A stretch of 64,000 bases of DNA from Dromaius novaehollandiae. Lineage: Eukaryota > Chordata > Aves > Casuariiformes > Dromaiidae. Shown here piece after piece: positions 1 to 64,000 of the stretch (positions are counted from its first letter, which is position 1; the number at the start of each line of letters is the position of its first letter). The stretch covers positions 36,087,981-36,151,980 of the forward strand of contig NC_088098.1 in the NCBI RefSeq assembly GCF_036370855.1, written 5' to 3'. The notes below the pieces were generated by a model, which saw only the letters and a program-made list of their open reading frames with translations, did no database searches and was not told where the DNA came from. A program made the translations under genes and the position numbers.

Positions 1-3000
1 TCCTCATGACACCTCTTGATTGGTGGTAACAAAATACTTTTATCCTTTAAGACTCATCAGCTTTTATTCTTTTAACCCTTGTTTTGCTGTTTCTTCCGTT
101 TCTTTTACACGCATGCGTGCACTCTTCCATTCATGACGTTCCATGTCATACCAGTCTAATATTACTTTTACAAATTTTTGTAATATTTACAGGAGAGTTA
201 TAAAATGGGGTGATGTCATTATGGATTCTGTAAGAGGTATGTTTATTCTCTGCTGAATTAAAATGCTGAGTGATGTTAACATCGGACAGCAGTTGTCAAG
301 TGTAGTATAATAGTCATCTAATAATATGAAACTTTGTAGGGCTCTGTACTGAGAGATCCAGGTCTATAGACATTTCTGTTCAATGTTCAGCAGTGCTCAT
401 GAAGGAAACATTTTCTGTGACCTAAAGTGGAGCTTATTTAAAAACTAAAAGTATAATGTTAAAGAAATGGACTGTATACCTGTGTTACTTATAAAACACT
501 GAGAAATAAAGATTTTTAGTTCGAGGGAACTTTGATCTACCTGCAGAATGGAGAGAAAATTACAGCCTTTGATGACTTCTATCTCAAATAGGAAAAGAGT
601 CTTTTAGGGCATGGATCAACTGGACTAATTGGGAGCATGTTAAAACCCTAACAAAAGAATATTCAATATTAATGAAGATATATCAGGGAGTGACAAATTA
701 TTTAAGTGCATATAAGTTAACACTAAGATTCAGCGGTGAACAAAGGAAACCGATTGCTTGGGAGCAAAATTAAGATTACAGTTAAGTTTTACTTAAATCT
801 GCAGGAAAGACCCTCATAATCAGGATTTTAATCACTTGCTATAGCCCAAAGCATGGACAGGTGCCTACACAGTCAAGTTCTATGACTTAACAAATCACCA
901 CATTAACTAAATGTATGTGTATGTGCTCTTATTTATTGCAAATGCAACGAAAAAATTTTAACCTAAGTCTCCCTTTTGACAGTTGTACTTAAGTGGTGGC
1001 AAAAGGTACCCTAAGATCATGGATTTTACTTCTCATCAGCTACCAGTGAAGAGTCTGTATAGACCTTCTTATTTAGAGGACAGGTGTAAATGGCTACTGT
1101 TAATCTTCCCATTTTATACAACAAATTGGGGTGGTAGGGTAGGTGAAGTTAAGTAGTTATTAGAATCGATTCTTAAAGAGGGAGAAAAAACATACAAGAA
1201 GCACAAGAACAGTCATGTAGAGCAAACAGAGCTAAGAAAATCAAGTCTTTTAAATGCGAAGAAAGGAATTCTGTGCAGAAATGGGAGAAACAGTAAATAC
1301 AGAAGGCAAATTATGTTGAAAAGAACCCAGATTTAATAGTATCTTGTGAGAATGGAATTTCCATTCTAGTACCCGTGGGGGAGGACCGCTATAAAAGCTA
1401 GATGTTTGGGTAAGGCCGGATTACTTGTATGCATGTGTTAGGAACTGGCCGATGGAGAAATAGGAATCAGTGGATGGATGAACAAGAAAGGCGTATGTTG
1501 AGAATATAAACTGATACTGTAGTTTTCTAGAAAACATAATGGCGTGGCCTGAGTTTTGATAAATCTTACTAGATCTGCTTAACCTTCTAGTAAAAAAAGT
1601 TTTTTTAATGTTATTTCTGTTAATGTATTACAAGACCACGTACAGAATGTATCAAAACATTAAGGCAAAACTTAACCTTTCCTAAAATGCTTGAATGAAC
1701 AAAACTTCAGAGATTAAAATGTTACAAAAAATAAACTCAATACCTCTTACTTAATTATAAGTTTTGGCACTGAGCTGGCTTTGAAGAATTGGCAGGAGTT
1801 GTGGGCCTCAAGTTTTAGAAGGCATTTATGGTTAAGTATTGGAGGGCTGACTCGCTATTTAAACAGTTTCAAGCCAGGCATCCTTTTCAAGAAGGATGAT
1901 TCTTGATTCAGCTTGATTCTCTCTCTCTTTTTTTTTTTTTTAGGCCCAATTGTTGTAGTCTTCTACTTTATTTTCCCTTCTCCTTGATCCTGTACCCAAA
2001 AAGCTTCTCTATGGCAATGATGCTCACAACTTGAATTCCAGTTCTGCTGTCTTGTTGTTTCATAAAAACCATGGTTTTTGTATATGCTGTTCATCGGAGG
2101 ATGTTTTGTAAGGGGGTTAGAATTTCCAAGAATAAAATAGTTTAGTAGTGTTTGCTTGCTTAACCTAATGTGGTTTGAGTTTGATGTTCTGGTAAAAGTG
2201 TTTGCGTGGACATAAGCCATTTTAAAAATGATACCAAGTAAAACCTGAATCTGTTTATCTGGAAGTTTAGAGTAAGAGGATTGTTTTTAGAGAGCAATTG
2301 AAGTAAGAAGGAATGTCATTCCGCATCCGCAGGAGGATTAATGAGGATGCTGGAGTAGATGGCTTGCATACTCCTTGGCCTTTAATGAAAAGTGTGCATC
2401 TTGGACAGAGTTCTTGAAATGTGCTAAGGGGAAGAATTGAAACTCCACTTAACGTAGTGTACATCTGTGTAGCTGTTGAACGGAATAGCTGATGCCAACC
2501 TGGACGAAGTGCAGTGTTACCTTCTCTATCACATCAGGAGAGGCCAGAATACAGGGTGCCGTATCTCAGGATAAGGGAGGGTGAATCTTAAAACGTCATG
2601 CTGGAACTAGGTGGAGAGGTCTGGAGGTGAATGTGTGAGAGAGCTCTTAGGAAGGGATTTATCATGCAGCGTGGTCAGTGCTGCATACGTCATAGTCTTA
2701 AATATCACAAAGTGTTTAAAGATTCACATAGCATTGTTACCTGCCGCAGTTCTAATGCAACTATTGGAGTTGTCATTAATCTGATTTTTACTGTAATTGG
2801 GGTGAATATAAGAGCTTTTCTGTCAGAATGAGTAGGTATCTATAAGAGATCATTGGTGAATAGTGTTCCAGCAAATCCTGAGGTAACTTACGTAAATTTG
2901 AGCCTTTTGCTAAAATAATCACTTTTAAGAAGAACTGAATTTATTTTTTAAATATATTAATATGCAATTTTAAAATTTTGTACAGTGACTCTTCAAGATC

Positions 3001-3290
3001 AGCTATCAGCTCGCTTTCATGGCAAAAATGTTTAGAAACACTTCCTTCATTTAAAAAGTAAAAATACGTGGTTCCTGACTTGTCTTCCTTTCATGCCTTC
3101 TCAGGTTTTTAAATGCTTGGTCATTGTTTTATATAGGACCAACTAGTCATGGCAGGGTGAGGGGGGGAGAAATAAAAGTCTGCTGATCAGTTTGAGTTCA
3201 GATGTACTGAAAAAACTGCACAAACCTGTGCTGCAGAAGTATTGATTGCATTTTGAAGAGTTGAAATCCAGCTGTATATAAAATTGGGAA
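1..3290. other. AT-rich noncoding DNA upstream of the FRS2 CpG patch
   Basis: I recognise no coding exon here on either strand; the open frames are short, lack protein-like composition and are not bounded by convincing splice sites. A CT-then-T tract ending in TAG at about 1915-1943 looks like a splice acceptor, but I found no matching exon after it. The stretch is probably FRS2 upstream or first-intron sequence. I see no trace of YEATS4, the expected upstream neighbour. Confidence 0.5.
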
Positions 3291-3309
3291 TTAAAGGGCT
3301 GGGGGGGGA

Positions 3310-3620
3310 ATGCCGCTCCTGACTTTGAGGGGCGGGTGGTTGCCAGCCTGGGGCTGCCTGGCGGGCCCGTCTGGCGCGGCGGGTTGCTGCCGTTGCGGGC
3401 GCTGCGTGGGGAGGAGTGCTGCTGAGAGGGCAGGTTGTGGTGTGCCAGCCGAGCGCAGGGATTTGGTGGGATCATTCACCAGCCCTCCTCATCGCATGTT
3501 CAAAGCGGGCTCCGAGGGCGGTGTGCGCCAGCTACGCGCTTGTGCGCCGAAGCTGGCGTGCGGTTGCCATAATTTTGTTTTCATCGGAGCCAGAAGGCTT
3601 ACGGTTCGGCTTGGTTTTTG
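3310..3620. promoter_or_regulatory. CpG-rich patch, possible FRS2 promoter or first exon region
   Basis: In a region otherwise AT-rich and CpG-poor, about 300 bases carry more than twenty CpG dinucleotides along with GGGGCGGG-like GC boxes. This is the only CpG-island-like block before the FRS2 coding start, so it may be a promoter or 5' noncoding exon of FRS2. I could not fix a transcription start or a splice donor. GAG followed by gtaaaa near 3724 is one weak donor candidate. Short overlapping open frames across the patch look like GC-driven artefacts. Confidence 0.4.
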
Positions 3621-3902
3621 CCAAGTTTTTATTTTGGAAAGGGCTAAAGGGAGAAAAGCGGCATACATTTAATGCTGTATTTTAATCATAAGTCTGACAG
3701 CCTGCTCATTTAATGAAAATCTTGAGGTAAAACTCCAGCTGTTAGCATAAATGAAGTTACAGATGAGATTCTGCAACTTCACCTCTACAATTCATAGTTT
3801 GTTTTTCATAATTGCAGCCAGCGACACCAAACTATTTCTCAGCATGTCTAGTTTCTTCTTGGATCTCCTTCATTGTAGTTTTAACTCTGTTATGGTTTGT
3901 TA

Positions 3903-3975
3903 GCACTGCTGCCTTTTCATCCTTCCAGTACTTCTAGTGCTGTTACCTTTTCATCCTTGTAGTACTTACGTACCT
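3903..3975. repeat. Imperfect tandem duplication
   Basis: A unit of roughly 45 bases containing CCTTTTCATCCTT followed by AGTACTT occurs twice in succession with a few substitutions. It is noncoding and of no known function. Confidence 0.5.
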
Positions 3976-6900
3976 TCAATGTTAATTTTGTAATTATCAT
4001 TGCCAGATGGACGAAGGGCAAGAATTATGTCTGGCCGTAGCTCAGCTTGCCTTACTCAGATACGTCCATCTCTCTGAAATATGTCCCCAATTTGGGGATC
4101 GATGGTGGTTATGTCATTTTTTGTCAGGCTATGCAAGGCAAGGACCTGGCAGGACATTTGAAAGAAAATTAATTTGCAGGATGGCAGCATGTGGGGGGAG
4201 GCAAGGAGAGCGTTTCAGGCTCCTTTTGCAGTGCTGCGTAGAGTTGTTTTTCCTGTGCCGCTGAACCCTCTCGTATCCCTTTAAACTGCTGTGTTTCCAT
4301 GGGAGAGCATTCCAGCTCTGGCACCTCTTACCTCTGTTCTGTCTCCAAATATTAAAGTGAATTAGTCAGTCTTTGCAGAAATCTTTTTTCTTTTTCTTTT
4401 TTTTTTTTCTTCTCACCCAAATAATTATAAAGTGAAGAGGTCCATTCTGCGACCATTGAGGGAACAAGTCTCTTGGAGCTGACCACAATCAGTAATTGCT
4501 AGTTTAGAGCAAATGCTTTATTTTGATGCAACATCTCTTATACGCATGTGAGGTCTGGTACGTGGGAGTCCCATGTTCCAGAAACCTAAGTTTTGTTTTC
4601 CTATTGAAAGAACTTGGCTTCGTAGTAGCGAACATATGCTAGCCAAAATAAACAGAAGGTCAAAGTGTGGGCTATTTTAAGTCTTAAGTAGGATACCAGG
4701 ATTCTTAAATCATATAGAATTTGCCCCCATGGATTACATCAAGACTCTGAAGACCCAGGATTGCCACATCAGATAAAATCTGTTACCCATTTAATCTCAT
4801 GTGCTGAGTGGTTGCAAGATGGGCAGTCTCCGGATATCACCAAGTAAGTAGTCATCAGGAAAGCTTGGAGGACTGAGTGTAGAACCATTTTAGGCTTCTT
4901 TGTCTATCTTCTGGAAGGAATAAAATGGCCATAAAATGTTTGTTAGCTTACTCCAATAGCATTTCCCCTACATGTTAAGTTGATTTCTCTGTTCATTAGC
5001 TTGTTTGCTGTCTCAGATGTCCGTAGGGCTTTCACTTTGGTCAAAAATGTGTGTTTTGTGCAGAAAAGTTTAAGCTTTGTTGTAGTGACATCTCCAGTTA
5101 ATGATCAGCAGATGTCATGAGTTACTTATAAACTGTATACATATTACCTGAGATACTCAGGTTTGTACTGTCAGTTTATACACAGTCTTTGAGGCAACAG
5201 TATCCTGGTGGGATGCCTCCATGCTGTAGAATGACGTTCAGTGTCAATGCTGTACGAAGACTCTTAGTCTGAGCTGAGAAAATTACTTACCATGATGCAC
5301 CTGTAGAGATTTGGCTGTGTTTTCTCCAAATAGTTCTGACTGTGAGAGTTTAAAAGGAGGGAAAGATGTACTGGAATGAGCTTTAGGGAGGAGCAGGATC
5401 TATGCTGTATGGCTCATCCTAGGGAAGACTTCTATTTTAGTGAAAATAGAAGTTCAGAGGAGTTGTTGAGTTTCAAAGGAACAGAGTAGGTCAGCTTCAG
5501 GTTCTGCCCTAAGGAGATTTTTGGACAAATAAAATGGCAAATTTTGCCACTGTTTGGTGTGAATGTTTTAAATAAAGGATTTAGTCCGCAGCTTATGAAG
5601 TACTCCTAAAACATATTTTCCCTCTTTGTCATAATCCAGAACTCAGCATTTTTTTATAAAGGATCTAGAAAAATAAGATAGCTTTATAAATTGTATTCCA
5701 TCTTTGCTGGTTATGTTTTTGCAGTGTGAGAATTCACTGTTAAACAAACCTAAATACACCAGATGTAATTAAATATCAAGCAATCTTTAACATGGTATGC
5801 AAGGATGGAAACAATAAAGCGTGAAGGATGTTAAATCTGAAATGAATCGATATATGTTTAGTATCATCCTGTAAAAAGTTTTTAAAAGAAAAATGTTGTA
5901 TGTAATATGTCCTTAAAGTAAAGGAAAAGTGGGGGCCAGGGAGAGATGAAAAGTGAGTTACAGAGCAGAGCTGATAGTGGTTTATATCTGTAAATGTTTG
6001 GCAATGATTTTGTTTTCCTATACTCAAGGTCATGACAAAGATTTAAAACAATTTAACTTCTTTGGAAAAAGAGATCGATCTTAAGACATCTATATGTTTC
6101 CTGTAGGAAGCTGGTCATCCAAGTGGGATGAAATTAGATTTCTTGTTTTAAATGGGTCACCTCTATCACCGGGTATTCTGTTGTCTGAGACACAGACTGG
6201 CAGCATGTGCCAGGCAGCTGTATTGATGGTGGCTGTAACACCTGCTCTGAACTGGAGATACTTCTTACGTAAATCACTGGTTAAATGTAAACATCCAAAC
6301 ACGTGGCAACAGCAAATTTTGAACTTTGAGAGATTATTGAAGTTAGTTTTCCCTTTTCAATGTGTTTAGTTGCCTAGCAAAATATTTGTGATGTCTACTC
6401 CTAGCATTAAGTGTAGACGCAATTTGGATGACCAAAATTGGGACTCTTTCTTACCCACTAAAAGGGAGAAAGAAGGTCAGTCTCTCTGTGCTGATGGCAT
6501 TGATTAATAGCATTCAGGTTAGCTACCTAAAATACAGGATGAATCCTGTCATTCATACATACATACGTACATATATAAAAAAGAAAGGAGAAGTATCCTT
6601 TCCTCCATGCTCCCTAGGTTTTCTTCTGTGCTTTTCTATCTGAGGTAAAGAATTTGTTTTTCTCTGCTGAGTGAGGTAAATCCTTAAACAGGCGTGTTAG
6701 AGGCAAAAGCTAGAAATATCATGTGTCTATACCTGAACAAAATATGTTGTGTTGTTAAGCATCTTTAATAGTTCTGGGGAGAACAGTGTTTATTTTTAAG
6801 GAGTTTTGTAAGAGGTGCTATACTAATATGCTTGGAGGAGGCGAGAAGGGGGAATTTTCTTTAATATTTAGTAGTTTGTGCGTATTTTTACATAGATTTG

Positions 6901-9900
6901 GACACTTGTATCAGGAGAGAGTAAGCCTTTTATGTGTTTGGGACGATCCCTCATGAGGAGCTAATTCTGCCTTTAAGCTGCAGATGCAGCTTCCTATCTC
7001 TCCTAGTGAGTGCTTCATGGGATTTTCAGAATGAAATTTATTAGCTGTCTCCTGTTTGCTTCTTTAGTTTGAGGGGTTTTTTTCCCTCTAAAATGAGGGG
7101 AGACTAGAAGGGTCGCCCTTCACCTCTCCCGTTTCCAATTGGCTGACACAGCAAGTGGCAAGAAGGATCCCTGCTCACAGCTTGCCTGTGATACAGTTCA
7201 TGGAGAAATTCGACTGTGCTGCAGGAAAATTTGGCTCCACTCTGGCATGGGGCTTATGTCCCCAAGAAGACAATTGAGGAGGCTTCAGGAAAGTTTCACA
7301 GGAGCCTTCTCAATTTTGCAGAAGGTCGGTCCCTACCACCGTTCCTCACGACAACTGGAAAGAAGAATTTTGGCTTTCAGCCACTATGGTGGGGTGGCTC
7401 AGGAAGCCTCCAAGCATTTTCTGCTTAACACAAGTTACTTATCTACAAGGTCACTGTTTCTGTGAAAGATGCCATTTCCATGGGTCTTCAAGTACATTTC
7501 TGTATTACTATTGTGTGGTCTGTTGCCACTTGCTCCTGAGATGAAAATGCTTCATGATGAAAAGTGTCTGACGTTGATGACCCTTGGGTGGAAAGTCGCA
7601 CGTGAGTTAGAATTTTTCCTTTTGTGATAAAGTGTCTTTTACATAGCACACATAAGTTGAAACGTGGCACGATATAAGTTTGAAATAGCTTATAGAGCAT
7701 TCTCTCTGCATTTTAAGAATTTAGGAAGAAGTAGTGATGGCCATTGTTTTAAATTCTCTTCCTCCTGCAATGTTGTTTTCATCAGAATACTTAATAAATT
7801 ATTGCCTTCATTTCATACATATATCTGATGTTCCCTGATAATTTTAACTTTTAAAAGTCAAAGAGAATTCAAAATTCCCTTCAAAATATCAGATTTTTTT
7901 TTTAAACAGTTTGTTGTTCTGGCTGTCCCCTGGCAATAACTGGAATTTATTTCACAGAAGGCAGCTAGGAAATTGAAAACTTCCTAGGCTCAGTACAGAT
8001 GACAACCATCACATTGTGTGTTCTCTCCTCTTCTTTTCCAGATACTGAATTTTTCTTTTTCAAAAACATTAGGGTTTCTCCTGAAGCTGTCAAGTACAAC
8101 TAGTTTCCTTTTTTTTGTTTTTTTGTTTACTTGATTGATCTGGGCATTAATTACAAAGTTGAGAAAGAAGCAGGTGTTGAAACCATTCATTTGTGTTGTA
8201 TATTAAGAGTGCGTTAATAAAACTTCAGTTTGAATGTAGTCTTTTTGTTCCATCTTTGACAGTAAACAGCTGTGAGAGCCCAGTTCTGTAGTTTTGAAGC
8301 TTTCAAGTATTATAGTGCTGGTACAGCTGAAAAGTGTCTTAAACGTAGGACTGAACTTTTCAGCTTTCTGCATTGTAATACTTGTGCCAAGCAAGTGCCA
8401 AGCATGCTAGCCTCAATTTACATGAGGCTTCACATTTTAAAACTAATAAATGATTTGAAAAATATTATTGTCTTCAGTATGCTAGATGGGATTGTTTAAA
8501 GAAATGAATAAAATAGGTGAAATACTCCTCTGGTTTTGATTCACCCATCTGTCAATAGGTTTGCAATTTTAGAATACCTCCGAAACTTACAGCATCTTTG
8601 TTGGTTTGTTTTTGTCGTAACCAGTTTAGCTCCAGAGAAAATGATGTTAAATATAGAGCTTTTGATAATTCTTTTTTTTTTTTTTAATCTATCTTTTTAA
8701 ACAAATACCTTAAATAAGATTAGGAAATAAAAGCACAAAGGAGTTCTGTGTTCTAGGGTTTGGAATTAAGTCCTTTCATAAAAATTTGTTTTGAATAGTG
8801 TAAGCAAAACAAAAACTGATGGATGCTCAAACTTTAATTTTAAACCTTAAAAAGTGATGTGGTCTTCCAAATTGTGGGATTTAGAATGTTGTAGGCAAAA
8901 ATGATAGTGTAAGTATATATAACTTAGCTGCAATCAAAGTATTATCAAGTGTACGCCTCAGCGCTAACAGTCTGCCCTGGGCAGCTTTCTCCAGCTACTG
9001 CATTGGACCTTCTAGATATTAAAATTCTGGAGAAGGAAAACACTCAGTCTTCGTCATCTTTTTCCATCTCTCTCTCCTTCCTTTCCTCCCAATTCTGTGG
9101 TATAAAAAAACTTAAAATTATGTTCATGGTAAAGCAATGGCACTTTAGTTACATTATCTACTCTCTACTTTGAGGTCTGGGAGCAAGACATAAAGGACCC
9201 AGCAATACTGGGTTTGAAAGGCTGTGTGGTGACTCTGCCGTTTGAAGAAAGCACGTGCAGAAGATGGGTTTATTGACAAGGCACTTTTGCTTCTCCCTAC
9301 CTCTTCACAAATGTGCCGTGGTTTCGGGGTTTTTTTCCTTCCCTGATTTTTTAAAAGATGTACGCTAGCAATTATTGCATACGGAAAATATCTCTGCAAG
9401 TTAACGTTTGATCCTGCAACCAAAGCATGTAGGATTCAGTTATTGCCAGTTTTTAGATCAGCTGTGCAACTGTGGTCTGGTTTAAATGGGGCTACCAGAT
9501 GCCATGAGCAGAAGGAAGAGCAAGATTGCAGGTTGTCCTTGTGGCCTTTCCTACATGAGGGAATACAAACACTGTTCAGCCCATTCCCAACCCAGGGCAG
9601 ATTGCAGAAGTGCAAATGTAATTAAAATTTTTTTAAATCACACTATCATCAAGATTAAAAAAAAAAAATCTACTGTGTTTGCACTAGTGCCTTTGTCCTC
9701 TGTGACTTTTGAGAGATTAGCGTAACTTGTTGGCATTGCAAATGCACTGGTAGTACCAGTTGAGAGGCTGTGGTCACAACAACCCCCCCCCCCCCCCTTT
9801 TTTTTTCCCCTAAGGCTCTGCTTAGTCCGTGAGGGAAAGAGACATATTTTGCTTTACTAATCCAAGTAATAAATCTTACTGAAGTTATGGCAGCTCCTAA

Positions 9901-11220
9901 TTTTCAGTTCTGTTAACAAAGTTTAGATAAGTGCTGGTCTTGTTCTGTCTTTCCTGGGATTTTTACCTTGCAGTGCATTAATGTTAGGGACAAGCAGAAA
10001 ATGCTCTCCTGTCCTTTCCCCCCGGCCTTGTGGGACTATACCTAACCATTGCTGATGCTTCATGAACAGGAAGTTACCACTCCTAAATTTGTCATTGCAG
10101 CCATAACTGAAAAGATTAACTTTTAGGGTTATATCTATGAAAATGTCTACTTCTCCGTGTATGTGTAAGTTTGTATAAATATTTTGCAATCTGGGAAAAT
10201 CTAAGAAAATCCCAAACAGAATAAATAGCTCATTTAAAAACAAAAAAAGAGACTTTTAATCAAAATCAACTTGTTGGAGAATTGTTACTGCTTCACAGTT
10301 AAAAGAAATGGAATTAGATGCTTTTTTTAATCTGTTAAAAATGTGTTTAGATCATTTTAGGAATATTCTTAGGTAACCAAAACAGGCTAGCCTACATTAG
10401 GTGGGCAAACCCTGTGAAGGCCTTAAAACTTTACTAGGAAAAATATCAGGATAAATACCAGTGCAAACAGCTGCTTTAGAGTAGTTCACATGCAGAGATG
10501 TTTTTTGCAATGACCACCTGTAAGATGCTGCAGATGAGCACATTCCCCAGAGAGGATGGATGAAGCACTCTGCTCCCTCCGTCCTCTCTCCCTTCCCGAC
10601 AGCTGTGGCAGGGGACCTACAAGCTTGGTAGAGCCGGGTGCCCGTTGAAGGGGCTAGGTTTTCGGAAAACTGGGCAAAGGTGCCTGAGACTGTGAGTCTG
10701 TCCCCAGTGGCCTCTGGCACTTACTGAACTCTGTGCTGAGCTGGTTTGGTGTGTACTAAGCCAGCAAGAAACTCATCTGACTGCAGATAGAGGAAAAAAA
10801 AGGAATATTTTAATAGTTAGATTGGGTTAGGCTGTAATGGAACCAGAGCCTGTGTGTTGCAGAGAGATAGGTCTTGAATACAGCGGCGTACAGTTTTGTC
10901 TAAGATCCAGAAAGCTTGTGGCTAAAGGGCAAATAAATTATATTAAGGGTACGTGACTTGTTGCAAGTTCCTGCTACTGAATGCAGCTTGGGCATAGGAG
11001 AGGATTGTTGTGTTAACTGTGATGGATGTTTTCCGCTCCCTGTGTGTGCGCGCAAATCTACATATCCACAGAACAGCTCTATAAGGCTGTCTGTCTGTAC
11101 CTATGTGATATCCAGGTTTTACTTTCAAGTTCAGTACAGGTTGTTGATAGTGTAATTTGATGTTTTAAGACAATGCATTCAAAAAAATCTGTGCTTGGTC
11201 CCTATCATCCTTTTACATTA
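3976..11220. other. Noncoding sequence, probable FRS2 intron
   Basis: I see no recognisable exon, RNA gene or intact mobile element. Poly(T) runs occur near 4390 and 8675. Open frames such as those near 6094-6369 and 7139-7465 have no family resemblance and overlap open frames in other phases or on the other strand, so they are taken as chance. Confidence 0.5.
9783..9806. repeat. C15T9 homopyrimidine tract
   Basis: Fifteen C followed directly by nine T, so the minus strand has A9G15. The G run could adopt quadruplex structures and the tract is expected to be length-variable. Confidence 0.85.
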
Positions 11221-11224
11221 AGTA

Positions 11225-11910
11225 GGAGTGGCTTTATTGGATCAGGCTGAAGTTTCAATTGATCCAGTATCTTCTTCTGACAATAGCTGAGAGTAAATAT
11301 ATAGGGAAGGGAATAAGAAGGGAGAACGTTTTGTGACCTTTCTCTACTACCCTCCTAAATATCTGCAGCTTAGGGACTTTTTGAGCCATAAGTGTCATAC
11401 TTGAGTTTAAAAGCTCTTCCTGGTTATTTGTTTTTGAAACCTGCCAATTGGTAATGTCATCTGCTGCTCCCTCACGCTTGCATTTAGCACACATTTGTGC
11501 TTAATTAATCTTCTCCATGTCGCTTCCCCTGTGCTGTCCCTTCTTCCAGGCTGAGGAATCCTGGTTGCCATTCCTTGTATGGGAGCAATCCCATGCCTTT
11601 GATTATCCCTGTTAGTCTTAGCATCTCTTTAACTATATCCTTTTTGAGATGAGGAGTCATGATTGCATATATTACTTAATATCTAGGTGCACTGTGGGTT
11701 TATACAATAGGATGGTGTTTTTATTTTGGCTCTTCAGTTCTTTCCAAACGATGCTGTTTCATTTGCTTTTTGATAGCTGTTGAGCTAATGCATTGAACTA
11801 TGGTCATGACTGGTCTTTCCTAACAGGTAGAGCTCCCCTGCTACATGCATTGCATGGCATTTATCAGTACTGAATTTCTGCTGTCCTGTTGCTGAGTCAC
11901 TCCATAGCAA
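11225..11910 (-). mobile_element. Degraded ancient CR1/L3-type LINE fragment
   Basis: Read on the plus strand, this resembles the reverse complement of the 3' part of an old amniote CR1-type LINE. It starts with a block like 'ggatcaggctgaagtttc' and 'gatccagtatc' near 11239-11275, continues through 'ccaggctgaggaatcc' and 'ctatatcctttttgagatga' near 11545-11655, and ends with 'tactgaatttctgctgtcctgttgctgagtca' like text near 11870-11900. It is heavily diverged with no coding capacity. The assignment is by recall of the family consensus, not alignment. Confidence 0.65.
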
Positions 11911-12841
11911 GAGCCTTCTGCAACTGCTACCATGATGCCTAGGACCTGTGATAAGCTTGGGACTACATTAGTCTTGACACTACACAAAAAACAAGAGTGC
12001 TTTGGGTTCCAAAAATGTTTTAATCCAGGTGTAAGGCAAAGGACAGCAGATGAATACAGAGAATTGTGGGAGTCTTCCTGATAAATAGAATTGCAGTGGT
12101 CTCAGGTTTGCATAGACATCCTGAAAGGCTGATAAGAAAGAGGCTAATAACATAGTTTTTAAAGCATTTAGCCTTTTTCTTGAGTTTGAAAAGCAGTGTC
12201 AAAGAAAACATGAAGGGCTTGTTTGGCCATTTTACAAGCAGATAATGGAGGCTGCCAACTGTTAGCCTGGTGGAAGCAGGAGTTGACCTTCAGTGTTAAA
12301 TGTGAGAAAATGGAGTATGAGAATACTTAAGGAAGAATTTATAAAAGTGACAGCAAAAAATTTATGATTAATGTCATGGAGTAAAAATCCTGAGAGGGAT
12401 GCAAAGAGAAGGCGATGTGTTAGCTGTAGAAGTCAGCATTTGTTTATGTTCAATAGGATAAGCAAGAGGGACTTGAGCAGAGTTGCACATGTTCTTCTGT
12501 CTGCACTGGTTTGGTTCGGTGTATGCTAAGGATGACGGAAGCTGTGCATCTGTCACCAATATGGGCTAAAATGGTCAAGGAGTGAGTGGAGAATGGAGTC
12601 CCTCGTGTGACAGGCTGCTCTGCAAAAGTGGATACCAAATTACTTTCTTCCAAGACCAGGTGGGCACTAAAATGCTGGGGGACCTCTAAGAGATTAGTCT
12701 CTGTGTAAGACACCTCTTGAAGGTGCAGCCTAGCGGTGAAGACTTCACTAGACATAAAGCCTCCAAAAAAAAAGTTGTCTTTTAAAACTCCAATTACTAA
12801 ATTAAGATAAATTACATTTTTATGTACTTTTATAGTTTTAG

Positions 12842-12942
12842 ATCAAATGATTACTTCTGTGACAAGACAGCATGACACTTTGAAGTATGACGGAAGTCCT
12901 GATGCTGCAGCAGAGGCTGGGACTATTAATGGCCAAATCTAG
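12842..12942 (+). other. FRS2: Probable noncoding 5' UTR exon of FRS2
   Basis: A 101-base segment sits between an acceptor (pyrimidine-rich 'tttttatgtacttttatag' then 'ttttag') and a strong donor, gtgagt at 12943. The next downstream acceptor, at 15356-15357, opens the exon holding the FRS2 start codon, so splicing would give a 5' UTR of this exon plus the 26 bases before the ATG. The sequence looks more constrained than its surroundings. An alternative acceptor six bases upstream would start the exon at 12836. No transcript data are available here. Confidence 0.65.
12847..12942 (+). other. 31-codon upstream ORF in FRS2 5' leader
   Basis: An ATG five bases into the putative 5' exon opens a frame beginning MITSVTRQHDTLKYDGSPD and running 31 codons. 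Its TAG stop is exactly the last three bases of the exon, before gtgagt. The uORF therefore fills the exon and is closed before the junction with the coding exon. If transcribed, ribosomes would meet it before the FRS2 start, which usually lowers main-ORF translation. Function and conservation are inference. Confidence 0.6.
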
Positions 12943-15357
12943 GTGAGTGATTTTAGCTCTACCAGTTCCCTAGCTGTTTCACATGTGGGACTTTCTTTCC
13001 TCATAGCCTTGGTTCACATCTCTCCTTTGAAGCAGCTTTACAGTTCTTGATTTTCTGAAGTATTAATATTACAATATTTTGGAGACAAAATGACAAGCTC
13101 ATATCATTGATTGCATCCCATTTCTTTGTCTTTCGAGATGCGGTGGCTAGACTTCATACATCTTTGTGTACTACATCATTTCATTTGCAATTCTAGCAAT
13201 ATTCCAAATTATTTGCATTTTTTTGGTCCTTTGAGTTTGCTGACACCTCCCTCCAACAGATTTGATTGCTGTTATCTTTATGAGGCAAAGAAGTCATGAT
13301 AGTATCACAGTATGCAGCAGTCTAGTTCTATTTCCAGTTTGTCGAAAGGTTCCTGGTGGCCTAGGACTGGGCTTTATTAAGTACAAGCATTTCTGCTTGA
13401 AGACTATTAGAAGCATCTGTTTTGCAACTGTGTGCTGTATGGACCATGGCTTGAAAACCTTTGTTGCAAGTTTATATTACATTCATTGTTAATCTGCACT
13501 GTAGCTGTTTTCACACATTGCTCTTTTTAGCAATGTATTTCCAGAATAAATAGGGTAGCCTGAATTCACTAGCAAGACCAATATCTGAACCTTACTGTGA
13601 TGAGGCATTATGGGGTGCCAGGGCAGGAAATTAATCACAGAAGATGTTCTTAGCTATAACTCCTTTTCTAAACAAAACAGGCAGAAACATTCAGCAAAAA
13701 ATTGAGTTAAAATAATAATGGGATATATGTGTGAAGACTGTTGAAGGTAGCATGTAATTGAGAGACTGATTGCCCTGTTTAGGAAAATCCGGGGCTTCTC
13801 TTCACCATGTGAGAAACAGTTGTATGTAGGATAGCTTCTCTCTACAACAGTAGAAGGAAGCAAACAACCCCCCAGTTCTGTCTTGGGTCAAGAAATGGAC
13901 TCTGTCAAGTTAATGCATGTTTTCGTGTTATGGTCACTAGTGACATCAGAGAAATGCCATGATTTCGACTACATGGCTGGCACTCTGCCTCTTTGTTACT
14001 AGACTAATCCAAACCATTGTTGTCAGCCTTTCTGTTAAGTTGTCAGTTTGACCTCTGACAAGGTTTTGGTGGCCACTGAGAGGGTTATACAGTCTCTGGG
14101 TAGCTGTATCTATTTTGAGTCGCTTTTCTTGTCAAGAGGGAAGAGTTAGCTGCACTTCATCCTTTTCCTTGCCCCTCGTTTTTCAGCAGGCTGAAATGTT
14201 ACTCAAATGCTGTTGTTACCTGCTAATACAAATGCCTGGGTAGAAAGCAAGTCCTGGTTTTCTTAAGGTGGCATCTGATTTTCCCCTTAAGAAAAAGGAA
14301 AAGACTAGTTTTGTTTTGATTCTCCCTCACCCTCAATGTCATATCTCTTGTTGACTTAGTAACTCTCTTCCAAGATTTTGCCCCACTTTTCATTCGTGTA
14401 GTGAAAATTTTAGTTCTTTTCCAATATAAAGTCCATGTAAATGGGTAAGTTTTCTTTTCCTGTCTTTCTTATATTTAAGGTTGATCTATAGTGGGATGAT
14501 GGAGGAGAAGTGAACTATGAGTCTTTGTTCTATGGAAGTTTTACCATGCATACACAACTCTTTAAACATCAAGAATATCAAATACTTATTTTTGGTTTCC
14601 TTAGTTTGGCCATGCTGTTCTGTGTTAGTCAAATATTTTATTGTTTTATAGTAAATGGAGTAGACTGTATAACACAATTTAATCCAAAGGAAACTTAATA
14701 GAAATAAAAAAAAAAAGTTTTAAAATACTGGTTTTGTGTACATTGCTATATGGGAAGTATTTAAAAGTGGAAGCGCAAAACTCTGCTCCACCGCTCCAGG
14801 GCCTGGAATGCCTCCACCCTCTGTTGTAAGTTAGCCCTGGAGCTGTCTAAGCTAAGGCAGCTTTTCAAGATTGCCATGTGGGTTCCTTGTGTTGCCTGTG
14901 CCTAGTAACCTCCTATGACGGAGGGCTTTTATGGGAGTCATTAGAGCTGTCTTCAGCAGTGTCTAAGCTGGCGAGTGCTCATCTGGCTGGAACTGGAACC
15001 CAGGTAGCTGTCTTGTGTAAGGGCCCTGGTTTAGGGGATGAGAATCACACCCAAGAATCGTTTTTTCTCAAGTGTTACCATGGGAATTAAGGTGACAAGT
15101 CAAATGGGTTTGGTAGTAACCTCAAGTTTAAGTATTGGTAGGACTTTTAACAGCTTAGTACGGCCACTCCTCAAAGCTGAATCTAACTTAAAATTTTTTT
15201 AAAAAAATTTGTAATAGTTATGATTCTGCAAATTTGTCATGAAGAATTGTAATTTCAAAGAGTAATTTGTGTTGGGCTGTGCATTTGATGATACTCTCTT
15301 TTTTTTTCCTTCCCCCTGCAACTAAATTATCGCTCTTTCTTTTGTTTTTGCCTCTAG
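12943..15357 (+). other. FRS2 intron between 5' UTR exon and first coding exon
   Basis: Bounded by gtgagt on the left and a pyrimidine-rich tract ending 'tttgcctctag' on the right. I recognise no exon, RNA gene or clear mobile element inside it. Confidence 0.55.
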
Positions 15358-15449
15358 AGATCACATGGTCTTCTAAAGAAGTCATGGGTAGCTGCTGTAG
15401 CTGTCCAGATAAAGAAACTGTCCCAGATAACCATCGAAACAAGTTTAAG
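15358..15449 (+). CDS. FRS2: FRS2 first coding exon (leader plus residues 1-22)
   Basis: The acceptor is 'tttgcctctag' and the donor gtaagc follows codon AAG. The coding part, 15384-15449, encodes MGSCCSCPDKETVPDNHRNK then FK. Gly2 in MGSCCS is the known N-myristoylation site that anchors FRS2 to the plasma membrane. The start context is gtcATGg, with purine at -3 and G at +4. A minimal upstream ORF (15365-15376) precedes it. Confidence 0.96.
15365..15376 (+). other. Minimal three-codon upstream ORF before FRS2 ATG
   Basis: ATG GTC TTC TAA lies in the leader of the coding exon, ending seven bases before the FRS2 start codon. Its start context is cacATGg (C at -3, G at +4), weaker than that of the main start. 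Its effect on translation is inference. Confidence 0.7.
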
Positions 15450-18400
15450 GTAAGCGACTGACTTTGTATGCTGCAAATTATTTTGTTGCTTGTTTGCCTA
15501 TTAAGTTGGTGATTGAAAAAATGTAAGTGAAATTAGTGTTAGCAATACCTAACAGTTAAAAAGTTGGAGACTTACAGGTGTCTGTGTTACAGGCTTCTCT
15601 TGCCCCTTCTAGAATCTTTTCATATCATCAGTGACAGGATTTTTTTAAACAGGTTACATTAGTTACAACCGTTTTGATCTTCAGGGAGGAAAAAGAAGCC
15701 CTGTGTTTTCAGGCTTGCTCCATTTCAGTTGGTAGGGCCCAATTACGTGTTGTCACCTCTGAGAGGTGGTGGAATTCACAAGGGGAGTCACGAGCATGAT
15801 GGAAAAGCCGTTGCAGAAGTGTTACAGTGAACCTGGAAGTGGGGTCAGCAATTGAAAATTTTGAAATGCTGATTTTACCTTAAGATCACTATTGGTAATA
15901 GCATTTTGAGAACTTTTTTCTTTACTTGAAGAAGTTTGGTGTATGAATGTGCTTCTGTACAGTCTATCCTTGGAATTTACAAGCTTGTAAACGCTTGTTC
16001 ATGTGCTTAACATGAAGCTGCTGAAGTTGGTGACTTTAAGTAAACATACCTTTGCATAGTCACACAAGTCAGATTTGCTTCTATGCTCCAAACTGTCTCC
16101 ATGAATTGGCAAAGGAATGTTATGCTTCCATAGTGAAAATGACTCACCCCTTGCCTTAGGGGAATGCTCAATTGAGCTTTCAAACCAACCATGGGAATTT
16201 CTCAAAATGTTTAATACTATCAGTATAAATAGCTGAGGGATGAAATATTTTTCTGTTCTCTTGCTTTTTATGCATTTGACATCACTTTTTGCAACTAGTT
16301 CCTATTTTTCTTCTTGTAGAATTTCTTTGTTGTTTGTGCAGGTCTCTGATTTAGCAGCAGGAGGGAGAAGATGAAAGAATGTAATTTGTAAAATGAGGAA
16401 AACTGGTATAGGCTTCAGTGGCAGATGAAACTATTCCTAATTCTTTTTTAATTGATGAGATTTCAAGTTGAAAATGTCTCTTTAAGGAGTAAAGTTAATT
16501 AATACCATAAGGAAGATTTTTGTAGCCTTTCTTTTGAGTAAGGAACCCACTAAAAGCAGGATTGTGAGATAAAGTACCTATGGGGGAAAACATACATTGT
16601 CCAAATTCCATAAAGGATGCAAAGACCTCCAACTGGTGGAAGAGCAGAAGGGCAAAGAGTTTAAACTTCATATACATCATGCATTTTGCACAAAATAACC
16701 ATGAGGTATTTGAATTATTTGTTGACATTAAAAAGGCAGAAAAAAATCTAAAACAGCCTGATGAATTTGGTACAGTGCAAGGCTATGCAGGTGGTATGTG
16801 AGGGAAGTTTTATTTTGGAGCCTCTTCTCCTATTTCATTTGTTTACCCAACTGTAAGTGGGGTTATATGGCAAAGCAAATAACTTTTAAGAAACAGGTCT
16901 CTGAAAGAATATATTATTTGAGGTATATGTCTTCCATGTGGAAATGCTAGAATATGTACATAAAGTCAGTTTTAAAAATATTAATAAATTTATGAATCCT
17001 TTTTACTTTGAATTTCACCTCAGATTTTCAACAGTATTTTGTACTGCTTTTAAATATGTATTATTTTAGTTCTGGGTTGGGAGGAGCAGAGGAGAAGGTT
17101 TGGTGAGTTTTTTAAGCTTTTACCCCATGAGTTTTAACTCATAGAGTAGATGGAGTGCATCAATGAAACATTAAGATTATATTAGCAATATTGGTGCTCA
17201 AAAGAATGCTTATCTAATGCTATTTAACTTCTGTTTTATAGGTTATTAACGTGGATGATGATGGTAACGAACTGGGTTCTGGCATAATGGAACTTACCGA
17301 TACAGAACTAATTTTATACACCCGTAAAAGGGATTCTGTAAAATGGCACTACCTCTGTCTCCGTCGCTATGGCTACGACTCAAATCTTTTCTCTTTTGAA
17401 AGTGGTCGAAGGTGTCAAACCGGACAAGGTATATAGAATTTCTGTATACAAGGCATTTTAAAAAAATGCCCTAATGTTGGAGGACAAATTAAAAAAAGTA
17501 TACTTGCCTTTCCTGTGGCAAGGGTTTAAAAGATGTAGTTTCGTATGAATGTAGTTTCTGGAAAAAAGTAAGTTACCGTATGAGGGGAAGGTGGTGTCCT
17601 GGTGAGTGGCTGGCATTAGGAGTAGGGTCCAAGAGCAGATTGGTCTTACGATAAAATGAAGATTTGAATGACTTACTGTTTCTGGCACTGTAGGTCTGGA
17701 GCACTTCATGCTTGTATATAGTGGTACTTCTGGTCAACTTTGAAGGTAGTTTTGACAGGGAAAATCTCCTAGGCTTTCAGGGAAGGGCGGTGGTAGGGGC
17801 AATGTAACGTGGGAGTGGGATGTAGCCTTGGGAGTGTGGAGGGATCTTCTCAAAAAACTAAGAATAGAGAATTCTTTGAATTCTAAGAGACGGAGCACTG
17901 GTATGACCTGGATATTCCTACCCTGTTATTGTCTTCAGTAACCTTTGTGTGTCATCCTTTTCCTAAAGCAAATACTGTTTGCATTTGTATCAGCAACATC
18001 ATACTTAAATTTTGACATATTTTGTAGGGAATGAACTCCAGCTATGCTCAGTTATTTTCTGTGTGGTGTTGATCAGAAAAAGATGGTTACCTTTCCAGTT
18101 CCCAGGTCATGGCCGGTCTTGGCCAAGACTGGCTCCTAGTGAAAAGATGTAGTTGTTCTTAATCCCTCTTCACTGAAACAGTCTGTGAGGCCATAGCTGT
18201 ATTAGTTGAGGTTTGAGCAAAGTACTTGCTGCCCTCATTTTGCATCTTCCTGTCACAGTGCAGCTGTGTATAGTAGGAATTCTTATGTATTGATGCTTTG
18301 TGAAATTAAGTTGTATTTTTAGTTTGTTAGTATTTATCAACTGCAAAATGTTTGTTAAAAATACTAGTAAATGCTAACAATGTATTTTAGCTTCACTGTA

Positions 18401-21400
18401 AAAAATTGAGAGCGTGAAAGAACTTGGCTATAAACACACCTGGCTATCTTCACTGTCCAAGGTGAGGTTAGGGCAGACAGTTATTTTACAATCAGCGTTT
18501 AAAAGGCATTCTTGGTTCAGCTTCTTTGTTCGTAGTGTTCCTCACATTTTAGTGGGATGGCTGCAGTGAGAAATAGAGATCTGTTCAAATGTTATAGTAT
18601 ACTTAATTAAATTTTCAGATTTTTAAAGAGAAGATCATGAACTCTGTTTTAAAGAAAATGTACTTTAATTGATTTTTCAAGTTTAATTTGTGTTTCTTTT
18701 AAATGTGTAAAATAGATACTAATGAAATTCAACTGAAAATACTATTTTGGGTGTTCTTTCTCTTGGCCTGTTAGCAAGCGTGCAGAATTTTCCATTGTAT
18801 CTAACTCACTTCTCTGCCTCCCTTGTATTTTTTTTAATAGAGAAGATTAAGCAGGCTGTGTGAGCAGCAACCCTTTCCTCCCTCTTTTGTTTCTTGCTTT
18901 CCTTATGTAATATTAAGTACTGTGAATATCGAGAAAAGAAAAAAGAAATCTGGCAGAAAACGTTGTCTCTGCTGCCATTTTGCAATGGAGCATTGTTCCT
19001 GAGACCTACGTTAGCTTTTGTGGCCACAGTTGCAAAACTTCATCTTTAGTTGGTGAGACAACTGAGCAGTTTTTTATTTGAGAATACACTGAGTATCACC
19101 CAGCAACTTTTACTGATTTACTTTAGTCAATATTCTTGTTTGTGTTTCATGTTTTCTCTCAAATTTAATATATGGAGATATCAAAATGCACTGATGGCAC
19201 AATATTTACATTGTGCTAGGTTTTGAAATCCTTAAAGACATATTTTGGGAGCATAGATAACAGATAATTCAACACAGAGAACCCGGAGGAGTTGCTGTGT
19301 TGCCGCATTTTCTAAGCGACAGATCTTACTGATTTTAATGTCAGTGTAATTAAGAAAAAAAAAAAAGATTTCATCAAGCTATTTTTGCTTATGCTCTCAC
19401 TGCTAATTCAGTTAACCTCATATTTTAACTAATTAGCAATCTGGAAGCACCACTCTTTCTTAAATGTATGTATTTATTTATTTTTAACAAAGTGGGCAAA
19501 GCCAGCTGAATTTCTCAGAAACAAACTGGGAGCTTTTTAAAGCTTGTAAACCTGATTTTTTTTTTTTTTTTTTGTTGGTGGTGGTGTGGTTATTTTGTCC
19601 ATTAAAGTTTAAATATCCAGTGTGAATTTTGGACACGCAGGAAGAATTAGAACTAGAGTATTACTACATTCAGCTGGATCATGGGTTGGAGGAAAGGAGT
19701 AAAAGCTCTACAGCTGCCGCATTGCGAGTGTAAAGCTTACTCGCTGTACCAGCTGGATGTTCATGGCTGGGCATCAGCCCTCTTGCCCACTTGGTATATT
19801 CCCAACTAGGTTTTTGTGAAATCTTGCCATGTGGAGCATTTCTGGTAGTTCTGATCTCTCCCATCCTTAAAAAAAAATGCTGGCCATTACTGTCTATTAA
19901 CAAAATTAACTTACATAAGTAGTTATAGAGGTAGGTAGTCTTTAGTAAAGAGTGTTTTAAGATTGTAATACACATTTTAAAAAAAACGAGCACCTGCACC
20001 CACGTTTAACAAGCATGTCAACTTTAACTTAATGCTTTCAATGGAAGAATAATCCAAAGCTGCGACTTTGCTGGTGAGGGTAAGTTGGGGCGCTCCCTGC
20101 TGTTCAAAGGCAAAGTGGCACAATACACAAGCGAAATACACGGTATTGCTGCTGACTTTGTGTTCTGTGTCTATCCTTTAGCCTAAAACAATTGGTTTGT
20201 TACTGTCTGTTTCACACAGTTTGTCTTACTAGCTTTTCATTTTAATCTTCTTACAGAAACTAAACTTTTACCCAGTGTTTAAATCATTCTTTCCTGATGT
20301 GCAGGTATCTTATTTTTATGGTAATTTAATAGAAATCTGATTTAAAAATATGATCTTGTAGCACCAAAGTTGTTTCATTTAGTGTTTTTTTTTTCTTTTT
20401 TTTATTTAGTAGGCCTCCTTTTTATCAACTCTTCAAAAAAAATCTTGCCTTTTTTTCTTTTACCCCCTCATTTAGCACTCAAATAAGGCTTGCTTTATAA
20501 CTGAATCAATTTTTCTGTTCCAACTTAACCTCTGGTGCATGGGAAATTTATTCTTCTATCAGCTAAACACTTGAAAGGGTCTCACTGTATTTTTGTGTGT
20601 TTTGGTGCAAAAGAAATTTGTTAACGTTTTTTCCTTCTTTAACAGGTATTCATTATGTGGATTCCGGTTCTTTTCTTTAAAAATTAGTTGCATAGTGAGG
20701 CACTTTTCTTAAAAAGGGTTTTGATTTTTCTTTTTTTCTGGTGTATTTATAGGAATCTTTGCCTTTAAATGTGCCCGTGCAGAAGAGCTATTTAATATGT
20801 TGCAAGAGATAATGCAGAATAATAGCATAAATGTGGTAGAAGAACCAGTAGTAGAAAGGAATAATCATCAAACTGAGTTGGAAGCTCCAAGAACCCCTCG
20901 AACACCTACCAGTAAGTATGGTTATACTGTCAAATGGCATACCTGAATATAATGTGGTAGTTAGCTTTAAATTAGATTTTTTTGAATTACTTAGTGCAAA
21001 TTAAATGCTATTTTCAGCTGGCAGGTTAAGTGCCAGTAATGCATTCTCTTGAGATACTTTCTGAGGATTCTTTTTCCAGAATCTGAAATCCGGGGAGCAA
21101 AACTGCTGTAGTCAAGTTCTTCAGCTTTAAAAACTAAGCTTTGGGACCTTAGTTTTTGCATAAGAACACTGCTTAAGTGTATACTTACTCAATTGCTTTA
21201 TAAAATATCACCATACTTTTCTTTTATCATTATTCAGAAATGTTAATGCTAGGCAGTGCTCCAATCTTTTTTTTTTTTTTAGGAAAGAAGTGTTGGTCCT
21301 ACCACATCTACAGTGGGTTTGGGATCTTTCTTTTGCTATGCATAAATGGATAGGTAGAACGAGGTCCTTCACCTCCTGGGTGATTTCAGTTAATCCTAGG

Positions 21401-22692
21401 GATGTGGCTTGATATTTGACAATAGGAATTCCAGGTCATTGGTGACTTCAGGGAAATAGAAGTTTCAGGAAATAAGTTTCTATTTTATGGAAACATGTTA
21501 GTGGTGGGAAAAAGTTGGATGAGGAGTTTATTGGGAGAACTGTGGTTTGTAACACATGTAGATTTCAGTGGTTGCTTCAGACATGTTTCCCAGTAAATAC
21601 TGGGATGTTCTACTCTGAAGTTTGCTTTTGCCTTTCCTTCCTTCCAGCAAAGTTGAACCTTGTGACTATTTAATACTGTTTTACATATTTAGATTTCTGT
21701 TTTGAAAATTGAGGATGATGATATAAAGCATCTTACTCATATACAATAAAATGTTTCTATTTTAATATGGTTTTGCTTTGGTTTCCAATTGAATCAGCTC
21801 CTGGGTTCAATGCACAAAGCCTACCTAATGGCTATCCCAGATATCCATCTTTTGGAGATGCTTCATCACATCCTTCCAGTAGGCATCCTTCTGTTGGAAG
21901 TGCACGCCTCCCCTCTGTCGGTGAAGAATCAACACATCCTTTGCTTGTAGCAGAGGAACAAGTGAGTATTTTTCTTTTTCCTTTCATATAATTCGTGTTC
22001 AACATCAGTTCACATTTTTATGCTGGTTCTGTATGCTTGTGTTTTCATTTGTGCTTTTCAGTATCGCGTGTAATGTATTTTTTCTGTGTGTTAATTACCT
22101 CAGAAAAGTGTTTGTATTGCCGCTTTAAAATTAGACAGTGTAGGATAACTTGCTGGGGAAGGGTAACTATTTTAAGTTGTTCTTTATATATAAAATAAAG
22201 ATAAATTATATATAAAATACATATTTATATATTTATGTATATGCTTTTTATTTCAATAACTGTATTTTAAACACACAAACTGTATTTTATGATTAAAGAT
22301 CCTAGTCAAAAAGCTGCTTTGCAAATAAGCTTTCTGTTCGTAGAATCATAGAATAATTTAGGTTGGAAGGGACTTCTAGAGCTGCTTGGCAAAGCGGAAC
22401 CAAACTCAGGTCCAATTTTGGAGTTAGAGCAGGCTGCTCAGAGCCTTGTCCAATCGAGCTTTGAATACTCCAAGCAGGGAGATTTCACAAAGTCTCTGGG
22501 TGTGTGCTGCAGTGTTTGACCACCCTTGTCTGTAAAACTTTTTTTCTCTACTAATAATTTTTTTTCCTGTTTCAACTCGTGTACATTGCCCCTTATCCTT
22601 TTGCTGGACAACTCCAAAAGGGTCTGGCTCTGTCTTCTCTTTAACCATCTATTAAGTAGTCGAAAGCAGCAATTAAATTGCTCCTTAGCTGC

Positions 22693-22727
<35 letters not shown>

Positions 22728-23768
22728 GGGGAGTAAGAAGGAATGAAATTAAAAAAAGAAAAGAAAGAAGTGCAACTAGTATTTGAACTTCCTTTTTTTC
22801 TTTTCCCCCTCTTTTAGGTGCACACTTATGTCAACACTACTGGGGTACAAGAGGAAAGAAAAAATCGATCAAGTGTGCATGCGCCACTGGAATCAAAGCT
22901 TTCAAACATTGAAACAAGTAAAGTGAAAGAAGATCAGATGTGTACTGATGACAGAGATGCTCAGGTTCTCCTAGAGCCTGAAGGAGTCAAGTTTGTTTTG
23001 GGACCAACACCTGTTCAAAGGCAGTTAATGGAAAGAGAGAAACTGGAGCAACTTGGGAGAGACCAAGTTAGCGGCAGCAGCACAAACAACACTGAATGGG
23101 ACACTGGGTACGACAGTGATGAACGTAGAGAAACGCCATCTGGTAATAAACTGGTATATGAAAATATAAATAGGTTATCAATCCCTAGTGCCTCAGGGGT
23201 CAGGAGAGGTCGTTTGACATCAACCAGTACCTCAGATACCCAGAACATTAACAACTCTGCTCAAAGGAGAACTGCGTTGTTGAACTATGAGAACTTGCCA
23301 TCGTTGCCTCCTGTTTGGGAAGCCCGCAAGCTGAGTAGAGATGAAGATGACACTTTAGGACCAAAGACCCCATCTCTGAATGGCTACCACAATAACCTAG
23401 ATCCAATGCATAATTATGTCAATACGGAGAATGTAACAGTACCAGCAAGTGCTCATAAAGTAGAATTTACGCGACGTCGGGACTGTACCCCAACGGTCTT
23501 CAACTTTGACATTAGGCGTCCAAGTTTAGAACACAGACAGCTCAACTATATACAGGTTGACTTGGAAGGTGGTAGTGACTCCGACAACCCGCAGACTCCA
23601 AAAACCCCCACCACTCCACTTCCACAAACTCCAACCAGGCGCACAGAGCTGTATGCTGTGATAGACATTGAAAGAACTGCTGCTATGTCAAGCTTGCAAA
23701 AAGCACTGCCCCGAGATGATGGTACTTCTAGGAAAACTAGACATAACAGTACTGACCTGCCTATGTGA
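15384..23768 (+). CDS. FRS2: FRS2, fibroblast growth factor receptor substrate 2 (five coding exons)
   Basis: FRS2 is a membrane-anchored docking adaptor that couples FGF and neurotrophin receptors to RAS-MAPK and PI3K signalling. Coding exons 15384-15449, 17242-17428, 20753-20911, 21798-21961 and 22818-23768 total 1527 bases and join in phase into 508 residues, the usual length. Visible are the MGSCCS myristoylation signal, an IRS-type PTB domain (about residues 13-115) that binds the receptor, and a disordered tail with the phosphotyrosine sites. The GRB2-type sites are Y196 (YVN), Y306 (YENI), Y349 (NYENL) and Y392 (NYVNTEN); the SHP2-type sites are Y436 (NYIQVDL) and Y471 (LYAVIDI). TP-rich stretches near residues 130 and 450 match known ERK feedback sites. 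The stop is TGA 23766-23768. All introns are GT-AG. FRS3, the paralogue, is excluded by length and near identity to FRS2. Confidence 0.97.
15450..17241 (+). other. FRS2 intron after coding exon 1
   Basis: GT-AG intron (gtaagc ... ttttatag). I recognise nothing functional inside; the short open frames near 16000-16800 are not protein-like. Confidence 0.8.
17242..17428 (+). CDS. FRS2: FRS2 coding exon 2 (residues 23-85, PTB core)
   Basis: Begins VINVDDDGNELGSGIMELTD and ends at a split glycine codon (G then gtatat). It encodes most of the PTB beta-sandwich, including the RKRDSVKWHYLCLRRYGYDS region that forms the peptide- and receptor-binding face. Confidence 0.97.
17429..20752 (+). other. FRS2 intron after coding exon 2
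   Basis: GT-AG intron (gtatat ... tatttatag). It holds AT-rich sequence with a poly(T) run at about 19558-19573 and no recognisable exon or repeat family. Confidence 0.8.
20753..20911 (+). CDS. FRS2: FRS2 coding exon 3 (residues 85-138)
   Basis: Encodes the C-terminal helix of the PTB domain (IFAFKCARAEELFNMLQEIM) and the start of the linker, including the RTPRTPT cluster of proline-directed phosphorylation sites. It starts and ends in phase 1; the donor is gtaagt. Confidence 0.97.
20912..21797 (+). other. FRS2 intron after coding exon 3
   Basis: GT-AG intron (gtaagt ... gaatcag), 886 bases. I see no additional feature in it. Confidence 0.85.
21798..21961 (+). CDS. FRS2: FRS2 coding exon 4 (residues 138-192)
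   Basis: Encodes the serine- and proline-rich linker PGFNAQSLPNGYPRYPSF followed by HPSSRHPSVGSARLPSV. It ends in phase 0 at EEQ before gtgagt. The first phosphotyrosine site, Y196, falls four residues into the next exon. Confidence 0.96.
22341..22695 (-). mobile_element. CR1 LINE 3' fragment, antisense
   Basis: Starts with 'tagaatcatagaat', the reverse complement of the ATTCTATGATTCTA tail typical of CR1, followed by 'ggttggaagggacttctaga'. Further CR1-like text includes 'gctgctcagagccttgtcc', 'ctttgaatactccaagcagg' and 'tttctctactaataat'. The LINE's sense strand is therefore minus. It is 5'-truncated, as most CR1 copies are, and diverged. CR1 is the dominant LINE of birds and other sauropsids, which is the main mobile-element evidence for the host group. 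Confidence 0.88.
22696..22725. repeat. A30 homopolymer run
   Basis: Thirty consecutive A next to the truncated 5' side of the CR1 fragment, 92 bases before the last FRS2 exon. CR1 does not normally end in poly(A) and this is not its 3' end, so the run is probably independent. Confidence 0.9.
22818..23768 (+). CDS. FRS2: FRS2 last coding exon (residues 193-508)
   Basis: A single 951-base exon begins VHTYVNTTGVQEERKN and ends RKTRHNSTDLPM. It carries all six phosphotyrosine docking sites (Y196, Y306, Y349, Y392 for GRB2; Y436, Y471 for SHP2). Counting from V193 places Y196 and Y306 exactly at their mammalian numbers, so no insertion or deletion precedes them. A PQTPKTPTTPLPQTPTRR block is the C-terminal cluster of proline-directed sites. 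Confidence 0.98.
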   Translation: MHTYVNTTGVQEERKNRSSVHAPLESKLSNIETSKVKEDQMCTDDRDAQVLLEPEGVKFVLGPTPVQRQLMEREKLEQLGRDQVSGSSTNNTEWDTGYDSDERRETPSGNKLVYENINRLSIPSASGVRRGRLTSTSTSDTQNINNSAQRRTALLNYENLPSLPPVWEARKLSRDEDDTLGPKTPSLNGYHNNLDPMHNYVNTENVTVPASAHKVEFTRRRDCTPTVFNFDIRRPSLEHRQLNYIQVDLEGGSDSDNPQTPKTPTTPLPQTPTRRTELYAVIDIERTAAMSSLQKALPRDDGTSRKTRHNSTDLPM

Positions 23769-24300
23769 GCCTGGAAAGCATTAAATCGTTTGCACCTTTT
23801 GTGAAGTTTATAAAATTGAAGATGCAAGTACTTTGCATTTCTTAACACTAACGCCTTTTTATAGACTAATAGAACTTTTTCTGCATATTTCATGTACTTG
23901 TCTAACTAAAGGGAATTAATGTAGAGCAAGTATTCATTTAAATAACACTATTTCATTCTATGGTAGTAGTAATTACTGCATAGCAGCATCACCACCTTTC
24001 ACAGTGCCTCTTTAAATTGATTAGAGTCTGAGTGACATGCCAGTTTTGAATTTATAAATATTCTGGTCTGGTGCCTGTAGTCATTAATGGCATTTATAAC
24101 ACTTTTAAAGCCTCTCGATATGCATTATTAGCAGGTAAACCTAGTCTTTCAAGGTACATATCTTTACATTCAGTCTTCATTCAAATGGCTCCTCCAGAAC
24201 GAAATGTATGTAATTCATTAATTCACTCAGTTTGACTTACACAAGATATCTTGGTTCATCTCAAGGGATATAAACACCACGCTTCTTATGTCTGTTGTTG

Positions 24301-24324
24301 TTTTTTTTTTTTTTTTTTTTTTTT
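24301..24324. repeat. T24 homopolymer run
   Basis: Twenty-four T within the FRS2 3' UTR; U-rich in the transcript and complementary to the A37 run about 1 kb downstream. Confidence 0.9.
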
Positions 24325-25275
24325 AAGACCACATGGGTAAGAAGGCCACAAATTCCCAATAGTTTTCTTAGCTTGTGTGATATCTGAGAGGTCATATCGA
24401 AGCTTGCTTGATCAGAGCTGTAAATGCATCTGAAACCAGCCTTAAGTCACTTTTGCTAGAAGAGAGTTTCAAGTCGTGTATCAAGTTCCCTGTGAAATCT
24501 GACAAAATTTTGATCTCATTAGTCTTTTGTGAAGGAATTCACAGGTTGGCTGTATGAGTTAAGGCTCTTTCATCATTTCTTAGTTTGGTGTGCCTTCTTT
24601 TCTTTGCAGTTTTATGTTTCTTTTTACTTGTCCTATAATGTCTTGTTTCAAGCATCAAAATTTTGTACATAGCTTTAATTATTGTTCAGGGTTGTTTGTG
24701 TATTATTCTCCGCATTTGACAAAGAAAGACTCTTGAAGGTCAAATGGTTGTCTTTGTCCAGTGTTCTACTTTTTATGCCTGACAGAAATATCCCAGCTCT
24801 CCAGCAGCATGCATTATTGCACAACTGGAAAGATTAATTATGCATTTATTGTCTTCCTCTGAAGCATCAGACACAGGTTACACGGGAGGCAGGGTACTGG
24901 ACTTGATAGTTCTTAGAGCAAATTGTACATTCTAGCAATGTGCATCCATAGTTGATAGTATACTTTAATTTAGAAAGAATATGTAGTAAATTATCTGAAG
25001 GTAGTATTATCTATGAGCATACTTCTTTTCCTTTTGCAGTTGGTGAAGTTGGTTACAATAATAGCTGCTCAGTGTTACAGGTACATCCAGGTATCATGCA
25101 TTTGTTGAATATGCCAGATGCACCCTTAGCTGTTGTTTTTTTTTTGTTTGTGTTTTTTTAATTCTGAATAATTTTAGAATTCTGGCAGTATTTCCAGTGC
25201 ACCTGGGTATTAGCAGCAGAAGAGATTACTCTTGAGCCAGTGATTGCAAAGGAACTGACACTTGTGTGAACTGGT

Positions 25276-25282
<7 letters not shown>

Positions 25283-25319
<37 letters not shown>
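25283..25319. repeat. A37 homopolymer run
   Basis: Thirty-seven A inside the FRS2 3' UTR. It will cause internal oligo(dT) priming and can mimic a transcript end. No AATAAA lies just upstream. Confidence 0.92.
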
Positions 25320-25320
<1 letters not shown>

Positions 25321-28300
25321 CCTTGAACTGTGTGTAAGGAAAACATGTGCAAGAAAAGCCATTGGAGGATCTGAAAAAGAATTAAGGGTCTTCATGCAAT
25401 ATTTGAATTGAAGTTTTATTAAAAACAAAACTATTTCCAATCTTTTAAATTGGAGTGTATTCCTGTTCCCTTGTTAATTTTTTCTTTGGTCTTCTCTCAG
25501 TTTAGTAGTGGCAACAGTGACAGCACCTGAAATACATGTTCCTTGTCACATCTTTAAGGGATAATATCAGGCAACCTTTTCACTCTGAAAGATGTTCATT
25601 GTTCTTTACAGACTATATGGTACTGAAATACCAGATGCACAAAGAACAGTTTGCAGAAGTAAAAGATGAGTCATTGAGACTATTATGAGAAATTTAAGAG
25701 ATCAAAAAGCTTTTCATCAATGATTTTACTGTCAGCCTATGCATAGTATTGTGATAGGCTTGTTGACATCTGAGGAGAACTTGGTGCTCAAGAAGGTAAA
25801 GACTAGCTAGAGCTAGACATTTTGCAGGTCTGCAGTGTTCATGCTCCTTCACATCTTTGCCAGTGCCTCATCTTATGCTGTTGACCAGTCTTCGTCTCTA
25901 CTGAAGAGAGATTACCAAGTGTTGTGAAATAGGTAGTGGATTAATGATACTGGTGTGATTCTTGTTCCTAGCTTACAGCTCACTTAAATTTGTGAGCCAT
26001 ACTAACACTTCAGCATGTGTTTTGAGGCAAAACTGTTTGATCTAGCTAGCAGCCTAGAAATATTTGGTCCTCATCTGTGTAGCATGGATGTCTCAGAAAT
26101 GTTAGTTAATTTGATCCTTAAAACATATCTGTGAGGCAGGAAGTAATATTCTTAATTGACAAATAGAGGAAGAGACTTTAGGTAGATCGTAAGTGACCTG
26201 CTGAAATTCCAGAACACAAACATGTTCCTCCTTAGTTCTAGTAGGTTGTCCTATACATTTATACTGAATAATCTCAGATACAAAGGATGGTCTGAATAAT
26301 TTTTTTAAGTTGTTGCAAGTTTGCAAGTCACAATACTTTGTGTGTGGGGGGGTGTTTTCCTAACTCTGGTGCCTGGAATTGAGGACTAACTGAAATGTCA
26401 GCTTCTGTGATTTCTGAGTGCTTAGTCCTGGTGTTTTGTTAGTATCCTAAGCAGAAAATACATCAGGCAGAATTTAAGGGAAAACCTTCTATAGCCTTAA
26501 TTATGTTAATCAGTCTGACACCATATTTTCTAGGAATATCTTTTTATCCTCTTTCATTCTACAGGTGGGATAATGCTTTCTTGTTTTTTGTAAGCTGGAA
26601 AAATACTGCATAGTCCCTGTTCCCTGTCTTTAGCATTATTTTCATTACCTTATTTTCTGCCCCTTGAAGTAGATGTAGTTGCAATGCACTTTACCCTTGG
26701 AGACTTGGTAAATATTTTTGCAGTTCAGTCTCTTTAAAGGTTGTAATGTTAGGTTTATTGTCTGTAGATCTAGGATTCAGTTTTCAGCTGAAATCTCTCC
26801 ACAGTATTTAGATCATATTTATTTTGGGCTCACAAGTGTATAGCGTGAGAAGCTACAAATACGGTAACAGTTTTCTTTAATAATTGAGACATGTTAATTT
26901 TACATAAACTGTGTCCTGCAAAAATGGCAACATTTCCTTCAGTTCCACTTTTCATCCATAACATGCAATTGACTGCTACTCTTCAAGCACATAAGATGAG
27001 GGAAAGTCTTAAACTGTTTCTCCTTCAATGCCGTGATTTGTGAAAATAAATATAACATAAATTAGAGTATCTTTTAAACAAGGAAATTCATTTTCAATTT
27101 ATAGAGATAATAAAGGTGAAGCAGTGGCCAAAAGTACATAATAAAAATTGCATCAGAAATGCCGTTGGTGAGAATGTAATCCATTAGTTATATCAATTTG
27201 AGAAGGAAAATAATACTTTCCTGATATAAAAAGGAGGTACAACTTTAATTTTGTAGTGTTTCTGAGTGACTTCATAAAACAATATAAAAAAGACCATTCT
27301 GAAAACTTTAACTGTCCTTAGAGCACTCTTGTTCTAGTAATATTTTTAAAATGTCAACTATGCAGGTGTATTGATCAGTGCATTTTGCATACGATAGGTG
27401 TTGAATGTAATGGTGTGCATTTAAACCCTATTCCTGTTCCTATTTAAGTCTACAAAACTTGGTTAAAAAGCTTACATATTTAAATAGACATTTCATATCA
27501 TAAAGTGCTTAATTTTTTTTTCTAAGATGTTTAGATATTTGTGTGTGTTTGAACCTCTGACTAGGATTTGGATGCAACAAGGTCCACAGAAAGGTTTGAG
27601 CTGTAGAAAGTCCAAAACAAGGCTGCTCTTTTGCAGGTGACAGACCAACAGTTGATTTTGTTGGATTTATGCCAGCGTGCATTGGCTCGAAATCTGGCTA
27701 TGCTTGTCTTGTTTTCATATGTAACTATGTTCACAATGAGACAGAATTGGGAAAGAGCAGACTGTCTATATTCACTGTTGGTGAAGTAAAAAATGCAAGT
27801 TCTGATTAATTTCAGTTACTACTCTGAGCATATAATGTTGGGTCTGATTTGGACCTCTATTTCTTAGCAGTATTTTCTTCTTCATGTAAGGTGGAATCAA
27901 TGGTGAAATGGCATTTCTGCACTGTACTAATTTATTTATGGCTGCAAATAAGATAAAAGTGATTGACTAGGAGCTAATAGTGGACTTAAATCTAAAGTTT
28001 TCCCAATTTCCCCTGCAAGAAGCCAAAAGAAGCTTGGTCCTCCAGTTTGTTGGATAGAATTAGGTATTTCTGGAATTTAATTATAAGATCTTTGCCATCC
28101 TTCCCTAGAGGTAGCAATTCAGGCATTTATAGTCAACAGTATTTACATTATATAAACGTAAGTTCATTTACAATAACTTTATTTTTAAATCCATATACAC
28201 TCCAACAAAAAAAAATCCAGAAGAAATTCCACCACAAAAAACTGCGTTAAGATGGAGTCAAGGTTGCTGATGTCCTTCTTACATAATAAATACTAAAAAG

Positions 28301-28789
28301 ACAGGAAGTCTTGAGTTAAGGTGCTTTCACAGTCTTTAGAAGTTCCTCTTCGGGGCAAGATAAGTGAATAAGGAAAAAAAAAAAACATAGCAGCTGTAAC
28401 TCTGACCAGGTATACATTATTCCTTCTAATACTGTGCTGTAAGGTATAACTAAGTCTGCCAGATGTTTTATTAGGATATTATCCTAACACGGTGTTTACT
28501 CCAAATTAACGCAGTATTTTGTTTGGAAGTATGTAGGTGTACAGATAGAAATAGAATATGAGATAAAAGTTACCTTTAAAGTTCATGAAACAAGTGTTGG
28601 ACATATCTATATTTTTATATATTACAAAGGGCATTTGAAATTTTTTCTTGCAGTTTTAGTAATTATTTAGTGTGGTAATATACATATATTGTGACAGTGT
28701 CTTCTGATATATCCATTACTTTGGTGTAATTCTATTTTATGTAGCAAATATGTGTATATACAAAGGAGATTATGTAAAAAAAATATGAT

Positions 28790-28905
28790 TAGAAATAGGC
28801 TTGAGCCCTTCAGAACAGGGACTGTCTTCCTCTGTGTCTGTAAAGTACTTAATGCCTTGGGGTCCCAGTCTGAGACCTTTGGTGACTGAATGATGGAGCG
28901 ATGAA
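28790..28905 (+). mobile_element. Ancient LINE/SINE 3' end fragment in FRS2 3' UTR
   Basis: The stretch with 'cagaacagggactgtcttcc', 'tgtgtctgtaaagtacttaa' and 'ccttggggtcccagtctga' resembles the 3' end of old CR1/L2-type elements shared across amniotes (pattern: gggcagggactgtctt ... tgtacagcacctagcac ... ggggtcctggtc). It is short and diverged; the exact family is uncertain. Confidence 0.5.
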
Positions 28906-30496
28906 TACGGAGGGCACCTCTTCTGCTTTTGAAGAGAAGCCTTAGTACGAAGGTGCCGTGATGCTCACCTTGCTGCTCCCCGCTGCTGGGGCTGTGCTGT
29001 ACACGGCTGTTCCCAACACCACCTGCAGACATCCCTGATTGCCCCGAGCCAGCGTGTCCCTTGCCCCAGTCCTTCCCTTGGGTGGTAGGAGAGGAAGCCT
29101 GAGGTAGGAGTTTTGATGTCATTAGGGAATCTTTCTTGTCAGTAGGGCGATCCTTCCAGAGCTTGTTTGGGCCTCATGCAGCATCCTTTGAAGCCAAATG
29201 AATCGAATGCATTGACTTCAATGGTCACTGGATGTGTTCCTACACGATCAAGTTCTGCTGACATAACAGCTCTGTTATACCTGAGGACCTGGTTGGTCGA
29301 GTTCTTCAGGAATGGTCTAAAAATACTGTAAAAATATAAATATATTTAATTACATGTACTGAGAAAATCCTATTTGTTGTGGTCAGAGTTCAGATTACTA
29401 TGTGAATTTTGATTTCTTAGTCATACTTGCATATATATTGCTTTAACTATTATGTATGAAAGAGGAAGTGATTCTAAAGTGTGTGAAAGTTCAGGATTAC
29501 ACCTGTATTTTTAATGGTTATGTTATTTAGGAGTGGATCTCAGCAAATTTAACTCCATATTAATGCAGTTTTTTTGCATTAGAATATGTGTATATCATAC
29601 ACCCACATTTTATATATAATATGTTATATATTTGGTACTAACTTTGTATTTTCCCTGAAACTTGCCAAATCCTGAACACAGATGTTCTCACTTGTAAGAC
29701 TTTGGTACTTAATGACTGAATGTATAAGAAGTGCTCTAGTATGAAAGAAAATAGTGTCATATGGTATCCCACAATGTAGAATGTCTCAACCAGCAGGCGT
29801 GTTGCCTTTTTTGCGTGTTACATCTCATTCCGTTGCAGCATCACCTTATGTCTCCTGAAGCATTGTCTGTGTTTTTAACTGAGCAGCAGACCTGCCGTTA
29901 CAGTATAGCTGAACACAGTTCTAGCATGAAAGCTGACCGATAGTAGTAAGAATACAATAGTCACCAGTGTGCCACAAATGCATTTGTTAAATGCAGAAAT
30001 ACACATATCTACAAAGGCCAAAATCTTATGTTGTATGTTCCTTTCTTGTCATTACATTGTATGATATTGTAAGATTGTTGTATGTCCTAATTTGCATTAT
30101 AAAATGTTTTTTCCTACTTAAAGGCATAAATATAGCAACTTTGTATAAAGGTAGCTTTCTAGATTTTTATTTCTTTTATATATAAAAAAAGTCTAAACAG
30201 TGGGAGTACCATTGCCAAATTGTTTATAAAGTTTCAGTTAACTTGCCCTGTTGAATTAATTTTTTACAAACATTCCTTGTTTCTTTTATGACAAAAGTGA
30301 TACTCTACTATGCAGAAAGAGTGTATTTTTATGCCATTCCAAATCAACCTTAAAAAAATTAATTTCACTTGTTTTAAACTTTTGTTATTGAGAAAGCTTA
30401 CCAAATGTGCATTTTAAAAAAATGTATTATGTATTATGACAACGTTGTCCCCTTTACCAGTGCCAACTTCATTTGAAAAAAAAATTGTAGCATGGC

Positions 30497-30502
30497 AATA
30501 AA
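30497..30502 (+). terminator. FRS2 distal poly(A) signal AATAAA
   Basis: AATAAA in 'ggcaataaactattg', followed 30 bases later by a GU-rich stretch (gtgcgtgggtt) suitable as a downstream element. Cleavage is expected near 30515-30525. Confidence 0.65.
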
Positions 30503-30525
30503 CTATTGATTTTACATTGAAAATA

Positions 30526-33500
30526 GTGCGTGGGTTACTTCAGTGTTTACTAATGGGAAGGATGTTCACTGTCAGTATTGCTGTATTGTACTTTGTTAGT
30601 TTTAAAAAAAAAAAAAAAAAAAGCTTTTTGCTTCTCTTAAATCATTGTTCCAGGTACCTAGCTGTGTGTGATTGGTTGGTTGGTTGTTTTTTTCCTTCCC
30701 CTTGTATTCCACTGGTGTTTTATTAGTGGTAAGGAAATAGAATGTGATGACTTGGAGTTTGGAAGTCTTTCTCACAGCTTTTGTTTTGTTTTTACCAGTG
30801 TTCTCTTCTTTACATCTTTGTCATGTACATAGACTGTTGGATTTTTTTTCCTGTGTGCTGTTGCTATTAATTACTAGCTGGTGAATTATATGCATCATAT
30901 TGAATGTACTCCCTTTTTAGTTGATTAAATGACTATGAGATATTTCACAAAACTCAAATTTTTAGTATATTGATAAATTCAGAAAGAAGGCAGTAAGAAA
31001 ACAAGGTGAAACCCTCTCCATATGTCCTTTTCATTTTCTTTTGGGGGCTATAAAATACATTGGTGATTTATCAAAATTCAGTATTTCTTCTTCTCTCCCT
31101 CTTAAGTTCCTGTTTTAAAGCCTAATTTCAGTAAAGATGATGTTTCTAGGCAACAAATGAACAAAACCTTAGAAATTTCAGGAAATGCTTTGTTTTCAGA
31201 ACCTCTTAAGAAACAACATTGTGGTCCTTGGAAAATGTTGGTTAGATAACTTAGAAGTCTGAAAACTCGAGAAATTTTTGTATCTGGCCAACAGCTTGCA
31301 GCTTCCAAACCTGAATGGCTGCTTAGGAGTCTATCTTAATCTTTCAAAGTTATTTCCATACTAACAAGATTTCAGAGTTCAGCAGGAACTTTGGTTCTTT
31401 GCATCTTCATTTCAAATGGCAAGAAAGCTTTCCAGTAACATTTGGTCAAAATGCTTAATGTAACAGTTAGGATGTGACAGTAGGTAAAGTGTTTACAGTT
31501 ACAAAATTAAATGTTAGCAATAAGATTGCAACTAAAACATCATGCAATTGAAGTAGTAATTCCAATTAAAATAGGTATATACCTCACATTCATGACCTAC
31601 TGATGCTTTGTTATGCAATAAAATTTTGAAGCTTGCTCAGAGGAGATGGTATTAAGGATCCAAAGCTTAACCTTCTAACTGCATGTGCATGGTATTAGCA
31701 TTTCCAATAGTGATATAAGCTGCTCTGTTAAAATCATTATACATAAATCACAGTAATATATCTGTAAATTTTCAGTTGGGAATCAGAGAGTTGGATTTGG
31801 TGGAGATTCTCTATTTTTTTCCCTTCCACAAATTTTTATCTGCCTAAAGGTTTAAATGGCTGAAATGATTGAAATAAGCCTCAAACTAGTTTCTGTGATC
31901 AGTGTCAGAATTACTAGTTCTGAAGAAAATAGGAAACAGTGCTATTCTGTAACTCCTGTTAATAGCTCAACTGTAAGCACAAGGGCTGAATCTGTATTAA
32001 AGTGCTATCGGTAGGTCCAGAGGATGTGGAGCTCTGGATCAGAATTCTTCTCAGAGCAACCGCCTTGTGCTGATGGGTATATCTAATGGTTTTGGGACTG
32101 AAACACTGCTACTTCAGCTTGAAAAAGATGAGGTAATTTACAAAGTATATTTTGCTGTTAAGCAGCAATTTCGCAATATGAGGAGTTGAGTGTTAGCATC
32201 TGTTTGAGTTTCTGCTTCTGTGAAAATATTAAAATGGGGCACTTATACCTTGGGTCACTTTATTTATTCACAGTGTGACGTTACAAATTGTTGCCAGCAC
32301 AGAGGCAAGTGTGCTGAGCAGCTGGAGGTAAGAGGTAGCAACTTTTTTGGCTAACACTGCCTCTTAGCTCCTCCTGTGATGGTATGATTACTTTACACTT
32401 CATGAATCATAATTTTACTACATATAGTTTAGTGTTAGCTAAACTTAAACCAAACTTGCAAATTCTGTGTAGTGAGTTTTTCCTGAGTATTTGATTTTCT
32501 AAAGGCTGTAACTGTCCAATGGGCAAGGCTAAGATAGTGCATACAGCTTCGATGCTGGAATTATTTGCCATTGCTTTTCTTTAATACTTAAGTGCAAATA
32601 ATTTTCCTAGTTAAAGGCTAATAGTTGTTTCATCCCTGGTTATTTTACATGACAATTTGAAGCACAAAACATGGGTTAATTGTCCAAGCTTACTTTAAGA
32701 TATTTTTTCCCAGAAAAACATAGGGCCATGATTTATACCCCAGTTTACACCATAGTAGCAGAAAACATGAATTAAAACCAATTGGTTCATTCAGTGCAAA
32801 TCTTTATGAATGCTCTATTTCTGGACAAAAATAGCTGAAGTTTCAGTCTGGTTATCAGCCTTAGCTAAATCTTTTCTCCATAACTACAAGGAAAAATGAA
32901 GATGCTACAATTTAATTAGTACTCCAATTTTCCTATGAAGAAAACGCAACAAAAAGCCCAAGCAACTTTGGTAGAAAAATTCTAACCTGGTATTGACAAA
33001 CTTAAGACCAAAGACAGATGTGAAAGTTGGCAGCACTTTATCATGTCCTTTTGCTGTCTCCATTGGGATAGTTATCTGTATCTGGCCAGTTTGAATCTAC
33101 AACAAACAGTTTTGAATATATCCCAAGAGATTTTAGGCTTGGTACACATGCCTTCGCTAAAGGGTTTGGTCTTCAAACCTAAAAAGGGTAAGTAGGAAAT
33201 TACAAACAGTGCAACTTCAATTTCTAGAACAAATACACGTACAGGGTATTTTTAAGCATCTGGGAAAAGTAACAGATGGAGCAATTCTTGAATAAAAAGT
33301 CATATAAAACCAATTCAATTTTCTAGTATGACCAGGTAACAAACTTCTTGTGTGGAAAAAGCAGTGATTGAATAAGGTATCTTGATGTGATCTTACACAT
33401 CTCCAAAACTACCCTGAGAACAGTTAACAGTGCTATTGGTTATCAGTACAAAATTTTTATCTAATTCTGTTCACTGTTTTTAGATGATAGCAAAAATCAA

Positions 33501-33780
33501 GAATTGTCTGTCAAGTACACTTAAGAGGCCAGGAGCAGGATTTAAAATGTTTTTGATCTCTAAAAAATTGTAGAAATTAACTGAGGCACCTGCAAGCTCC
33601 TTTGCTTAGTTCGAAAGGTTTCTTTAGGAATATGCTGGGAAATAACTGGCAGGTTACACCTCTTTGGAGAAGGATAGGTGTGCTGTGGTGGACTGCAAGG
33701 AGAACAGAAGTCAGCGAGGTGCTGCTGTAAGAACGGGAAAAGAAGTAAAGGGTCTGCAAGTCCCCTAATTAATAAAAATA
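30526..33780. other. FRS2-CCT2 intergenic region
   Basis: About 3.2 kb of AT-rich sequence with an A19 run at 30604-30622. I see no coding exon, RNA gene or recognisable repeat family. Confidence 0.65.
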
Positions 33781-33955
33781 ACGTCTCTGCGCCAGTCAGC
33801 TGTGGCAGCTGCATGCACAGCGCTCCAAGAAAGCCGTGGCCAGGGAAGAGCAGCGCTAGGGCCCAGCAAAGGGGACGCGGAGATCCGGGAGGGCCGGCTC
33901 ACGCTTTGCTTGTCGACCAGCTTGGAGCGGACCGAGGCTGGAGGCAGCAGCAGCC

Positions 33956-33981
33956 CGCCGCGCCGCGCCGCGCCGCGCCGC
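33956..33981. repeat. (CCGCG)n short tandem repeat
   Basis: About five copies of CGCCG/CCGCG in the CCT2 promoter island; likely polymorphic and highly structured. Confidence 0.85.
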
Positions 33982-34060
33982 AGCCGGCTAACGGCCACCG
34001 CCAGCTCCCAAAAGGCCGCGCGCTGCCGCCGCGGGAGGAAGCGGCCGCTCCTCCGACGCA

Positions 34061-34068
34061 ACTTCCGG
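34061..34068 (+). promoter_or_regulatory. ETS-family binding site ACTTCCGG
   Basis: The core TTCCGG (GGAA on the other strand) sits 97-104 bases upstream of the CCT2 ATG, a common arrangement in TATA-less housekeeping promoters. Function is inferred from motif and position. Confidence 0.5.
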
Positions 34069-34164
34069 GAGCGGCTCGTGCGCTGAGGTGGGGGCTGCGG
34101 TGGCGCGTTGCTCTTCTGGTGCAGGAGACGGTTGGCGGGGCCCGGCGGCGGCGTCAGCGGCACC

Positions 34165-34167
34165 ATG
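34165..34167 (+). CDS. CCT2: CCT2 coding exon 1 (initiator methionine only)
   Basis: The ATG in context gcaccATGg is followed immediately by donor gtgggt, so exon 1 contributes only Met1. Reading straight through the intron gives no chaperonin sequence. Splicing to GCATCCATT at 35365 yields [13 protein letters not shown], matching the known N-terminus. Confidence 0.9.
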
Positions 34168-37100
34168 GTGGGTCCCGGGGCGGCAGGGCAGCTCCGCAGC
34201 CGCTCGCGCGGGGGCGGGGCGGTCCCGTCTCCCTCCCCGGCCGCGCTCTGTCCGGGGGGCGGTTGCGGCGCTCGCGCGGGGGTGGCCGTTAGGCCTGGAA
34301 AGTTCTGGAGCGCGCGCGGAGCGTCCGTTGGGCCGTGGCCGGGCTCGCTGGGGCCCGCGGCGAAGAGGCCCCCGCAGCATGGCCGCCTCGGAGGCGAGCG
34401 GGAGGCCGCTTATTTACTCCCCGCTCCTCCTGAAAGACCGGGTGAGGCAGCGCCGTGTGTCCAAGCGTGAGAGCGTGCGTAAAGGCCCCCAACGTGCTGA
34501 GGGCTGCTATCACGCTGTGCGGAGGAGTCTCCTACCGCACCCTTGACAGCCGTTTTCTTATTTATTTATATTTGTTAAGATGGTGATGTAACGCACGTGA
34601 AGCCTGTAGCAAGAATCGTGTGCTGATCGTACAGCAAAGTAAAAGGTCACTGTATTAGGAGGACTGGGTGTTCACTTTTTTGGGGTTTCCTAACATGCAA
34701 AGATCTTATGGACCTAAATAAGTACTTTTTAGAGGCATGTATTCATTACTGCTTTAATATAACTTGCATGGAGATGAAAAAATAATCAGGTTTTGACACA
34801 AATATTAATGCACTGATGTGCTCAGTAACCAGATTTCTTCGGTTCCACTGATTTTACCTTTGCTTTGTCTGGCTCTGATGTTGGGCCACACAGAATAGCA
34901 ACACAGAGATTGCTGTAAGGTAAGATACTGGTAAAAGCCTTTCAGGCTTGTAGATTCATTATCGTGTAGCATCTGCAGCAGAGAACTTAGGAGAGCTCTC
35001 AGGTAGCGAGATTTCACCAGTGACTTGCTACCTGAGCAATGTAGGATGGGTGCTGCCAGGAAAGTCCTTTATTGTATTGTAGGTCCTTCAGCAGAATTAA
35101 AGATCTATTTAGATCCTCTATTGCTGTCACAGTCCTGATCTTGCTTTTTCTACTTTAAGAGATTGCAAGATAGATTTTTAGAAAGAGTCAAGGCCAATTT
35201 ATATTGAGTATACTTTTTCTCAAAACCAAATGGAGCGGTGCAGAAATAAATCATTCGAATAATAAAAATATTTTCTAGATTGTTAATGCTTATGATGCAT
35301 TTTAAAAATGCATTGTTTTATTAAAGCTAAAAAAAGTATTCTGATGTTAACTCTTTTGTTTTAGGCATCCATTTCCCTTGCTCCTGTGAATATTTTCAAG
35401 GCAGGTGCAGATGAAGAAAAGGCAGAAACTGCTCGGTTGGTAAGTTTAATTCTCTAGGAAGCAGGCAACACTTTGGGTAATTAAGCTTGAATTTTTCTGC
35501 TATTAAAAGTGCTTTCAGTTTACAGTGATGTGGAACTTCATCTGTCTGCTGTTAGCCTTGTTACATGTCTGTGAACAGGAGACAGGAGAAGTAGGAGGAT
35601 TGTTTTGTTTATACTGATAATTAGGAAAACTTGTAAGGAAACAAAGTAAACTATACCTTGGATCAGAAGCTTGACATTCATTGGAAGGCTTTTCTTTGGG
35701 TCATGAGCCAGGCTTTTATGATATCTATGAAGATAATTATGTTTGGTCTAGTTATCAAAATGTAGCAGTTAAAAAACTTGGAACCATACTGTGCTGAAGG
35801 GAGTGTGGCTGTGGAAGGGTTGGCTTAAGATGTCCCCTTGGAAGTGATAATTAGTCTAGCATTTACGTCTTGTCTTAAAGTAGAAATAAATCTTGTGCTA
35901 AGGTATATTTGTTTCCATTTCAGTCATCCTTTGTTGGTGCTATTGCTATCGGTGACCTGGTCAAGAGCACTCTGGGACCTAAAGGCATGGTAAGATAATT
36001 GCAAGTTCTCAGATGTCATACCTGCAAATATAGTATTAATAGTTACAGGATGTTTTGAAGCACTAATCTAAATCTTGCATCTTCTAGGACAAGATTCTTT
36101 TAAGTACTGGAAGAGATAGCACAGTAACAGTGACCAATGATGGTGCAACCATCCTGAAAGCTATTGGAGTTGACAACCCAGCTGCAAAGGTCTTGGTTGG
36201 TGAGTTTCTAACTGCTTGTCGTTGCTGTATTTTGGATTTCTCCATTTGCAATTTTATTTTGTAGTTGTCCTTAGAATAGGATTCTTCAAATAGCGTGAAA
36301 AATTGAAGGGAGAGGGAGAATAATTCCTGAAGTAAGGATACCAAAATGTTGCAAGAGTTTCAGAATTCTGTAAGAATAAAATTGAGGTATATGCTGCTCT
36401 TGCAAAACTGTTCTGATACAGTGACATTGTTTTCCCTCAACCCTCATTTGTCTCAGGAGTCAAAAGGGACAAAGGCAGCTCTATGCCCTGCGTTCTTCAC
36501 TAGGAAGACAGGAGCAAGAATGTACTGGGGTGCATAGGTTCCCTCTGGTTCTTCCCAGTTTAAATCTCTTTTTATTACCTAATCTATGCTGTTCTCTGGA
36601 CAGAGTTTACCCTTGTGATCAGCTCCCTTAATGTGCAAACAGTCAAGTTCTAGTGATGAGCAGCACCCTGAGCAGTTTGCTCTCAAGCTTCTTACTGATT
36701 TTGTGTTTGCTGAGTTCTTGTTTGTCAATAGTTTATGTGACATATGTGGTTATTGTATTCTGTGATCCTGTTTGTATGCCTCAGAGCTTCTATTTGGCCT
36801 TAGTTCCTTTGGATGACCTTCCTTAGGAATGGGGAGAGACTAAATTTTGATTGATGGCAGGCTAGAACTGATGCCTATGTTGTAAATGAAGAGCAGTAAT
36901 TTGAAGGGTGCTGAATTTGATTTGCATTTCTAGTTGTTGTGTGGCTATAACTTGATAGCATCTTTAAACTAGCTGGAACAAGTTTCTTTTTTCTTCTCTA
37001 AGGTGATGTGAGGTAAAAGTATTTATACTTAAAGCTGGTCCTTTTGAGCATGGTATTTTGAATCAAAACATGAATGGAGTAATTTTTTTCTTTTCTTTTT

Positions 37101-37426
37101 TTTTTAAGATATGTCGAAGGTTCAAGATGATGAGGTTGGTGATGGAACTACATCTGTTACTGTGTTGGCAGCTGAATTACTGAGGGTGATGTATTACAAT
37201 TTTTCAGATGTTTCTATGTTTGGCAATGTAGTCCTGAGATATCAGTAAGAGGCAATACCATTAATTGAGGTTTATGAAAACGATTCTCAGAACGTAGCAA
37301 GACTTTTTACAGTGCCATTCAAATTGATAGGAAAAAAACCCTTAGATATTGCCTTTTTTTTGTATTTTAAATATATATAAATATATATAAATTAAATTAA
37401 ATATATAAAATATATTTTAAATATAA

Positions 37427-37459
<33 letters not shown>

Positions 37460-40400
37460 AAATATTCCTTGCTTTATTTTTTATAACTTCACAACTGATT
37501 TTAACGTAGTACCTTTTTGAAAATTATTTTCTCTTACTTCATTATGGAAGTGAAATGCAAAAGTATCACTCTGTCACAGCTCACTTTTTGGATTTTGCAC
37601 TGAGCAGAATGCAGCACTGCTTAATTTGACGTTCAGGCCTATTAAATCCTTTTCCACAAAGTTAAGGAGGAAAAAAATGTACGTTAAATGCTGTTCCTGT
37701 GTGCATGAGACATGAATTTATGTTGTTTATTCAAACAGTGCATACTGAACACTGCCAAACTCTGAATGTGAAAATACTAGGAAAGAGACTTTGAAAGTGA
37801 GGAATTCTTGTTAACATAGCTCTGACAGTAAATTTAATGGCCACACTTCCTGGATTGAGATCAAGAGCATCTAAGAAGTGATTGCTCAACTTGATGAATT
37901 CCTTGCAGAAAGGGAGTTTGAAGATTTTTTTCTAACTACCCCTTGAATTCCAGGTATAAGTGAACAGGAAACTGCTCTCAAACATGAAGCGAAAGATAAC
38001 TATTTTTAAATACATGTCTGTTTGCTATTCATATGACAGTTAAGGTTTTTATTAATCAAAATTTCTAGAAGATATTCTAAGGGCAGGTCATATTTGCCTA
38101 GATTGGAAAAATGGACAATATGGTGACTAGATTATTCTCCCTTCCTTTTAGCTGTTTACTTTAATTGGATTGTTTTAACTGTCTGGCTTCTGCTTACATT
38201 CAGAATTTTCTGATTACTCTGAAGTGTCTTTCCTAATTACTCTAAATACATGATGGAAATAAAATAATTGTTAATTTTATTAAAATAGGAGGCAGAATCA
38301 CTGATTTCGAAGAAGATTCATCCTCAGACCATTATTGCAGGTTGGAGAGCAGCCACAAAAGCTTCAAGAGAGGCTCTTTTGAAAGCTGCTGTGGATCATG
38401 GGTTAGTAATGTACATTTGCAATAGCTCTCCCTGTAAACTGTTCAAGATTAAAACATTGGAGAGAATCATATAACATTGGGAAATTCCTGGGGTTGCTTT
38501 GAATAGTGTAAAGGCTGAATATATGATGTGAAAAGTTAAAGAAAAAATAGCCTTTTTTCTTAGATGGACTACAGAAGCTTTGTGAAATTATTTAAAATCA
38601 CTTCCGATGTACAGAAACATATAAACAATGACTTGCTCCCTAGAATAATAATCTAAGCTGTTAATTTGTATTTCATACTCTGATTTTAAATGTGCTTATT
38701 TTCTTTATGCAGATGCCTTGAAAGCTCTTTAAAGCTGAGTGCAAAGGTTTTATCCTTAAAACAGTAAAACGACTTTCTTACTAAAATTACCCATCACAGG
38801 TACCAATTTGGTAGTCCATTGCAAATGGTAGAAGGTATTTTGAAGTGAGAGATTTCTGAAAGTCTTGGCTAGAAATTGGTGGTGCTTCTACACTATAGTA
38901 TGTATTTGCAAGAACCTGGGAAGAAGCAGTTCCTGATATTTGACTTAGTGAACTGTCCAATTTCTTGTTCTACCCATGAGCAGGATAGATTTAAATGTGC
39001 TACCACATTTCATAGTCAGAGGTCTCAGTGAGGAGACTTCTTGACATACAAATTGATGATAGAATTTATCATGGTATCTAACCAAACTGGCAAAAATCAG
39101 GTAAATTTTCCTAAGTCATTGCAAGACTAAATTGTTATTAATTGTTGTTAATTGTCATTGTTTTAATGACATATTATTTTGACAAAAACAGGTTAAAATA
39201 TAAAACAAATTTCAGTTCCATCTGTGACTTCTCCGGCTTCAAAATGAGTATGGATGTTACTTTTGCATAGTATTTTGAAATATGTATGTTAAACTAGTCA
39301 GTGTAAATAACTTTGACTCATATGTATGAGAAATGCAGGTGTCAAAATGTCATCCATTAAGTATATACATATGCATATATATGACTTTAAACTAGCAGGA
39401 AAATAAACCTCTTTTCACAAGGAACTTCTAAGTGAACTCATATCTCAAATGGTAGCCTATGTTCTGAGACACTGGGGGATTTCCCTGTATCATTCCTCAA
39501 AATGGAATATGATACAGATAGATGTAGGTTAGAAAAAGCAGAGGGAGACTTCACAGTGATAGATTAATGATAGCTAAGGCTTTAAGAGTTTCCAATTTAA
39601 TTGTACTAACTTTATTTTAGTGATGATGAAGTGAAATTCCGTGAAGATTTGATGAACATTGCGGGCACTACTCTTTCGTCAAAATTACTTACTCATCATA
39701 AAGATCACTTTGTCAAGCTAGCTGTAGAAGCTGTTCTTAGATTGAAGGGTTCTGGCAATTTGGAGGCTATCCATGTTATCAAGAAACTTGGTGGAAGTTT
39801 GGCTGATTCTTACTTAGATGAAGGTAAGTCTTTTTATGTTGGCTAATAGTGCACTTTAAAAATGAAACAGTTACACATCTGTATACAAATTTTTTCAGGA
39901 AACTGCTACGTTATTATTAAATTGAATAATCAATGTGAGTTTTTGTAATTTAGATGAACTATTCATTTTAATTTGAAGTCTTACAAGATCTTTCTACTAC
40001 TACAGGCTTTTTACTTGACAAGAAGATTGGTGTAAATCAACCAAAAAGAATTGAAAATGCAAAGATTCTTATTGCAAATACTGGTATGGATACAGATAAG
40101 ATTAAGGTATGTGACGGAACTGCTGTTTTGAAACAACTTTTTGTAAAAGGAATTTAATTTTTAGACTAAACTCTTTGTTTTCTTCAATTTAGATTTTTGG
40201 CTCTCGGGTTAGAGTGGACTCTACAGCAAAGGTAGCAGAAATAGAACAGGCAGAAAAAGAAAAAATGAAGGAGAAGGTAGAGCGTATTCTTAAGCATGGA
40301 ATAAACTGCTTTATTAACAGGTATGCATTTCCTTGGAAAAGGGGTAGAGTTTATAATGCAGTTACAAAGTAGCAAGATTTTAATACTGCCTGAGTGTGAA

Positions 40401-43400
40401 GACCATCTTTTTTGCCTGTATGGGTAAAATGGTGTCTTATGTAACACTTAATAATTGATTCACTTCAGTGAGGCCAGTATTTCTTTCTGTGCTTCCCTAA
40501 ACCCCCCTCCCCCCCTTTTTTTGAGGTTTTAGTTAGGGGTCCATGTTTAACCCAGCTGAAAGCTCAGGGTAAAGGAAGCAATGTCACCATACTTTTATGC
40601 TAAATTATTTGTTCAGTTTATATATACTTATTCAGTTATAAATACCAGCAGCATTACCCATACCCCCCTTCTAGGGGGGAAATTGGTACTGAAAGAGTCC
40701 GTCCTGCTGAATGCATTTAGTTCAGATCGAACCAGCTATGTTTTATCTTACATTAAAATGCTGGTGCTGAAGTACTTTCCAAATTCAAGAGGGTTTCAGA
40801 GGCCTCTGTGCTTCCTGCCGTGAACCTTCTACAGACTACTTTGGAAGTATGGAAGATAACCATTTTTAATTTAATGATTCTTTCAGCTCACAAGAAATGT
40901 CATAATGCAAGTGATCTGTTTTTAGCAGGAGTATACTTCTCTGTTAAAATAGAGGTGTGAGAAATATTTCTGCCTTTCAGTAATTCGCATCTGAATGAAA
41001 ACTGCCATACATACGGGCAGCTTTGATACTTGGTGTTTCAAGTGTGTAGTCTACCTGGTGTAATCTACTAGAAAGCTGATCAGCTAGCACCACACCAAAG
41101 GATAGGAATTGCAAGAGTAGCATTGCTTTCCACAGTAGCAAAGATTTACTTTTTCAGGACATAGTGCATCTTATAACCCATCTTCAAAATCTGTGTTAAA
41201 TATTTGTGAGAACTACTGCATACTTCTCAATCTTACAATCCCTCCACCTACGTCATGTTTCACATACGCTGCCTTCAAGTGTAGGTAAAACCAGTATCTG
41301 TCCAGTGGACATGGTGCAAATACAAAGGAGTCAGTAGTCCTGTCATTAAACAGATGTAAGAATCCTTTGAGATTGGCAAAAAAAATTGTGACTCCCTCCC
41401 TGTCATCTAGTGTGCTTGTAACACAGGAGGTTGTCCTACGGAAAGTCAAGTAGCAGCCAGCTACTGTAGAGAGGCTGGTGGCAATCCAATTAGGTTGACT
41501 GACTTTCAGATTTATTCATTTGTTTATGGATAAATTGACCTCTGCTTCTAGGCATACTCTAGATCCACCTCTGCATCTGATACTGTAAGTGTTAGCCAGT
41601 TAAATACCATTGATGAGATGCTTGATGGCAGTCAAGCCTATATGGATCCATATTAGGAAGAATCTTCACTGTACTTACCCAGCAATCCCAGTTGTCTCCT
41701 TTGAAGATAGATCGAAAGCATCTTTTTTTTGAAATCTCTCTCTCCCATCTCCCACCAAGTCTTCACGACACTCTCAATCTCTAATTTGGAAAGGAAAAAA
41801 TAATTTGGTGTAACCCTTCTAAATGGCTATTGACTGTGCTTTGAATGGCTACTTTATGCTAAAGGCAGTGGAATACATATTAATAAAGATATACTTTTAT
41901 ATGTAAATATAAACAGAGAAGCATATACTCTCTGTGATCTGCTGTCTGTATATATTCCAAGACTGGAGTTTGTTGTTCCTGTAGTCTGTACTGTTTGGAT
42001 TTCGTACTGGTGAAGGAATTACAGATGTTCCTTCTCACATTGTAGTGCACCTGGTTAGAATAGGCAGCTAAGTGCCCACTAGGCACTTAAGATCAAAGGA
42101 CTTGGATTTTAAAGCTTGTGGGTCTGTGTGTAGAGGCAGAGTGTCTGCAGGGGCAGTGTATTTCAAAGAACTATAGCTGTGGGGTTTTTTTTGTTTTTGT
42201 TTTTTAAGTTTAATGTGTTTTCCTGTCACTGCTGTTTGTTTGTTTCTGTGTAGAGTGACTTTTTCTGTGCGGCAGGTGCCTCGCATGTTGACTGCTTCTG
42301 TCACTTCCAGAAGTCTGTCTGTGTATATGTTGCTGAGAATCAAGTGTCCTTTGTTATGGTGATATTTTAAAAGGTTTGTTCTTTGGATAACATTAATATG
42401 TGCCTGTGTTTTAATTGTAGACAGCTGATTTACAACTACCCCGAACAGCTCTTTGGGGCCGCTGGTGTTATGGCTATTGAACATGCAGACTTTGCTGGTG
42501 TAGAACGTCTGGCTCTTGTTACAGGTACGGAGAATATGCTCTAGTATGAAATTAGAGAAATCATATTATTTGTTCGGGTAAATATTAATGCTCGATTGAC
42601 TAGTTTGTACTTTCTTTTAACTGTTAAGCAAATCTGTGAATTTAAAAAGTGCTTAGAATGGGCTTTGCTTTGCAGAACTTTGAAGTACAAACACAGAGGA
42701 CCCTATGAAGTTGACCAAGAGTAACTGAAATTATTTTATTGATTAACAGCTGTTATATAAATTTCAGTACTTCTTCAGCAGCAATTAGGTCATTTTCTGT
42801 CTTCAGTATTATACTTTACATTTGAAACGTTCATTTTGATTCTGAATCGTTCCTGCTTACTGATTCAAAAATACTTTTTCCTCGCATCTGTGAATAAAGG
42901 ATCTTAATGCTGTGAAATACAATTTCACATTTAGTGTGCCAGTTAGTGTTTTTCTTCAATATTTTAAAAATACTTGTTTTCAGATAAGTGCCTGCTTGAT
43001 AAACTACCAAAATATTTGCTTTCTAGGGGATAAGATGAAACTTAGGAAATGTAAGCTGATACATCTACTGGTTCATTAATACCATTTTGTTATACATGGC
43101 AGTCGTTTGATTGTAACAATAGAGAAGACTAAAGAGTCATTCTACGTTAAAAATTTGAGGTAGACTTCAAATAACATGGGCGATTGTAGGGTATGTTTAG
43201 TAGTGGTCAGTGTTAACGTGGTTCTAGTAGCTAGTGAAAATGAAACATCTTCTGGAAGGCTGAAACATCTTCTGGAAGGCTGCAAGTGATTCTAGATGCC
43301 TAAGTTACTTAGCAGTAGTTAACTGGAACATAATCAAAAACCGATTACTAATGTAATTATGAGAATGGAAAATTTGCTTTGCAGGGAGAAAGAAGGTGAT

Positions 43401-46400
43401 ACTGGCTAGCTTAGCTTAGCAAAATAAAAGCTGCAGTTGTGCGTACCTGTCTGTAGGCAAACTGACACAGGCAAATGCTTCAGTGAGATGAACATTGCTT
43501 ATGCTTGAATAAATTCAAAACAAGTTTTGCAGCCAGAGCAGGTGGACCATACTGGATCACATAGTATACTTGGAAAAAGTCAGGCAAGCTTTTAAGCATA
43601 AATTCTCTCTCAACCTGCAAATCTTGTCTTGTCGTAGACCATGACAGCTACAGGAACGCTGCAATCTAATGTGGAATAAATGTACATAGGCTGGGAATGA
43701 ATTCATGTAAGTGGTCTTCTAATGGGAAGAGTGAAGTATTAGAACAGTATTCCATTCAGACACAGTTTGCTCTTTCTAATATCCCCTTCATTTACAATAT
43801 GGCAGTTGATTAATTTATGAATAGCATGCAGTATGGCTGCTATAACATACCACCAGACTCTTGATTCAGGACAGTTCTGGCAAGTCTTTTTCAGCCATGT
43901 AGTCGCGCAAACAAAATGAATGCTGGCACAAACCCAAGTTTAAAAACATGCAAATTTGATTTAGTATTTTGTAAGTACTTAAACTGTAAGTACTGTTAAA
44001 AGTTTAAGCAGATCATGTTTGTTTACATTTCAGTATTGGTAAATATCAACACAATCTCTTATCTAGAGAAACCTCAGAAACATTATAGCTGTTGTAGTTT
44101 TTATGACATAAAACAAAACATTGGTGTTTTAAGGACTTGTCAACAACAGTATGTTACTAGTGTCTTATGCTGACATTGGAAAAACTTGGCTTATCAGTAG
44201 TGTTACCTTTACATTTATTTTTATGCAATTATGCAGATGATTTTTTTTTCATTACATTTTGCTTTTCTTGGTTAGTCCCTGCCTCAGTGGATGCTTTCAT
44301 CTTGAGCTCATTGACTATAGTATGATGTTACATTTTTAGGTGGTGAAATTGCATCCACCTTTGATCATCCTGAGCTAGTAAAACTAGGAAGTTGCAAGCT
44401 TATTGAAGAAGTCATGATTGGAGAAGATAAACTCATTCATTTCTCTGGAGTCGCTATGGGTAAGTGTCTTACCATTGATGGCAAGTTGCAACATTTGTGT
44501 TACCCTACATTAACACTGTTCAGTTACCAAGTTGGCTTAAGAAATTTTTAATGATTCGTATAACCATTCTTATTAAAGCCTTATTCTTTAATAAAACATT
44601 AATCCTGCAAAGATGTATGTTCATAGTTATTTTTTTTCATTTACATAACATTATACTTATGCATAAACATTTGTAAGGATGGGATCCAAAATTTCTGCTC
44701 TTTACACTTACCTTGGTAGATTAAATTGGCAGGAAAAGTAGCAACCTGTCATACTTCAAGAATTTCAAAGCTTGTTGTTCTGATATGTGACAATACTGTA
44801 AGTTTCCAGGGGATTGTTTTGAGATAACATTTTCAGTTTCTATTAAAGAAGGTATTCTGCAGCAGTTCATTGATAAAAACAGTACTGTAGTATGAATTGT
44901 TTCTTTGTCCCTGTGAAATGTCATTGTGCTTTTTTCCCCCCTGGATTTATCTGCCTACATAAAACTTGACTGCAGTGATAGTAAAATAAATGCTTTGCAG
45001 TAGCTTCTGTCTGTGTCTCATCAAACTCTTGGTCTGTCTTTGTTGAAGTAATTTTTAAAAATCTTTTTACACTGAACCTTTTTAGGTGAAGCCTGCACCA
45101 TAGTTTTGCGTGGAGCAACACAACAGATTCTAGATGAAGCGGAGAGATCTTTGCATGATGCCCTCTGTGTTCTTGCCCAGACTGTGAAGGACACTAGAAC
45201 TGTTTATGGTGGAGGTGAATATTAACATACCTTATACTTTGTACATGGTAGATATTTTGTATTACTATTCAAGTCAGATATAAAACACTGGTGTGTCTTC
45301 AATGAATAGGTTGTTCAGAGATGCTGATGGCTAATGCTGTTGCAGAACTTGCCATCAGAACACCTGGCAAAGAATCTGTTGCAATGGAGTCTTTTGCAAA
45401 GGCTTTGAGAATGGTAAGTTTGTTTTAATCAAACTGCTGAACGAATAGACATAAACTTGCAAGAGCTGCTTATTTGCTAACTTCTGGCATCAAATAGTTG
45501 CTTCACTTTCAAACTTCTGATTTTCTAGCAAGTGAAATAACTATATCTTGGGGAGGAATGGGAAAAAATTGCCTCTTTTTAAAGAAAGAGTGTGTCTTCT
45601 AATTAGTTCTCTGCGTGCACAGTCAAAAGAGCAGCAGAAATAGCACATACAAATCTCAGCTGATTTAGTTGACTGCTGATATATTTGACTACTGACTTTA
45701 GGAGAAAAGAGCACCCGTTGATTTTACTCGTGGTCTTGTATTGATACTCTAGTACTATTTGATCATATTCATTCTCTAATACTATCTAGAAGTTTCTAGA
45801 CTTGCATTGATGATAGCATCTTAGTTGGAAGTAAAGTATTACAAGGAAAAAAATGCTTATAGTCTGCTAACAGACTGTCAATTTGAAGAAAAATTGCCAC
45901 CCAGTTTTCCTGTTTTAAATTAGGGAAAACCTTTCTTAGGAAATGAAAGTGCTAGGAAAATTTCTTAGGGAATTACCACCTCTTCAGTCTGCACATGCAA
46001 ACTGCACACACTATTTGCACAGGTGTCGCCTAGACAGTGGGCAGAATGATCTGGTAGGTTAATGCTTGCCAGCATGCTTATGTTCTTAAAATGAAACAAG
46101 TTCTCCATTTCTAGTCTGAAATGATAAATGAAGAGACACTTGTCTTTCTGCCCATGTAAAACTGAGTGACAAATCTGCCCATGTGCTTTTGTCCTCAGCT
46201 GCAGTGTAACTGTGCCTTAAACAAAAGGGAATAACATCCTTAGATAGGTAGTTTGGTAGGTTTTTCTAATTTTTGATCACTGTAACAGATCGTCTGCCAT
46301 GTTTTTGAAACTTACTAATCTTAAAAGTGAATATGCAAAGTATATGTTTCATGCAGGAATAAGAAGTAGTAAGGTGTAGCAATTAAAAAAAAATAAATGT

Positions 46401-47537
46401 ATTTATCCCCTTAGATCCCGACAATCATAGCTGATAATGCTGGCTATGACAGTGCAGATTTGGTTGCTCAGCTCAGAGCTGCTCACAGTGAAGGGAAAAC
46501 GACTTACGGACTTGGTAAGTAGCTTGATATTACTTCTATTGGATTGATATTCGTTGCGGATTAGGCTCCTTTGTCACCTCTGTTTGTCATTGATGCATTC
46601 AGCTGGAAGAACTGAATACATTAATGCGTCAGTGCAGGCTTGCTTCTGTGTTCTTTTAAAGTCTGTGTTATGCAGCGGCACTCCCATTACTCTGTGAATC
46701 TGTTTTAATTCATTTTGTTTTCTGAAAAATAGAAATCTCTGCATATAAGTTAAATTTCTTCCTTAATACAGTTTTGGCCTTATATCAGTGCTGTGATTAA
46801 ATTACTACTCTGGTGGACAAGACGAAATAATGTCAGAAAGTGATGGTAAATGGAAGATGAACTATTTGTATGAACTGGAAATTTTTGTTGCTGTAGTCAG
46901 TAACTTTGTAATTTATTGCTCAAAACAGCAGTAAATGCTTGAAAGGAACAATTTTAATAAAGAATTTACTACTTCAAGTTCATATGTTACGCTAGGCCTA
47001 AAGAGCTTAAATGGTAGATGCGTTTCATATTGAACAGAAGTTTCAGGATGTATTGAGTTAGTTGCTTTTACTTGCTTGTGTAACAATGTGGTGATGCAGA
47101 CATTTATGTTAGTTCTGTTTGCTTTGCACAGAATGTAACCATCCAAACTGTTATATTCCTTTATTGGTTTTGAAAAGGATGATTTCCACCTATGAAACCA
47201 ATTGCTTTAATATCTTTGAGTCTAGTTATATGAAGTTCAAAAAGAAAGGCATTGATTGAAAAAATAACCTTCAGAAAAAGTTGGGGGGAGTGGCTATACC
47301 TAAAGAAATAGTGCTGAGAGTCCTGTTGGGATCTTGTCTCTTCTTCCTAGTGGTATTAAGTTTTCAACATTATATCTTTATATGTAATTGCAGCAAGATA
47401 AGCTTAAATCATTAACCTTCAGGTGAAAAGTATTTAGACTTTGTTTAATTTTCCCCCTACTATCAATATGGTTCATTTGAGCAGGAAAGCAATCATACTG
47501 TCAATTTTTTTTAAAAACACACACAAAAAGCCCATAA

Positions 47538-47582
<45 letters not shown>

Positions 47583-48468
47583 TTCAAGATATGAAAGAGG
47601 GTGTTATTGGAGACATGGCAGTCTTGGGAGTAACAGAAAGTTTCCAAGTCAAGAGACAAGTTTTGCTGAGTGCAGCTGAAGCAGCAGAAATGATTCTTCG
47701 TGTAGATGACATTATTAAAGCGGCACCAAGGTATTACTAGAATATCTACATTAGTCAATTATAATACTGTTAGAATGACCTGCTGTGAAAAGTAACCGTG
47801 CAGAAAAGTCTTGTTTAAAAATATTTCATTTGAAATGAATATTGTTATCTAACATGCTAATATTCATTTTATATGATTATGTTTTGTGTTATGCATGAAT
47901 AGTGTGAACAGACTTTTAGAGGCAGTAGCATGTTTAAATTAGCATCCCCAAGCTATGCCTAGTTAATCTTCAGTCACCAGCTACTCATGTGCCATATACA
48001 GTACCCGAGTATCTGCAAAAGTGAATTCTGGCTGAGCAAAATGTAAGGTGGTGCCCTTTTGGGGAGGAGGGGACCTTTTTTTCTTTTTAGATGGGGTGGT
48101 GATGGTAGTTAAATGACCAGCTGTTTCTGAAGTGAATCTGTGGCTAAAACAAAAAAATGCTTGTTATAAATTAGGTTTGTGAAGAAATTCCACTTGTGGG
48201 CAGGTTATCCTATGTGTGCCTACTGCAAGATAATTTTCACTGTTTTTTGAATCATGTTTTTTTTTCTACCGTGGTCAGAGCTGGTGTATGACTTTGAGAG
48301 AATACTGCCTTTTTTGATGTGAGATAAACCTAGCATTGAATGTAAAATAGGAATTAAAAAAATAAAAATAAGTGGGAGGGAATGACAGATGGACATCAAT
48401 GGGGGGGAAACATTCTGATTTTTCTTTTTTTCCCTAGAAAACGCGTGCCAGACCATCGCCCATGTTAA
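34165..48468 (+). CDS. CCT2: CCT2, T-complex protein 1 subunit beta (16 coding exons)
   Basis: CCT2 is one of eight subunits of the cytosolic group II chaperonin TRiC/CCT, which folds actin, tubulin and WD-repeat proteins in an ATP-driven cycle. Sixteen exons total 1608 bases and join without phase conflict into 535 residues, the same length as the mammalian protein. Nucleotide-binding motifs are intact: GPKG at 44-47, TNDGATI at 64-70, GDGTTS at 96-101 with D97, the LHDAL aspartate D392, and YGGG at 408-411. The equatorial domain is split between the N and C termini, with the substrate-binding apical domain roughly 215-370. The C-terminus is KRVPDHRPC. The promoter is a CpG island with a heat-shock-element-like sequence in intron 1. 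All introns are GT-AG; intron 14 ends in a microsatellite. Confidence 0.98.
34168..35364 (+). other. CCT2 intron 1
   Basis: GT-AG intron (gtgggt ... gttttag). Its first 300 bases are the downstream half of the CpG island and include a heat-shock-element-like motif; the rest is AT-rich with nothing recognised. Confidence 0.88.
34298..34310 (+). promoter_or_regulatory. Heat shock element-like motif
   Basis: GAAagTTCtgGAG contains three alternating 5-base units of the HSF1 site (nGAAnnTTCnnGAA), the third with one mismatch. It lies about 130 bases downstream of the CCT2 start codon, within the CpG island. CCT subunit genes are known HSF targets; the role of this particular site is inference. 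Confidence 0.45.
35365..35439 (+). CDS. CCT2: CCT2 exon 2 (residues 2-26)
   Basis: Encodes [20 protein letters not shown] then ETARL, phase 0 at both ends; donor gtaagt. Confidence 0.97.
35440..35923 (+). other. CCT2 intron 2
   Basis: GT-AG intron of 484 bases; no feature seen. Confidence 0.85.
35924..35989 (+). CDS. CCT2: CCT2 exon 3 (residues 27-48)
   Basis: Encodes [18 protein letters not shown] then PKGM, including the GPKG phosphate-binding motif; phase 0 at both ends. Confidence 0.97.
36088..36199 (+). CDS. CCT2: CCT2 exon 4 (residues 49-86)
   Basis: Encodes [20 protein letters not shown] then [17 protein letters not shown], carrying the TNDGATI motif. It ends one base into D86; donor gtgagt. 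Confidence 0.97.
36200..37108 (+). other. CCT2 intron 4
   Basis: GT-AG intron (gtgagt ... ttttttaag) with a T-rich tract before the acceptor; nothing else recognised. The open frames near 36084-36537 on both strands are chance. Confidence 0.85.
37109..37185 (+). CDS. CCT2: CCT2 exon 5 (residues 86-111)
   Basis: Encodes [20 protein letters not shown] then AAELLR, with the GDGTTS nucleotide-binding loop and D97 that coordinates the nucleotide-bound metal. Donor gtgatg. Confidence 0.97.
37186..38288 (+). other. CCT2 intron 5
   Basis: GT-AG intron (gtgatg ... ttaaaatag) containing an A/T-only low-complexity block near 37367-37465; nothing else recognised. Confidence 0.85.
37367..37465. repeat. 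(TA)n-rich microsatellite
   Basis: Nearly pure A/T sequence with runs of alternating TA, including (AT)10-like stretches at 37424-37459. It could extrude as a cruciform and is likely length-variable. Confidence 0.9.
38289..38401 (+). CDS. CCT2: CCT2 exon 6 (residues 112-149)
   Basis: Encodes [20 protein letters not shown] then [17 protein letters not shown]; ends two bases into G149 before donor gttagt. Confidence 0.97.
38402..39620 (+). other. CCT2 intron 6
   Basis: GT-AG intron (gttagt ... tttattttag); AT-rich, no feature recognised. Confidence 0.85.
39621..39823 (+). CDS. CCT2: CCT2 exon 7 (residues 149-217)
   Basis: Encodes [20 protein letters not shown] through [14 protein letters not shown], the intermediate-domain hinge leading into the apical domain. 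This exon matches mammalian CCT2 almost residue for residue. Confidence 0.98.
40006..40106 (+). CDS. CCT2: CCT2 exon 8 (residues 217-250)
   Basis: Encodes [20 protein letters not shown] then [14 protein letters not shown], the start of the apical domain; phase 0 end, donor gtatgt. Confidence 0.97.
40193..40320 (+). CDS. CCT2: CCT2 exon 9 (residues 251-293)
   Basis: Encodes [20 protein letters not shown] then [22 protein letters not shown], with the lysine- and glutamate-rich apical helix; ends two bases into R293. Confidence 0.97.
40321..42420 (+). other. CCT2 intron 9
   Basis: GT-AG intron of 2.1 kb (gtatgc ... taattgtag). A C-rich then T-rich tract occurs near 40501-40522; antisense open frames near 41213-42484 show no family resemblance. 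Nothing else recognised. Confidence 0.8.
42421..42524 (+). CDS. CCT2: CCT2 exon 10 (residues 293-328)
   Basis: Encodes [20 protein letters not shown] then [15 protein letters not shown]; ends one base into a glycine codon; donor gtacgg. Confidence 0.97.
42525..44339 (+). other. CCT2 intron 10
   Basis: GT-AG intron of 1.8 kb with one perfect 20-base tandem duplication at 43241-43280; otherwise unremarkable. Confidence 0.8.
43241..43280. repeat. Perfect 20-bp tandem duplication
   Basis: TGAAACATCTTCTGGAAGGC occurs twice back to back. Absence of divergence suggests a recent duplication. Confidence 0.95.
44340..44459 (+). CDS. CCT2: CCT2 exon 11 (residues 328-368)
   Basis: Encodes [20 protein letters not shown] then [20 protein letters not shown], apical domain end; donor gtaagt. 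Confidence 0.97.
44460..45085 (+). other. CCT2 intron 11
   Basis: GT-AG intron of 626 bases; no feature recognised. Confidence 0.85.
45086..45214 (+). CDS. CCT2: CCT2 exon 12 (residues 368-411)
   Basis: Encodes [20 protein letters not shown] then [23 protein letters not shown], including D392, the aspartate that activates water for ATP hydrolysis in group II chaperonins. Confidence 0.97.
45310..45413 (+). CDS. CCT2: CCT2 exon 13 (residues 411-445)
   Basis: Encodes [20 protein letters not shown] then [15 protein letters not shown], completing the GGG nucleotide-contact motif at its start; phase 0 end, donor gtaagt. Confidence 0.97.
45414..46414 (+). other. CCT2 intron 13
   Basis: GT-AG intron of 1.0 kb (gtaagt ... 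tccccttag); no feature recognised. Confidence 0.85.
46415..46514 (+). CDS. CCT2: CCT2 exon 14 (residues 446-479)
   Basis: Encodes [20 protein letters not shown] then [13 protein letters not shown], equatorial domain; ends one base into D479. Confidence 0.97.
46515..47588 (+). other. CCT2 intron 14
   Basis: GT-AG intron of 1.07 kb (gtaagt ... tttcaag). Its last 50 bases are a (GTCT)n(CT)n microsatellite that doubles as the polypyrimidine tract of the exon 15 acceptor. Confidence 0.88.
47539..47584 (+). repeat. (GTCT)8(CT)n microsatellite in the exon 15 acceptor
   Basis: Eight GTCT units pass directly into a CT run and then 'ttcaag', the acceptor of CCT2 exon 15. The tract contains no AG, so it satisfies the AG-exclusion zone and must serve as the pyrimidine tract. 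The branch point probably lies at or upstream of its 5' edge. Confidence 0.93.
47589..47730 (+). CDS. CCT2: CCT2 exon 15 (residues 479-526)
   Basis: Encodes [20 protein letters not shown] then [27 protein letters not shown]; ends two bases into an arginine codon; donor gtatta. Confidence 0.97.
47731..48437 (+). other. CCT2 intron 15
   Basis: GT-AG intron of 707 bases (gtatta ... tttccctag); no feature recognised. Confidence 0.85.
48438..48468 (+). CDS. CCT2: CCT2 exon 16 (residues 526-535 and stop)
   Basis: Encodes the C-terminal tail [10 protein letters not shown] followed by TAA. The tail projects into the chaperonin cavity floor. Acceptor is tttttccctag. Confidence 0.96.
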
Positions 48469-48652
48469 ATTTTCTTCAGTGCCTGATGATGTGTGGACCA
48501 GATCTCACCTAGTAATTTTTTAAAATGATCTAGTTCTTGTGAGGCTATGGAACAGAAGCTTAAGATGAGCATCTCCATCAGTAGTGTGAAATGATAGTTT
48601 TCTGTTGATTTTAACTTATTTCAGTTTGTGTTGTGGGGAGGATTCACTTTCA

Positions 48653-48658
48653 AATAAA
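48653..48658 (+). terminator. CCT2 poly(A) signal AATAAA
   Basis: AATAAA lies 185 bases after the stop, followed by a U-rich stretch (tgtttcttctgttcc). It gives a short 3' UTR typical of CCT2. A second A-rich AATAAA lies at about 48720. Confidence 0.8.
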
Positions 48659-48689
48659 ACATGGGTTTATACAACCCTGTTTCTTCTGT

Positions 48690-49436
48690 TCCTTTCCAAG
48701 TTCCACTTAAAATACACTGAAATAAAAAAAAGAATTGGATTCATCAAAGTCGTATTTGTCTTTGTGTAGAAGTGTAATTTCATTAGAGAAGTGACAGTGC
48801 GTATCCTCAGTCTTGAGATATTTCAAACTGTGATGAGGCAAGTCAGCGCAAGTGATGCCTTCTCAAGTTTAAGTGCGTGCTTTTGTAGTTGCCTGTTTTC
48901 TGTTAACTTGGTTCATTTTGCATATGCAACTTGTTCCAGTCCTCTCTGTATGGGTTTTGAGCTGGGATCCTAGAAATAGGCTCTACAGTAAGTTATACGT
49001 TATCCTTATGTAGTGATACTAAAGTATTACTCCTTTCTTAATGATGAAAGGAAGACAAAAAGCTGAAGATGGACATTAGTCAATGTACAGAACTACAACT
49101 GAAGTGATTTTAAAGCTTTCCTCATCTTGAACTGGTATGTTTAAGGAGACAGGAGTTCTGCTGGGCAGTTTTGAGAGGAGGATACAGCTTGGGGAAAACT
49201 AGTGTCCTGGATTGAACTAAGAAGTCCATGTGTTTGTTTTCAGTGCAGTCTACTAGATATTGGACTCGGACTAGCTGTCTTTACAAATATCTATTATTAT
49301 GATAGAAGGGCATTTAGTGGAAATTGTGCTAGACTGCACTACATCCCATATCCCTCTTGGTTTTTTGTCTCTGTCTCATCAAACGTATTCTGGTGTTGAT
49401 GGTTTTCCATGTCTGTTGTGACCTGTCTTTATATTC
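48690..49436. other. Region between CCT2 and the minus-strand exons
   Basis: About 750 bases downstream of CCT2. It would be the 3' UTR of the candidate minus-strand gene if that gene is real, but I saw no convincing AATAAA on the minus strand. Confidence 0.5.
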
Positions 49437-49681
49437 TCATTCCAGTAGCTGCTGCAAAGGCAACATGTCTTTTAACTGCACTAATTTCTTTATGCTCGGA
49501 TCATCAGGAGGCCCACGATTTCTGCTGCAGTTTTCGTGTAGATTCTCAATGATAGTTGTAAGCAGCAACAGGCAGAGGTGCCCCTGTCCGTATGGTAGCA
49601 CATAGAGAGGGGCCAGCTGGGCAATGTGACCCATCTGGCTGTTCCAAGTGTAAAGCAGCGCCTTGGCGAACAGCGAGAAGG
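49437..49681 (-). CDS. Candidate terminal coding exon of an unidentified gene
   Basis: On the minus strand a strong acceptor ('aatcttcctgcttttgcag') opens a frame of 80 codons ending in TGA at 49437-49439. The peptide starts FSLFAKALLYTWNSQMGHIA and contains LYVLPYGQGHLCLLLLTTII and IENLHENCSRNRGPPDDP. It has a hydrophobic segment, helix-like periodicity and a charged C-terminus. It joins in phase with an exon at 50006-50065. I do not recognise the family. Another phase of the same stretch is also open for about 60 codons, which lowers confidence that it is coding. Confidence 0.42.
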
Positions 49682-50005
49682 CTGCAAAAGCAGGAAGATT
49701 AATTTCAAATCAAGAAAGTATCTGTGTAAACGTTTTTTCCCTTAGGCTTCCTGAAATGAAGAAAATCAGCTTATGAAATACTCTTCTGAACTCTCAAAAT
49801 AGGCTCTTTTCAAACTACCAAAAGTAACAATACTCTCTCTGAGAGTACTGCATTAAATAATAACTGTTATAAAGCATGTGAAAGCACATTTCTTTCCTCA
49901 CCTCCAAGATAAGTAAGAGTACAAAGTCTGTTCTTTAGGAAATGAAACATTGAATTTTGATATTTAAAAAAAAAAAAAAAAAAACACCCAAAGCAAAACT
50001 CTTAC

Positions 50006-50065
50006 CCTGTTGAATAATTTTCCTTTGTTGAAAATAATAGTTTGGAGCAGGGTTAGGTAAAGAAT
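50006..50065 (-). CDS. Candidate internal coding exon, same unidentified gene
   Basis: A 60-base minus-strand segment lies between acceptor 'acctcttttcag' and donor gtaaga. In the phase required by the downstream exon it reads SLPNPAPNYYFQQRKIIQQ with no stop, and the split codon at the junction makes alanine. An AATAAA on the minus strand (plus 50129-50134), just upstream of the acceptor, could instead be the LRRC10 poly(A) signal. Confidence 0.4.
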
Positions 50066-50711
50066 CTGAAAAGAGGTAAATTGGTAAATTCCGAAGAAAG
50101 ATAGTTAAACTCAGCAAGACTAGTGCAATTTATTTAATTTAATGAATAGTAAGTACATTACATGGGTGCCAGCCAGATCCAAATTCAGACTTCACTTAAC
50201 AAGACAGCAAGTGCTAACAGAGTCTGTATTTCAAGATAATTTTTCGAAGAATGTAAATGACATTAAGCAGTCACAAACAGGCACTGAATCAAAGCTTTTG
50301 CGGGAAGTCAGCTGTCATTTTTGCATGCTGTGGTGGTAAGAAAGTTCCCCCTGCCAAATGAGGGAAAGAGAAAAGTGGCTGTTCTGCTCTGCTCAGGGCT
50401 CCCTACCCTTTTAAAAAAAGCTGGCTTTTACTAAGTTGAATGTTCAGTGCTATGGAATGAAAACCTAAAAAATGTCAAGTCATTTTGAGCCAGATTACTA
50501 TTCTGTATTATTCAAACACACCTTTAAAAGAAAAAAAAGGGGGTATAAACATGCCCTTTGCATTTCCAAGGAAATCTAAACATGTCTCGGTTTTGTAAGC
50601 TAGAGAAATACCCTGCTGAAGTCAATGAAGTAAAGATTGGCTGGGCTTTGTCTTCTGTGCAAGTTTGTAAGAGCAGACTCCCAGTCTTAAGTGTTACTCA
50701 CGCAAGTTTAC

Positions 50712-50764
50712 TTCGCAGCTCTTGCAGTTTTTCCATTTTAGTCAGCTTTTGATTTTCTTCTTTG
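50712..50764 (-). CDS. Candidate coiled-coil exon, same unidentified gene
   Basis: On the minus strand, after acceptor 'tacagtag', a stop-free stretch reads KEENQKLTKMEKLQELR, which is coiled-coil-like. With donor gtaaac it is 53 bases and in phase with the 50006-50065 exon. A better-consensus donor gtgagt ten bases further (exon end at 50702) would break the phase unless another exon intervenes. The acceptor has a poor pyrimidine tract. Confidence 0.25.
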
Positions 50765-50765
50765 C

Positions 50766-51526
50766 TACTGTATGAAAGTTTGGCCTGTGTAGCTGTCTTT
50801 ACAGGCAATGTTAGTGGTTATATAAATACTAGTAAAAAAGCCTCTAGGTTTCCTCATAATCATTTTAAATACTACTTGGCGATAAGGAAGCAACAGCAGT
50901 CACACGTTTTCTGGAAAGAAGATAGCAGCTGTAAGAGAGCTTGCTGGTATGTGCTGTTCCCTGGAAAGTACAGCCAGGGCTCTGCAAGCGCTTCCTGCAC
51001 GGTAGGAAGGGAAACCTTTGCACAGTTATTTCTGCTGCTGCTTTTCCAACTGGAGTCACTTGAGACATATGCTGTGGGTTAAAGCTGTGCCTCAGCAGTG
51101 TGTTCTGCGCTTCCTAATCACCTTCAACAGTGGCTTCCAGCTGGGCTCGGGCACCTCGGCAAGGTGGGGGAGGAAGAGCAAGCCCATGGGCTACTTTTGG
51201 TGAAGAAAGCAAGTCTGGCTGTGGTATGTACAGTCCACCCAAAACACTGGAAATGTCGAAATGGGGTCTTCATCTCTACTGCAAGCTCTTAGTGGTCCCC
51301 ACATGGCAGGAGGGGGCAACAGGAGCGAGTCTTGGCTCTAGAGAAAGAGTGCTGGGTGCTGCGCCGTAAGAGTGTCTGTAAAAAAGAGTTTTGCCGTTAC
51401 CTAGCTCTAAACCATTGCACCTACCCTGAAGACTAGCCAGGTGGCATGTTGTTCTCTAGATACAAGCAAGCGAGGGAGCAGTAGTTTGGGCAGCAGTGTG
51501 GGTGCATTGCCCCTTTGTCCACAGGT
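50766..51526. other. Noncoding, probable LRRC10 3' UTR on the minus strand
   Basis: Downstream of the LRRC10 stop on the minus strand. The nearest minus-strand AATAAA is at 50129-50134, so the UTR may be about 1.4 kb. Plus-strand open frames here are unremarkable. Confidence 0.4.
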
Positions 51527-52363
51527 TCAGCAAGGCTCTGCCTCCAGCTCAGGCTTGTCGGTGGGAGGCGGCAGTGGCATATCCTCGGGTGCGATGTCTA
51601 CCAGCGCCCCGGACCGCTTGCGAGGCTCAGGACTCTCTTCTGACCATCTGCCCACCCTGCGCACCCCTTTGGCCACTTTGGGTGCGTTCCGGCAGGGGTT
51701 GTGGTCGTAGATCACCAGCTTCAGGCCGGGGAGGTGAGCCAGGCTAGGGAAGTACCGGATGGCGTTGCGGTCCACGTCGATCACCTCCAGAAAAGGCATG
51801 TGCAGGAGCACGGGGGGGAACTCGGACAGCAGGTTGCCTGAGAGCCAGATGGTGCGCAGCTCCTGCAGGCACCGCAGCTGGCTGGGGAGCGCGCGCAGCG
51901 CATTGGAGCCGGCGTGCAGAGTCTTGAGGAGGCTGAGCTCACACACCACCTCAGGCAGGTACTGCAGGCAGTTGGACTCGATCCAGAGGGTCTTGAGGTT
52001 CTGCAAGAGCCGGAGCTCGAGGGGCAGGTTGCAGAGCCTGTTGTTGCCCAAGTAGAGGATGCAGAGCTGCTTCAGCGTGCACACGACCAGGGGCAGCGCT
52101 TTGAAGTTGTTGAAGTCCAGCGCCAGGATCTGTAGGTTTTGCAACTGCTCCAGCTCGGGGGGGAGATGGTTCAGGTTGTTGTCACTCAGGTATAGCTTGA
52201 CCAGTTCCCTAAAAGAGCAAATGTGCAGAGGCAGCCTTCTCAGCTGCCTGCCGCTCAGATCCACCATTTTATCGACTGGCATCTCCTCTAGGTCTTCCAG
52301 GAGGTACTTCTGGCACTCGTTGGAAGGCACAAAAGCAACAATCGCCTTCAGAGTGTTGCCCAT
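51527..52363 (-). CDS. LRRC10: LRRC10, leucine-rich repeat-containing protein 10
   Basis: LRRC10 is a heart-restricted leucine-rich repeat protein, known to associate with alpha-actinin, actin and the L-type calcium channel in cardiomyocytes. The single-exon CDS encodes 278 residues from MGNTLKAIVAFVPSNECQKY to LEAEPC, close to the usual 277. About seven repeats of LxxLxLxxNxLxxLPxxL type span roughly residues 30-215, including LVKLYLSDNNLNHLPPEL, LQNLQILALDFNNFKALP and LQELRTIWLSGNLLSEFPP. They are followed by the conserved cap IYDHNPCRNAPKVAKGVRRV. The frame stays open 43 codons upstream, but that part (MPCKQSF...) is not LRR-like, and MGNT is the conserved family start. The CDS is GC-rich relative to its flanks. 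A GATA-type motif lies at 52526-52531, about 165 bases upstream, of uncertain relevance. Confidence 0.96.
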   Translation of the reverse strand: MGNTLKAIVAFVPSNECQKYLLEDLEEMPVDKMVDLSGRQLRRLPLHICSFRELVKLYLSDNNLNHLPPELEQLQNLQILALDFNNFKALPLVVCTLKQLCILYLGNNRLCNLPLELRLLQNLKTLWIESNCLQYLPEVVCELSLLKTLHAGSNALRALPSQLRCLQELRTIWLSGNLLSEFPPVLLHMPFLEVIDVDRNAIRYFPSLAHLPGLKLVIYDHNPCRNAPKVAKGVRRVGRWSEESPEPRKRSGALVDIAPEDMPLPPPTDKPELEAEPC

Positions 52364-52700
52364 CCTGGAAGTTTCTTTGTTCAGAAATCCCCGGGACTGC
52401 GAGGGACAGGGACCCTCCCTGGTTGTCTCCGGTTGTGCACTGGTCTGCTGGTGCCTCCTTCCTCCCAATATAAAGCTCTGTTTACATGGCACCAGCCATT
52501 AATCTCAAGGGCTCTGAAATGTTTCTGATAACCGAATGAGTGTTTGGTGATGGGGATTACGGATATCATGAGTTAGAGTACAGGTCTCCCTCTCTTGCTC
52601 ACACGCAGTCCCACTCCCTCCCCTTCCTCCCCCTCTGCTCACCCAGAAAACCATCCCTCTTCCTGCATGCTAGAGATGTTCTCAAATTTTGCCCCACGTA
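52364..52700 (-). promoter_or_regulatory. LRRC10 5' leader and probable proximal promoter
   Basis: On the minus strand a TATA-like TTTATATT (plus about 52466-52473) lies roughly 100 bases before the ATG, and TTATCA (plus TGATAA at 52526-52531) is a GATA-type site. LRRC10 is known to be driven by cardiac factors. Assignment here is by motif and position only. Confidence 0.3.
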
Positions 52701-52726
52701 GTCTCTCAGATGCCCCCACCCCTCAC

Positions 52727-52765
52727 CTTTTGCTATGGTTATGCAGGCTGTGCAGCTGGAACTGC
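52727..52765 (-). CDS. Candidate small exon upstream of LRRC10 (minus strand)
   Basis: A 39-base minus-strand segment lies between acceptor 'tctctagccaatccccacag' and donor gtgagg. One phase is open, QFQLHSLHNHSK, and its split last codon joins in phase to the candidate exon at 50712-50764. If real, LRRC10 would lie inside the intron between them. Short length makes chance quite possible. Confidence 0.2.
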
Positions 52766-52769
52766 CTGT

Positions 52770-55700
52770 GGGGATTGGCTAGAGAAGGTAAACACCACCA
52801 AAGACTGCATTTTTAAACTTAAATGTTTAGCTTTAATTAAGCTTTCAGCGGAAATGTCAGATGTAATCTAATTGTTGTTTAAAATATCTGTCAAGACTTG
52901 ACTAACTTTCCAGACGAGAGGCACTTCTACGGATTTACTTTGCAAGGTGCCAAATACATAATTTAATAATGTAACTTGCCACCCAGCACATATCTTAAAC
53001 CTTTAACACAAATACTTGGCAAACTGCTATCTTTAGCTGCTCTAGTATTTATGTTCCTAATTTAACTGTGTTTACTATAGCATCTGGCACTCTTAACTGT
53101 GCAGGGCCTTTTTCATTAGATTATGTTTTGCTTCTCATCTGAATCCCCATTTAACACGTTCACCAGCGTAACCTGCCAAGGCTGTTCTCCTGCCTTCTCC
53201 TGACTGTACTGCTGCAATTCCCACCTCCATACTTACCTGGCAAGAAGCTGCCCTGGATTTAATTACATCCAGATTTGCACTTTTAGTTGTGACTATTTAA
53301 ATGCAACTGTGCCATGGAGACTGCTCCCCTGTTCCTTTCTGCCAGACCCACGCTGCTTGGGGCATGAACACCTCTTTTCTAGGAGATGCTGCCAGTGTGT
53401 AGACATCTTTGGGGGCTTTGACCTCTGGAGCTTCTGCTGCTTTCCAGTTTTCTTGTGGCTCGTCCCACCTATGTCTCCGCCTTTGCTCTCCCAAGATCTC
53501 TAGATTTCAAAGTTGGCAGAGCGTTTAACAGTGAAACAGTCTTTCCAGCTAGGGCTATCTCCTTTCATATCTACAGCTCGATGCTGTCATTTTCCACACT
53601 TCCATAGGTCAGGAAGGATATTTTCTTCAAACACCCTGCAGCTGATTTCTGGGAGTTAGGCACCGCATACTCAAAACACGTGATTGCGAAGAGCCATGTA
53701 TTCTTGGAAAAATAAAAGGCAGAACAAACAGAAGACTGAGAAAAAGGCAGTATTAAACAGTTAAGGTGGCCTCATGATCTCTGGCCAAATCTGACAACAC
53801 AGAGCTCTACTACTATCCCTTGCTTTTAAATGTAAAGAAGCTCTTAACTAAAAATCGAGTATTGGCTATAGGATGTTTACTCATCTTCTCCCTGCGAGAC
53901 AAGTGGCTGTGCCATGCAGCAGTGCTGGTATGAAATCTATGGAGGCGTTTCGTGAAGAAGAAGGGCAGCCAGGGGCCAGCACTGCAGCTGGACAGAGACC
54001 AGGGAGTGCTGAGACCTGAGCACCACAAAACAGGTTTTGGACTGAGGAGCTGGACAGAAATATCAAGCCTGGAGAACAAAGTTACGTCCTAGTTGTCTGT
54101 AGCCTTGCTGTGGAGGAGTGACACTGAAAATACTCTAGCTACAAGATGTAGGATATCCTGTATGTATAGCATGCCAGCAAGAAGAGTCAGTTTGCAGGGA
54201 ACCAGCATCACAGAGTAGCCACTTTTTTAATACTGCAAGACAGTGCACCCTTTCAGAGGATTACCATAGGGAACGTGTGTTATTTCTGCATTTCACAGCA
54301 ATTACCTTAAAATATGTTCTGATTTTTAAGAAAATGTTCTTATGGGCCTCAGCAGGCTTTTGTGTTTGTTTCCATTTCTAAGAAGCTGTGGCACCCTTTC
54401 AAGGCAAGCTTGCCTGCCCTATTAAGATGCTACGTACTAGAGGTATGAAAAAGCAAACATGTTTGGTCTAAATAATAAAGGCTGAATGGTAGAATGTACA
54501 TCCAGGAAAAAACATGCCCCTTAGACAGATATCCTGCTGATAAGTGAAATTTTTACGCTTCAGATAAATATCTCTTAGGGATCCTCCGCATTGTAGTTTA
54601 ATCATTATTCCAGCTTATCAAAAAAAGTCGCAATGACCTTTTGCTGTTGCATTTTGTACCTCTGTTGGCTAAATGCAAGTCTGTTTGGAACACGCTGTGA
54701 GATCACAGTATTTGGGAAAAAACAACCCTCATGCCGGCGGGATAATAAAGGGCTACATCTGCAATAAAATGAACCGTCTTGATCCTTCCGAGAATTAGTG
54801 ACTTAATGGAGGACGTAAGGCAAAACCAGCCCCTTCTGTAGACCCAGTGCGGTATTTTGAAAGTCACTCCATGTCTTCGGAGTTATCCCTGATGCCCTAC
54901 AACAGGAGCCCGAACGACTTCCCAGAGGCATTTGTGGCATTTGAGGAAAAGTTCAGGAGATAAAGGCGCTCAGCACAGCCACTGTCTTGCTCTTGTCAAA
55001 GTGACATTGCCGCAGCAGAGGGCATGGCATTTGCTCTGCTTTGTGCAAAGGGGTTGGGTAGCCTTCTCAAGCAGAGTCTGTGGGGAGCTTTCAGTCTTTC
55101 TGAAATCCCCCAGATGACCACCTCTATTCCTCTGCTCAAATCTTGATTGGCAAGTCTCGTCTTTGGAGCCAGTTTGGTCCTCCTTTCAAGGGCACCACTC
55201 TCGAGCGTGGTGGCTGGACAGAAAACTTTGTTCCTCGCTGAAATCTTGCATATAACTTCTGAGTCTAGAAGAAACAGTGAACGCTCCTCAAAGCGAGACA
55301 CTTCTAAAAAGAATCACAAGAAAATGTAAATCAGTATAAAAATTATGCATTGTTATTCCTGCATTTTAGAGATTGTTTCTTGAAACAAAAGGTAACGCAG
55401 TGATTAGGCTGTAGATCCTGGTGCTTTCCTAGATCCAAGACTCTGCAGCTGTGTTACTGCACCAGACTCAGCTTTTGCTGGGAACTTTTCTAGCCCTCAC
55501 AGTTTCGGAGGTAAGTTTGAAAAAGCAAAACATACATTTCAAAATCCAAGAGACTAATGAAGAGAGCTCTAAATTTGCCTCTTTTCAGTCAACCTGATAT
55601 ACTAAGGGAAGAAGCTTGGAGGAATAGTGTCTTTACTATATACTGAAAATAATTCAATTTACATTTATTTAAAATCTGTAACTGTTGTTTAGACCTCTTC

Positions 55701-56880
55701 TTCTCTCACAAATACCATATGCGTGTTCATTTTTGTTGTTTTCCTTTACTGGCACTTTACTGTTAGAGCATGTGATGACTCCTTACTTTTGCATGTTCTG
55801 CAAATTCGTGCATGTTCTAGAAATTTGTTCTTCGCTATACAATCTCATGTATTTTATCTCTTTCTGAAGGTGGATTATTTATTTCCAGTTCACCCTCATG
55901 TTGCAAACAGTCTATTTTTAAGCAAGTGTTGAATTGCAGGGGAACATGGAAAAAATCATCATTGCTCTTTTCCCAGCATTCTAACACAGTCTTTCCAACA
56001 AAAATGACTGATTATTCAAATTTAGCCTTAATGTATTCTATATTGCAGTATATAATTGCTCACACTTTCTCTTACAGAGGAAAGACTCAGAAAAATCTCC
56101 TAAGTAAAAAATTGCATACTCAGTGCTGAGCTTCCTCACAGGCATCTAATGGGGTTTTTTGCCCTCTGTCAGATCAGAGTCTCTTTTTGACACCCATATT
56201 TTTCTGCCAACTTGACTCAAACCCAAATGTCAGCTAGGGGTGGGAACTGCTAACCTCAGGAAACTCATGAGCAAATAAATCCGGGCGAGTGATTCCAAAT
56301 GTCTCGTTGAAATGTGTACGACCACGCTTCAATTAGAAACGGCCTGAACAGATGTGCAAGAGCAGAAAACCACCGGCTATTTATTACTTTATGCTGCAGA
56401 CTGTCAGCTTTTTGGCTGCTAAGATCCATTGTTTTGGGTGGCAATCACATTTATACCTGGACTAGAGCTTTCACATAAATAGGGAATTAATCTTCAGCTG
56501 TGAGGGGATGACCTGTCACAACGCCAGTGAATGTCTGGCTGTTCGGTCCTGCTAAAATGTCTCCATGTAGAAGCGAAGCAGCTATATCTTGTGTCCTCTT
56601 TCTCTGCCTTGGACGCTTCTGGGATACTTGTCACTAAAGGGAGCACGAAAGGCAGCTTGCGCAGAGGGAACCAGGCAGTTCCTTGGCCTGCCTTCCCTTT
56701 CCCACGCCAACAGATGCCAAGCTTGCCCCATTCATTATATTTATGTAAAACATATTAATGCTTGTTAGTAAAATGTATTTTTGGTCTAGACCGTTCCCTG
56801 GTCATCTGAGTCTTAGTCTTTTCACTAGTCACCAATATTTACACAATCCAGTGGTTACTCTGAGAACACATTAATGAGTT
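52770..56880. other. LRRC10-protease intergenic region
   Basis: About 4.1 kb. I recognise no gene or known repeat. A good minus-strand donor (CCAG then gtaagt near 53230) has no acceptable open exon behind it. A plus-strand open stretch at 54842-54963 is discussed separately. Antisense and sense open frames near 53300, 53900 and 55000 lack family resemblance. Confidence 0.5.
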
Positions 56881-56894
56881 TTCTGCCAAAGCAC

Positions 56895-56918
56895 TGACCT
56901 CTGGTGATTGATTGACCT
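56895..56918 (+). promoter_or_regulatory. Two estrogen/nuclear-receptor half-sites TGACCT
   Basis: TGACCT at 56895-56900 and again at 56913-56918, a direct repeat with 12-base spacing, placed 30-50 bases upstream of the TATA box. Imperfect or widely spaced half-sites can mediate estrogen receptor action in avian liver genes. This fits the known estrogen-dependent liver expression of nothepsin-type proteases, but the sites are short and could bind other nuclear receptors. Confidence 0.4.
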
Positions 56919-56937
56919 GGCTAAGAGCCCTCTGCTG

Positions 56938-56980
56938 CCAATGAGGTATAAAAAAGAGACTTCGGAGTCAATGAGTGTCA
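56938..56980 (+). promoter_or_regulatory. CCAAT and TATA core promoter of the aspartic protease gene
   Basis: CCAAT at 56938-56942 and TATAAAAAA at 56947-56955. An initiator-like TCATCA puts transcription start near 56980, about 33 bases past the TATA. This leaves a leader of about 25 bases before the ATG. A TATA promoter without a CpG island suggests tissue-specific expression. Confidence 0.8.
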
Positions 56981-57005
56981 TCAGACTCTGAAACTGCTTG
57001 AAGCC

Positions 57006-63140
<6,135 letters not shown>

Positions 63141-64000
63141 GTAAAAGCAGTACAGCCAGCAAACAGCCAGGGTGGAAGGGACACGCTGTGGTGCACGGAG
63201 CTACCGGCTGGGGAAAGGGAGAGGGTAACCAAAATCAGAGCTCAGGAAAGGTCTCAGGGGAAGTGCTGAGCGCAGGGCCAGGCTGCCGCCTCCCAGGTGT
63301 CCATGTCCCCTTCAGCGCTCTTCAGCCATGACATGGAAGGAAACGATGGGAGCATCTGTTTAAGGACTTGCTCCATTACTGTAGATGAGGGTTAATGTTG
63401 CCTTTCCAAGCACCTGGCTGTAGCTGTCAGCTCCTCCGATCTTGTCAGCGTCAGAAAATGGAAAAAATATCTTAAATTCAGCCCTACAGTGATGGCCGCG
63501 ACGGGCCCCTTCTTGCCTGCTGGCCGCGGGGCGGGAGGTTTCGCCCTGGGCTCCCAGGGGGACCCCAGCCACGCCGCCCCAAAAGCCTGCTGGCAGCTGG
63601 GTGAGGCTCGGGCGCCAGGGCCAGACCCCTCGCTGTCTCTCCTGAGCCTTATTCCCGGGATAACAAGCCTGAGATGGCCGAACCCTGCCCGTGCCGAGGG
63701 AGAGCGCAGCTTGCTTCGCCGTGGGTTATTCAGCCTTTGGCTGACTCACGCCATTCATTACTGCATTGCCACAGCCCAGGTAAGGCTACTGCATCCTGTT
63801 GCTGTTAACTTTGCGTTTGCCTTGATCCTCATGCAAAACTGCAAATTTTGAAGAAAATTAAGAGGAGGCATTTTCAGGTGGCTCTGGGCAAAGATCAGAG
63901 GGAAAGCGCAGTTTTGAATCTGCCTTCTCTTGTAAGAAGAAAACCTGGAGTTGCACCTCTGTGACCCACGAGACTTCTGACTTCTTTTGCAATTAAATCT
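63141..64000 (+). other. Start of protease intron 7, to window end
   Basis: No stretch here matches the expected exon 8 (a conserved cysteine followed by P.V.F...G..Y.L). A short GC-rich block around 63490-63720 produces open frames on both strands that look like chance. The last two exons are therefore expected beyond the window. Confidence 0.75.

Follow-up and report, generated by a model that had tools for sequence, protein, structure and literature searches.

The FRS2 Locus and Its Neighbours

As a docking protein for FGF receptors, FRS2 relays FGF receptor signals to RAS-MAPK. In the window, i.e., the whole stretch of 64,000 nucleotides of Dromaius novaehollandiae DNA that was analysed, the main FRS2 start codon (ATG 15384, with G at both -3 and +4) lies in an exon at 15358..15449 (+), the coding part of which (MGSCCSCPDKETVPDNHRNKFK; 15384..15449, +) is followed by a coding exon carrying the first part of the PTB domain (17242..17428, +), both having matches in PDB and Pfam. 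For these two exons together, the best PDB match is FRS2 (E 5.9e-49), above FRS3 (E 3.5e-37), and the Pfam match is to the IRS-type PTB domain. Two further coding pieces, namely the remainder of the PTB domain (20755..20913, +) and the piece at 21794..21961 (+), were located with a human FRS2 query, and the stretch at 22818..23768 (+), reaching to the stop codon, reads as the final coding exon. From these matches, the coding sequence downstream of the leader exon predicted below is identified as that of FRS2. When the FRS2 start was used in protein scans of prokaryote, virus, phage and plasmid collections, 7 viral and 84 genome stretches fitted the pattern, none of which was confirmed.

Downstream of FRS2 and on the same strand, CCT2 was recovered in 14 pieces (35365-47731) with a CCT2 query. 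A minus-strand ORF (51527-52498) resembles LRRC10, past which plus-strand ORF pieces (60810-63269) resemble a cathepsin E- or pepsin-type aspartic protease. The vertebrate gene order is FRS2-CCT2-LRRC10, and the order in the window agrees with it. Upstream of FRS2, a CpG-island-like stretch (3201..3700), 9 kb ahead of the predicted leader exon, is a possible location of the FRS2 promoter and first exon; no first exon matching this stretch was established.

A Predicted Leader Exon Filled by a Short uORF

The predicted 5' leader exon (12842..12942, +) is 101 nt long and sits 2.4 kb upstream of the exon bearing the FRS2 start codon. By sequence inspection, it is directly preceded by AG (12840-12841) and directly followed by gtgagt. 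The ORF that nearly fills it, hereafter uORF1 (12847..12942, +), consists of 31 codons plus a TAG and encodes MITSVTRQHDTLKYDGSPDAAAEAGTINGQI; its start context is weak, with C at -3 and A at +4. The stop (12940-12942) forms the final three bases of the exon, so that the arrangement claimed in the sequence-only reading, i.e., ATG 12847, an open frame and a TAG on the last base before gtgagt, is indeed present. The remaining two forward frames of the exon contain three and four stops. Both the ATG and the in-frame stop of uORF1 are located upstream of the main FRS2 start codon, as befits a uORF of FRS2. No exons were located upstream of 12842, and additional upstream AUGs may thus exist. None of the repeats detected in 11500-14500 covers the exon, and a search of the window that tolerated up to three mismatches gave a single occurrence of a 20-mer taken from it. 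A viral contig sharing one 20-mer with the exon was set aside, the exon not being continued there (251 bases, compared by eye). Of note, the two stretches 12842-12851 (ATCAAATGAT) and 15360-15369 (ATCACATGGT) are nearly identical exon openings, each with an AUG after five bases, a likeness that is probably due to chance.

Splice signals were scored with a simple matrix of textbook frequencies. The donor after 12942 is strong, as only 9 of the 3,941 plus-strand GTs, the donor itself included, score at least as high, and the acceptor before 12842 is ordinary to weak, with 879 of 4,480 AGs scoring as well or better. For the next exon, the acceptor at 15358 given by the sequence-only reading is supported by its score (37 of 4,480 AGs as good or better). 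It belongs to a tandem acceptor, AGAG (15356..15359, +), the alternative AG of which gives an exon start two bases further on, at 15360, with a lower score (257/4,480); both exon starts are conceivable.

The fit of an ORF from start to exon edge had been held to be improbable by chance. Under a first-order Markov model built from the window, an exon of 101 nt that ends in AG has a probability of 0.0034 of carrying an ATG no later than its twelfth base, with the frame then staying open up to a stop that closes on the final base. Among 534 pseudo-exons (GTRAG donors, 349 on the plus and 185 on the minus strand, 50-300 nt, filtered acceptors), the fit was found only at the predicted exon, in two rows that correspond to the same place with two acceptors. 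As for 101-mers ending at AG|GT, 86 of 463 terminate in TAG and a single one, the exon itself, shows the full fit. The preference of donors for a preceding AG accounts in part for a TAG in this position; the fit, while notable, is not decisive and constitutes weaker evidence than originally proposed.

An RNA element is not favoured, because the predicted folding of the exon gains nothing over shuffled versions (z 0.63), 145 of 200 of which equal or surpass it, and no Rfam family attains its gathering score within the window.

Coding-Like Signal in the uORF1 Frame

Composition-neutral position weights, trained on coding exons, were applied to the 30 codons following the ATG. In frame, uORF1 scores 7.59 bits with weights from FRS2, 9.77 with those from CCT2 and 9.35 with both, and the two other frames range from -6.68 to -21.12 bits across the same sets of weights. 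With known exons and a number of GC-rich stretches masked, 291 further ORFs of 25-60 codons that begin with ATG were scored on the two strands, none of which matches uORF1, and the FRS2-weighted score is reached by 4 of 2,000 open dinucleotide shuffles. When no ATG was demanded, only 3 of 18,280 overlapping stop-free 30-codon windows, taken on both strands outside masked stretches, reached uORF1; all three are located at uORF1 itself (top cluster 12841, plus strand), with the next-best cluster at 8.18 vs 9.27 there.

The signal depends on the model and the training set. With models that are not composition-neutral and are trained on FRS2, background ORFs are as good in 24 of 308 cases (codon model) and 1 of 308 (position model). 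With LRRC10 added to the training, these counts become 47/308 and 26/308, respectively, and with LRRC10 as the only training gene, 79/308 and 108/308 background ORFs are as good, so that no coding-like signal is seen. True coding sequence is itself not reliably high-scoring: 43% of FRS2 slices exceed the background 95th percentile with CCT2 weights, and 72% score above 0 with the weights of FRS2 itself. As uORF1 outscores 97% of 520 coding windows, a few codons, e.g., the alanine run, may supply part of its score. Altogether, the composition of the uORF1 frame is coding-like, in the sense of single-sequence composition and not of conservation; this phase signal is new, independent of the start-to-edge fit and stronger than it.

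Other Upstream AUGs and the Tandem Acceptor

The two modelled exons contain six upstream AUGs, namely 12847, 12872, 12887, 12902, 12929, and 15365. Both 12872 and 12887 have A at -3; the former encodes MTL and then a stop, and the latter opens a second upstream frame (MTEVLMLQQRLGLLMAKS...; 12887..12942, +). AUG 15365, in the exon with the FRS2 start, opens a 3-codon uORF, MVF. The choice at the tandem acceptor alters the frame relation of the AUGs of the leader exon to FRS2. With the acceptor at 15358, the 12887 frame ends before the FRS2 AUG at a TAA common to MVF; with 15360, it crosses the FRS2 AUG and continues into the following coding exon. The earlier statement that the uORF is independent of downstream splicing is hence correct for uORF1 but does not extend to the whole exon, where the 12887 frame depends on the downstream acceptor.

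An N-terminal extension of FRS2 through the predicted exon was rejected because of stops in all three frames. The acceptor at 15360 would place uORF1 and FRS2 in a common frame that is free of stops from the uORF1 TAG onwards up to the FRS2 ATG, so that FRS2 could be extended solely by stop readthrough.

Repression and NMD as the Favoured Explanation

On balance, we lean towards considering the predicted exon as an FRS2 leader exon with a real, peptide-constrained uORF that would be translated, repressive and NMD-promoting. Given a protein-like frame, uORF1 probably holds FRS2 output down. In the proposed course of events, scanning ribosomes initiating at AUG 12847 would synthesise the 31-residue peptide and terminate at the last base of the exon, after which most of them would be expected to fail reinitiation at FRS2. 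With the predicted splicing, the FRS2 AUG lies 24-26 nt and the next junction 90-92 nt from the uORF1 stop, and further coding exons follow. A stop more than 50 nt upstream of a junction can trigger NMD (PMC3738444), and with the predicted splicing the uORF1 stop exceeds this distance. NMD is thus permitted, and we infer from this geometry that termination at uORF1 would mark the mRNA for UPF1-dependent decay. Owing to the weak context of AUG 12847, many ribosomes would presumably scan past it, and the remaining upstream AUGs would add further repression of FRS2.

FRS2 is a known NMD target, both stabilised in Calu-6 cells by the NMD inhibitor Compound C (PMC6173407) and counted as one of eight endogenous NMD targets upregulated in HeLa cells after UPF1 depletion (PMC3694864); in the excerpts available from these two papers, the NMD sensitivity of FRS2 is attributed to no uORF or other named feature. 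Regarding repression, a uORF of nine codons, separated from the main start by a spacer of 16 nt, decreased the main product 5-10-fold in HeLa reporters, and longer uORFs did so even more (PMC10187673). In the same study, a longer spacer had little effect for a small uORF in HeLa cells, so that the gap of 24-26 nt may count for less here than uORF length, and reinitiation, which favours small uORFs, was not a robust protection from NMD in these reporters (PMC10187673). Other reports bear on decay itself: repression by uORFs often occurs without mRNA decrease (PMC3091714), AUG-proximal stops can escape NMD, and plant uORFs of less than 35 codons, to be compared with the 31 codons of uORF1, are NMD-resistant (PMC3738444).

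Alternative Explanations

A genuine FRS2 leader exon encoding a neutral peptide, where uORF1 would be a start-stop element acting solely through its upstream AUGs being there, is possible, if rather unlikely. Such an exon would be in keeping with the six upstream AUGs of the two modelled exons, two of which (12872 and 12887) have A at -3, with a start-to-edge fit whose p of 0.0034 per exon is not vanishing given the many patterns that could have been noticed, with the lack of any Pfam match for the uORF1 peptide, and with a coding signal that weakens under codon models and LRRC10 training. It does not sit well, however, with a composition-neutral signal that is limited to the uORF1 frame and that no other unmasked part of the window equals.

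A microprotein gene, in which the 31-residue peptide is functional in the cell and the FRS2 mRNA serves as a bicistronic carrier, appears improbable. While the protein-like composition of the uORF1 frame would suit it, the start context of AUG 12847 is weak, the peptide matches no Pfam family, and the sole two PDB matches of the 31-residue peptide are designed propellers (E 0.00028 and 1.1) aligned through their YDGSPD repeat. The kelch-like identity suggested by this search was rejected as chance, because the score sums YDGSPD stretches that recur in the match and are individually not significant (i-Evalue >1,000 in every case).

Finally, it is highly improbable that 12842-12942 lies outside the FRS2 mRNA, whether as an ORF arisen by chance amid decoy splice signals or as an exon of some other transcript. 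The ordinary acceptor, the lack of located upstream exons and a GC content (0.436) resembling that of the downstream flank (0.44) would fit such a reading. They are opposed by the strong donor (9/3,941), a GC content far above that of the upstream flank (0.23), the coding-like signal in the uORF1 frame, and the right strand and position shortly before the exon with the FRS2 start.

Relation to Known uORFs and Significance

In sum, uORF1 is well formed and protein-like, and the exon that carries it is predicted to belong to the FRS2 leader. For the favoured explanation of a repressive, NMD-promoting uORF, the closest class is that of NMD-promoting uORFs in mammalian mRNAs, among which IFRD1, CFTR, and SMG5 are listed in PMC3738444. 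Like these, uORF1 has, with the predicted splicing, a stop well upstream of later junctions, and its host gene, FRS2, likewise counts among the NMD targets studied in human cells. It differs from them in that its link to decay is one that we infer, and in that uORF1 fills one exon, the last codon of which is its stop. Conserved peptide uORFs of vertebrates include those of SLC6A8, FAM13B, and MKKS (PMC4568590), which uORF1 resembles in being short and having signs of peptide constraint; those uORFs rest, however, on multi-species alignments, and uORF1 on the composition of a single sequence. Searched as a degenerate pattern, the uORF1 peptide gave 0 matches in the prokaryote, virus, phage and plasmid collections. 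In the main text of PMC4568590, FRS2 is not named. No FRS2 uORF appeared among the titles and abstract openings listed, and one may already have been published.

It would be a far-reaching, and at present doubtful, proposal that the locus combines a peptide-constrained FRS2 uORF exon, the edge stop of which couples translation to NMD, with a two-base tandem acceptor whose use decides if the second upstream frame stops early or runs across the FRS2 start and blocks it. If this proposal were true, splice choice in the leader would set the dose of FGF signalling, and this dose would respond to NMD-inhibiting stress. Should the peptide be conserved, a microprotein or a peptide-dependent repressor would be added to a much-studied pathway. 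A uORF stop ahead of several junctions would give a direct reason for FRS2 being an NMD target and would tie the strength of FGF signalling to translation and NMD activity.
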